Positions 1 through 64,000 of a stretch of DNA of 64,000 bases are shown here, piece by piece. Under the pieces are notes generated by a model. That model was not told the DNA's origin. It made no database searches and saw only the letters and a list, made by a program, of their open reading frames with translations. The DNA comes from Bryoerythrophyllum caledonicum. Lineage: Eukaryota > Streptophyta > Bryopsida > Pottiales > Pottiaceae. Within the stretch, counting starts at the first letter, position 1. Each line of letters opens with the position of its first letter. The stretch lies in the NCBI GenBank assembly GCA_963971425.1, contig OZ020521.1, forward strand, positions 3,784,501 to 3,848,500, given 5' to 3'. Both the position numbers and the translations under genes were made by a program.

Positions 1-87
1 TTATTGGTTCCTTGATATATTTTTTTGGTGATTGCGCGCTATCTTTCCTGCGACTCCTGGTCTGACTGGTTTAACCTCCCTTGTCAG

Positions 88-3000
88 ATGGTGGTGCTAA
101 GGAGCGGAAGAAGCAGGTGAGGTCCGAGGCGCTTCCAGAATCGGAGTACAACTTGAACACCACAAATGGGGGTGCTGCCGCAATCAGTGTGGAGGATCTT
201 CTGGGGTCGCTGCAAGGCGCATCAGGGATCGGGACTCTCCGGAAACGCATGGAGCCTCTGCAGAAGGAGAAGCAGGCGATAAGTGCTCCGTTGCCGAAGG
301 TGTTGCAGGAGAGAGTGGAGCGTCAAGCAGGGTACGAGAAAAGCAAAGACGAAGTGACAAAATGGCAGCCTCTTGTGAAGAAGAATCGTGAAGCGCCATC
401 GCTGGCATTCAATGTGAGAGAGACCACTACAACCACGACTGTTGCCGCTCTTGCAGACAAGCACCAACCTACTACCGATCTGGAAAAGGAAGTGGCTTTG
501 ATTCTGGAGCAAGGAAACATGGTGGTAACTGAGGCCATTGAGGCTGCGGAAGCTCTTGAACTCAACAAGGTTTGTTGTTCTCCTCCACTTTTTGGCCCCT
601 TGAGTTACATGCTTGGTTGTTGAACTCATGACCACAAGTTATTTTGAGGCCTATATAATGATCATGGGGATAGTTTCCGTATTTTAAGTTGAGTGCTATG
701 GAGTCTGTGTTTCTGATCTTTAGCTGATTTTTGGGGTTCACAGCTTAGTGTTGATGAGGTCAGAGAAAGGCAGGAGCGGCTGTCGAAGATGCGCAGTCTG
801 TTATTCCAGCACGAAGCAAAAGCAAAGCGTGTTGCGAAGATTAAGTCCAAGACGTTCCGCCGCCTTGACAAAACTAAGAAGATCAGGGACTTCATGGAGA
901 CAGACGAGGAGGCTGTTAAGGACGCAGCTCTGAAGCAGGAAGAGAAGCGAGCTGAGGTCTGGCATTCTTGCTTTCCTGTCTCATATCGTTCTTCTATTCG
1001 CACCAAAACTGTGAAGATTTAAGGAGGAGAACCGTGTTCAAGTACAGCCTGTCATGTAGTGAGTACCAGGCCGATTAACCCTTTTTAGTGCTCTAATTCT
1101 GCAGGAGCGCATGACTTTGAAGCACAAAAATACTTCACGATGGGCGAAGCGGATACTGAAGAGGGGCTTGAAGGCTCATGAGGACGGTAGCCGCGACGCC
1201 ATCATGGAGCAGCTTCGGGCGCACAGCATGTTGACAAGGAAGATTCAGTCTGCAGACCTGAGTGAAAGCGAAACAAGTAGCAGCAGCAGTAGCGAAGAGG
1301 AAGACGATGAGGAGGCTGCTGCAACGGGTAAGGGCAGGTCAAAGATGTTGGCCAAGGCCAAGGCAGCCACATTTGAAGCCTTACAGTTCGACGAGGATGC
1401 AGAGGCTCCCAAAACCGGTCTATTTGCTCTCCCCTTCATGGTAAGCATCATACAGATACTACACCAATTATTGCTAACTTATCAGTGTGTCTTACAAAGA
1501 ACTCTTGGATAGAAAGCTGATTGGGCTGGTCCAGTGATGTTATTGCCTCTTATTTGTGGATGCAATGATTTTCTCTTGGTTCTGGCGCTCATTTTCTTTT
1601 TCTTTTTGCAGGCCCGTGCCATGGAGAAGCAAAGGAATGAGGCGCGGCAGGAGGCGTTAGCTATTCTTGAGCAGCTAGAGCAAGCGGAAGCAAATGAAGA
1701 GGGAAATGGCGCAGCTGATGAGGAGGAAGAGGCTGGAAATGAAGGGGCTGGACATTCTGGTAGGCTTGCTTTTGGAGATGTTGCGGTTGCGTCACGAGCG
1801 CAGAATGCAAAACGACCCAAATCAAATCGCACGGACGACGACTACTCAGACTTAGATCTTGACGTCGAAGACGAAGACGAAGACGATGATGATAAAGACA
1901 AGGAAGATAGCAAGAAGCGCAAGTTCCAAATGCATCAAGCGAGAAAGGCGTCTCCAAGAGCAAAGTCGAAAAAGGTGTCGATTATACTCTATCATGTTGA
2001 TTGCCCCAAAATATGTGTAGATGCTAAGCTGTCCACAGGTTGAGACTCACTATTTACTTCCAGATTTTGGGCTGTTCCAGAGATCCTTTTCCACCCGTAA
2101 ATGATAACTGACGAAATGTTTGTATCAGGCTGGGAATCAGAAGTCAGGATCAGCGACAGCGGTAGAAAAGAAATCAAACTTGGACGCCGCAAATTCCAGC
2201 AAAGAGGCAATTGTTGCTGGAGAATCTGCCAAGAAACAGAAAAAGAAGAATAAGAAAAAGAACAAGAGGGAAGCTCCACCAGCTTTGGCAAGTGGTTCAC
2301 AAGAGGAGGGCAAAGACCTGCAAACGACAACCACAGGTGTGGTTGAAGTTTCGGTATTCAACAAGAAGACAGGGTTCCAGAGCAGTAAAGCCACGGTTGC
2401 CACCACGACTGTTGACACGAAACAAAAACCTCCACAGGCTACTACATCTTTCCTCGACTTAGATGACGACGACGAGGATGCGCCATCGAAAGCTGAGGGG
2501 CTTCAGCTCGCAACTAAGGGCGCAGCACAGGAAGACCTGATTCGGCAAGCCTTTGCAGGAGACGATGTGGAGGCGGACTTTTATGACACGAAATCCCGGG
2601 CTATGGATGAGGAGATTGTCAAAGTTGAGGAGCCAAAGGCGTTGCCAGGGTGGGGACAGTGGACTCATGCTCAGAAGAAGAGAGAGCAGCCCGGGTGGAG
2701 GGAAGAGCTCGAGAAGAAGAAGAGGGAGGAAGCAGTGAAGAAACGAAAAGACGCGAATCTCAAGTTCGTTGTCATTTCAGAAAAGGTGGATAAGAAGGTA
2801 TGTTACCGCTGTGGCCTTAGTATCCAACCTTTGTCTAGGTGATGGTAAGTGTTCATGATGGGGTTGTCTCAAGTGTCTTTTTATTCTGTTTTTACAGAGA
2901 GCCAAGTATCATACTACCAAGGTGCCGTTTCCAATGAAGACAAAGGAAGTGTTCGAGCAATCACTGCGCATGCCAATCGGTCGTGAGTACAACGGTGAAA

Positions 3001-3385
3001 AGGTCTTCCGCGATATGATTCGTCCTGCGGTAAGCTATCTTCCTTTACCTTCCTCTTGCTTGATATATATGGTTTCTTCTGACAATATTACTTCTGTTGT
3101 CTGGTTCACTCCCTTCACTCTCATTCATTGTCGATGGAATCTAATAAATGTTTTAGTGATTGTGGTTTATATGTAGACCCAGTGGCCTGATTGTTTTATA
3201 GTACCAATCTGGACCTCCACTGTTACTAACCTTACATTGTTGTGTCCATGCCACAGGAGCTGAAGACTGCTGGAGTGATAATTGACCCCATCCAACTAGA
3301 CAAGTCAGCTAAACGACCAGCCGATGCTCCCGAGGCGCATACAGCAAAGAGGCGCCGAGGGCGGCCCGAGAAGGCGGGCAAATGA
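88..3385 (+). CDS. UTP14: UTP14-like small-subunit processome protein, 5' partial, seven exons in window
   Basis: Utp14 is a nucleolar protein of the U3 snoRNP/SSU processome needed for 18S rRNA maturation; it stimulates the helicase Dhr1 in yeast (family knowledge). Exons read from splice sites: 88-569, 744-956, 1105-1440, 1612-1974, 2129-2797, 2898-3029, 3257-3385. All internal introns are GT-AG and phase 0, and the sum gives an unbroken frame of 774 residues ending at TGA 3383-3385. Family marks are a basic/coiled middle with KTFRRLDK and LKHKNTSRWAKR, long acidic Asp/Glu stretches, the GWGQWTH block, and the C-terminal VVISEKVDKK, LPFP-like VPFPMKTKEVFEQS and RMPIGREYN blocks. The first exon opens at an AG acceptor and needs one base from an upstream exon, so the N-terminus lies outside the window. 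Length fits the family (roughly 770-950 residues). The gene looks functional. Confidence 0.93.
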
Positions 3386-4032
3386 GCACCTGTATAATCC
3401 GCACCTGGATGTTCCTGGATCACAAGCCCTGATATTGAATTAACGGCGCATCACCACTAAACTGGATGAAGGTGGGCTATTCGATTCAGTGGCCTGCATA
3501 CTCAATTGGGTAGTCACTCAACCTATTTCGGATAGGCAAAGAGCAATCCACACTGGACGGATCCTGATGGTGGAGGCGGTTTAGATCAAAACCAAGGGAG
3601 TATTTGTGCACTGACTGGCTCTCTTGTCCATTGTCATTTTTTTCACTGGGTATCAGTGCACGGAACGTAATGTTCCTGAGCGGAAGAGAAGAGTTGTAGA
3701 GTGTTATGAGCAGCAGGGTTTGTGTGTCTGATGAGCCACTCTGACCACAGTTTAGACATTTGGTAACAATACGAAGCCAGGGGTCTTCTATTATTTGTAT
3801 ATTATGCGCCTCTCAAAATGAATTTGGAAAAGCTTGACCAAAAACTGTGCAGTCTACTGCAGAGAGCGAAAAAAGCGAAAGAAAAGTTTGGTATCCAGCT
3901 CCAAATGTAGGATCGTTGTCTAGAGTGCTGAATTCTCATGCACAAATCATCGAGTTAACGAAAAAATTTTAGTCTGATAGGTAATGTTTGATCCCTCATT
4001 GGGGAAATATAATGCCACATCTTCGAAAATTC
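3386..4032. other. UTP14 3' UTR and intergenic DNA
   Basis: No coding frame or repeat recognised. The first part is presumably the UTP14 3' UTR; no poly(A) signal was chosen with confidence. The stretch separates two convergent genes. Confidence 0.5.
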
Positions 4033-4527
4033 TCACAACCTGAACAGATGACGACTCCGAAGAGATCCCACGACAAACGCCACTGCTACCGCCACCGCCG
4101 CGGCTCCGACGAGCGCATACAAGCACGCCAGCCGCGTCCGCAGCGTCACGGACTTCACGTAGTCATCCTCCAACCCCACCTCGACGTTGCCAACCGCGAC
4201 GCCGCAGCGCGGGTCCGCGGCGAACGTGAGGTTCACCGTCCTGTCCACGGCGAGGAACCTGATCTCCTCCGCCCGCCATAGCCCGCCGTTGTAATCAACG
4301 TCGATGATGGACGTCGACGAGGGGGTGAGTGAGACGAGGAGCTCGCACGATGTCCCGTTCGCCCTGATATTGAACCTGAGCGCGTGCGGCTCGCCGCAGT
4401 GGGTCGGAAGCGTCATCACGAGAAACGTCTCCTGACGAGAAAACTCTAGAGCACTCGCACCCATCATGATCGTTGTCCACACCATGACCACCATGACGCA
4501 CGCCCTGATTCTCCAAACACGCTCCAT
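4033..4527 (-). CDS. small secreted or single-pass membrane protein, unknown function
   Basis: Starting at the ATG at 4527 (MERVWRIR) gives 164 residues; in-frame ATGs at 4542 and 4656 are possible but put extra polar residues before the signal. Residues about 8-28 are a hydrophobic signal peptide or anchor (CVMVVMVWTTIMMGASA). A mainly beta-looking middle has four cysteines, two N-glycosylation sites (NGT, NLT) and the block DPRCGVAVGNVEVG. Residues about 137-155 are a second hydrophobic segment rich in Ala/Val, followed by a short basic tail (RSRHLFRL). This suggests a small type I membrane protein with a luminal or extracellular domain. The CGVAVGNVEV block faintly recalls the CGP-x-IDNV pattern of plant DUF642/galactose-binding folds, but the match is too short to assign. 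No intron is needed. GC content is much higher than in the flanks, which supports real coding. Confidence 0.6.
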   Translation of the reverse strand: MERVWRIRACVMVVMVWTTIMMGASALEFSRQETFLVMTLPTHCGEPHALRFNIRANGTSCELLVSLTPSSTSIIDVDYNGGLWRAEEIRFLAVDRTVNLTFAADPRCGVAVGNVEVGLEDDYVKSVTLRTRLACLYALVGAAAVAVAVAFVVGSLRSRHLFRL

Positions 4528-4656
4528 CTCCGATCCGCTCATCTCAAGAACCCGGGCATCATCCTGACGTCCACAACCATATGCTATCACAATCTGCAGG
4601 TCCGATCGACAAAGTTCTGACCAGCAAGCTCGGGAAAAACTACGACCAACGAGCAA

Positions 4657-5684
4657 GAGAGATCACGTGGGCTCCAACACTTGCTCATCGATTTATTTGA
4701 CGTGTTCTGTGATAATAGTGATAAGTATTTGAGGAGCGCCACGCGCGAGCTGCGACATCGAAGTTGGTGCCCTGGCAGAAAGTGCACGTGACACGTACTT
4801 CACCATAATATTTGACACCGCATATATATTTGTGTCAGTTTCAGAAAGCTTCCTTCACATTACGTTGCCATGCTCTTCACACTAGAAACTGATGCATCAT
4901 TTTGCTGAATCTGGAAAATTCAATGAATTCTGGGCTTTGGACTCAACGCATCGTCGGGAGATCTCCTGTTGAATTACACTAGAATCATCCGGAGATTTCT
5001 CAAATTATCAGACTTTGCTTAGCCCAGATTTTGTTAAATATGTCATAAAGATAATTTTCATAGATTCTATGGAGATGAACTGCAATTGGAGGTCTGCACC
5101 TGCATCGAATCCAGGTCCTGGAACCCATTGAATTCATGTGAGTGCTTCCAAAACTAAGCTTAACTCCTTAAGTTTGTGATGTCATATGAATGACCTAAAA
5201 CTTAATTAGTACTTAAATTGCATCAAGTTTTGTTTATGTATATATATATATATATCTAGAATGTGATTTATGTAGCTCTGAGGGGCGTTTCGCACAGGGA
5301 CCAAGGACCAAATTCAATTAAGACCAAACTATGGCCGAGCTTTGGAGTTTAAAAAAAATTCAAAATATACAGTTTATAGAATTTGGGTCTTTGTAGCGTG
5401 AAGTCCAAAGGGTCAAGTTGAGGGGCCATGATTCATACCATTTGGCAAATCCTAGGTCTATTCTTAATCTTAAAAGAAATAATAAATATCCCAGGCGACG
5501 TTGGTCAAGCAGAGAGCCTGACATATACGGAATCTATTGTCTTTTTAGACCCGAGATTTTGGCTCCACCTACGTCATTGTTACACCACCGGATCAGACGT
5601 ACACCAAATAGTCAACTCGACGACCTGTGAGACAAGTGCGTAGATCTATGTCCACTACAGTGAGCGAAACTATCTCCCATCGGA
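4657..5684. other. AT-rich intergenic DNA
   Basis: No gene seen. It holds a short (TA)n run near 5240-5253 and the first copy of a dispersed repeat near 5290-5460, listed separately. Confidence 0.5.
5290..5460 (+). repeat. dispersed repeat, copy 1
   Basis: Shares long blocks, in the same orientation, with 26975-27170: ACCAAACTATGGC, a central AATTTGGG/AGTTTGGG block, and near its end CATACCATTTGGCAAATCCTA. No coding capacity or clear termini are visible. It is probably part of a non-autonomous DNA transposon or an older interspersed repeat. Confidence 0.6.
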
Positions 5685-5764
5685 TTAACCCTTTAACGCC
5701 GCGGGATTCATGGAGGCAGTGCTGCAGAGGCCCATTTTTGGCCTCTCCGGCGTTAAAGGGTTAA
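5685..5764. mobile_element. 72-bp hairpin MITE flanked by TTAA
   Basis: The sequence runs TTAA, then CCCTTTAACGCCG, a short core, CGGCGTTAAAGGG, then TTAA. The 13-bp terminal inverted repeats (5689-5701 and 5748-5760) are perfect and the core contains a second inverted repeat (AGAGGCC/GGCCTCT), so almost the whole unit can fold. TTAA target duplication and termini starting CCC are hallmarks of the piggyBac superfamily (family knowledge). It has no coding capacity. Confidence 0.7.
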
Positions 5765-6191
5765 ACAAACGTGTGGTAAGTGGACCTCATGTCCGCAGCG
5801 ATCTAAACCTACACTACGTTCCTCATACAATGAACAAAAACCACGTCTAGATTGCAGCAAAATTATGTTCCTATACATGTAGTCACCTCATCGTTACACC
5901 CACCATTAGCTAAGTCGAGTTTGTTTTAGCAAGTCTGGCCTTTGTATGAAGTGGCCCCCTAATTCCCACCAGGAGGTTGATTGGAATTTGTGTTGAAGGT
6001 AGAATAGTGGCTTGTATGTGATCACACCACAACAATCCATCCTATGTCGCATCCTACTCGGCTAGTGAATTATCTACAGTGGCAACGAGGTGGTAGATTA
6101 ATGATAAAGGCACATTCCATCATTTTGTTGCATGCCATTAATAGTAGAGAAAAGTAGGTAGTGGTAGAGATATGGACAAGCTAAACTACTC
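5765..6191. other. intergenic DNA without recognised features
   Basis: No open frame, repeat or RNA gene recognised between the TTAA hairpin and the first CACTACACTA-ended element. Confidence 0.5.
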
Positions 6192-7421
6192 CACTACACT
6201 AAAGATGGCTTTTAGTGTAGTGGACACTATATACAAACCCATACACTAATTGTAAAGTTTACAATTAGTGTAGTGACAAAACTATGCACTATGTCAACTA
6301 CTACACTAAATGTCAATTCTAGTAAATAGTGGAACATAAGGTTTTTTACTTGTGGACATTTAGTGTATGAAACCTAGAAAATGATTTGTGTACATTTCAA
6401 GCATCAAAGTAAAGAATATTTTTAGTGCATGTAGAAAAACAAGAATTTGCAAGAGAAATAATGGGAAAAATAGAACAATCATATGGAACAAAAGGATAAT
6501 CACAAAAATTGGACAATGTAGAATGTACATATGGAAGGAAAATGAAACTAGAAGTACAAGATTGAAAAAATAAGAATTAGGAGTATGAGAAAAGAAAGGA
6601 ATATTGGAAAAGATAAAAAACATAAATATACAATAAATAAACAATAGATAAACAATAAATATACAATAAATATACAATAAATATACAATAAATATACAAT
6701 AAATATACAATAAATATACAATAAATATACAATAAATATAAAAATATACATTATATATTCATTAGATATTCTTCAAATATGCATTATATTTTCATCAAAT
6801 ACATATTGAATACATATTGAATATATAAAGATTCATTAAAATTTCATAAAATTTACAAATATTTATTAAATAGTAAAAACAACTCATTAAAATCTCATTA
6901 AAATTTCATTAAACATACCAATATACATTAAATTGTCATAAAGTATACATTAAAAACTCATTAAAAACTCATTCAACATCCATTAAATATTCAAATATAC
7001 ATTAAATACACACTTAATATTCAATAAAATATACATTGAACATTCATTAAATTTTCATTCAATATATAAATATTCATCAAATATTCATTACAAATTTCAA
7101 GGAACGCAAGAGATGGGAATAGGAATAGTTGGGAATGAGAAGATAAGGGGATGAAGTTGAGGATGAGACAGGGATAATAAATGCATGGCGGCCGGTAGGC
7201 AGTTGATTGAAGGCTAACACTATTTATCAACTTGTTAACAAATTTTGGTGCTAGGGTAGGCGGTTGATTGGGGGCGAGTACTAATGATAGGGTAGGTGGA
7301 CGATTGAGGGATAATATTCATGACAATGGTGGTTAACACTAATTGCCAACTTGTTAGCAAATAGTGTACTAGGGTAATTACACTATTTGTACCATTAAAC
7401 TAAAAACCATCTTTAGTGTAG
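6192..7421. mobile_element. pogo-like MITE (element A)
   Basis: The left end CTACACTAAAGATGG is mirrored at the right end (CCATCTTTAGTGTAG, ending at 7421). Its left subterminal DNA matches the right end of element B in reverse, and its right subterminal DNA matches the left end of B. It is therefore an inverted, internally deleted relative of B with no transposase. The interior is AT-rich tandem DNA. Target-site duplications are not clear (perhaps 2 bp). Confidence 0.65.
6625..7080. repeat. AT-rich tandem array inside element A
   Basis: An 11-bp unit (AATAAATATAC) is repeated about ten times from about 6650 to 6740, followed by a degenerate array built on ATACATTAAATATTC-like words to about 7080. 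Element B has a matching array in the opposite orientation near 10140-10560. The long hydrophobic minus-strand frames here (Tyr/Ile/Cys-rich) are translations of the repeat and are not genes. Confidence 0.75.
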
Positions 7422-7585
7422 CAAAGGTGTATCACCCGACATTTGGACAATGGGTTTACTGTTGAAACTTGGGTGTGCACTATTGTCCTTTCCATCATGC
7501 ATAAAAGTCTACTTACACATAAAAGAAGAATGATGATTCCATGGCATGAAGAGCATAGATAAAATTAGACAAAGCATGGAAATAT
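7422..7585. repeat. scrap of Harbinger terminal repeat between the two pogo-like elements
   Basis: Contains GGTGTATC, CCGACATTTGGACAATGGG and the following GTTTACTGTTGAAAC block in the same order as the left end of the Harbinger element at 11472, minus about 13 bp after GTGTATC. It appears to be a fragment of a related element caught between elements A and B. Confidence 0.65.
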
Positions 7586-8147
7586 ACTAAAAATGGCATT
7601 TAGTGTAATGGTACAAATAGTGTAGTTATCCTAGTACACTATATGTTAACAAGTTGGCAATTAGTGTTGGTTGCCATTGTCATGAATATTATCCCTCAAT
7701 CGTCCACCTACCCTTGTACACTATTTGTAAAAAGGTTGAAAATTAGTATTAGCCTTCAATCAACCGCCTATCCTAGCACAAAAATATGTTAACAAGTTAA
7801 TAATTAGTGTTAGCCCCCAATCAACTGCCTACCGGCCACCATGCATTTATTCTCCTCGTCTCATCCTCAACTTCATCCCTTTATCTTCCCATTCCCACCT
7901 CTTGCATTCCTTGCAATTTTTAGTTTGAGTAAGAACGGTATGTTGGAGGTTGTGAAGTTGTGAAGCATACTTTTCAAGAGTAGCATACTTATGTGGACCG
8001 AGTTGTAAAGGTTTTTTTTTTGGGGCCTGCTTGTGCGGGGTTTGTTTTTAGGGACTTACTTGCGTGGGGTTTTTTTACACCTGCGTTCTTTCCATCGGGG
8101 GGCTTATACTTCGAGTGTATAGGGGGTGGGGCAACTTCCAGCAACTT

Positions 8148-8250
8148 GTATAGATTATCCAATGGGTATGGGTTATCCAGTGAGTATTTGTTTATCCAGC
8201 GAGTATGGGTTATCTAGCGAGTATGGATTATCCAGCACTTATGGGTCACC
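8148..8250 (+). repeat. 18-bp minisatellite, about five units
   Basis: Units of the form GGTTATCCAGCGAGTAT recur about every 18 bp with one or two changes each, ending at GATTATCCAGCACTTATG. It lies within element B, upstream of the transposase relic. No coding role seen. Confidence 0.7.
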
Positions 8251-9289
8251 AAGGTGACGAGCTTCACTGAAAAAGCGCAACACGCACGACTCCTGGCAGC
8301 TTCAGTCACTCAGCAGCTGCACTCGTTCGTCAGTGCCAGTTGCGGGAGACTCAGTTAAACCGAATTGAATTCCAGCATTCACACTTCTCAGTCATACTAA
8401 AACAGCAGCCAGCCCGCCATGCTGAGACCCAAGCCGGCCAGCCGACTTGTCCTCTCACCCGTGTCATCCCACCTCTTGGGATCCATCGAAACAGCCGGCT
8501 CCATCCACACAAGTATGCATTTCATGGATGAACAAATACCATCCTCAGTTATATAGCCTAATAGAAATTTGGGATGCTAATACCAAGGCTTGCATTCATG
8601 CAGGAATGGGGCCCGTTTCAAACGAACGCCGTCTGCGCACATTGCAACAAGTCTCCACCATCCAAACCCGCCAGAACGTTGTTGCTTGAATGGTAGAAGA
8701 CGAGAGCCTTTATGGCAATTTGGGCTTGTATGGTAGGACTGTGAGCGCGTTTCCAAAACATTTCAGAGCACGACGTTCCACCAACATCGTTTGATCTCAA
8801 CGCTGGTGGACACTTCAAGAGACTTTATTACCTCAAATAACACCCCATCCGACTACGGCCATATCATTTACAGAGAGTCATTTTAGCAAGCAAAAACGGG
8901 TGCTTACTAAGGCAAAGATTGGTCGAGACCCAAAAACATCATAATGGGGCCGGTGGCTCCACCCAAGACTGCTCCAATCATTTGAGGTGTACAAAAATTC
9001 AAGGGTAAAATTTTCTTCCGCTCTCTTCATTGAATTAGCAATCTCCATGCTTCTATCCCTTAATTCATCCTACACCGCTCAATGTAGGGACCTTAAAGAT
9101 GATAGGCTTTTAACCAAAAAAATCAACCACTCATGGATATATCATTTATGGACATTAACAATATAATTTTACTATCACAAAGGGGCCGTTTAACTTGTAG
9201 TTCATGAAAAGAAACGAGATTAATATGGCTTATCATTTGGGACTTTTGCGACGAGGGTTTTAATTGGGGGGTTTTGATGAGAATCTTAT

Positions 9290-10060
9290 CAAAAACATAG
9301 ATGAAACACATTTTAACATTAATATGGATAACGGTAGAACTTTAGATTTTTGTAGAAATACCACGGTAAAATATAGAGATATTGTTGCCGGGGGAGAAGA
9401 TAACCATGGTTGTGAGAATCTCGGGAGGCCGTAGAGCAATCATAGAAACCTCCATGTTAGTCTTTAGTAATGACAACAGTAACTATCCTATTCGTGGTTT
9501 TAGAAGATTCCATTTCTAGAGTATGTGATCATGCGGGCCCAAAAGGATGAATGGACCAATTCATCTTTCCGCAATACTTTGAAGAATCTAGGGCATATCA
9601 ACTGGATATTCATAACCGTATAAAATGCGTTTGGGTAGAAAATTGTTTGGGCCACAATATGATCCCTTCACTAGCGTCGTATCAGCTAAAAAAAGAATCG
9701 TATTAAAATATCTACTCCCATGTCCCACTCACCTTTGCCAACCGGCACATATTTTTTGTAATTTCAAAAATCAAGGATGCATGGAGGAAACGGTGGGAGA
9801 CAAAAAAAATCCGAGCTCATTCAGCAAAATAACCCTCATGGTGATGGTCAATTTTCCGGCAAATTTACTAAATCAAAAAAATATTTTTTCATCAATTAGC
9901 CGTCGATCCAATTAAAGATGTTAATTGCTTAGTGGATTGCGATAATATGGCTTATGCTAGACAATCCATGATTAGATGTCGTTTAGCTTTAGGCTTAGAT
10001 GGCACGTGGAATATTAACCAATTATTTCCAGATCTTTAAGATATTATAGCAAAACTCAAT
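9290..10060 (+). pseudogene. pogo/Tc5-like DDE_1 transposase relic
   Basis: Reading across frames recovers the order of a DDE_1 (jerky/pogo/Tc5-type) transposase. NIDETHFNINMDNGRT near 9290-9340 holds the first catalytic Asp (DET). ITMVVRISGGRRAIIE follows near 9410. WVENCLGHNM near 9635 stands where the family has DNxxGH, with the catalytic Asp changed to Glu. THLCQPAHIF near 9730-9760 corresponds to the THxxQPxD block. A basic KDAWRKRWETKK stretch follows near 9780, and the C-terminal LDGTWNINQLFPDL block lies near 9990-10040. Several frameshifts and stops separate these blocks, so it cannot encode a working enzyme. The DNA-binding N-terminus was not recognised. Family-level identification is good; the source lineage is unknown. 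Confidence 0.75.
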
Positions 10061-10139
10061 CAAATTTTTGAAGGTTTAGGAGTACCAAATTTGCCCTAGG
10101 TAAATTAATTTATATTTCTTATTTTTCTTATGACAAACT

Positions 10140-10560
10140 TGCAAATTTTATTTTCTTGTATATTTGTATATTTGATGTATAGTTGATGAATATTTTTAAA
10201 ATATACTTGATGTATATTTTATGTATATTTTATGTATATTTCATGTATATATGATGTATATTTCAAGTATGTTTGATGTGTATTTGATGTACATATATTG
10301 TATATGTAGATAATATTTAATGTATATTTATGTATTAAATGAAATTGTAATGAAATTATAATGTATATATTGTGAATATTTTATGATTATTTAACGTATA
10401 TTTGTATATTTTATAAATATATAATGACTATTTAATGTATATTTGTATATTTAATGTATATTTGTATATTTAATGTATATTTGTATATTTAATGTAATTT
10501 AATTAATATTTTATGAATATGTAATGCATATTTAATGAATATATGATGTATATTTCTATA
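10140..10560 (+). repeat. AT-rich tandem array inside element B
   Basis: Degenerate words such as TTTAATGTATATTTGTATAT repeat at about 10-21 bp spacing, clearest near 10435-10500. It is the counterpart of the array in element A. Confidence 0.7.
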
Positions 10561-11029
10561 TTTATTTTTTGTTTATTGTATATTTATGTTTTTTCCTTTT
10601 CCAATATTCCTTTCTTTTCGCACTTTCTTTTTAAATCCAAGTTTTTATTTTTCCAAACTTGTACTTGCAGTTTCATTTTCCTTCCATATGTACATTATTC
10701 TTTGTCCAATTTTTGTAATTTTCCTTTCATTCCATATCTACGTTCTATTTTCTCCAATATTCTTTTGCAAATTCTTGTTTTTAAAAATATACTCAAAATC
10801 TTCTTTACTTTGATGCTCAAAATGTACACACAATCATTTTCTAGGTTTCATACACTAAATGTCCACAAGTAAAAAACCTTATGTTCCACTATTTACTAGA
10901 ATTGACATTTAGTGTAGTAGATGACACATAGTGTATAGTTTTGTCACTACACTAATTTTAAACTTTACAATTAGTGTATGGGTTTGTATTTAATGTCCAC
11001 TACACTAAATGCCATTTGTAGTGTAGTGA

Positions 11030-11335
11030 CTATTTTCCCATGACTCATGGGTTTACAAGTTTTATCCATCTGACACATGTGTTGATTAAACAATATATTA
11101 AGCTTACTAATCATGATTGTACACCCAAGCCACATCCACTATTTATAATATTAGTTTCTAATGAGCTTGTCTGAATAGAATCACATTTTCAACAACCTCC
11201 ATTTTTTTTAATGTGTAAGTGGTCTTTAATACATGATCAAAGAAATAATGGTGGACATCCAAATCTCAACAATGAACCTTTTGTCCAAATGTCGGGTCGG
11301 GCTCACATGGAAACACGCCCTAAGTAAGTGTAGAG
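11030..11335 (+). repeat. partial Harbinger end, inverted relative to the main element's left arm
   Basis: This stretch matches the right end of the main Harbinger element (about 16985-17219) in the same orientation, including TTGTCCAAATGTCGGGTCGG and the CTCACATGGA block, and ends AACACGCCC followed by TAA. With the left arm starting at 11472 it forms an imperfect inverted repeat around 11335-11471. It is probably a second, truncated family member or MITE. Confidence 0.65.
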
Positions 11336-11471
11336 TATTTATGATTGATGTGAACATTCTCATCCACTACTATAGATACTTCACTCCATGGTTTAATAAT
11401 ATTCAAATTGCAACATGGCCGTTTGAGCCCCAACTAAATATTTTGACCACATGGTAGTTAGTGCTTTGTTA

Positions 11472-12527
11472 GGGTGTATCTTGATGTGAGCCCGACCCGA
11501 CATTTGGACAATGGGTTTACTGTTGAAACATAGGTGTGCACTATTGTCCCTCCCATCAACCATAAAAGTCTACTTACACCTAAAAGAAAGAGGCTTGTTA
11601 AAAAATGAGATTCTACTCTAACAAGCTCATTAGAAACCAATTTCATGAATAGTGGATGTGACTTGGGTGTGCGAACATGATTTGTAAGCTTGATGTGTCA
11701 TTCAATCAACACATGTGTCAAATGGAAAAAAAAACATGTAAAGCCATGAGTCATGGAGAAACTATTACTAGAGTCATGGAGAAACTATTACTAGAGCCAT
11801 GCTCTGTCAAAAAAAAATTGCATGCTCCGGATGCCATATAAACACCCCCCATTGCACTCACAATGCACTCACAATGCAGTGGAGTTCTTTGATATTCAGG
11901 AGTTTTTATGTTGGAGAGCATATTGTGATTTTTGGAGATTGTGGAGGTGATTTTTTTTGTGAGACATAGTAGACCAAAGGTATGATGGCATTTGAAGCTC
12001 ATGATTTGATTTAAATTGACACCCACTAAATGGGATTCTTTTGTTTTGCATGCAATGTAGATGCATGCTTTGCAATAGTGGCATTGGCATGCTATGTTAA
12101 TTTGTTGACTTCCCGATTTGAATTGGCATTGTGATGGCATGTAATAGTCACTATTCAATGAACATAATGGGGACGGTTATGCCCATGTTCATTTTTTTGT
12201 CCCATGCCTTCTCTGATTTGTCTTTCTAAATTACGCTTGAACTACATTCTATGACCCCTCGGAAAATGAATCAACAATCATGTGATGCTCAAAACAAAGG
12301 CGTGATGACATGATGGATCACCAAAACCATTTTATTGGAAAATCACATGGAGAACCTCTGTAGCACTGTAACTTCCTAGATTTCATGCATGGTACTAGCA
12401 ACATACCATTTCTTTAAGAGTTTTTATTTGGGACAAATTGCTTGTTACAGATTTTAGACTTGGATGCAAAAATTTGAGATTTATACAAAAATGAACCAGT
12501 GTAAATCATTATGTGTGTAGATTGCAA
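11472..12527 (+). repeat. left long terminal inverted repeat of the Harbinger element
   Basis: Reverse-complement match to 15573-17219. Shared blocks include the end itself, the region giving matching predicted peptides on opposite strands (11751-12158 minus and 15933-16184 plus), and the inner end near ATGAACCAGTGTAAATCATT. It contains a short local duplication (ATGGAGAAACTATTACTAGAG, near 11754-11795). Confidence 0.85.
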
Positions 12528-12595
12528 AAAGGAAAAATTAGCGCTAATATTTTTATTACTGATTTTTAACAAGTTATGATAGACGAAGATTAAAA

Positions 12596-13690
12596 ATGGG
12601 TATTGCTAATATTGGAATTTCTCAAGATGTAGTGATGTATTTGATTTCTCAATTGGCTTTGACACGTATAGACATTGAAGGAATTCAATGTGGACCAAGG
12701 TACATTAAACCTCGGTCAACAAGCTGGAGATCATTATTTTTGGAAGATATTGTTTATACACTTAAAGAACATTTTGAAAGAATGTTTAGAATTTCAGTGC
12801 CAACCTTCAATTATATTTGTGATTTAGTTGGGTCTTGAACGACGAACACCTCCAGGTTTGGTCAACATTCCAAATCGCAAATGAGAGGTTTCACTACAAT
12901 TCGCTATTGCCTTATTGAAATTAACATCTGGTGAAAGCATGAATATGGTAATTGAAATTAACATCTGGTGAAAGCATGAATATGGTAATTGAAATTAACA
13001 TCTGGTGAAAGCATGAATATGGTAGGAGAAATGATTGGCATCTCCAATTGTACAGTATCGAAAGTTGTTTGAAGATTCTTGGAATCCTTAATTACTCATG
13101 GCAAAAACTACATTAAATGGTCAAATGTAGAGGAATTGGTCTCAAATTAAAGCTAGATTTGAAGACTTGCATGGAATACCTCAAGGTTGTGAAGCAATAG
13201 ATTGTACACACATAGAACTTGAACGCCCACCACATGAAAGAGCATCCGATCTATTTGACTGAGATAAAAACCTTAGTTTTATAATACAAGGCATAGTAGA
13301 TTCTAATACCAAGTTCTTAGATGTGTTTGTGGGATATCCTGGCTCTATTCATGATGTCCTCGTATTTTCAAACTCTACTTTCAAACGCAAAACTAACATA
13401 GGTGAAAGATTAAATGGCCTCCACAGAACAAATCACGGTGTTTCTATACCAGAGCTTATTATTGATGATTCTCGCCATACACAAACGCCATTTTGCACAA
13501 CATCATGTTGGACAAAGGCGATTTTGATCTTGGTACCATAAACAATTTACGTATACAAATGAAGAAAATAATGATGAGTAAGACCTTGGAGGAAACAATA
13601 TAAGTGATGGGGCTTTATTAATTCAACATGCTGTAGCTAGTCATTTAGTACAAGTTTCAAAACATAGTAAAAATCTCAATTCTTTGTAGA
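12596..13690 (+). pseudogene. PIF/Harbinger DDE transposase (HARBI1-like) relic
   Basis: The N-terminal frame 12596-12838 reads into family blocks: FERMFRISVPTFNYIC, then in other frames LKLTSGESMNMVGEMIGIS, CTVSKVV and FLESLITHGKNYIKW. Catalytic context appears as AIDCTHIELERPP near 13190-13230 (first Asp), YPGSIHDVLVF near 13335 (second Asp), and ELIIDDSRHTQTPF near 13450 where the family has a GDSxYPL motif. The glutamate region is not recognisable. Stops, shifts and the 37-bp triplication inside it make it non-functional. It faces the Myb-like gene of the same element. Confidence 0.8.
12917..13024 (+). repeat. 37-bp tandem triplication inside the transposase relic
   Basis: Near-perfect units start at 12917, 12954 and 12991 (GAAATTAACATCTGGTGAAA...). 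The period of 37 is not a multiple of three, so the duplication shifts the frame at each unit and must have arisen after the gene lost function. Confidence 0.9.
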
Positions 13691-14479
13691 TAGGATTACA
13701 ATGAATTCATTAGGTTAAAGTAGTATAGTGCACTTATTGCTAGGTCCTTTAGTTTGATGTTGACATTGTCTTCGACTCTTCATCCATAAATGTATCAAGG
13801 AACTTCTTATCATGTACAAATATATGAAATCTTCTTGTACTTTCATCCTTGTTTGATAAGAATAAAATCTAGATGTATTATAATATGTGACGTTTGATGA
13901 ATATTTGATGTTATTAAATATGTGACCTATCTTTGATGAAGTTTGTTGCAAAAGAGATTATTGCCTCTTTTGTGTATTCACAAGATTATATATCCAATTT
14001 TTTATTTTTTTTATAAGATTGAATATTGAATAAAATTACCTTAAAAATTCACCAAATTTACAATTTTAATTTCTAGAATTTGAATTTTGGTGTGCTTGGT
14101 CAAAAATAGGTTTTGTATTACAGTCTCAAGGAAAGCAAAAGTGATGATGGACAGAACATCATTACTTTTCCAAAATAGCAATTTTTAATAGTAGGGAATG
14201 TTGAAGTGACCTTTTTTGAAAAATTCTCTCAAACAGAATTTGACTAAAACTGACACGATTCACAGTGCACTGAAAAGTGTAGTTCATGTAGTATTTTTTA
14301 CTTTTTCAAATACAAGTATTTGAACATCCAAATAGTCAAAAGTAAGGAGTCAGGACTAATAAAAAATGGTAGTTTGGTCACGTAGGGGTTAATATCATAA
14401 TAAAAAAACCATATAGACTTAATAACAATAATAAGTAAAACATTACGGATGTTGCATAGAAGAACCTATGGCATTGCTT

Positions 14480-15545
14480 ATTGTGGTTCTCTATGTATGG
14501 TTTTCTCATGGTTGTTCTCCATGACCCGAGCCATGGAGTCGGTAACTTTAGGATTGTACTTGCAGGGTTTCCCAGTTCTACCAAATTCTGATCTTTCTTC
14601 AATTGATGTTTGGGAGCCTACATTCAATGAGAACCACTTTTCATGAACACAACAAATAAAATCATTATAATGCAATAAAACAATCAATTATCAATTCACA
14701 ATGAAATGATTTATCACCATGTTGTTATAAAAAAACTTTTTGTTAATACTAAATACATGTGAACGTAGGATTTGTATAGAATATCAAAATTATTTCACAA
14801 CCCAATTCTAAACCTGATTTATAATGAAAAAATTAACTAAAGATATAATTCTAATACAATATGAGTAAAACCACGTAAAGTGAGAAATCAAGTTTATACT
14901 TTTAGAAAATACTTTGTTCTTTGCTTTTTGGTTCTATGATTACATTAGTTTATGTATTCAAAATAATTCCAATATAAAAGTATGTAAGTAAGAAAATACT
15001 AATATTATCTTGGATACTGTCAGTCTCCAATACTTCAATTGGCCTTGCAGCTCGTGAATTCTTAGGCAACCATGAAGTCAAAATGACCATAAACCTCCTT
15101 GAAAACTGCGGGATATGTCTTCGCAAAATGTTTTTCGCCACCATCCATTTCCTAATAAGATTTCTGACCACTAGGACTTGCTTGTTCATAATCCCATACT
15201 TTACCCCAATCAATGCGGATGGCCTCCCATTTGTTCAATCATTGTTGAGGACTTCGATGAACCCCACATTGCCAACATTTCTCAGCTATTGCATCCCATT
15301 GTTCTTTTAAAGATTGATGGATTCAACCCCTGCACCATATAACATCCAATCTTGTTTGCAAAACTCACACAAAATCAATACGTGATCCTCACTCAAATGA
15401 CGAGAAGTATAAACTCAACCAGGATTCAAAGCTCCCAAAACTGTGTCTTCACAAGTTCTCAGAGTTTCATTTTCTTCAACTAGAGAATTGATAGAAGCAT
15501 CCTCATATTATGACTCCTGTAACAATTCATCATTGTCATCCCAAG
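14480..15545 (-). pseudogene. Myb/SANT-like protein relic of the Harbinger element
   Basis: On the minus strand the frame runs from an acidic N-terminal part (DDNDELLQES near 15540) through LSEDHVLILCEFCKQDW and then LNKWEAIRIDWGKVWDYEQ and SPSGQKSY near 15290-15150, the Trp-rich trihelix/Myb-SANT pattern of Harbinger-encoded DNA-binding proteins. It ends in a basic block with RSEFGRTGKPCKYNPKVTDS near 14600. In-frame stops interrupt the conserved part at least three times. In known PIF/Harbinger elements this protein helps the transposase reach the nucleus and bind the termini. Confidence 0.65.
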
Positions 15546-16292
15546 GCATGCTCAAATTATATGAAACCCTCTGCACACAGAATGATTTACACTGGTTCAT
15601 TTTTGTATAAATCTCAAATTTCTGCATCCAAGTCTAAAATCTGTAGCATGCAGTTTGTCCCAAATAAAAACTCTTAAAGAAATGGTATGTTGCTAGTACC
15701 ATGCATGAAATCTAGGAAGTTACAGTGCTACAGAGGTTCTCCATGTGATTTTCCAATAAAATGGTTTTGGTGATCCATCATGTCATCACGCCTTTGTTTT
15801 GAGCATCACATGATTGTTGATTCATTTTCCGAGGGGTCATAGAATGTAGTTCAAGAGTAATTTAGAAAGAGAAATCAGAGAAGGCATGGGACAAAAAATT
15901 GAACTTGGGCATAACCGTCCCCATTATGTTCATTGAATAGTGACTATTACATGCCATCACAATGCCAACTCAAATTAGGAAGTCAACAAATTAACATAGC
16001 ATGCCAATGCCACTATTGCAAAGCATGCATCTACATTGCATGCAAAACAAAAGAATCCCATTTAGTGGGTGTCAATTTAAATCAAATCATGAGCTTCAAA
16101 TGCCATCGTACCTTTGGTCTACTATGTCTCACAAAAAAATCACCTCCACAACCTCCAAAAATCACAATACGCTCACCATCATAAAAACTCCTGAATATCA
16201 AAGAACTCCACTGCATTGTGAGTGCAAAAGGGGAGGGTGTTTATATGGCATCCGGAGCATGCAGAAAATTTGACACAACATGGCTCTAGTAA

Positions 16293-16981
16293 GGTAGTCA
16301 CGTCTAAAACCGGCAACATTCCATGACTAACATCTAGGTTTTCACTAGAAACTGCCAATAATTGCACATGTAACCAACTTACTAATTTAGCGCCGGTAGC
16401 CTTAGGCATGGGTAGCGGAAGTTGGTTTCAAAGCTGGTGGTTTAAAGGGTAAATGAATAGAAGGGTGAAATTGACGGTTTTGCATCATGGCATGAATGGG
16501 CATGGGTTGCTGTCAAAATTAGTGAATGTAGAGTGCATGTAAGATAGAGGGAACTAAAATCTTTCAAATTTAGTTTTAAGGTGAGTAATACCCGGTTTCC
16601 ACTTTTTTTGTTGGTGGTTTTAGGCCATTTGTGGGAGGGTCATGGCCCCCACCTACTGACGCTGATCCAACTTTTTTCACATGTGACTTTAGAAATTAAT
16701 AACTAATTTATATCACATCGGAAAAATATGAAATCACTTGGGTTGAAACTGTAATTCTATTGGCTATCACTAAAAAAAGCCCCCACCTATTGACGATGAC
16801 CCAACTTTCTTCACATGTGACTTTGGAAATTAATAACTAATTTATATCACATCGGAAAAATATGAAATCACTTGGGTTGAAACTGTAATTCTATTGGCTA
16901 TCACTAAAAAATAATTTAATTATAATATGGGCTCTCCATATATGCAAACTACTTAAACTGACGGTTATGGGGGGTTTATGT
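16293..16981. mobile_element. 689-bp insertion in the right Harbinger arm
   Basis: The left arm reads CTAGTAATAGTTT continuously, while the right arm reads CTAGTAA, then 689 bp of unmatched DNA, then TAATAGTTT. A TAA is therefore present on both sides and looks like a 3-bp duplication. No inverted termini are visible, so the class is unknown; a small Harbinger-type or otherwise rearranged segment is possible. Confidence 0.55.
16645..16911 (+). repeat. 134-bp tandem duplication within the insertion
   Basis: GCCCCCACCTACTGACGCTG at 16645 recurs as GCCCCCACCTATTGACGATG at 16779, and the following about 130 bases are nearly identical, including ATATCACATCGGAAAAATAT. Confidence 0.9.
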
Positions 16982-17341
16982 TAATAGTTTCCCCACGACT
17001 CATGGCTCTACGGGGTTTTTCCCATTTGACACACATGTTGATTGAATGACACATCAAGCTTACAAATCATGCTTGCACACCCAAGTCACATTGTCAGGGT
17101 AGAATCTCATTTTCCAACAAGCCTCTTTCTTTTATGTATAAGTAGACTTTTATGCGCAATGGGAGGGACAATAAATCCTTTGTCCAAATGTTGGGTCGGG
17201 CTCACATGGAGATACACCCTTAGTGCTCACAACCTACCTCTTGGTGCGAAGTGCAGTACTTAGCACCTTGGACGTCGCTGATCTTATGTGGTGCATGTAA
17301 GTGTCTGGAGCTTCCATGTTGAGTTTTGAAAGCTTGGAGTC

Positions 17342-18132
17342 ATGGCGGAAGTGAGGAACGCGCTCGTTGTGGTGGCGATCAGTGCGGTTGTGTTCCAGGT
17401 GCTCAAGTTCTTCTGGAGCGTGTTCTGGGAGCCGCTGCGGTTGCAGCACCTCCGAGTTCAATCTCGCGTCCGTGTTCAACAACTGCAAGCTCTTCTACTT
17501 CGCGGCCCAGGACACCGTCGCCAACACCGTCATGCTGATGCTGGCGCAGTATCCCCAGTGGCAGGACCGCGCTAGAAAGGAAGCCGTCGACATCCTCGGC
17601 GATGAAGAAGCACACTACAACGGCACAACGCTCTCTCGCATGAAAGTGGTGCGTCTCTCGCGTCTCTCGTCTCAATGCATGTCATCTCTCGTCTCGTTCT
17701 GAATCTGTGGGGATGATCATCAACGAGACGCTGCGGTTATTTACGCCTGCGCCGGCGAATTACAGACAAGCCACCAGGGATCTGCAGCTGAAGAAGGTGT
17801 TCATTCCCAAGGGCATGATACTCGAGCTGCCGCTGGCGGCGCTGCACCAGGACAGGGATCTCTGGGGAGACAACGTCGGCGAGTTCAACCCGGGGCGATT
17901 CGAGAACGGCGTCTCCGGCGCGTGCACACATCCGCAGGCGTTTGCGCCGTTCGGTCTCGGGCCCAAGTCCTGCGTCGGCATCAACTTCGCGTTGATGGAC
18001 GCGAAGATCGTGCTGGCTATGGCGATCCGGCGATTCGAGATCCTGCCGTCGCCGAATTACAAGCATCGTCCTACTTTCACCATGGTGCAGCGGCCCATGT
18101 TCGGCATGCCTATTATCCTCAAATCGTTGTAA
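17342..18132 (+). pseudogene. cytochrome P450 (CYP72-clan) pseudogene with internal deletion
   Basis: The N-terminal anchor MAEVRNALVVVAISAVVFQV starts at 17342. After about 35 codons the reading frame changes and jumps directly into the I-helix region (KLFYFAAQDTVANTV, about 17485-17530), so roughly 250-300 residues between the anchor and I-helix are missing. The 3' part (about 17710-18132) keeps the K-helix ETLRL, a FNPGRF-type motif, the heme loop FGLGPKSCVG with its Cys, and the usual C-terminus. An intron-like gap follows LSRMK, but its acceptor is not a clean AG. Such enzymes are ER-anchored oxygenases of hormones and specialised metabolites. The locus begins about 120 bp from the Harbinger right end, so rearrangement there may have caused the deletion. 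The late exon is well preserved, suggesting recent loss. Confidence 0.82.
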
Positions 18133-18381
18133 AAAATCACGATCATAATGTGGAAAAGTACAGATCAAGCCCTGCTGCAGCTTCAGCAACAATAGAAAAC
18201 CTTCATTGAAAGATTCTGTTATAAATGATAAATAGCCAAAATGCTTTTACTCTCGGACCATCAGCTTATGATATAGGGTGAACGTACAAGACGTTTCTGG
18301 AGACTTGGACGTTGGTATGATAGCTATAGTACATGCAATGCAATACTAGTATACAGCCTGAGTTTCGAACACTTCATATGA
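18133..18381. other. short intergenic gap
   Basis: Lies between the P450 relic and the convergent 3' end of the NTF2-like gene. Nothing recognised. Confidence 0.5.
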
Positions 18382-20379
18382 TCAAGACTGAGGTTTAGGA
18401 TCCTTGCCGCCCATGAAGAGATGGGTGACGAGCATGTTACCGCGGCGCAGCTTCTCCACCAGGCGGCCCATCAAGGGCATCTTGACTGAATCCCGGTCCA
18501 GCAACGGTTTCTTGTTCCACCTGCCAAGAGATGGCGTTTCAGTATAAACATGAGAATAATGTTGTGAAGGAATAAATTAATCTGTTGGTGTTGGTTCAGG
18601 GTTCATCGCTTTGAGAATGATACACTTACATATCCACATGGCGCACCACTTTCCCATTCTCAACCTGCAGGGGAACAAATCATACAGACAATTGAGGGTA
18701 TTTGTAAAGTAAGGCAAAGACACCATAAGTTTTGAACTTTTTTTTCAAATTGAATGATTGAATTTCTATAATCAACTTATAGAGAAAAGAAGTGGTTAAG
18801 ATTCATGGTACAACGTATCCTCTCCTTCCTACTCAAAGGCGGCTAGAACTAGTTCTAACTTGAGTTTAGAGACCACCAAGCGCTTCGTTGGAGAATAGCT
18901 GTTATGAGAAAATAAACACTAGTTTCATAAATTAAAAGACCGGTATCTTGTTGAAACGTCGGGTGACACTAGAAATAACTCAATTGTCAACAAAAACTAC
19001 ACCATTGATTTCACGTAAAACCTGAACACAAAAACTAGCCCTGAAGGCCATAACATGTATTTGACTAATGGAGACAAAAACAGAATCAGGATAAACTTCG
19101 AATGGACCTGCAACTTGATGAGCGACACCACGTCAATAGTCTTCGATCCGAGCTTATATCTCTGCAGGTTGTCTATTGAGACCTGCACGGTTACAGCAAA
19201 GTTTCAATCTCAGTGAGAGCTAGCATGGCCACTCAAGAATGTGTGTCAAGCAGAAAAATCATAAAAGAAAAGTCAGACAAATGATAGAGTTCACCACCTC
19301 GCCAGAGTTCGGGGCAGATTCCACCTCAGTCACTGTGTACTCAACCATTTTAGCGTCTTTGAAAACCTGATTCCTCCAACAACAGTCAACCATCAAAATT
19401 CAGAACCAGAAATTAATGCATAATGCAACTGAATCATCAAATGGTTAAGCATAACCTTAGGTATAGAATAAAAGGCAGATTTGATCTGCTTCACCCTGCA
19501 CAACATCAAGTTCAAAAGCTTCAGTCCATCACAAATACCCTTGACGTTGATGATTGAGGAGCGGTAACAGATCTTTTTTCTTCATAGTCTAGTTTCTGGT
19601 ACCAGAAACTGCATTTCAAAATGTTAAACGAGACACACCCATGTGCTTGCATGAGAGGATCCTCGAATGTCGCCTTCGGTTCATACATTTCGAAATCAGC
19701 GGCGGTTGCGGTGCAGTTGTACCTTGATTTTCCACATCAGTGAAGGGTGTAAGCACATGAAAAGTTGAATGAATCAAAAGAGATGTTCATCGGCGCCAAG
19801 TAAGTGATTTAAGTTGCTGTCAACTCTGGCGAGCACAATATCCGAGAAAAACAATAAAAAAAAAGCAATAGAAAAATAATAAAATAAAGCAAATCCTACT
19901 GTACATACAAATTGAGGATGTGAGGCACAATATTAGCCGCGAGGTTCCCTGTCTCCGCCTTCGGAGGCAGAGGCTCACTCGAAGGTGCTGCAGGTGCATT
20001 CAAAGAGCCAGCCTCCTCATCCGTGATCGGGCTGGGCACTGCCTCTGTTGCCAAAAAAAACCCATCCAAGATCGAAAAAAATCATTTTATCAAGAAAGTT
20101 GACCCTGAAATCCCACCCTATCTCAAAAAGCAAACCCATCTCCTCACTCCTCAACCCAGCTCTTCCTACCATCACCTCCTTCTCCCAAACGCCAAAAACC
20201 CTGCACTTCTCATCACGAGGCTCCGATTTCGCAACAAGAACGAAAACCCACCCAAAAAAATATACAAATGCAACCATTAAAAACAATACGGTTTCCATAC
20301 ACAGTTACAAAATGCACTTCCAGGACAGCGCCGAGACTGAATGCGAGGGCCAGCACTGACCAGAGGTAGCGGCAGACAT
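18382..20379 (-). CDS. NTF2/SnoaL-like fold protein, intact multi-exon gene
   Basis: Reading splice sites on the minus strand gives a complete protein of about 199 residues in eight exons. The ATG is at 20379; exon 1 is only 19 nt (MSAATS plus one base) with donor GTCAGT at 20360. The last exon is 18382-18520 with TGA at 18382-18384. In order the exons encode a Pro/Ala/Ser-rich N-terminus (EAVPSPITDEEAG), FEMYEPKATFEDPL, VKQIKSAFYSIPK, VFKDAKMVEYTVTEVE, SIDNLQRYKLGSKTIDVVSL, VENGKVVRHVDM, and WNKKPLLDRDSV with a basic tail RLVEKLRRGNMLVTHLFMGG. The ATFEDP-x-G, Q-Y-k-L and W-x-x-KPL pattern is the cone-shaped NTF2-like/SnoaL fold seen in several plant proteins of unknown role. No catalytic function can be assigned. 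Open frames across eight exons and good splice signals argue for a live gene. Confidence 0.85.
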
Positions 20380-22281
20380 CCTGATGAACGATGCGACGGC
20401 GGGCGAAATGCTAATGGGAGGAGAGCTAGAGCTTCGTGAAGATGGAGCTGTGCGATGATTGCAGTGGCGTGATGAGTGATGAAACTGTTGTCGTAGCGAA
20501 GGAGCCTCGCATCATCATGTGCTGAAATGCGGGCTGCGAACGAGGTGGCCGCGGGAAGCATCATACGCTGCATCACTGTTCATGGCGAGGATTCACGAAG
20601 CACAAAGACCAGCGACTGGAAGATACAAAAAATCTACGGACTTCGTAGATTATGAAGAACATCCTCTAGGGTATTTGTACATTTGAATTTCGTCCGGTGT
20701 TTGGTCTAGTTTTAGTGAACCTGGTATGGAACATGGGGATCTCGTGGGAACGTGGTAGGGACTTTGGCAAGGAGGGTGGGCATTTTTTTTAGGGAACGTG
20801 GGACTGGGGAACCTGGGGAGGAATCATGGTGGCTGGAGGCGGAAAGGACGAAAAGTGAGGCTGTTGGGAGCGTGGCTTGCTTTTGGCCATGAGATGTGAT
20901 GAATGGGTTTGACGTTTCAAACTTGGGTGTCAAGGCGGACGTTTGAAAATGGGAGAGTGAAGTTCTGTGGTGCTTCTACAGTGGAGAACTATTAACAGCC
21001 CCTGGTGGCCAAGGTATTTTACATGTATAATGTTGTATTTGAACATGATAAGGTTCAAATATTGAAAGATGTTAGTTGAAGAATCTTCAATTTTTGATTT
21101 TTTAAAAATTCCACAGAGTAAAATATGTGCATGTACATATGACTGACGGTTCTAAGGGTTAACCCTTATATTCTCGGGGTGAAAAGGTAATTCGATTTTA
21201 CAAAAAAATTATCTCACAGGATCATTCTGCAACGGAAATATCATTTGTTATGAGAAGAATGTCCCACTCCTACCACAGCCTCTGTAGATGTACTCACCGA
21301 CATAGTGTAGATACACGGGGCCATGTTTCTTGATCTGTCTAGATTTGCTAATGAATCAAACACAGGTTATTCACGCCCGCTCCTCAGTAACGAGTTGCTC
21401 AGCTAATGTTATGTACTGCTTTGTCAACGGTTTATGCACCGTATCTTGCCATTATTGACATGACTTGCAAGTTGATAGCTCCAACCACAAAAGAGAAATG
21501 AAGGTCGGATCTACAGCCTAAAACGAACTGGAAATTTGCTTTGGTATGTGTGAAAAAATGGATAGCGCGCAGAGACTGTTCAGGTCAGGATACGTCCCAA
21601 AACACCGAGAATTTAGCATGATACAGATAAGCGTCGAAGACACACCTACCTGAAAGGCATCACTCAACGCCAGCCTAAATGGAACAGGATCTGAGATAAG
21701 AATAATTTCTGCATCATTCTAACGATAAGTTCACGTGTTCATAGTAAAGACCATGATTCTTGGCATCCATGTTTGTCAAACAATGGTACCAGTTTACAGA
21801 TCACAAAACAGACGGTCAAGACTGACCAAAAAAATTCACCCACATTATCTGAAACGAGAGTCCAGAAAAGAAGAGATAAGGATGCAGCGCACCCATTCTA
21901 CGTTGATTAAGAAGAAAAAACTGATCTGAATCTTCAGATGCATCAATGTATCAGCAATGTTCTTGCTCCCTGTCCGGCGAATTCTCCTACAACAAGTTCA
22001 TGACAATACTTGGCAATCAGAGATCAACTATCCGTTAAGTACCAGACCATGTCATCTATCGATTGGTGAGAGCCCCAAGTTCATCATGTTACACTGCAAC
22101 TAAACGAAATATAAGCAAGACCAGGAGCGAGAACATTGAGCCTGGACAGCTCTGTTACCTCGGTATAAACTAATCTATGGATTCTCAGAAGGATCTGAAG
22201 CGACTGGGACCTTTCAATGTTTCTACGAAAGAACAAACCAAAACGACACATAAAAATGTAACTCCTGCGACCTGAGTCCCT
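20380..22281. other. intergenic region: 5' side of the NTF2-like gene and 3' side of the TPX2 gene
   Basis: No convincing gene. A 14-bp palindrome AAGGGTTAACCCTT lies at 21155-21168; it resembles two TTAA/CCC-type transposon ends meeting, perhaps an excision scar. About 21980-22281 is probably the 3' UTR of the minus-strand TPX2-like gene. Confidence 0.5.
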
Positions 22282-23790
22282 TCAGACTGGTTTGAAGGGC
22301 TGCTTTACCTTGGGCACCACTCGGCAGTGGCTGCTGTGGCTGCCGCTATTGCTCTCTAGTGACGGGCTGCGCACCAGGCGGCTGCGCAGTGGGCTGCTGC
22401 CGCTGCTGGACGTTGTGGACTCGCTGAAGCTGCCATTCTGGATACGTCCCATGCAGCTGTCGCGACGGCGTGGCGCGGTAAAGTTGGGCGACCTGGCACG
22501 CGTGGGCGGGGAGCGCTTGATCTCCACGGGGGGCGGCGGTGGCTCCTGGTAGAATTTGGGCACTGGATTTGCCTTGTAGCCAAGGCTTTTCCGCAGCTCC
22601 TTCAACTGCGCCTCCTTCTCCTCCTGTGCCTTGGCCTCCAGCTTGCGCCGCTCCTCCTCCTTGGCCTTCATGCGCTCCTCCAGCTTGGAATAGAAGTCGC
22701 GCCGCTTCTCAGAGCGCTCATCGGTTTTGAAGTGGAATCCCGAGGGTTGGGTAAGTGGCGGTGAAGTTCGCACCTTGAGCGTCGGGTGGCCACCGTCATC
22801 GCTGCCGATCTTGGGCACCTTCTTCACCGGGTCGCTCCGTGGGGTTGAGTACTGGAGCTCCTTCGCCACGGTGCCGTTGGACGTCACGGCTTTCAGCGAC
22901 GCAGCGCGCGTGGGCGTGATGTAGCGGGGCGAGTTGGGCATTGAGACCGATGCTCGCGATGTGTTCCCGTTCCATTGCTCCTTGGGCGCAGCAGGGCGGG
23001 TCGGGAGTGGCGAAGTCGAGCGCGGGGTGACTGACGCGCGTGTCGCCGCGCGCGTGGGCGTCACACTGCGAGGGCTGGGGGAGAGGGACCGGGCGACAGC
23101 CACACGGTCTGGCGTCTGGAAGGGCGCTGGCGACCTGGAGCGCTCGGGCGTAGGGCGGCGCGGGCTCATAAAGCCGCTGCGTCGGTCAGGCGTGGGCACG
23201 ACGGGGCGGGTCTCGTCGCGTCCTCGAGGCGTCGTGAGGCGTGAAGCGGCGGGTGTCTTGGACTTCGCCCTGGCAAGATCGGCCTGGAGCTGGCTAAGGC
23301 TGTTGCTGGCACTCTTGCGCGTCGGGGTTGACGGCCCGTTGCCCTTCGGTTTAAACTTCTCCTCAACGGGATCCACCCCGTTGTCAAGGCTCACGTCCAG
23401 GTTCTTGAAGGTCGCCAGGGGCGAGAGTGAGATATGGGGTCTAGTGGGCGGCGCGTCGGAAAAGAAAGGGCTCTGGTCCTCACTGCTCTTGGTGCGGAAT
23501 GCAAGCGGCATTTTCTTGGGAGACTCGTCGCTGAAGATACCCCCGGGTTGGAGAAAACCCCAGGCGCTGTTGTTGGTGCCATTGGTTCCTAGCAAGAGTT
23601 GCGGAGAAGATCCGCCGGTTGTGGAGACAGCCTTCCATGTGTCTATTGTGCTTCCACCGTTGGTGGTAGGGAACTCAAACTCCGGGAAGTCGCTGTCTTC
23701 GTCGATGGCATGCGCGTCGACTACCTGCACGGGCTTGATGTTGTAGTTCCGGTTGCGAATCGCAATGTCAGTCGCGCCTTTGGGTTCCAT
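22282..23790 (-). CDS. WVD2-like (WDL) TPX2-family microtubule-associated protein
   Basis: A single open frame of 502 residues begins MEPKGATDIAI. An acidic N-terminal segment (EDSDFPEFEFPTT, about 33-45) is followed by a long Ser/Pro/Arg/Thr-rich disordered region with repeated RSxSP/TPTRA words (about 165-310), a charge pattern typical of microtubule binding. The C-terminal TPX2 domain (PF06886 type, about 350-420) has FHFKTDERSEKRRDFYSKLE, the KLEAKAQEEKEAQ coiled segment, and KELRKSLGYKANPVP followed by FYQEPPP, which is the plant WVD2/WDL signature. A basic Ser-rich tail ends in VKQPFKPV. Plant members bundle cortical microtubules and control cell expansion and handedness. The coding region is intronless; 5' UTR introns upstream to about 24800 are likely but not defined. 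GC is much higher than in the flanks. Confidence 0.88.
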   Translation of the reverse strand: MEPKGATDIAIRNRNYNIKPVQVVDAHAIDEDSDFPEFEFPTTNGGSTIDTWKAVSTTGGSSPQLLLGTNGTNNSAWGFLQPGGIFSDESPKKMPLAFRTKSSEDQSPFFSDAPPTRPHISLSPLATFKNLDVSLDNGVDPVEEKFKPKGNGPSTPTRKSASNSLSQLQADLARAKSKTPAASRLTTPRGRDETRPVVPTPDRRSGFMSPRRPTPERSRSPAPFQTPDRVAVARSLSPSPRSVTPTRAATRASVTPRSTSPLPTRPAAPKEQWNGNTSRASVSMPNSPRYITPTRAASLKAVTSNGTVAKELQYSTPRSDPVKKVPKIGSDDGGHPTLKVRTSPPLTQPSGFHFKTDERSEKRRDFYSKLEERMKAKEEERRKLEAKAQEEKEAQLKELRKSLGYKANPVPKFYQEPPPPPVEIKRSPPTRARSPNFTAPRRRDSCMGRIQNGSFSESTTSSSGSSPLRSRLVRSPSLESNSGSHSSHCRVVPKVKQPFKPV

Positions 23791-24844
23791 GACTGCTCAT
23801 ATTTGACTTGGCATTGCACTCCTCAGGGATTTGTGCATTGTAACATACTTTCGTCAATCTTGCGCAGTTGGAAAGCCTACACAGAGTCAGAAGCTTAGAC
23901 AGAGGAACAAATCATGTCGGTAACATATCTGACATGCTCCATAATCATCACATACCTTCGTCATCATCAACTCCTTATCACATGGCAAAGGTATGTCCAA
24001 ACATCTCATCCAAACGCTCGATTGCACTCTTGCCTCTTCCAACCACCTTCACAACCACAGGACAACGGTAAAACTGGTTCAGAATTTCTGCTATCCGACA
24101 AAACATAGTGAGATAGAATTCAGAAGCCAGATCGCCGTGCTCCCTGCCACAGATCATCGTGCAAATGGTCACAATGCCCGCATCATCAGAAGCCGGAGCA
24201 CATTCACATCATCAGACTCACTTGGCAATGCATCCAACTCCACCAATAACCCAGAACAGGTCGCCTCTAAAGAACATGAAAACAGATACCCATCGCGCTC
24301 CATTGCACACGAGAATCCAACAACCACATTACCAATATAATATTCTCTCCCATCTGGAGCAGAAGAAGATACCTGCGGTGCACCTTGAGAGGCGCCACCG
24401 CTAACACTTTCTCACCAATATCAACGCAACCAGTGTGCACGAAATCCCCTCTTCCTCTCAACATCCAAATCGCTCCGATTTCTAGAACACAAGCACACTG
24501 TTCCAGATAGAAAGATCCCATAAATTGCGGCTTGCGTTCAACCCCAACCTTCACACCACATCGTCAAAATCCATGCCGAAACGCGCGATCTGGCGGACAG
24601 ATATCATCACATCCATGTCTCGCACATACAAAGAGATACACACAAACCCACACTAATGCGACGATCTGTCGAGAGAAAGCTAGATAACCTCGATAGCTGT
24701 TACCTCAGTAACCTCCAAGATAAGCACGATCCAATAATGTAATCAAAAACACAGAGGGAGATCAGGAGCGCGACCTGGATGAGCACAACCGCGTCCGAGT
24801 TGCAAGATAGATGCGCGAGCAGGCGCGTCACGGAACCTGAAGAA

Positions 24845-24925
24845 GCTGGCTCTAAACCCTAGACCCGGCCACAAAACCCGGCCTTTCCACACACTGGGCC
24901 CCTAAATATTGGGCCACCACCCCGC
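24845..24925 (-). promoter_or_regulatory. telo-box plus TGGGCC (site II) promoter motifs
   Basis: AAACCCTA at about 24851-24858 is a perfect telo-box. CTGGGCCCC and TTGGGCCACC follow within 60 bp and match site II (TGGGCY) elements bound by TCP factors. The pair is well known in promoters of plant growth, cell-cycle and translation genes. It sits about 1.05 kb upstream of the TPX2-family start codon, consistent with a long 5' leader with introns. It may also serve a divergent transcript to the right. Confidence 0.55.
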
Positions 24926-25061
24926 CCCCAAGTGAAAAACCCCAAACTTGTAAAATCCGCGACGAAAAAGCCTCCTCGGATGCCTCGCTCTGTTGCTGCA
25001 GGCCGGAGTTAATTCGTTTCTAATATTGCTTTTCCCGCATTTTCTCCGAGTTCCCGCGCCG

Positions 25062-25274
25062 ATGGCGATGGTCCTCATGCAGGGACGTGTGGAAGCGTGC
25101 TGGTTCAACCCTAGCACAGTGCTAGTTGATCTTCGACGAGATGACGATCTCTCAAGGTTGCACCGCCACGCTCAGACTTCATTGGCCGCCGTTCACGCCT
25201 TCCCAGGCGCGTACTTCGCAGACTGCCGCTCAACTAACTGCTCGTCGTGGATTGGGGGCTGCTCTTCAAAGCTG
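25062..25274 (+). other. possible truncated first exon, weak
   Basis: The GC-rich stretch right of the telo-box promoter holds a short frame starting MAMVLMQGRVEACWFNPS. No domain is recognised, the frame ends after about 71 residues, and a TTAA-flanked transposon begins at 25660. It could be a remnant of a divergent gene or just part of a GC-rich promoter or leader. Confidence 0.2.
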
Positions 25275-25659
25275 TGACGATCTACTCAATCACTTCCCAA
25301 ATTTCCCAGATCGAGAGCAGTGTGTCAGATCGATCGCAGGTTTTTCCAGGTGAGGAGCTACGAAATTGAGCGATGGTGAGGTTTCTGAGTCTCGCTTGCA
25401 ATGCCTCGCTCCGCCTGTTCATGTGGATCTCTTCGGTCTTTCGGTCTCGGACGAGCTGGAGAGGTGATTCAAGGCTTTTGTGGAGTTTCTGATCTGAATC
25501 ATCTTCCTTGCTAGTACTTGACACAAATGTCCAGCTTCAAGCATACTTCTTACCGGGAAGATTTGCACCTTGTCAAGGCTCATGCAGACTCTGGCTTCTC
25601 TTGAAGCCTCAGCGGAAGTAACAGTACTTCTGAATTTACAACAAATCATAACTAACCTA

Positions 25660-26802
25660 TTAACCCTTTGGCACCCAGGAGACCCGAAATGGGACGGTTT
25701 TAGTGTTAAAACTCAATTTTCATGAAATCCATGAGGAATTAGGTTGTGGGACTTGAAGTTCAGATTTGCACACACACTAGATGAACACTCTGCAAAAATA
25801 AATCATGATTTGGAGTTGTAGAACTCATGGAAAAGCTAGGAATACACCACAAAATACATCAAATACGCTGAAATGTAGAAGAAGAAGAACTCCGGTTTCC
25901 GAAGGAGACCGACGTGAATATAGTGTTTGATCATTCTCTTCACTAAACATATGGCTACGGGACATAGGCTAGTGTAAAAGAACTACTCCCCCCTCTGAAG
26001 GGTAACCACTTTTCTACACTAAGTGCTTTCCTACACTAATTGCCTTAGAGACAACCGACATGTCATCTCCCCCAAGGGCTTTGTGGATCCCCACACAACG
26101 AGGCCTTAGGACCCCCCACCATAATTGGATGGACTATGGTGGTAGGCACGACGCCGGCAGTAGGACTTGAACTCACAATCACCTCACTAGTGTGTCATGT
26201 CCCAGACCACTACACCAAGGCCGCTGAAATACAATGAATACCATGCCGCATACGATGTTGTATTTCATACACATGCAAAATGATTTTGGTCTTAAATTTT
26301 GATTGAAAATTTTCTTCATTGTTTTGTGGTTGTTGATCTCTCTCATTGCATACAAAACTTCAGTTTCTATCCGTACAAGTTTGGAACATTTTAAATACAA
26401 TCAAGTAAACATAAGTAAAAAACATCGTCAATAATCATGTATAAATGTTTTCTTCACGTACGATATGCCTATGCGAAGCTATTCGACCTAGTGCACATGT
26501 GAACCACATTTATTCAAATTACAATAATTATTGCAAGAATCCATTGATGGATAAAGTAGTATACCCTCCAAAGTCCACAGTTTTCATTCCCAATACACGG
26601 TAACTTTAAACACTATAATCTTTTCCAATAACCATTGGATGTTGTGCAAAATCTTTCCAAAGTTTAGATCATGGTTTGAGTTCAATTTTGTAAGGTTGGA
26701 TACTAAAACTAGGCATTGTATCTCCATCAAAGTTAGCTCAAAGAAAAAAAATAGCACATATCTTGGTTTTGGAGATACATGAACTGGGCACCAAAGGATT
26801 AA
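25660..26802. mobile_element. piggyBac-like non-autonomous element carrying a SINE
   Basis: TTAA (25660-25663) is followed by CCCTTTGGCACCCAG; the right end is CTGGGCACCAAAGGA followed by TTAA (26799-26802). The termini are inverted repeats with two mismatches in 15, and TTAA duplication plus CCC ends is the piggyBac signature. No transposase is present. After removing the nested SINE and its duplication, the element is about 0.78 kb. Confidence 0.75.
25875..26222 (-). mobile_element. tRNA-derived SINE, copy 1, with LINE-type 3' tail
   Basis: On the minus strand it starts with a tRNA-like head GGCCTTGGTGTAGTGG containing a Pol III A box (26207-26217) and a B box GAGTTCAAGTCC (26163-26174), 32 bp apart. 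The body has an internal hairpin (CCACCATA/TATGGTGG). The last about 130 bp match the 3' ends of the LINEs here: GAGGGGGGAGTAGT, then TTAGTGAAGAG, then the GC-rich hairpin with a CTTCGG loop and a TTCTTCTTCTTC tail. Flanking duplication GCTGAAAT is at 25867-25874 and 26223-26230. It sits inside the piggyBac-like element, so it is younger than that element. Confidence 0.88.
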
Positions 26803-26974
26803 CAACAAGGCCTTGTACAGGCCCTAGAAAATCTACAAATGTAATAGATCAGTCGCAAAAACATAGAACAACATCTACACGGAGGGTGCATTTCACAGTT
26901 GTTAACTTCTTTCACATAAATCATTATAGTTTCTTAATGCCTCAATCGATTGGAGATTAGGAAGATAGGTTAGG

Positions 26975-27170
26975 GAGGTTTCACACATGGATAATGGTAC
27001 GAAGGTACCAAAGGACCAAACTATGGCGAGGTGCCAAGTTTTTGAGTTGAAAAAGAATACTAAAATTTGCAATTTGTGGAGTTTGGGATTGTCCATGTGT
27101 GAAAGCCCAAGGTACCAAGTTGAGAGGCCGTGACCCATACCATTTGGCAAATCCTAAGTCAACTTCTACT
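26975..27170 (+). repeat. dispersed repeat, copy 2
   Basis: Same-orientation relative of 5290-5460, sharing GGACCAAACTATGGC near 27013 and CATACCATTTGGCAAATCCTA near 27136. Similarity stops shortly before the TTAACCCC word at 27174. Confidence 0.6.
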
Positions 27171-27173
27171 TCT

Positions 27174-28331
27174 TAACCCCTAAAGGACCAAGTGTCAAAA
27201 ATGGGCTTTTTGAAAGTTTGGTCAAGTTCATATGGTGTCAATTTCCAACATTCTTCTTTGAAACTTTTACTATAGAAGGGCATTACCAAGACCTTAGTTG
27301 GAGAATCATTTTTGTAAATTGGACATTTGATGAAAAAGTTATAGGGTTTTGAATTTCAAATTAGGAGAGCAGGCACCTCGGGCACCTCCAAAAACTATTG
27401 CTAGGACACTCTATTGAATGTGAGATTTTCAATACTCGCAAGTGATATTATTTGCCTTCAAATTGTCCAAAAAAATTATTCTTCAGTGAAAAATAACATT
27501 TTTCTTCAAGTCAAACATTTTCACACATTATTACACATTGTTGGGCAAGGAACAAAAAGACTTCTTCTTGTCCACATAGAACTTAAAGATCTTCATATTT
27601 TTTACTTTCTATTTTTCCACAACAATATGTGGTGTAAGCCTTCCTTCTAATCATTTGGATTATCAATCCTAAACATATTAAGCTCACAAAAAATTAAAGC
27701 GTGAATTGGCAAATTTGAAAAAAACCAATAAAATGGTCAAAATGCTCATTACACAAAAAAGAATCCAGCACAAGCAGCGGCATAAAAAATTAGACGAACA
27801 TTCAAATTAAAAAATTCATGTTAAAATATTGGGCAAAATATTTGGATAAAAAATTTGGGTAAAAAAATTGGGTAAAAAATCTAGATAAAGCATCCGGATA
27901 AAATATTTCAGAGTAAAAAAATTATTGTTTAAAACTAACGATTAAGATCTTGTCAAATCTTAATATTTTAATGAAAACAAATGTTCGGCACCTCCGCAAG
28001 AGTTTGGTCTTAACAATAATAAAAACCCAAACTTCCCTCGAGGGACCAAAGTCTTAGCGCAAAACCTCCAAAAAGTGTTGCCATGAAGGCATTTTAGACG
28101 CCCTTCTACCTTGGTTCAAGTGTAAAACCCCAAGGTCCCAACCTAGGCCGATTTTGAGGCTCTACACCAATCAATAGCACTTGGTATCATGGTCCATGTT
28201 AGAGAGAGGAAAGAAAATTGCATTGCCACTTTAATCAATGCAAATCAATCCAACGGTTCAATCAGCGTAGACTTCCCAAAAATCCGTTTCATTGACGACT
28301 TTTTGGTCCCTTCCTCGTTAAAGGGCTAAGG
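27174..28331. mobile_element. possible second piggyBac-like element, degenerate ends
   Basis: The left border reads TTAA then CCCCTAAAGGACCAA; the right border reads TTGGTCCCTTCCTCGTTAAAGGG then CTAA (written here in parts: TTGGTCCC, TTCCTCG, TTAAAGGG). Inversion is only partial and one TTAA is mutated or absent. No transposase frame seen. Weak call. Confidence 0.3.
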
Positions 28332-28497
28332 TAGATTTCAGTCAAGGAATTGGACGAGAGTAAAATAAACCAAGAACCTAGATTTTATAATCTATTGTAG
28401 TCATAAATTTCTAAATTGTAGATTTCTTCATTGTAGAGTTTTGTATCTCCACTGGTCCAAAGTGGGCCTTGTATAGAAAGAAGATCTATTAGTGTAT

Positions 28498-28713
28498 TAG
28501 ATTACTACACCGTTGAAAATAGTGTAGACTAGACTATTTGAAGTTTCCTACACTAATTGAAAATTTACATGCAATTGTTGACTGACACACACTTGCTTGA
28601 GAACAAATACCCAATCAGAACTTGGCATGCACATGCTTTGATGGAAATTAGTGTGAGTGATCTACATCAATAATCCCTCTATACTATATTCAGTGTTTAG
28701 TGTAGTGTATTGA
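28498..28713. mobile_element. small MITE with ACTACAC-type ends
   Basis: ATTACTACACCGTTGAAAAT at the left and, in reverse complement, CAATACACTACACTAAACAC at the right form imperfect inverted ends, with several TACACTAATTG words inside. The ends resemble those of the pogo-like elements A and B. No coding capacity. Confidence 0.4.
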
Positions 28714-29120
28714 TCCGTTATCCCCAACAGGAGTATTATTTATTCAATTATAATTTCAAATTGACAAGTACAGTATCCATGGTTCAATTACTTCCTCAAT
28801 TTTGAGTAATTCCATTTCAATTAGATAGTAATTGTAATTTTATAATTTCTCTCTAATACAATAAAGTTCAATTTGACAAAGTCACCATGCTATGTATGCA
28901 AGATGCATGCATGGCATCCACTATTTGCCATAATTGGTTTATCAAAGTGAATTGAGTTAATTCTGCTACAACTTTATTCCATTCCACTTTTACTTAATTA
29001 CAGAGTTTCAAATAGTCAAAATAGTAAGCTTCTCCTTTCTCTTTTCAGAAGTGTTTTGCTTCTTTTCTTTGATTTATCTATGGATCTATACTTGAACTGT
29101 TCTATAGTGCGTACTTAAAG

Positions 29121-29193
29121 GACTTTGTGGTGGCACAAACAGACACTTTATTCACGCCGGCCTCCCGTTGGAGACCGGAGTTCTTCTTCCTCC
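29121..29193 (+). mobile_element. 5'-truncated LINE 3' end
   Basis: GTGGTGGCACAAACAGACAC then TTTATTCACGCCGG, a short loop, AGACCGGAG and TTCTTCTTCC match the last about 70 bp of the LINE copies at 48720, 52915 and 59998. No clear target duplication was found. It is an extreme 5' truncation of the kind common for LINEs, or a SINE remnant. Confidence 0.75.
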
Positions 29194-29269
29194 TATCATT
29201 GGATCAAAGTCTAATGGACATGATTATGCAATCAGAATGTAAAAGGTGTTGAGGTAGGATAAATAGTTA

Positions 29270-30730
29270 GTTTTTCCAATTGGTAAAAATTTTGAGTTAA
29301 ATGTGTGAATTTACCAATGGAGTGACTCTTTTATGATATCTAGCTAGCGGTTGTTTGTTGGAGCCAATCACACTCATAGTTAAGGACTTAGATCCTATTG
29401 GTAGATGAAGGGTCAGCTTTGAACCAATGTGGTGCATATGAGGAAGTACAAGGGTGAGAAAAGTACCGATTGGAATTAAGTTTTTCATGCCGTGTGTGTT
29501 GAGACTCCTTCCCATGGTTGTGGTTTAATGTTTGTTGTTGAGAGATTGGATAATTGAAATTGTGTTGTGAGAAACAATTGAAGACTTGTGGAAAAATTCC
29601 AAAAAAAACTGAAAATATAATATGATAAAATTGTATATTTTGGAAATAGTAATTTGAGTAAAAGTGTAATTGTTGAAATTAAATTGTGTGTTCCTAATTT
29701 GGAGAAATTTGAGACTGTGCATTTGTGTGAGTTGTGGAAATTAAGAACCATATTGGAAAGAATAATTGACTTTCATGTGTATAGATGGCATGGTGGCCAT
29801 GTGATAAAATAACCAATTGTGGAAATCGAACATGGTAAGAAGAAAGATCGATTAGTGATCTTGAGAGTTGGAGAATGGGAGAAAAGAATTGATTGTAGTG
29901 AATTACCATTGGTGGAGAATCTGAGGTGAGATTGGAAGATGTTGAATTAATACAATGAGCAGCATTTATACCAATTGGATGACGTACCAATTGTGAATTT
30001 TATTGGAATGCATGTTTGATGGAGAATTTACCAATTGGTGCTTGAATTACCGTATGAACTTGTGGAGTTAATTTAAATTTGTGAGAGTAATTGGTGAAAT
30101 ATACCATTGGTGGAAACTGAGGAGCTTTGATTTTTGAGCCGATTGGAGGTAAGAATTGACAATCAAATCTTACCAATTGGAAATTCAATTTGGGAGTGTC
30201 ATTGTAGTTAATTGGAAATTGTACATGGGTATAATATGCATGAAATTGCCAATAGGTGTTGATGCCTGAGAAGAAATTGATTGACTTGGGATTATTGAAA
30301 ACATTGTGATGGTTGTTGGAATTATAATATGGATGACCATAATGTTCGAGAGGAATTGGTGAATCAAAGACCAATCGAGTATCACCGATTGGAATAGCAT
30401 TGGCTGAGGAAGATAACAATTGGTGAACAAAGCATGAGAGTGATTTGGATGGGCATGGAGTAGTGACAAGCCACACAACATGGACGCTACTAGGAAATAC
30501 CAATTGGAAGAATATTTTGTGACTGAAGAATAAGACTAGGAATTGAATGCATGATGAAGAAGTACAATCAGAGTCATTATAACCAGGTTTGACAATTGGT
30601 GAAAATATAAAAAGAAGATATGATTTATGACCTCAGGATCAAACTTCTGAGAGTAATATGGCACCTTGTCACATTTCCAAATTGAGTTCAAAACAACAAA
30701 AGTGACAATCCTTTTCAAAACCAATAATCT
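29270..30730. repeat. cluster of CCAAT/ATTGG motifs
   Basis: By eye about 27 CCAAT or ATTGG words occur in roughly 1.45 kb, many as the palindrome CCAATTGG followed by T or preceded by A; chance would give about three. Spacing is irregular (20-120 bp). Long minus-strand frames exist (30000-30503, 29694-29990), but their Pro-Ile-Gly and Pro-Pro-Met words come from the repeated motif and no domain is recognised. It may be a decayed tandem repeat or part of an unidentified transposon. Confidence 0.5.
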
Positions 30731-33094
30731 ATCTCCTTAGTGAACAAACTCAACCTTATTGAATTAATTTACAACTTGGTTAAAAATACATGTCAACAGG
30801 TGCTACAATAAGTCATCAAAACCCTACTTATCTAGTTGGATCTTTGTTGAGATCTCAGACTTAAAACACACAATTAAGCAAATATGCGCATAGCCAAGTG
30901 CATTGATTGTCAGTGGAAAGTGGCAATTTTTTGCTCAAAATTAAAATTAAAAAAAATCCAAGATTTTTTTATGTTTTTTGAATTGAATTTAGGCGTCTAT
31001 TGTGTTAAACATTGGCTTCTTCATGTTCACACAAGTGATATATTTTCTTCGTTTGTTAGGGATTTTTTTGGAAATACATGATTTTTAATCTAATTCACAA
31101 TTTCTTCTACGAAACTACAATCATGTACTTAAAGAGATTATAAATGCGTTTTGTATTATTATAGGATTTTAGATTATTTCACTATAAATACAATTTATAA
31201 GAGATACAATGATAAAATATGCAATTTAGTGAGAACTTGTGAAGTACCTCACTGTTTATTATATGCAAAAGATACATAATCAAACAATTCAACACTATTG
31301 CAAAGATATACTAAAGTCAAACATATCATATGGACCACTCAATATATAGTTGTACATCACCCACTGAAACTATAGAAACATCTTGAACTACATTATTTTG
31401 ACCTATTTGCACCTACACAACATGCCTGCTCGACTCTAGTATAACTCAAGGGTTCAGAGTTGATTATCAAACAAATCGACTCCCTCCACGTGTCCAATGG
31501 CGCTGCCTACCATAGCGGACAATTCATGATCTTGCACTGGACGGTCTTCTGTATCTCCAAGACTAATGGACGCATACTCAACATATTTGTGATTGCCAGA
31601 CACACCCTCCTACATATGCCTTACCCTATCATCATTGTAGTAAAGCCATTCTCTGTATTAAATGACAACTCTCGTTCTGAAGAGAAGGCCTTTTGGAATG
31701 CAATGACGTCCTCCCATACGCCGGATCTTGGAACGGAAGACAATATTGGTCTAGTATGACATTAAGTACCTCCAAACCTTGCATGTGTCTATGATTCTGG
31801 CTCTAATTAAAAAGGCACCAAAGGTTGTGGAAACCTCCCCTGTACCAAAAACAATGAAGGTGAGTCAGATTCTTCTGCCTCTGGCTGAAGCCCTTGATGG
31901 GCAAGTGTACCCCCACTTCCTATCATTGCCACCTAACTAACATCCACTACACGAGTATCTTCATCTTCTCAATAGGTGTCGTAGACGTCTCCCCCAAAAT
32001 ATCTCCCAAAGCCGGTTGCGTTGATGGAATCCTCTCTCTCGGAGGAGACAAACATGTTAATCTTTCAATCCGTGCACTCAAACTTTATGAAATTTTGTGA
32101 GGACGTTAAGAAATAAGTTTTAATTGAGATCCTACGGTTAGATGTCAGAATAAAAATGTTTGTTTCCCTCCTTACTCATTGCACTAGGAAAAACAGTTTT
32201 GAAGTGATTTTGGTGTGAAAATGCCTTGGGTCTTTAGGAGTTAAGTTACATAATCACAAACTTTTATAAACTTTGATTGCATGGATTGAAAGATTAAAGT
32301 GTTTGAAGTAGAGAACACGGTTCATTTTCTTCCCCAAGTTGTGTGCATCACAAGAGTTTCACTTCACTTGGTTTCAAAAGTTTGCATTACACATGGTCTA
32401 TAGTTATAACCATCATGTCAAGAATGATATCAGTTCCTTGTACACCATGTTTAGGCCCCTTTAGGGGCAGAGAAGAGGTGTAGCATATTAAAAAAAAGCT
32501 GTACAAGGAGTTGAGGTTCTTCAAATATTTAATTTTTTCATTTCAATGCATTTTTTCACTAAAAGGTACAAACTCATCATCATATTTGGAAGCATCATCC
32601 ATGTGTCCACAAACATATGTTTTATCAGATGAATGGTGCGTTGGAGGTTAACAATTACACGTATATTGACAAATTTGCAATCGTCATGTTTCTATTTTTC
32701 CAATAGTGATAATGGAGAGCCGAACATTTTAGACTCCTTCAATATGTCTACATACCCAAAGAGGAGATCTATTTGGGTCATAACCTCTGAAATGGGAAAG
32801 GCAGTAGAATTGTTCTTCGAACGAGGAGATGTAGTGGGCTTGGCAACCACAGAGCATGCATTAAAAAGTGGCATGGAATTGAATGAGTCAAAGTTGTTTC
32901 TATTGTAGATGGCGGTGTGTATCACTAGGGTAGACAATGCATTACATTGGACCGGAGAGATTATAGGAGAATGCCTTAGAATGCATGTGGGCTTGATCAT
33001 TTGTTGGCACTAGTCTTTCCTATGTAAACTTGTTGTCGAAGTTGATGTTACAAATGCCCATGGTAGAGTTGGATCACAAACATCACCTGTATAA
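30731..33094. other. AT-rich DNA without recognised genes
   Basis: Short frames at 31460-31759 and 32633-32908 show no recognisable domain. The second lies just upstream of the DUF7869-like relic and could be part of the same element. Nothing else identified. Confidence 0.4.
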
Positions 33095-34553
33095 ATGATG
33101 GCCCCACAATTTGATTTCCATGAGTGTAATAACACACTAGGATCCACCAAAAGGTCTCGGCGCGCTAGTCTAGCTTCAAACACCATAGATGAGAATTTGC
33201 CATTTTTCCAATCTACTCCCTCAAACATCCAAGATTTGCCCTATGTAGATGGATTAACTTACATTAGACCAGCATCTCGTCCCTATTCTATGCAAAATAG
33301 GAGAAGGAGAGTTTCAAGAGAGGCATCATTGACAAAAGCAACACCATCTAAAGTATCTCTTGCAAGCGTGCAAATTGCAATAGTACAAGGAGGATGGAAA
33401 CAAAATTGTTTGAGGGACAATTCAACAAGGTATCTGTTGGACATGCGTTATAATGCATGGGCTCATGAGTTTCCAATACAAAGTACGTGGATGAGACAAA
33501 TGTTGGTTTCATTTTACACACAGACATAAGGAACATGCCAAGATAAATTTGTCACGAAGTTAGATGGCAAACATGTTTGTAATGTTGGTTACGCTCTTGG
33601 GATTGGATATTCGCAGAGGCCGATTTAAGCAATTGAAGTAAGATTCTTTGATATATGGAAGAATGACAATATTTCACGGTAACACCCTTTCAGATCCGGT
33701 TAGAGAGAGCACTAGAATGTCTATAGCAGAGGCGTGCTTAAAATCATTTGTCCTCAACCTCATCGCTTTATTTGCCGTAAGAGTGACACCAAAGTAGTGC
33801 CTCTTATTCTACTTCCTATGAATACAATATAAGGTAGAGGCATCCAATTCCAATCACTTAAGCCAGTTGGGGACTCAAATGATATTGTATGTCACAAACA
33901 TTTACGTAAAAAGATGCGGAATTTTGAATGAAACTCAACAAATATTTTTTCAAATTTAATCACAAAGATTTGCAATTGATATAGAATTTAGAAGCTCAAA
34001 AACCACCGGAGCCAATCAAACTATAGAGTAGGTGAGATTTGGTGCCCTCCTTTGCTCAATGCCAATAAATGAGAGTGAGTAAAAAGAGAGAAGACATGCC
34101 ATGGATAACCAACTCATGGAGGTACCCAATGCCGATCAGCCTTGTTTGACTTTCAAGGCAAGGCCACCAATGAAAGCTCAATTGAGGTGGAGCAACCCAA
34201 AATTGCACACTTTGTGACCCAATGCCAATCATGACTCGAATTTTTAGATTTTGAGTTATTGATTTTGGATGGCTTCATGCACCATCTCATGCATTTACCA
34301 TTTTCTTGCACCATTCCATACATACTCTACAGATCGGAATTGGTGGCCGATCAGAATTAGGTGCGTCTATCTTAGTTTGATGTATTCAATTATGAAAATG
34401 AGGATGTGAAGATAATTTGTAATCAGGAAACCATTTCAATTAGCTTGTTCCGAAGGATGTGGCACATTAGGTAATCCCATGTCCAGGTGTCCCCGTTCTT
34501 GACATTCTCAAAGTGTTATTATTGTTGGGAGTATAAATGTACCATGTAGAGAA
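33095..34553 (+). pseudogene. DUF7869-like transposase-type gene, 5' piece
   Basis: The frame 33095-33529 has a Ser/Arg-rich N-terminal part and then WKQNCLRDNSTRYLLDMRYN, resembling the basic Cys-containing N-terminal region of DUF7869-type proteins. It is followed in another frame by KLDGKHVCNVGYALGIGYS. Further blocks include LILLPMN near 33810 and, just before the LINE, CYYCWEYKC, the Cys-rich start of the catalytic-type domain. Reading continues in register across the LINE insertion into the piece at 59999. DUF7869 proteins are found in many eukaryotes and are thought to be transposon-derived; the activity is not established. It also carries stops and shifts of its own. Confidence 0.6.
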
Positions 34554-37256
34554 ATGTGTGTTTTTGAAGATACACCCTCGTGGTCGAAAAAATGTCTGAG
34601 AGTTCTGTATTTTCTGGTTAGGTGCAACAAAGAAGTTAGTCTCTGGGAAGAGGTGTGAGCGCAATGAGGGTGGTTGGATCCGTTGCATACCCCACTCATA
34701 GCTTAGATCGGAGACAATAGTGGGCTTTGAGAGTGGCGTTTGTGTTGGGCAGGGGTAGTGAAGGTTAGATCTAAATCTAGCATACGAATTTTGAGAGATC
34801 TGAAGGTAGATCGGAGTGTGGGCTGACCTGAAAGCACTGGGACCTTGTGTTGGAATTTCGATCTAACCTCTTAGAACTCAAATTCGATATACAGGTGCAG
34901 ATCTATTTTGTGTTGGTTGTAACTCCCTAAGCCCACTTAGACTTCTTGTAACTGCTGCCCCGACCGAGAAACCGCTACACATACGATCTGAAGTACACAC
35001 ACAGACCCGTGATAGCAGTAGTTCATGCAGAAGACCGTTTACTAGGACAAACGCGAGATTATCAGAGAGCACAAAGCCAGGAGCGAGCACAAGATCTGGA
35101 GAGAGCAGTCAACCAGCAACGAAAACGAGATTTCAAGTCAAGACGAGCGCAAGAGAGTGCCACCAAGTCGCAAAGCGGACGAGAAGAAGACGATGATCAG
35201 GAACGATCAGACGACCTGAAGTGCATCCAAGCTCTGCAACAAACATCAGTCACAAAGGAGCACGCCAACATTACGAAATCAAGCAGCCAGCACTCCACCT
35301 CTGGAGTGCCCAGGTTCAATCTGACCTTACTCCATTTCATTTGATTTGTTGCATGTTTATTAGTGTTTGATTTGATTGCACATTACAGTACATCAGAGAT
35401 ACAAAGAGATCTGCACAGCACCTACACACTAGTAGATCCCTTGGACATCTTACACATCACCACACACACCAGATGTAGAACACTACAGACCCACTATAAC
35501 AACACACACATTAAGCTCCACACTAGAATTCTAATAGTACACGCCATTAAGCTAGTGTATGCAGATCACACGCGGAAGCGCTCGCAAAATCCGCCAGATC
35601 TGGAACAACCTACGCAGCAGAAGAAGATAAACACACCATCAGTACCAAAAAAATCGACATCAGAACGTGAAGATGCATGAACACAACGTAACAGCTAACA
35701 ATTCCGCACCAACTCCACCCACATCAAGATCGCAGCAAGATTTCATAACAAGGGTACAACAACACAAGGTGACAACCACATCAAGACTACATAAGACGTG
35801 AATGCAGCAGCAGAGAGCAACCCGCAGCAACACCATACCATAGAACCCACGTCAACACAACAACAAGAAGAGACCCATGTCAACACAAAAAACAACAACC
35901 CACGTCAATAATACAACACATCAAGAACATACAGTAACCTACAAACCTCCTTTTTCAAGTTCTTCTTACTATACTCCTCCTTCTATGCCTTCCACCCACA
36001 AGACCTCGTCCCACCCCCTCCTCTATCTCTGCAGCCCCCTCCTTCCTCCCCTCTCACTTGCTCCAACCCCACCAATTGCCCTCCCTTCCCCTTCTTCCCT
36101 ATCGCTCCCCACCCCTCTCGATTGTACCCCTCCCCTCCCAACCCCAGACAACCTCTCTCCCGAACTGGACCTCGCCCCTCCCTTCCCGACTCCCTGTCTA
36201 AATCACTCCCCTCCCTTCCTGACCCCTCGACTACACCTCACCCCTCCCTTCCCGACTCATACTGTACCGACTCCTGCTGTCCCGACCTATATTGCCCCAA
36301 TCCATACTGTCCCTACCTTCTCCACCCGTACTGTCCCGACTCATACAATCCCAACCTATACTATCCCGACCCATACTGTCCCTCCCTCCTGGATCCCTTG
36401 ACTGCACCTCGCTCCTCCCTACCCGACTCAGACTGCCCTGACTCATACAGTCCCGACCCATACTGTCCCGACCCACATGGTCCCTCCCTCCCTGATCCCT
36501 CGACTGCATCGCGCCCCTCCCTCCCCGACTCATACTGTCCCGACCCATACCATCCTTCTCCCGAACCCTACAGGCCTTCCTCCGACTCCTACTGTCCCTC
36601 CCTCGACTCCCAGTATCTCTCTCCCGACTCCTACTACCCCTCTCCAGACTCTTACTCTCCCTGTCTCGACTCACAATACTCCCCTCCCCCCACAACCAAA
36701 CTCCCATCCCCTCCAGACTGCCACTGTCCCTCCCTTCTCCAGGCTAAAACCCCCCTGGACTCCCCGAATCCCTGCTTGCGCGCCCCAGAACTTGGCGCTG
36801 CGACCTCCTACACCCAGGCTGTGATCCCCGAAAGAGAAACTACGACCCCCAAAAAAGAACTTGCGACCCCTGAAAGTGAAGTTGCGACCCCCCAACTCCA
36901 AGTTGCGACCTCCCTCTCTAGTCGAGAGACCCCCCCACAAGCTAGCAATCCTTCTCCCTCTCATAGCGACCTCCCTCCCTCCAGTAGAAGCCTACCCTCT
37001 CATACACAGAAACCCCATTCCCTCCCATAACAACACAACTTCCTCCAACACCGACTCAGCAAGCCAGGTAAGTTACTCTACCCTTACTACTTACGTTTTT
37101 CAATTATATTTCTTACAACTAATAAAAACAATAAAAACCCTAACTAATTGCACTAGAGTCAAAAAAATCCAGTACTCCAAACTAAAATCAAAATACATAA
37201 AACCTAGTGTAGAACATCCTAACTTGCCAAAACAAGTGTATGAGCACAGCATAGAT
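34554..37256 (+). other. 5' leader/promoter region of LINE L1
   Basis: No recognisable protein domain. It shares recurring words with the L2 leader (40539-42230): a GTATTTTCTGGTTAGG-like block near the start, CACGCGGAAGCGCT (35571 and 41478), and many TGCGACC words (36795-36915 in L1, 41880-42225 in L2). CAGGTAAGT-type sequences near 37067 and 37690 match perfect 5' splice donors, so the leader may be spliced. Long frames in it are repeat-driven. Confidence 0.55.
36240..36680 (+). repeat. 15-bp pyrimidine-rich minisatellite in the L1 leader
   Basis: Units like CCCGACTCATACTGT recur about every 15 bp with changes. Because 15 is a multiple of three, the plus strand reads as a degenerate pentapeptide repeat (PDSYC, PDPYC, PDSYS) inside an open frame of 302 codons at 36122-37030. 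Tandem monomers in LINE leaders often act as promoters; coding is possible but unsupported. Confidence 0.7.
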
Positions 37257-38911
37257 ATGGAACAATGGGGCAGCAGACGAATACTAATGTATGGTGACGA
37301 CATGGAGATTGAAGCAACCGGGGAAAATCTTAAGCGACACCCAAGTATTGCCTCCACAACGAGCCAAGATGGAGTATCCCCCTCAAGCAAGAAAAAGAAG
37401 AGCTCCAATGAGGAAGGTACGGTGCTCACATTTGAACCCGATGGCCCCCCTTCAAGTTTTGGTTGGGATTTCAAGTAATGGAAGATATGGCAAAGGAAGA
37501 GGGTCTTAAGCCACTAATCAATGATGAGTCCATACCCGATATTATAACAAGAGGAGTCAAAGAAATAGAGGCCAAAGAGATCACCCTAGCAACCCCGGCA
37601 TTCCCATGAATTCCTCAAACCCTCTACCGGTGCGCAAGGAAGGAGGCGGTTGGACAACACTACAACATAACCCAGATACCATTCGACATCCAGGTAAGTG
37701 AAACTACCGGACTTGCCCTTGATTTCCACGTGTCCATACACTTTGAGGTAGGCAATCTTGTCCTCATGCATGATGATGTCAAAACCATGGTAATTGATAG
37801 GCTAAAATTCATGAAAATTGAAGTAGGTAATGAGATTATTGACCCTATCTCCATCCTTTGCAAGAGTTTGAAAAATGCAGGAAAGAAGGGGGTTTGGGCG
37901 GGTGCAATCAAATTGCACCTTCTCAAGCCCGAGGTTGATGGCATAGGTCTCCTCAAAGGTCTTAGACCTTTCATCCTCAAGCTAGACAAACAATATGTGA
38001 TAGGAAAAGTATGTAAGAGTTATCATGCCATTGCAAGGAACTCTAATCTTTCCACAAAAATTAAAAGTGAGTCTCTCAAGGGTATTTCCGCCAACTCTCT
38101 CTTTGTAGACATTCTTCGCAATAGTTTTAACTGTGGGCTTGAGTTTGAAGTAACTAGTGTGCAGAAAGGAAAAGATGAGAGTCATGCATTTATCATTGCA
38201 CCAACTCCACAACCAGCGGCGAAGATTAAGCTACACCAAATTGCTACCAACCGCGAGATGCTCCAACCAACGGGCAATACAGGAGAATCCTTAAGTGGCA
38301 ATATACGGGAGAGTAAGGCAAAGAAGGATGCCATTACCCTAACTCTAACTCAACTGCCTATTCGTATGAATGTTGAAGACACTAGGGCTGAAATTTATAA
38401 TGTTATGGGATTGGGTAACATAAACCACATTTGGTTCCACCGTGACAATGGACATAGACACAATGGAAGTGCCAATGTCCATTGTGCTAATGCTATAATA
38501 TATAGGAAGTTTGTGGGCAAGGTTATCAAGCTAGATGGGCACTATGTGGATTTTGCTCCACATCGGAGAAGCCTTGATGGAATCGAGCCTCCTACCAAGG
38601 AGCAAGTTGAAGAATTTGGCTTCGCGGACGTTAACAAAGCCATTGTTAACACCGTGGAGGCCTTCAAAATGGAGGAGACATTTAAGAACATCACGAAGAA
38701 CGACATCCTTGCCATAGTGCAGACCGCGGTGGAAGAAAGCAACAAGAAAATGCGATTGGAAACACAAGCTTGTGCGGACAAGAAGAGTGAAGAATTGAAG
38801 ACCCAAATGCTTAGCATTCAACACACGATGAGTGCAACCCTTGCATCATTGCAAGCACTAACCGAAGCCATGAGTACACCAAGAATTGAAGATGGACCGC
38901 CAAAAATGTGA
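37257..38911 (+). pseudogene. LINE ORF1 protein (RNA-binding type), near-intact
   Basis: The likely start is ATG 37257 (MEQWGSRRILMYGDD). The frame closes at a TAA that overlaps an ATG (TAATG, 37476-37480) and continues in the next frame through a TGA at 37607-37609, then stays open to TGA 38909-38911. The protein would be about 550 residues. The acidic/basic N-terminus has SSKKKKSSNEE. The middle has DRLKFMKIEVGNEIIDPISI. From about 38330 the blocks ITLTLTQLPIRMNVED, then SANVHCANAIIYRKFVGKVI and HYVDFAPHRRSLDG could be an RRM-like fold. The C-terminus (about 38590-38880) is a predicted coiled coil ending in Gln/Ser/Thr-rich sequence. By analogy ORF1 proteins bind element RNA; no family match beyond that. 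L2 lacks this ORF entirely. Confidence 0.6.
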
Positions 38912-40211
38912 AGAATGAAGACCGCAAGGAAAAAGGTATTATATACATACCAATACATGTTATAAACAAGATATACATACTTTGGAATTGCAATATCTAT
39001 ACACAATACGAATTAATATACATGGTAGTATACAAGATAGTACTCCTAGTATTCTACATAGTATTATCCACCGTATATATAGTGATATACACAATAGAAT
39101 ACATTGTAGAAAACATATTAGCATACATAGACACGTATCCCACAGAGTATACGCTATACAGTCTACGTATGGTATACCCTGATTGTATTGAAACAAAAAA
39201 TAAATACAAATACTATACCAAATACTATGTATACAATACTTACACAAATACAAATACATATATATGTACTATATTGGACAAAAATACAGACATTCATACA
39301 AATACGAATACAAGTATCAGCACCAGTATAAATACTGAAATACATACTAATACAAACATAAAAACCAACACTAATATAAATCCCAACATAAAAACTAACA
39401 CAAATACATATAAAAATAAATCAAATATTCCCCCAAATACCAACATAAAACCATATACAAATATTCTTACACACAATAATCACACGTACACAAGGCCAAA
39501 CACAACCACAAAAACAAACAAACAAACATACATGCACTTGTACATCATTAATAAAATAAAAACAACTACGCAAAACAACACATGGACAAATAAAAAATTT
39601 AAGATAAACACATTTACATTCACAACAAAATGTGTTAATAACAAGAAATTCATTTCACACATACAAAATATAAACATCCAAGACCTTCATAACATAATAA
39701 AGCCCCAAAGAATTACAAAAAACGTAGAAACGTTAAAATACAATGCCAAACATACATATAACAAACCCCATACGAATACAAGTATCAACACCAGTATAAA
39801 TATTGAAATACATACTAATACAAACATAAAAAAAGACACTAGTATAAATCCCAACATAAATACTAATACAACTACATATAAAAACAAATTAAATACCCCC
39901 TTAAATACCAACATAAACCCATATACAAATATTCTTTTACACAATAATCACACGCACACAAGACCAAACACAACCACAAAAATACACAAACAAACATACA
40001 CACACCTATACATAATTAATAAAACAAAAACCACTACGCAAATCAACACATGGACACATAAAAAGTTAAAGATAAATACAATCACATTCACAACAAAATG
40101 TATTAATAACAAGAAAGTCATTTCACACATGCAAAATACAAACGTCCAATTCCCCTCAAACAAACAAGACCTTCAGAACATAACAAAGCCTCAAAGAACT
40201 AAAAAAAAAAT
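38912..40211 (+). repeat. Asn/Thr-rich open repeat region upstream of the 2A motif
   Basis: An open frame runs through this A/C-rich stretch to a TAA at 40222-40224 (about 435 codons, no ATG at its head). From 39304 it consists of two near-identical 468-bp units (39304-39771, 39772-about 40239); 468 is 156 codons, so the duplication keeps frame. Each unit encodes NTNTSI, TNTNIK, YIINK and NKKFISH-like words. The unit end (LKYN then K/R, TYNK) is also the sequence leading straight into the 2A motif, but there it lies in the next frame, after an A10 run at 40201-40210. The ancestral frame therefore probably ran through the repeats into the 2A motif. Confidence 0.65.
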
Positions 40212-40214
40212 TAA

Positions 40215-40538
40215 AAAACTCTAAAATACAACGATAAACGTACATATAACAAACTCCTACTACTTTTAGGAGGAGACATAGAAACCAACCCGGGACCCAT
40301 GCCCAACATACTAAAAAGACACCCTACAGCACATAAGAAAAATGCCAAAAAATACTTCATACCTAATACTATAAAATTACAACCGGAATATGGACACATT
40401 GCAAAATCCTTCGCACCTCTCTTAAAATACATACACACACTACACCAAATACACAACACTTCCCACCCAAACATCGCCCAATACATACAACAAAAAAATA
40501 CGCATCCACCACCCCACATTCTATATGCACTAATAATC
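40215..40538 (+). pseudogene. LINE ORF2, 5' part of L1 copy, with intact 2A-like motif
   Basis: After TAA 40212-40214 the frame reads LKYNDKRTYNK, then LLLLLGGDIETNPGP (40254-40298) directly followed by MPNILKRHP. D-I-E-T-N-P-G followed by P is a full match to the 2A ribosome-skipping consensus D-x-E-x-N-P-G-P, preceded by the usual hydrophobic/Gly stretch. The following about 80 residues (AHKKNAKKYFIPNTIKLQPE and onward) match L2 at 44775. The frame is cut at ILYALII by L2, whose target duplication TGCACTAATAATC (40526-40538) is repeated at 52916-52928, where the same frame resumes. Confidence 0.8.
40275..40298 (+). other. 2A-like ribosome-skipping motif (L1)
   Basis: GAC ATA GAA ACC AAC CCG GGA CCC encodes DIETNPGP, followed by Met-Pro. 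2A motifs cause release of the upstream peptide at Gly and restart at Pro without a new start codon. They are known from viruses and from some animal and trypanosome non-LTR retrotransposons at the head of ORF2. The matching position in L2 (44751-44774) reads DIETNPGS. Confidence 0.85.
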
Positions 40539-42430
40539 GGCTCGACATTATCAGAAGGATGACTAGCGAGTGAGCTCCGTATTTCCTGGTGAGGGGAGGA
40601 GGGGACTTAGCCTGTGAGCTGCAAACGACATGCGATAGGAGTTGGTTGGCCCTATTGTGAGCCCTTGTAGTGTGCAGATCAGAGGTGGTATGGTGAGAGT
40701 TGAGGTGCATAGTAGACGTGTTGGATGGCTCAAACACTAGATCTGAGGTGGGGAGTTTGATGATGCCCTAAATAAGTACAGATCTGTGCAAGTTTGTTCT
40801 GAAGCGGGAAACTTAGTGTTGGAGCTAGATCTGTAAACACTTAGTCCACACAGATAATGACCCATCCCAGATCTGGAGTGCTAGGATTCGATCTGTAAAC
40901 CCTCCCATCAAGTCCTCCTTTCCCAAACCTGGGAATCCTAACATCAAGATTGCGAGAAGGTATCACCGAATACTACTGCTACGCAACTCCAAGTCACCAT
41001 TACAGGCTACCCCTCACCCTCCCATCTCGTGCAATTATTTGTTATTAGTATTAGAGTTTACTAACACATTATGTAGGATTGTATACACAACTGTGTACTT
41101 TATTAAGTGGACCAGCTGCGTCAGCATAGCTGATCTCAACAAAGACATCAGATCAGTAGTCTCCAACACGACGCGAAGCAAGTCGCCAACGAACCGGGCC
41201 GCGCTCCAATTATCAGACGTGCACGAGCAGCTTAGCAGATCAACCTCACTAGATCCAGGTAAGTTCCTCAACCACTCCCATTTCCATTCTCGTTCTTGTT
41301 GCAGTAGGAAAGTAACCTCTAGATCACAAATCCTCACCCTTCTCGCATGGAACCCCACGTTCCAAACATTTAGACACAACACTAGTACCAAAACACCTAG
41401 ACAGAACATACCACTTGAAAATAGTTCAAAATACCTCTCTCCTCCTGCACATGCACTACTAGGATTTATCCTTCTCACGCGGAAGCGCTGCCACTTTTTA
41501 TGTAGAAACAATATAGAAAGACGACAAATCTATCAACAAGTAGAAACCCGGAGTACGGAGCAGCAAAAATACGTGCAGATCTGGAAGCGACACAATATAG
41601 ACAGAACCAACATCGAAAGAAACACACGTAGCAGATCACACAAACACACACATAAGTTGCACACCTTCCCCTCCCCACCCAACTCTCTCCACCAGCTCTT
41701 CCCCCCTGCTGTGAACCTCAGCTCGCCCCTCTTTCCCTCCCCCACCTTCCATTCATCACTCATCTCACCTCCGAAACCCTATTACTCTCCCCAACACTCC
41801 TCCCTAAACACGAGAAAACAGAACAACCTCCCTGCGAGCTCTAGACACACTCCGCCCTCCAACAGAGACCTCGCAATAGCCACCACGGACCTTCCCCTTG
41901 TGTCCACTGCCAGCGACCTTCCCCTCAAGGACTGCGACCCTGTCTCTATTGCTAGCGACCCTCCCCTCATGGGCTGCGACCCTGTGCTAACAGACCCTAC
42001 GATCAACACCAACGACCCGAGCTTCCCTTGCGACCTTCCCTTCACAGAGCAAAACCCTCGCCCTCCCATCAACGACCTCCGCAGGGTCGCCAACGACCTC
42101 CCTTTTTTAAAACTACGACCTACCCCCTCTCTAAACCTGCGACCTACTCCCTTTCTAAAACTACGGCCTACTGCGACCTTCCTTAAATTGCGACCTTCTG
42201 CAACATTCCCGACACTGCGACATACAAAGGTACGCACAATTGTACATATATCAGTATATATACTAATACGGATACTAGTATATATATTGGAATCTATACT
42301 GGAACGTACACTGAAACGTATATTGGAACATATACTGATACGTATACTGGTACGTATACTGAAATGTATAACGGCACAAATACTAATACGAACATTATTA
42401 CTATGAAAACCAATTCAAATACTAATACGA
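40539..42430 (+). other. 5' leader of LINE L2 with TGCGACC words and 12-bp array
   Basis: The start (GAGTGAGCTCCGTATTTCCT) resembles the L1 leader start. CACGCGGAAGCGCT at 41478 and repeated TGCGACC/AGCGACC words at 41880-42225 are shared with L1. A CAGGTAAGT donor-like word lies near 41262. From 42232 a 12-bp array (TATACTGGTACG-type) begins and resumes after the solo LTR. An open frame of 455 codons (41039-42406) shows no domain and is probably not a gene. Confidence 0.55.
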
Positions 42431-42433
42431 AGA
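42232..42433 (+). repeat. 12-bp tandem array, left part (continues at 44441-44535)
   Basis: Units such as TATACTGATACG and TATACTGGTACG repeat about a dozen times. The array continues right of the LTR as AATACTGATAGG and AATACCGAGACA units, so the LTR insertion split one array. It takes the place of the longer Asn/Thr repeat region of L1. Confidence 0.7.
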
Positions 42434-44435
42434 TGTAGAGTGATTTTTCACCATTCTAATAAAACACCCAAGTGTACCCACACCTCATAGAATTCGTTAC
42501 GGGGATGATCATACGCCTAGTTTTAAGTAATTGGAGATTAATTGTGTCGTTAAAGCTATCTTTTTAGTTAATTTTTCAGGTTATCTATCTATTTTTAGGA
42601 AATTAGGGCTGTTAGCATCACTCTTAAGGGATCCACAAACAAAGTCTAAATCCCAAGGATCTCTCGTGCCTTAAGACGGAACATTAGTCCTTTTAAGATT
42701 GTGCTTATGCCACTAATCCTTAAACACTTGCCACACTGGGCTAATGGAAGTTTCCATTAAGTCTCATTGCATTGGTTCTTTAATTACAATCTTTAAGAAT
42801 TCAAATTCTTACCTCATGCAAAAACGCTCTACTTTTCACGTCCGTCCACTCGGTCCACGTGATCACGTTCTTAAGTCAATGGTTAGTCTCGAAAATCCCA
42901 TACACAAGTTAACTTAAGTCTTAAGGAGTTTCAGCTCTTAAGTCTCCACTTAAGTTCACTTATCCATACTTAATTCTTTAAGACTACGGTGTTCTACACT
43001 TACTTCTACCGTTTAGTCTTTAAGATCTCTGACTGGTTCTTAAGACTTCCTTCTCGGTCGTCTCCATGTTCTTAAGGACACAGTCTCTGGCCCTTGGTTC
43101 TTAAGCACTCACTTACTCACTTAGGCCTGATTCTTAAGAACCTGCACTGTCTAGACCCATTCAGCCCTACAGCGTTCTTAAGTTTCTGTCTTTAAGACTT
43201 CCAGAACCGGGAGTGCATCTCACTGAATGCAAATATTGTCCTGTATTCTCACCCATACAAACCTTTAAGTCCAAGCCTTTAAACTTAAGGGTCTCCTGGT
43301 ACTTAAGGTCTCAACCTTCATAAGCTTATATATCCAAATTTGGACTTAAGATTCTTAAGTTTCTATATTTTCTTCTTACGTCTTTCTTTGGGATTTGTTC
43401 CTTATTTTCTCTCTTATGATAGATTCTTAAATACTCACAACTTAGCCTACCTTAGAGAATCCCTTCTATTAAGGCTAGACTTAATGCCAATTTTTCGTAT
43501 GCATAATATGACACTCTTGTCATGCATCAAGGTATGCCACTCTTGATGTTTATTGCATAAATTGCATTAACATGAATAAGAACTCCACTCTTGATGTTTA
43601 TTGCATAAATTGCATTAACATGAATAAGAACTCCACTCTTATTCTTATAATACTCAAGTTATGCTCACTCACACTTGAGATCTTCTTAAGTACTTATGCA
43701 TCACACATCTTATGCACTAAGTCACTTAATTTCACATTATCTCCATTAATCTTCACACTCATGATTAATGCTCCAATCACACACACAAGGTCACACCCAC
43801 GACCTTGGTAGTTAGGGTATTTCCCTAAATTATTCCATGAAGAATAAATATATAATGCATTCATGCATAGGAATTTTATCCACAATTAATACCTAATGCA
43901 TGCACTTGCATTTACAACACACAATGTCAAGTTTATTCAATGAAGTTCACATATTATTGCAATTATACATATGACTCAAGTCACAAGACTCTACACATGC
44001 AAATTCAATAGTAATTATATATTCATATATAAAATTAAATACTCTTACAACATTAAGAGTCATCAACTAGCTTCTTCACCTAAAGCTAGGGCTCACTCCA
44101 ATCTTCCTTCAAGGAATTTCTATGGTAATGGCCAAGAATGCTAAAAATTCAAGCTAGTCATTCTACTCAACATCCATGAGGTATAACTCTTGGAAAGAGG
44201 TTTTCCATCTTCACATCTCTTCATATCCATTCATGAAAAGGTACAACATATCCAAAGGGTGCGAGTTCAATCCTTTTCCCATTATTTCCTTATTCTTGGA
44301 TATGAATAGGTATTTTCCACTTAATTAACTACTTAGTGTAAACTTAATCATTAATTTTTTACTTCTTCATATATCTACAACCCTTTTTACACTTAATTTT
44401 TGGAAAAAATCTATTTTTGTCATTTTGGCTCTACA
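42434..44435. mobile_element. solo LTR of an LTR retrotransposon, about 2.0 kb
   Basis: Begins TGTAGAG and ends CTCTACA (TG...CA ends with a 7-bp inverted repeat), flanked by a perfect 5-bp duplication GAAGA (42429-42433 and 44436-44440), the hallmark of an LTR insertion reduced to one LTR. No internal coding part or second LTR is present. The family is not identified. The interior is rich in CTTAAG-type words and has a 48-bp tandem duplication near 43537-43632. It lies inside L2, so it is younger than L2; the perfect duplication suggests modest age. It is a fossil. Confidence 0.8.
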
Positions 44436-44639
44436 GAAGACTAGTACAAATACTGATAGGAATACCTACATAAATATTAATATGAATACCGAGACAAATA
44501 CCATGGAGAATACTGAGGTGCGTACAAATACAAACATATATAAATACTAGTATAAACACAACTACATATACGCACACAAAGACAACCACATATCATCAAC
44601 GAAATACATACATACACACACACATACAAAGACAAATAC

Positions 44640-47600
44640 ATACAAACAAAAAAGCACAAAATAAAATACAAAAGTCACATACAAAAACAAAAAATTCTAA
44701 AACAAAACAAAAAACCCATCTACTACAAACTACTAATACTAATTGGAGGGGACATAGAGACTAACCCAGGATCCATGCCGAACGTATTAAAAAGACACCC
44801 CGCTTTGCACAAAAAGAATGCTAAAACATATTTCATACCAAATACCATAAAACTACAACCCGAATATGAACACATCGCCCAAAAATTTGCCGCCCTCCTA
44901 AAAACCACACACATATTACACCAACAACATAACGACACATACCTATATATTGCCACATATATAAACCAACATAACGAACACCATCCATCCCACATTCTAT
45001 ATGCCCTAGTCATTACTATACACCCCAACATAGACCTCTGCAATCAACTCCCCAATACACAAAACCAAAACATAACCCAATGGACCAATACACTCCTACG
45101 CACTTTACAAAATTTATAAAACCCATCCGAAAGACACATTAGCACCCCACACCCATACACAACATTTCTTGAAACTAACAAAAACACTATAAACCACAAT
45201 ACATCGATAAACAAAGAATTATATGACTTTATACACAACCAAAATACACCCCCATCAAATGATCTGATAAAACAAAAATTCCCATACCTCCCAAACACAA
45301 TCATAAATGAGTCACAAAAATGCCTAAACCTCCTCCCGGAATACACGCACCCCCCCTCCTCCGCCAAACCACATGCCACCACAAAATCAAAACTCACACA
45401 TGAACAACAACACAAACATAATAACATGGAACGCCTCATCCCTCAATACCGCACTCCCAAACTTACAAAACATTATCATGTACACCAATACACCACCAGC
45501 ACTCATAGTTATACAAGAAATAAAAATCTCCGCCACAAAATCCACAAAATACATACAAAGACTTTTTCCCAACTACAAATTTATCTTCAATAATACACAT
45601 GCCCTAACACGATGCATACAACAAAGATGACCATATACACCGGGCCGAGGGGACCTCCTCACTCTCATACACAAAAACTACGCCTTTCCAGGCAACATCA
45701 AAAAAATTCCCACACCGATGAACATATCCCCATACCTCCAAATTTTGGAAATTTCCAATCACCCACTACAATCATGGCTAATCCACCACATATACATGCC
45801 ATTCCATCCCGAAGACATTAGACTTACAGAGGACATCAAAACTAACATCACCACCCATATTTCCAACAATCCCAACCAGAAGCACATCTTATGTGGAGAC
45901 TTCAATAGAGACATTGCCCTCATAGGTAGACAAAACAAAAACCAACACACACCACCACAAATAACAGACCTACAATAGAAACAATTTATAGAAAACCTAA
46001 ACTTTAACTACATACCCACAAACACTACATACTCTAGACAATGGGGATACAACTACACTAACTGGAGCCTAATTGATGGATTCTATGTCCGTGCGACCAA
46101 CCATACCACATTTACTTCCACAACAAATAATAACATTCACCTGAATTCCGATCACTCACCTATACAACTCCACATTCCAAACAACACATTCATAAACCGT
46201 ACACCAACCACCACAAACAATAACCAAATACGTATACTCAATCCTATCCCACAAAACAACATAGAATCATTCAACACAAAATTCTTCAAGGAAAACTCAT
46301 TACAAATTGACTCCCTAATAAACACATTAGACTCTAATAACCATCGCTCCCAAACGCAATAGCAAGAAGCCAGTCATTCTCTAGATATACTCATCAACAA
46401 CATATCCAATACTATTGAACAAACATGCAAAGCCCAACCCATACCACAAATGACAAATCAAACATCACAACAAGGAGGGTATCTACCCCGTAAATTAGCT
46501 AAAACTTGGCAACAACACTTAACCGTATACCACACTATACGGAAAACCATAAGAACTGTAAATAACAACCCCCAATGGCGAAACCACCCCATCCTCAACG
46601 AACTACAAAACCTTCAACACATACAAATCCCTAACCCACCCCCCATACATCTACCACATGACACATGGATAAATAACATAGCACTAATTGCAAAAAACGC
46701 CAATATACAAGCCCGAAAAATCACCACCAAACATACCCAAGAAAACATCCGAAAAGCCATCTCCAAATACAGACAACTATATGAAACTAGCCCCAAGAAA
46801 ATAAACATAAGAATGTTCAGAAATACGGAGTCCCCACCATTAGACTACATCACCGACCAATATAACAATATACTAACTAGCCCAGAAGACATTGCAAACG
46901 AAATATTTAACCAACAAACAAAAAACAACACACCTACGATAAACACATGTAACTATCAACCAGACTACCACACTACATGCACATGCGCAGTACGACAATA
47001 TCCATGGCATGACCTAGATGGATTCACATTAGAAAAAAGAGGTGACCCGGAAACCCCACTATACACATACTTTAACCAAGCCACATATGACACTTGCCTA
47101 CGTAACCTAGGAAATAATAAGGCCCCAGGACCGGACCGCATACCGAACTCTATCATAAAAAATATGCCCCCAAGATTCCACAAACTACTAAACCTCTTTT
47201 TCTCCCACTACTATAAACAAAAACAAATCCCTACTTCATGGAAAACAAGTGCAACAATCCTACTATACAAAAAAGGAGACCCATCCATGCTACCGAACCA
47301 TAGACCTATTGCATTAGCCAATACCATCTACAAACTATTTACGAGCACACTCACATCAATACTATCATCATATGGAGAAAAACATAAAATATTGCATGAT
47401 AGCCAAGAGGGGTTCCGCGCAGAAAGAAGCACTGCTAGATAAATCCAAACAATAATAGCTGCATTAGAAGATGCACGATTTACAAACCAAGACATATTTA
47501 TACTATATGTTGACTTTAAAAATGCCTTCGGCTCTATTGACCATGCTAGACTTTTAGCCATAATGACGGACCTTGGATACCCCAAAGATGCCACCGCACT

Positions 47601-50600
47601 AGTGGGAAATAAATACTCCGAATCCTCAACCGTCTACATAGGAGAACACTTCGGTAAAACTAAACCCATAGCCATCCGAAGGGGAACAATACAAGGAGAC
47701 ACCCTAAGCCCATATTTATTCATTATATTCCTAGAACCACTACTTAGATGGCTAGATAGAGGCAACAATGGATAGACATTTGGGACATCACAAACCACCA
47801 TCAACTCCACGGCATACGCAGATGACCTTGCGGCCATAACCAACAAAATCAACGACATAAAAATACAACTCAACAAAATAGACAGGTACTGCAAATGGAT
47901 AGGTATGGATGTAGGGGTGGGCTATTCGCAAACTACTTATATCATCAACCAAATCCCGGTGTTTCATTCTTATGAATGCCGGAACCTTTAATGACAACCC
48001 ACAAGAAAATACGGTCCCTCCTTGGCTGTTACCCTGCACCTGTCATACTCAAAGATGCCACTGTAATGCAAGATTTAAACCGGACCTATTATGTGTTAAA
48101 GGACTTTCATACAAAGACCCCCCACCAAACCACATAGACCCTAGTCTCACTATCCAATTTATTGAATTCACATATTGCAATGATAGATTCTCTCCAGACA
48201 CCATCTCAAATAAAACAAACAAATACCAACCACTACTTGACGATATTCATGCACTAGGATGGAAAGTAGACCCCATCATTGTCATCACCGCGGGTGCTAG
48301 AGCCACCACCTACATCCCTTCAATGACAACTCTTGAAGAAACCTTTAAAATCCCCATCACTTCAATCAAAACCACCTTCTCAAATATCAACACTATTGCA
48401 ATCCAACATGCTATGTCGATACTCCTACATAAACGTAAACTTGAAAACAAACAACCCCTTCCGGACGCCTTAAACCCCCTCCATAGATCTACAATTTCAT
48501 TTTTTGCACTTCACCATACTTACCCTCCCTCTTCTAAGACTCTCTGGGACCTTGGGTCCTTTGGTATCGGTTACTTGTTACTGGGTACATAGTGTCGACC
48601 CTCGAAAGGGGGAAGTAGTTCCATACTACTAACCCATGCCCAGTGGGCATGGACTTAGGGGTGGAATGAACGGACACTTTACTCACGCCGGCCCCCTTCG
48701 GGGACCGGAGTTCTTCTTCTTGGATGTAGGGGTCCCAAAATGTGCCGTCACTGGATGCCCAAATAAATCAAAAACGAACCCCACCACATTCAAAGCCCTA
48801 ATACAAACCTCTAACATTAATTACCAAAATCAACAAATACCCGTACTACACCAAAACGAACCATACACATATCTAGGAATAAGTCTCGTCCCCTCCCTAA
48901 AATGGAAAACCCAAATCCATGCCACCACCACAAAACTAATCAAACAATGCAAAGAACTAGTAGCTTGCCCGGCCACTATGAAACAAAAAATAAAGATGAT
49001 CGACACAGTTTTAAGACCGGGTGTCGCATATAGCTTCTCCGCGGTACCATACTCAATGCCCGCCATAAAAAAACTGGACCAAAAAATAACTGCCACACAA
49101 AAAACCGTATGCGGCATGCCAAAATGTATGTCTAATATAATAATCCAACTACCACACAACCTCTATGGACTAGAAGCCTTCTCACTAAAAAACGCATACC
49201 TTAGATGCATAGGAGAACAACTCCAGAACGCTCTAAATGACAGTGGCAGACTTGGGAAAATATACAGGGGTCTATCACATCACATCCTTGCCTAATATGG
49301 GGGGGCCGAAAACATACCTAGAATAAAAAAGACAAACTGTACAAGATCACCAATAACACGTACCTTCTTTTTACTAAAACATGTAGCAAAAGTCCACCTA
49401 AAAAGTACTCTCTCCAACTTTCTTATAGAACCAACATCACTAGAAAAAGCTTGGACCCATGAAACACAAAATCATAACACACTCAACACACAATTATCTC
49501 AAAAGTTATTACAAAAACTCCTATCAAAAAACATATACGAACTAAAACAAATCTCCCTACCTAACGGAACACACATCATGAACAATGAAGAATTCAAAAC
49601 CTACAACTTCACCCCATCAAAACTAATTAAAAGTGCCCTCAAAATCGCACAACAACTCTTTTGCCACCCAATATACCCCCCACCCAATACCCAGGCCAAT
49701 ACACATATATATTCCCATACACTTAGAGACCCATTCATCACTATAAACAACAACATCACCCCAAGAAACACCCCCCTACAATTGATACACCCTCCCCACT
49801 CCCACCCACACCACCCCCACCCCCCAAACCACATCCTTAAAAACCCCACCACATATCCCATTAACAACATTATACACCACGAATACAAGGAAAAAATAGA
49901 TAAAAACCAAATCGAAAACAATTACACTAGATATCTATGCCAATGGACTCACAATAACTACACCTACAACAAATCGCTACCCCAAAGAAACCTCTTCCCA
50001 AGACACAACCAAAATACCATTACACATAATACAAATATATTGACACAATACTATCAAAAAATTCAACACAAATTTTACACCAAAATTATCCGAGCTCACC
50101 ACCCACAAAACCAACCCCAAGACACAAGATCCGTCACCCCACCCACAATAATCCCCCTACTAAACATTTACATACCGGAATGTAACCCTGAAAACGACAT
50201 TCTCACCTCATCTAACACAATTAAAATTGACAAAGACCAAGCACACTTATATGAAGAAGATGGACGACACCTCTTCACCATCCCAATCACTAGGCTCACA
50301 TGGTTATGGAATCAATACAACACTAAACTACAAACCCCCACAAACATTGAACCAACAACCCAACCATTTGAAACCGAAGTCATATGGCTATACCAAAGAT
50401 ACAAATATAGAATACCAAAAAATAACCCCCTTAAACTTACACAATATACTCTACCCATACCCATACTAAACTCATTAATCTCAACATTCAACATCCAACA
50501 CTCATACTTCTCTTCCCCCGTCACATGCCCCACCAAACTCAACAAATTTTACTCCCCCTTTGAAAGAGATAAAATATTCGGATCACTAGGTAAAGCTTTT

Positions 50601-52785
50601 GACCACAAATGGATAGGCAATGGTATGGCCCATCCCCACAATGAAGAAGAAACACAACAAGCACTACATTGGGCCCGCCTCGCGGCCAAACATGATCCAA
50701 ACCACACCTCCACCCTAATCATAACCCCCGACAAAAAATGGTATCAAAATTCTAATCCACACTTGGGCCCCTTCCCTAACACACACATCATTGTACTATT
50801 CGAAGCGGACTCAATAACATACAAAGAACCCACTATCCCACCTGAATAAAATAAACCTAGGCTTGAACCAACTACACTACAAATACTATGTGTCCATCAC
50901 CAAAACAAAACAATGGGAACCTTAGAGCAACTCACCACACTCACATCCATAGCCAAAAATCTAAACATAAACCGAGTATACACAAAAATATGCCCGGCCA
51001 CATCTCCCCAAACTTCAGTCAATCGCAGCAAAAAATGGTCTAAACTAGAATACAATAACAACACACCAAACTATCGCGTGACAAATCCCCCCTCCCTAAT
51101 TACCACACACACACACACACCCAAAATATGACCCCATACATAGTTACTACATAGATGGATCCTTCAAAGAACCAACAGAAATCAGCCCGGGACATTGGCA
51201 TAGAGAAAAAACTGGATATGGCATATACAACCCCAATAAAGAAATCAAATTTGCCAAAAGACTCCATGGACTTCAAAACATCCTTAGAGCAGAGATGATG
51301 GCCATACATAAAACACTCCAAATCATCAACACAAAATATACCAACAAACCCGCACATATTTTTACGGATTGCATCAATGTCATCTATTTACTAAACACAC
51401 AAATAACACACCCCACTCTCCACAATAACCACCCCGACAAAATAACATTCATGTCCATGGTACAAATGCTCCAAAATCGAACACAACCTACTACACTCCA
51501 TAAAGTTAGAGCCCACGCCAATATAGAAGGAAATGAACAAGCCAATAAACTTGCCAAAGAAGGAAGAGAAAAATCACATAAAAACGCCAAAGACCCACAT
51601 GAACATGCACATGCCACCCCATACTACTTCCAAAAAGAGGATTGGCCCTCCAAAGATGACACCCCGGACAAAGGCCCGGTCCAATTTTTAGGAAAATACC
51701 TCAAAAAACAAGACACATACAATGACATTGACACGATCTCCGAAAACTTCCCTAACATAGAAAAATGGACAGGCAACAACAACATAGACGATGAACTATC
51801 TACAAATTTCTGGAAAAATCCCACCATTACCGATTCACAAATTACATGCCTTATTAAATTCCGCACTGGTCAATACATGGGGAATGCCCGTAAACAACTC
51901 TTCTTTGGAATTGAACGCTTCCCATCCATAACATGCCCCATATGTACATCTACAGACCCCGACACATGGCTACACGTTTTACTCAAATGCCAAAACCACC
52001 ACATACACTCCCTCATCGTTAAAAGACACAACAATGCAGTATGGGAAATCCGAAAACTAATTACCTCACATAACAAATCCCGATGTTTCATACTCATGAA
52101 TGCCGGTACTTTCAATGACAATCCACAAGAGAATACGGTCCCACCTTGGCTACTCCAATACACATGTGCAACCCAACGATGCCACTGTAATGCCAGATTC
52201 AAACCCGACATACTATGCGTAAAAGGCCTACCTCACAACGACCCGCCACCCATCCATATTGATCCAAACTATACCATTCAATTTATTGAATTCACGTATT
52301 GTAATGACAGATTCTCACCAGAAACAATTGAAAACAAAATAAACAAATATCAACCCCTCATCGACGACATCAGCAACCTTGGATGGAAAATTGACCCCTT
52401 CATGGTCATCACGGCTGGTGCCCGTGCCACAACCTACATCCCATCCATGAACACCCTTGAGGAAACCTTCAAAATACCCATAAACACAATTAAACATACC
52501 TTCAATAATATAAACACCATTACAATCCAACATGCTATGTCCATTTTATTATATAAAAGAAAAATTGAGAATAACCAAACCCTCCCCGATCCACACAACA
52601 CACCATTAAACACCCCAATTCTCCCACCGCCCACTCATCCCTCGTCCTCCACCCCCCCCCGGTCCTTACCCCCTTCCTTGTCTTTTCTTTTCTTTTTCTT
52701 CCTTTTTCTCTTCTCCCCATTCCCTTGTTATGATTGTGGCTTTCTTTTGCTTTGGTTTTCATTCCTACGGTCACTTGTTACATAG
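44640..52785 (+). pseudogene. LINE ORF2 of L2 (2A-like, APE, RT, unassigned module, RNase H, CCHC, RLE-like)
   Basis: The frame enters from an open Lys/Gln/Asn-rich stretch into LLILIGGDIETNPGS (2A-like, last Pro changed to Ser) and MPNVLKRHPALHKK. APE about 45415-46190: WNASSL, IQE, LCGDFNRD, SDHSPIQLHI. RT about 47080-47900 and beyond 48734: HRPIALANTIYK, YVDFKNAFGSIDH (47508-47545), GTIQGDTLSPYLF, YADDL (about 47812). An unassigned module lies at about 50540-50790. RNase H about 51140-51590: IDGSF, LRAEMMA, FTDCIN, GNEQANKLA (the last Asp is Asn here). Zinc knuckle CPIC-x8-H-x3-C near 51937; RLE-like domain about 52195-52440. Stops lie at 45117, 45628, 45976, 46360, 47440, 47773, 49293, 50847 and 51129, plus frameshifts such as near 45370. 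The last frame runs on into a Pro/Phe-rich tail to 52785. Confidence 0.85.
47919..48720 (+). mobile_element. 5'-truncated LINE copy L3, nested in L2
   Basis: An 802-bp copy of the family's 3' end, inserted into the RT domain of L2. A perfect 13-bp duplication TGGATGTAGGGGT lies at 47906-47918 and 48721-48733, and removing L3 rejoins the L2 reading (MDVGV then PKCAV). It holds an uninterrupted C-terminal ORF2 segment (47972-48592) covering the RLE-like domain, then a complete 3' tail with a CTTCGG hairpin and TTCTTCTTCT end. It is among the youngest LINE insertions in the window. Confidence 0.92.
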
Positions 52786-52915
52786 TGTCTACCCTCGAGA
52801 GGGGGAAGTAGCCCCATACTACTAATTCCTTGCTTGGTGAGCATGGTCTTAGTGGTGGTGCGAACAGACACTTTATTCACGCCGGTCCGTCCGGGACCGG
52901 CGTTCTTCTTCTTCT
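52786..52915 (+). other. conserved LINE 3' tail (L2) with GC hairpin
   Basis: Conserved in all copies (compare 48588-48720 and 59862-59998): ACATAGTGTCTACCCTCGAG, then GAAGTAG, a CATGGTCTTAGTGG block, ACAGACACTTTATTCACG, then an 8-bp stem GCCGGTCC/GGACCGGC and GTTCTTCTTCTTC. Stem bases covary between copies and the loop is UUCG-like in L3 and SINE 1. It is probably the RT recognition structure used to start reverse transcription. Confidence 0.8.
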
Positions 52916-52928
52916 TGCACTAATAATC

Positions 52929-55900
52929 ACTACTCATCCAAACATAGATGAATGTAACCATCTTCTAAATCCACAAAATTTGAACACAATTACATGGACC
53001 AATACACTTCTACAAACTTTACTAAACTTACAAAACCCACTAGAACGACACATTTACACTCCACACCCTTATACTAAATTCCTGGTAGAAAACCAAAATA
53101 TTATAAACCATGAAAACTCAATGCATAAAAGACTATATGACTTCTTACATAGTCAAGACATACCACCCTCAAATGATACAATAAAACTAAAATTCCCTTA
53201 TCTCCCCAACAACCTCATAAATGAATCACTAAAATGCCTAGACCCTATACCAGAATACACCCACCCACCCCCACCTCTTCCCTACATCCCTCTTCAAAAT
53301 CATCACATTAGAACAAACCAAGAAAATACATACATAATCACATGGAATGCCTCCTCACTAAACACTGCCCTTCCTAGCTTACAAACTTTAGTCACAAACA
53401 CAGACACACCACCAGCCCTCATAGCTATTCAAGAAACAAAACTAACCACCACAAAATCTACAAAATATTTACAAAATTTATTTCAAAATTATAAACTCAT
53501 CTTTATCAATACACATACACTTACAAGATGCATGCAACAACGGAGACCATACACTCCGGGCCGCGGTGGCCTCCTTACATTAATACACAAAAAACATACA
53601 TTTCCAGGCAACATCAACAAAATCCCTATCCCAATGCACATATCACCATACATTCAAATAATTAAAATCACTAATCACCCACTACAACCATGGTTAATCT
53701 TTCACATGTATATGCCATCCCATCCCGAAGATACTAGATTTCTCTTAGATATACAAAACACTATTACATCCCAAATTAATAATAATCCCAATCATACATA
53801 CTTATTATGTGGAGACTTCAACAGAGACATAGCGCTAATTGGTCGCCAAAATGGAAACCGTCATACTCCCCCTCAAAACATTAATTGCCAATGGCGTCGC
53901 TTCACAGAAAACTTAAACTTCACTTACATCAATACTAATACACAATTCTCTAGACAAGGTGGCTATAATTATAGTGATTGGAGTCTAATAGATGGATTCT
54001 ATATAAATACAAACAACAATACACAATACATCTCCACAACAAACAAAGATATTATTCTCAACTCGGACCACTCACCCGTACAACTGCACATCCCAAATAA
54101 CACACTAATTAACAGAACTCCTATAATCCTAAACACGGACATTATACGCATACTCAACCCCATCCCAAAAACCAACATAGAAAAATTCAACACAAAATTC
54201 TTCGAAGAAAACTCCATACAAATAGACTCCCTCACAAGCACTCTTGAAAATAATAGTCAATTAACACAAGCACAATGGCAAGAGGCATGCCACACCGTAG
54301 ACAAACTCATCAATAAAATCTCTGATACACTAGAACAAACCTGCAGAGCACACCCAATACATCAAACGACAAATAGAACTTCTCAACAAGGCGGGTACCT
54401 ACCCCGCAAACTCTCTAAAACTTGGAAACAACACTTAACCACATACCATACCATACGTAAAACCATTAGAATTGTAAAAAACAACCCTCAATGGCGTAAC
54501 CATTCCATATACAATGAACTTCTAAATATTCAACACATCCAAATCCCTACCCCGCCGCCTCTGGACCTTCCCCACGATACATGGATAAAAGACATCGCGC
54601 TAATTGCAAAAAATGCCAACATACAAGGCCGGAAAGTAATTACAAAATTCAACAAAGAAAACATTAAAAAAGCCATCTCAAAATATAGACAACTATACGA
54701 AATCAGCCCAAAAAAAATTAACAAAAAAGTCTTTAAAAACCTTGAATCCCCACCAATGGACTATATCAGAGACCAATATAATAATATTTTAACTAGCCCC
54801 GAAGACATTGCGAATGAAATATTTAACCAACAAACAAAAATCAATAGACCAACAGTACCAACATGCAATTACCAGCCACAACATACAATAGAATGTACAT
54901 GTGCAGTACGCCAATACCCATGGCATGACCTGGACGGCTATACCCTTGACAAACGGGGCGAACCAGAAATTCCACTTCACAAATACCTCAACAGAGTCAC
55001 ATACGACACATGCCTTCAAAATCTTGGTAATAAAAAAGCCTCAGACCTAGACCGCATACCGAACTCAGTACTCAAAAACATGCCTCCAAGATTTCATAAA
55101 CTATTATTCCTATTCTTCTCCCATTGCTATAAACAAAAACAAATACCAAATTCATGGAAATCGAGTACAACAATCTTATTATACAAGAAAGGCAATCCGT
55201 CCATTCTACCCAATCATAGACCAATTGCACTAGCTAACACAATATATAAACTCTTTACCAGTACACTCACCTCCATACTATCCTCATATGGCGAAAAATT
55301 CAAAATCCTACATGATAGTCAAGAAGGATTTAGAGCAAAGAGAAGTACTCCACGACAAATACAAACTATAATAGCCGCACTAGAAGACGCAAAATTTACT
55401 AACCAGGATATATACATATTATATGTGGACTTCAAAAATGCCTTTAGCTAAATTGACCATGCCCGACTTCTAGCAACAATGACGGACCTTGGTTACCCAA
55501 AAGAGGCAACTACACTTGTTGGAAACATATACTCTCAATCATCTACTTGCTACGCCGGGGAACACTTTGGAAAAACAAAACCTATATCCATCCAAAGAGG
55601 AACTATACAAGGGGACACCCTCAGCCCATACCTATTCATTATATTTTTAGAACCACTACTTAGATGGCTAGAAAGAGGCAATAACGGATATACTTTCGGC
55701 ACATCACAAGTCACAATAAACTCCGCCGCATACGCGGATGACCTAGCCACCATAACTAACAAAATCAAATCAATCCAAATACAACTCCATAAAATTGATA
55801 GATATTGTAAATGGGCTGGCATGGATGTGGGAGTCCCAAAATGTGCCGCTACCAGATGCCCAAACAAATCTAAAGTGAATCCTACCACTTTCAAAGCCCT

Positions 55901-58900
55901 AATGCAAACCGCTAACATCAACTACCGCAACCAACCAATCCCTATACTACACCAAAACGAACCATACATATACCTCGGTACAAATCTTGTTCCCTCACTA
56001 AAATGGAAAATTCAAATTCACACTACAACCACAAAGCTTATCAAACAATGCAAAGAACTAACAACATGTCCGGCCACCATGAAACAAAAAATAAAAATGG
56101 TTGATACCGTACTACGCCCAGGTGTCGCATACAATTTTTATGGTGTACCATACTCTATGCCAGCCATCAAAAAACTTGATAAATAAATAATCGCCATACA
56201 AAAAACCATATGTGGATTACCAAAATGTATGTCAAACGCAATAACACAACTCCCACATAAGCTATTTGGACTTGAAGCTTTCTCCCTAAAAAACGCATAT
56301 CTCCGATGTATAGGCGAACAACTACAAAATGCCTTAAACGATAAAGGTAGACTTGGAAAAATTTATAATGGGTTGACTCATTACATCCTTGCCCAATACG
56401 GTGGCGCCGAAAACATACCCAGAATTAAAAAAAGCGACTATATAAGATCACCAATAACATGTACATTCTTCTTATTAAAACATATAGCTAAAGCCCACCT
56501 TAAAAGCACACTCCCAAAATTCCTCACTAACCATACAACACTTGAAATACTATGGCGGCAAGAAACACTAAACCACAACACACTCAATGCCCAACTCTCC
56601 CAAAAGCTCCTACAAAAACTCCTCTCAAAAAATATTTTTGAACTAATCCAAATTACTCTACCTAACGGCACACACATCATGAACTATGAAAACTTCAAAA
56701 TCTACCACTTCACCCCAACCAAACTATTGAAAAGTGCCTTAAATGTTGCTAAACAACTATTTTGCCACCCAACATGCCCCACCACATGTCATACTTCTTG
56801 TAATATACACCCATACTCGCATATACTTAAGGATCCATTCATCACCCTCAACAATAATATCATCCCAAGAAATATTCCCACACCAATCAATCCCCCTAAC
56901 GCCACACATACATACCATCCCCGCCCTCCAACACACATTCCCCAAAACCCTACCACGTATCCCATTAACAACATCATACACCATAAGCATATCCAACACA
57001 TGGACACAAACAACATACAAAACACCTACACAAAATATCTATGCCAATGGCAATACAATGATAACACATACAATAAATGGCTCCCCCAAAGAGACCTATT
57101 TCCAAGACACGACACCAATACCTCCACACATATCACCGAAAAATTAAAACAATACTACCAAAAAATCCAAAACAAAACATACTCAGATATCATCCAAGCC
57201 CACTATCCACAAGAACAACTTTCAGACTCAAGATCTGTAACACCACCCATAATTATTCCACTCTTAAAACATTTACACAACAGAATGCAACCCTCAAAAA
57301 GATATCCTTACATCCTCAAACACAATTCTAATAAATAACAATCAAGCACATCTATATGAAGAAAATGGCCGACACTTACACACCATCTCCATTACTAGAC
57401 TCCAATGGTTATGGAATCAATACAATACAAAATTGAAAACCCCCACAAACATCGAACCAAGGACCCAATCCTTTGAAACCGAACTAATCTGGTTATACCA
57501 AAGGTATAAATACCGAATACCAAAAACTGACCCCCTAAAAAATGCATAATATACAATACCCACTCCCATTTTAGATTCACTAATCTCATCCTTTAACATT
57601 GAACAATCATATTTTTCTTCCCCGATCACATGTTCTACCAAACTTAAAAAATTCTACTCACCTTATGAAAGAGACAAAATATTCGGATCCCTAGGAAAGG
57701 CCTTTGACTATAAATGGATTGGCAATGGTATAGCTCACCCCCACAACGAGATAGATATGGAACAAGCAATACATTGGGCTCGACTTGCCGCCAAACAAAA
57801 CCCAAATAACACTAATACAATCATCATCACACCGAACAACAACTGGTACCAAAACAACAATCCACACTCAAACCCATTTCCAGATTCCCATATCATTACA
57901 TTATTCAAAGCAGACACAATACCATACGAAGAACCCACTATTCCACCCGAGCTCAAAAAACCCCAATTCAACCATCTACATTACAAATACTATGCGTCCA
58001 TCATCAAAATCAAACCCTTGGCTCCCTCGAACAAATTGCCGAACTCACCTCCATAACAGACAATCCAGACATACAAAGACCCTGCACAAAACTGGCCCCA
58101 CCAACACCTACACAAACCCTTGTAAAAAAAAGTAAAAACTGGTCAAAACTAAATTATATCAACAATACAATAAACTACTCCGTCACACCTCCCCCTCTTC
58201 CAAACTACCCAACTCATACCACACCAAAATTTAACCCCGCACACAGCTATTACATTGATGGCTCCTTTAAACCACCCGAACAAATTAGCCCGGGCTCCTC
58301 GCGCTGAGAAAAAGCTGGATATGGCATATACAACTCTACCAAGGGAATTAAACTAGCCAAAAGACTCCATGGACTACAAAATATACTCAGAGCAGAACTC
58401 ATGACCATTCACAAAACACTACAAATCATCACAACAAAATGCAAAAATGAACCCGCACATATATTCACCGATTGTATAAATGCACTCTACCTACTAAACA
58501 CTCAAATAACACACCCTACCCTTCATAATAGCCACCCCGACAAAATCATATTAACATCAATGGTCCAGATGTTACAAAACCGTACACATATCACAACCCT
58601 CCATAAAGTGAGAGCCCATGCCAACATTGATGGCAACGAACAAGCAGACATATTAGCTAAAGAAGGCCGAGAAAAAACACACAAAAATGCCAAAGACCCA
58701 CACGAGCATGCTCATGCGACCCCATACTACTTTCAAAAAGAAGAATGGCCTTCCAAAGAAGATACCCCTGACAAAGGCCTTATTAGATTTTTGGGCAAAT
58801 ATCTCAAAAAACAAGACCTCTACAACAACCTTGATACAATCTCAGAAAACATTCCTAACATAGAAAAATGGACTAGCAATAACGACATAGACAATGAACT

Positions 58901-59711
58901 CTCTACAAATTTTTGGAAAAACCCCAGCATCTCAGACTCGCAATTAACATGCCTCATCAAATTCCGTATTGGGCAATATATGGGAAACGCTCGCAAACAA
59001 CTCTTCTTTGGAATAGAAAGATTCCCATCCATAACATGCCCCATATGCCCCTCAACGGACCCCGACACATGGCTTCATGTTCTACTCAAATGCCAAAACT
59101 ACCACATACACTCTCTAATTGTTAAAAGACATAGTAAAGCAGTGTGGGAAGTCCGAAAATTAATCACCTCCTACAATAAATCGAGATGTTTTATACTAAT
59201 GAACGCCGACAATTTTAATAACAATCCACAAGAAAATACGGTCCCCCCTTGGCTACTCCCATGCTCATGTATGTCCCAAAGATGTCATTGCAACGCGCGG
59301 CTCAAACCGGACATCCTTTGTGTTAAAGGTTTACCATATAATGACCCACCACCCGTTAACATCAACCAAGACTACACCATTCAATTCATTGAATTCACAT
59401 ACTGCAACGATAGATTTTCCTCGGAAACAATCCAAAATAAAATAGATAAATACCAACCCCTTATTGACGACATCATTGCCCTCGGATGGAATGTTGACCC
59501 CCTTATTGTAATCACATCCGGCGCTCGTGCCACCACCTTTATCCCATCTATGAAAACTCTAGAAGATACCTTCAAGATACCCATTGAAACAATTAAAACC
59601 TCCTTTAAAAACATTAACACCATAGCTATCCAACATGCCATGTCCATTCTTCTACATAAACGCAAAATCGAAAACAACCAAGCCCTCCCCGAAACACAGG
59701 ACCCCCCTTAA
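52929..59711 (+). pseudogene. LINE ORF2 of L1, main part: APE, RT, unassigned module, RNase H, CCHC, RLE-like
   Basis: Resumes the frame cut at 40538. APE about 53325-54110: WNASSL at 53342, IQETKL, LCGDFNRD, SLIDGF, NSDHSPVQLHI. RT about 55000-55950: LYKKGNPS, NHRPIALANTIYK, SQEGFRA, YVDFKNAF, GTIQGDTLSPYLF, YADDLATI. Next comes a conserved stretch of unknown role with FGSLGKAFDYKWIGNG and AIHWARLAA (about 57680-57920). RNase H about 58248-58680: YYIDGSF, LRAELM, FTDCIN, and GNEQADILAKEG with all acidic residues kept. CPICPSTDPDTWLHVLLKC is a CCHC-type knuckle (about 59038-59095). The C-terminal domain KPDILCVKG, then IQFIEFTYCND and NKIDKYQPLIDDI, looks like a PD-(D/E)XK nuclease. Disabling changes: TAA 55449-55451 inside RT motif A, TAA 56184-56186, a frameshift near 57290, TAA 57547, a frameshift near 57960-58020, TGA 58304-58306. 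It ends at TAA 59709-59711. Confidence 0.87.
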
Positions 59712-59998
59712 ATTCCTCCTCCTCCGCCTTGATTTAGCATGACTAGTTGGTTTTGAGGTCTTTGACTACTTGCTTGGTTTGTCGTTGGTTCGTTGGCTAG
59801 TTGCTTGATTAGTAATTCGCTCGTTGGTTGGTTGGTTGTGTGATTCTTTAGCTACTTGTTACATAGTGTCTATCCTCCAGAGAGGGAAGTAGTTCCAGCT
59901 TACTAATTCCTTGTCCAGTGGACATGGTCTTAGTAGTGGAACAAACAGATACTTTATTGACGCCGGCCTCTTTCGGAGACCGGCGTTCTTCTTCTACT
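59712..59998 (+). other. 3' UTR and conserved tail of LINE L1
   Basis: A TTGGTTG/CTTGCT-rich 3' UTR (59740-59860) unlike that of L2, then the conserved tail from ACATAGTGTCTATCCTCCAG through the CGCCGG...CCGGCG hairpin and TTCTTCTTCT end. Confidence 0.75.
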
Positions 59999-61800
59999 TA
60001 CCATGTAGGGAACCACCAATCCTTATGCAAGGATTTATATAAAGGAGTTGTTTATGTTGCATCTGCGCAACCACATGGAAGAACATAGGCATTATTGGAT
60101 ATTCAAGAGGTTGTGTTATATTAGCCGTGAGTTGTACATATGCATCATTGTGGATGGCATGGACCAAACACAACCATGGTACCGAGGATGCGTCAGACAG
60201 TGAAGAACATTGAGCATCGGTTTGTAAGTATTTGTGTGGGGCCCTTGTACATGGGATTGGTTTATATTGCGATGTGTGATTTGGTGCTTACCATAAATAT
60301 GATAGCAACCAAGTGGTGAACAATTGTTGTACGTGATAGGAGATATGTTGTAGAAGAAAGGTTTTTTTGCCACCAACATTGCGCATCTAAGCGGACAACT
60401 GCACATGCAACAAATATATTTTGCTCTATGTGCTATATTGGTGGAATTGGGCTTCTTTCAAGAGGTGGAACTCTCTTTTATTGTAGTGGACCATACGCAC
60501 AAAGATATTGATAAATGCTTTAGTTGTATATCAAGTACGTTGAAGAGATCGGACGTGGACTTCTTGAAGGAAATGCTTAGTCTTATAGAACAAGGAACAT
60601 TCTCTAGTGAGGCATTTGTTAGGGTCCGACTGCTAAAGAATATGTGGGATTACAAATTGTTCATATATCCTCACTTACTGATAGATGCAGATTCATTGGT
60701 AGGCATAACATTTCTGCACCACATGTGATTTTATATGGACAATCAAGAGGGCACCCGTCATGATCAAGTACAACACAAACATTTTTGCAAGGATCCATGG
60801 GGTCCGAAGACAAGGTCAAAGACTTTGAGTTTGTTGCCAAGTAGAGAGGAGCGACCAGCATTTGCGCAAGTGTTTGCAGCGGACGAACATGAGCTAAAGG
60901 CATTGGATGACTTCATTGCATATAAACAAAGGTGCATTCAAAGATTGCAGCATGAGGGCTGGAACCGTGATGCAAATGTAGAGGCCGAGAAGTTGAAACT
61001 ATATCTAGCCAAATATCCACACAAAGATCGCTGCAATGAGCATCGTTCTTCACCATTTTGGCCCTCAGAGGCTTCCGACACCCTACCTGCAGAATGTGCA
61101 TCTTTGGATGTAATGGACGGTCCAAGTAAAGAAAATTGCGAGATAACTCCCATGGACCAAATAGTGGCCATGCTTTCTAATGTCGAGGCTCAAGGATACT
61201 TTGGTCCTTGTAGACAAAGACTATCTAATCAAGTAGTGTTTAGAACACAATAAACAAAACGCAACCATGTTGAGGAACAAGCCAAAGAAGGAGCAGTGCA
61301 TGAAGATAATCGCGACCCGTTTCCACCATTTAATCCACAATCTGATATCCCTTGTGGACAATTTGTAGCCTTGTGTTAATCAAGCAGAAGTAGAAGGCAG
61401 TGTATCATCCTATGTAGGTAAAGTGATTGAAGACAAAAAAAAGCCAATGGAGATCAAAGATGAAGGTTTGTTGGTACTGGCCCATCATTCGAGAGGGGTT
61501 GTGGATGGACATTGGTCTTCTGCACAACGGTATGCAAACTGCATGGATTCATTGTGGGAGCCATCTGGAGAGAGCCATAGTTGGGTAGAGAAAGAAACAT
61601 GTATTTTTTCATCAGTAGACAGACTGGAAAGAACCATGACTGGGGCTTGCAGATGGAGAAAGCGCAATGTATTTGAAATGCAGGTTGAAAGCAGGATTTG
61701 CATCCTTCAATCAGCTAAGACTCATATAGTAGAATATATTGCAATGCAAATCGAAGCTATCGACAACGATCGCTTGCAAGCAGCCTTAAATTCTATGTAG
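59999..61800 (+). pseudogene. DUF7869-like transposase-type gene, 3' piece
   Basis: Continues the piece ending at 34553: LHLRNHMEEHRHYWIFKRLC, then ICIIVDGMDQTQPW near 60160 (typical DGMDQ motif), and 60405-60728 with AILVELGFFQEVEL and VVDHTHKDIDKCFSCISSTL, the GHTHxDIDxxFS signature of this family with Gly changed to Asp. Downstream frames 60735-61253 (Lys/Glu-rich, KDPWGPKTRSKTLSLLPSRE) and 61423-61800 have no recognised domain but keep long open stretches and may be its C-terminus. Stops occur within the conserved part. The LINE insertion separates the two halves by 25 kb. Confidence 0.65.
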
Positions 61801-62604
61801 TAGATAGTAAAGATTTATGAGTGTATTGTGTATGGTAATTGATATATAGTATATGTGCAAGAGTAGTATATTGAAAAGGTTATGTAAGAGGTTGTATCTT
61901 TAATCCTATAGATTAAAGAAGTTCTTACTATTGATAAATTACATCACTAAGTTCATGTATATATGCATTCATATTTAATTTCTACCATTTTATGCATCAT
62001 GTACTATGTAGAATATCTTTTAATCAATTGGCAATTTTTGCATAATGTATAATTTTTGATGATTACGTTTTTTTGTGTAATATAATCCTTATAATATTTC
62101 TTTGAATTATTGTGCAACAATATTAAATAGAAATTTATCAAGTAGTAACAAAGTGCCACTAAAAATTTGTTGGAAATGCCATCAAATAGCTTTTAATTTT
62201 GACAACTTTTATTGTACATAATATTGTTACACAAACTCAATATTTGTTTATTAAAAAACATTTCTTTTACAATTTTGACACTTTTGTTTGCAAATGCCGC
62301 CATTGTACCTAAGTGCACTTATAAATGGTGAGGGCAAAATTGCTTAATTGCGTGTTTTAATTGTTTGACATTTACACTCTATCTCAATAATTGACTGGAT
62401 AATTAACTCTTTCATACGGTAAATTTCAAAAAAATTCTAAGTGACAATTCAAGTGTTTGCAATTCTGCTCTTGGAACATGTTTTAGAGCGACTCCATTGT
62501 ATCGCCGTCCATACTCTTAAAAGTTTTCATTTGACTATTTAGAGCCGTATAGTTACCCGCAATATATAACTCCGCAAACTTGTAACTCTTCCCATCTGCA
62601 AGCA
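61801..62604. other. AT-rich DNA without recognised features
   Basis: No coding frame, repeat or RNA gene recognised between the DUF7869-like relic and SINE 2. Confidence 0.5.
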
Positions 62605-62616
62605 AATGGCTATCCA

Positions 62617-62977
62617 AAAAAAACAAAAAACAAAACTCTGGTTTTCGAAGAAGACCAATGTGAATATAATGTTTGTTCATTCTCTTCACTAAGCATATGG
62701 CACCGGACATAGGGTAGTGTAATAGAACTACTCCCCCTTGTCGAGGATAAATACTTGTCTACACTAAGTGCTTCCCTATACAAATTGCCTTAGAGACAAT
62801 TGACATGTTATCTCCCCCAAGGGCTTTGAGGATCGCCATACAACGAGGCCTTGGGACCCTCCACCATAATTGGGTGGACTATGGTGGTAGGCACCATGTT
62901 GGCAACAAGACTTGAACTCATAACCACTTCACCAGTGTGCCATGATCCAAACCACTACATCAAGGCAGTGGTGCCTT
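62617..62977 (-). mobile_element. tRNA-derived SINE, copy 2, with LINE-type 3' tail
   Basis: Same family and orientation as the SINE at 25875. A-box region at 62952-62962, B box GAGTTCAAGTC at 62909-62919, the same body with CCACCATA/TATGGTGG hairpin, and a LINE-like 3' region ending in a T-rich tail (TTTTGTTTTTTGTTTTTTT) instead of pure TTC repeats. Flanked by a perfect 12-bp duplication AATGGCTATCCA (62605-62616 and 62978-62989). Confidence 0.88.
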
Positions 62978-62989
62978 AATGGCTATCCA

Positions 62990-64000
62990 TTTATTATACA
63001 ACGTTTGTTGAAGTCAAAAGGTGTGCTTTCAGCCTCGAGCAAAGAGCTGATCAATATTGGCTCCTAAAGATGTGAACGCCAAAGCATTGTTATACATTCA
63101 GATTGATTTTCTAAAGCTCCTTTCTTCTCATGTGTCTTCTAGCAGCTAGCGCCACAACGGTTGAGGAGCGGCCGTCTGTGGCAAAAGCTCAACTTCTCCA
63201 TGATCACATCAAATAGTGAAAAGTGGATTGGCTTGTGAACTTCTTGAGGTAAAGCGCACTTTCAACCAATGCAATGTGCAATATGCTCTACAACAAACCA
63301 TCATTTGCTATGGTTCATGTTGAGCTACCCCATCAACTCCACAACGTGCCAACGGTAGATCCGAGACTCAACAATCAATGTCATAAAAAAAGTGAATGTC
63401 ATTTAGACGTTTTGCTCACCTCCTTTGACATATTGCATTCATTACCTCACTCTCAACGTCGGTGCGTTTAACATATCAATCTTGCTGAAGCGGATTTCTA
63501 CGACCTTGAGGCGTTTTTTTATTCAATTGCAAACATAATAGCATTCAATAAGCATTTTTGTAGAGAAACTACATTCTTGTACGTTCTAAAGGAAACTCAT
63601 ATGGATGGAAATGAACCTATATGCTTTCATTGTTTTGCATGATAGAAGGGCAAATAATATTTGCAATCAAATATTCCTATATTTTCACTCCAATAGAAAA
63701 AAAAATTCCAAACATCTAAATCCAACAAATGAATGCACACTCTTGATATCTACATAGAATATAGCAATCACATGCAAATGTACTATTACAAAAAATATTC
63801 AAATGTACTATTACGCTTCCAGAACATGTTCACATTTAAGTTGCTTGCGTTACATTCTTGGATCATCCCAATTTAGCAGGTTCAAACGATGCCTATTCGT
63901 CTAGCACGTTGTTCTTACGCCAACTAACTTCTTTGAGTTTGGAATTGCATGTCTTTGTCATAATGCACCCCCTTGTCAACCATGTCCTTAAAACAATAAA
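62990..64000. other. AT-rich DNA without recognised genes
   Basis: Only short frames, for example 63274-63471, with no recognisable domain. Nothing further identified up to the window end. Confidence 0.45.

Follow-up and report, generated by a model that had tools for sequence, protein, structure and literature searches.

The window analysed here, 64,000 nt from the 437-Mb genome of the moss Bryoerythrophyllum caledonicum, raises the question of whether one land-plant LINE can encode two endonucleases, APE and RLE, and, if so, to which lineage such an element belongs. The region 34550-59998 consists of three LINE insertions, one inside another (Table 1). The two long copies described as separate elements in the initial annotation are in fact one element split by another: copy B forms the 3' portion of the outer element, copy A is the nested older relative, and a third, truncated copy lies inside copy A. 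The outer limits proposed earlier, 34554..59998, agree with the flanking TACCATGTAG duplications, the start to within 4 bp; this 10-bp match (500 versus 85 bases compared) is by itself not beyond chance, and it sits exactly at the 3' end of the outer element. The size of about 13 kb fits the outer element after removal of the nested piece (5,989 + 7,070 bp, about 13.06 kb by arithmetic). Copy B is about 91% and copy A about 75-77% identical to intact genomic copies; both are broken, copy B by an in-frame stop within RT and copy A by several in-frame stops or frameshifts.

Table 1. Positions of the LINE insertions, ORF2 domains, 3' RNAs and SINEs in the window
Feature	Position	Strand	Basis and details
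SINE 1, A- and B-box-like head, LINE-like 3' tail	25877..26212	-	9-bp duplication
Left target-site duplication, outer element	34540..34549	.	TACCATGTAG; flank comparison
5' part of outer element (5' region, ORF1, ORF2 start)	34550..40538	+	copy comparison, duplications
Direct repeat, ORF2 N-terminal region, outer element	39279..40046	+	self-comparison; two 300-nt units (87%)
2A/StopGo motif DIETNPGP in ORF2, outer element	40275..40298	+	motif search
Copy A, nested older relative	40539..52915	+	13-bp duplications TGCACTAATAATC at 40526 and 52916
Third copy, 5'-truncated (RLE + 3' end), inside copy A	47919..48720	+	13-bp duplications TGGATGTAGGGGT at 47906/48721
3' RNA counterpart, third copy	48587-48713	+	
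PCIF1-like domain, copy A	50331..50735	+	PF12237 4.5e-11, 43.1 bits versus cut-off 31.1
RNase H, copy A	51202..51567	+	9.7e-11
Zinc knuckle + RLE, copy A	51802..52608	+	
3' RNA counterpart, copy A	52780-52905	+	
Copy B, 3' part of outer element	52929..59998	+	copy comparison, duplications
APE endonuclease, copy B	53337..54080	+	PF03372 Exo_endo_phos 2.7e-5, 24.5 bits, equal to the curated cut-off
RT, copy B (start approximate; stop at 55449-55451)	54900..56186	+	RVT_1 8.6e-15
PCIF1-like domain, copy B (matched part)	57556..57840	+	PF12237 8.7e-9, 35.6 bits
RNase H, copy B	58311..58670	+	9.7e-10
Zinc knuckle + RLE, copy B	58905..59708	+	
Structured 3' RNA, then (TTC)n tail, copy B	59861..59988	+	folding, covariation
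Right target-site duplication, outer element	59999..60008	.	TACCATGTAG; flank comparison
SINE 2, same SINE (85.7% over 321 nt)	62628..62966	-	12-bp duplication

Several other features of the window were recorded. A TPX2-domain exon lies at 22282-23790, with Ceratodon purpureus the best of 19 protein matches (69%) and Physcomitrium patens among the others, which marks the host as a moss. A 570-nt inverted repeat (11952-12521 and 15570-16139; 98% complementary, 3,048 nt between the arms) may represent a DNA transposon or an inverted duplication of recent origin. At 29120-29189 (+) a 70-nt stretch corresponds to the LINE 3' end (84%) and may be a tiny insertion truncated at its 5' side; no target duplication was found around it. 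The coding strand of 38001-60000 has a strong excess of C over G and mostly of A over T (GC skew between -0.17 and -0.51 in 2-kb intervals), and the encoded proteins are accordingly rich in Thr, Asn, Pro and His.

Pfam matches and direct reading give the domain order of copy B as APE, RT, PCIF1_WW, RNase H, zinc knuckle and C-terminal block. The motifs reported previously (GDFN and SDH; YADD; the CPIC...H...C knuckle; KPDILCVKG...IQFIEFTYCND...KYQPLIDDI) can be read directly in their places, and RNase_H is recovered by Pfam. Three features had been missed: a PCIF1-like domain located between RT and RNase H, a 2A motif, and the structure at the 3' end. The APE region also matches PF14529 (1.3e-4), below that profile's cut-off. 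The C-terminal block is, as claimed, common to the three window copies (71-78% DNA identity), and it is conserved beyond the window in 14 aligned sequences with 55-94% identity to the window's own. Neither Pfam nor a sequence-only PDB search identified an endonuclease in the ORF2 C-terminus; the block matches the RLE fold, and this match together with the Pfam APE domain supports the earlier proposal of a Dualen-like lineage with both nucleases in one land-plant element. A chromodomain considered for the YLCQW...NKW block was rejected (E 0.061 only; absent from the families of 34 relatives at E 0.1).

The element appears to be well represented elsewhere in the genome. Querying with the RNase H-RLE protein returned at least 91 genomic matches (10,353 first-look candidates), and the PCIF1-containing part of copy A returned at least 85 (7,222 first-look candidates). 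Five copies (C2, C7a, C7b, C8 and C4), chosen from the 91 matches for their long open frames, have uninterrupted ORF2s of 3,454, 3,503, 3,520, 3,606 and 3,757 aa. Flanking duplications of 12-13 bp were identified for four of them, one match overlapping the TTC tail, and none was found for the fifth; by arithmetic from the duplication positions, full elements span about 14.6-15.8 kb. All 18 short motifs of a set covering APE, RT, RNase H, zinc knuckle, RLE and the PCIF1-like domain, written from one of the five copies in which it was scored, occur in all five. Over their last 8-9 kb these copies share 94-98% identity. The ORF1 proteins are far more diverged than ORF2, with 34-69% identity among the four copies in which ORF1 is open; the conserved part of ORF1 in the outer element (37243-38911) has 75% amino acid identity to that of C7b. 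Either ORF1 modules have been exchanged between lineages or ORF1 evolves at an extreme rate, and we infer that the better fit is exchange by template switching. Neither Pfam (three ORF1s scanned) nor PDB yielded a relative of ORF1. The two frames overlap briefly at their junction, with no clear start codon for ORF2. In-frame repeats of about 123 nt (41 aa), at about 8300-9060 of the joined loci, vary in number in the ORF2 N-terminal region among the five copies.

Substitution patterns indicate that both nuclease domains have been maintained by selection. Between copy A and C2, dN/dS is 0.047 for RT, 0.051 for the knuckle region, 0.066 for RLE, 0.069 for RNase H, 0.108 for both APE and the PCIF1-like domain, and 0.13-0.21 for the linkers, values that are rough because dS, at 1.1-1.6, is near saturation. 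Between copy B and C2 the corresponding values are 0.063 for RLE, 0.107 for RNase H, 0.123 for RT, 0.131 for the PCIF1-like domain and 0.227 for APE; young copies, with few changes, give 0.03-0.07 for RLE, 0.05-0.18 for RT, 0.13-0.29 for APE and 0.20-0.38 for the PCIF1-like domain. By these comparisons, RLE equals RT or RNase H in constraint; constraint on the PCIF1-like domain and APE is present but weaker.

Whether both encoded nucleases cut is a separate question. One of them may do all the cutting, with APE nicking and RLE only binding, or the reverse; this is a serious minority possibility. The PD-to-E spacing in the moss RLE, 26 residues by our count, is longer than the 12-14 of R2, and no target sequence common to the seven duplications is apparent, whereas most RLE elements have a shared target sequence (PMC4640811). 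Arguing for two active nucleases, catalytic-type residues are retained in both domains in all five intact copies, and dN/dS is low in both.

A further component of the enzyme is the PCIF1-like domain. Its PF12237 match lies above the cut-off, and CAPAM ranks first in structural comparison, the fold being taken from a model of low confidence. The profile also matches 91 of the 120 listed RT relatives, 82 of which match RLE as well. The motif NPP(F/Y/W) occurs at the catalytic position in none of 109 relatives, and the domain is therefore called PCIF1-like, not PCIF1; 28 of the 89 wider relatives retain N-P, and in the moss lineage the catalytic Asn is replaced by His in all 20 relatives with letters there. 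Unlike PCIF1/CAPAM, the moss domain is embedded in a LINE polyprotein, and no WW domain was matched in Pfam scans of the window pieces and given relatives. That the domain is an active adenine methylase working on the element's mRNA cap or its cDNA could be proposed from the structural ranking, the purifying selection (dN/dS 0.108) and the retention of N-P in some wider relatives. The uniform His substitution makes such activity improbable, as do the use of Asn 553 and Phe 556 replacement to inactivate PCIF1 and the report of a catalytic-dead Pcif1 in Drosophila (both from PMC10544176). Another history has somewhat less than even probability: a CAPAM/PCIF1-type methyltransferase may have been captured by an early Dualen ancestor and kept with a rebuilt active site, engaging the element's own RNA at its capped 5' end or at adenosines, beside two endonucleases of different origin. 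SymbioLINE-Dnmt is a comparable LINE with an acquired methyltransferase under purifying selection, but there the enzyme is a cytosine C5 methylase of an unrelated family, encoded in ORF1 (PMC5890265). Judged by title and opening of the abstract, none of the open-licence papers listed describes a retrotransposon with a PCIF1 domain; an earlier mention elsewhere is possible.

LINEs of the APE type that bear 2A motifs are reportedly the subject of work by Odon in 2013, and we know of none that carries RLE or PCIF1. The moss motif conforms to the consensus D(V/I)ExNPGP, which lies within a LINE ORF in those elements too (PMC4981915). It is present at the corresponding place in all five fetched copies, each of which also has a second, degenerate 2A-like motif upstream; two of the five have a third (ELEINPGP). 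Copy A has NPGS in place of NPGP, and the exact consensus recurs in 16 of 150 relatives.

At the other end of the element, the 128 nt that directly precede the (TTC)n tail are predicted to fold stably (z of -7.7 in C2; for the window copies, z of -3.5 to -5.0). Among nine copies, six of them closely related, 7 of 45 predicted pairs have a compensatory change; Rfam returned nothing at gathering score across 34000-61000. The 3' end of SINE 1 matches that of the LINE (70.6% over 136 nt, E 3.7e-10), and that of SINE 2 aligns to it with a score that is weak alone. Such sharing is the usual sign of a SINE borrowing the reverse transcriptase of a LINE. Both SINEs have tRNA-like heads with a B-box-like element and share the (TTC)n tail of the LINE; an A-box match at the expected place is present in the first only. 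ARAGORN identified no tRNA gene in the SINE head, and the two decayed SINE tails fold no better than shuffled sequences.

Dualen/RandI of Chlamydomonas was reportedly described by Kojima and Fujiwara in 2005. R2 is not known to have APE or RNase H; the moss element shares with it the zinc knuckle and RLE fold at the C-terminus. The best PDB match to the moss RT is an R2 protein (116 bits, versus 83-85 for L1 and 59-63 for silkworm R2), and the better of two R2s outscores L1 for all 118 Dualen-like RTs, the moss RT included. A quick tree of 44 RTs (38 of the 118 Dualen-like sequences, moss included) places the moss element within a Dualen-like group (99), represented by green-algal and metagenomic APE/RLE elements in place of authentic Dualen, Haematococcus and Pleodorina among them. 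R2 (100) and L1 with two moss L1s (96) fall outside this group; the tree tool flagged L1 and a pseudoscorpion row as long-branched and four rows, the moss element's included, as unusual in composition. That the element is an ordinary APE-type LINE of the I or L1 group, its C-terminus merely the C..C...H...C knuckle common in such LINEs plus lineage-specific sequence, would agree with the sequence searches that recovered no endonuclease there and with a tree from which I, CR1, Jockey and RTE are absent, and is very improbable.

A Dualen/RandI identity is instead favored by the combination of APE and RLE in one non-LTR element, which defines the group in PMC4640811, and by the RNase H domain; the group is also described in PMC8226300. 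The moss element differs from Dualen/RandI in its host, the recognised PCIF1-like domain, its length and its 2A motif, and in that no Josephin-like protease was found: Pfam matched no cysteine protease in three ORF1s, one ORF2 N-terminal part or the window pieces. Such a protease is not part of the definition in the text of PMC4640811 that is accessible. Precomputed Pfam assignments place Josephin, Ulp1 or OTU in some Dualen-like relatives, many algal ones having Josephin, in agreement with the cysteine protease of the Chlamydomonas Dualen family. Across the 120 relatives, the occurrence of PHD fingers, Josephin, Ulp1, OTU or C5 DNA methylase in Dualen-like ORF2s suggests a modular family.

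LINEs generally use ORF2 to nick DNA and prime reverse transcription at the nick. Given the observed arrangement of domains, the matches at fold level, the duplications, the purifying selection, the RNA structure and the 3' end shared with a SINE, the moss LINE is very probably a Dualen/RandI-like non-LTR retrotransposon operating as follows. The element would encode an ORF1 protein, its fold without a recognised relative, and a giant ORF2, from which the ribosome probably releases a repetitive N-terminal segment (roughly 1,260 aa for C2) at the 2A site, as its motif suggests. The remaining enzyme of about 2,340 aa (APE-RT-PCIF1-like domain-RNase H-zinc knuckle-RLE) would recognise the structured RNA of about 128 nt and the UUC-repeat tail at the transcript's 3' end, and may occasionally take up a SINE mimicking that RNA. 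It would nick the target and carry out target-primed reverse transcription, yielding duplications of 10-13 bp and 5' truncations. APE and RLE would divide the two nicks between them. The PCIF1-like domain, its catalytic motif changed, might bind the element's RNA, at its capped 5' end or elsewhere, in place of standard adenosine methylation, a role that we hold to be the likeliest for it and still doubtful.

With many near-identical copies, intact ORFs and selection on both endonucleases, the role of each nuclease is testable in a moss family, and the SINE with its shared structured 3' end is a natural reporter for template recognition. That so many of the listed relatives have the CAPAM-like domain hints at a step in LINE RNA handling that has gone unrecognised. 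With two DNA cutters and a cap-methylase-like domain in one enzyme, the element could reveal how LINEs of this sort came to replace one cutting tool by another and how they handle their own RNA.
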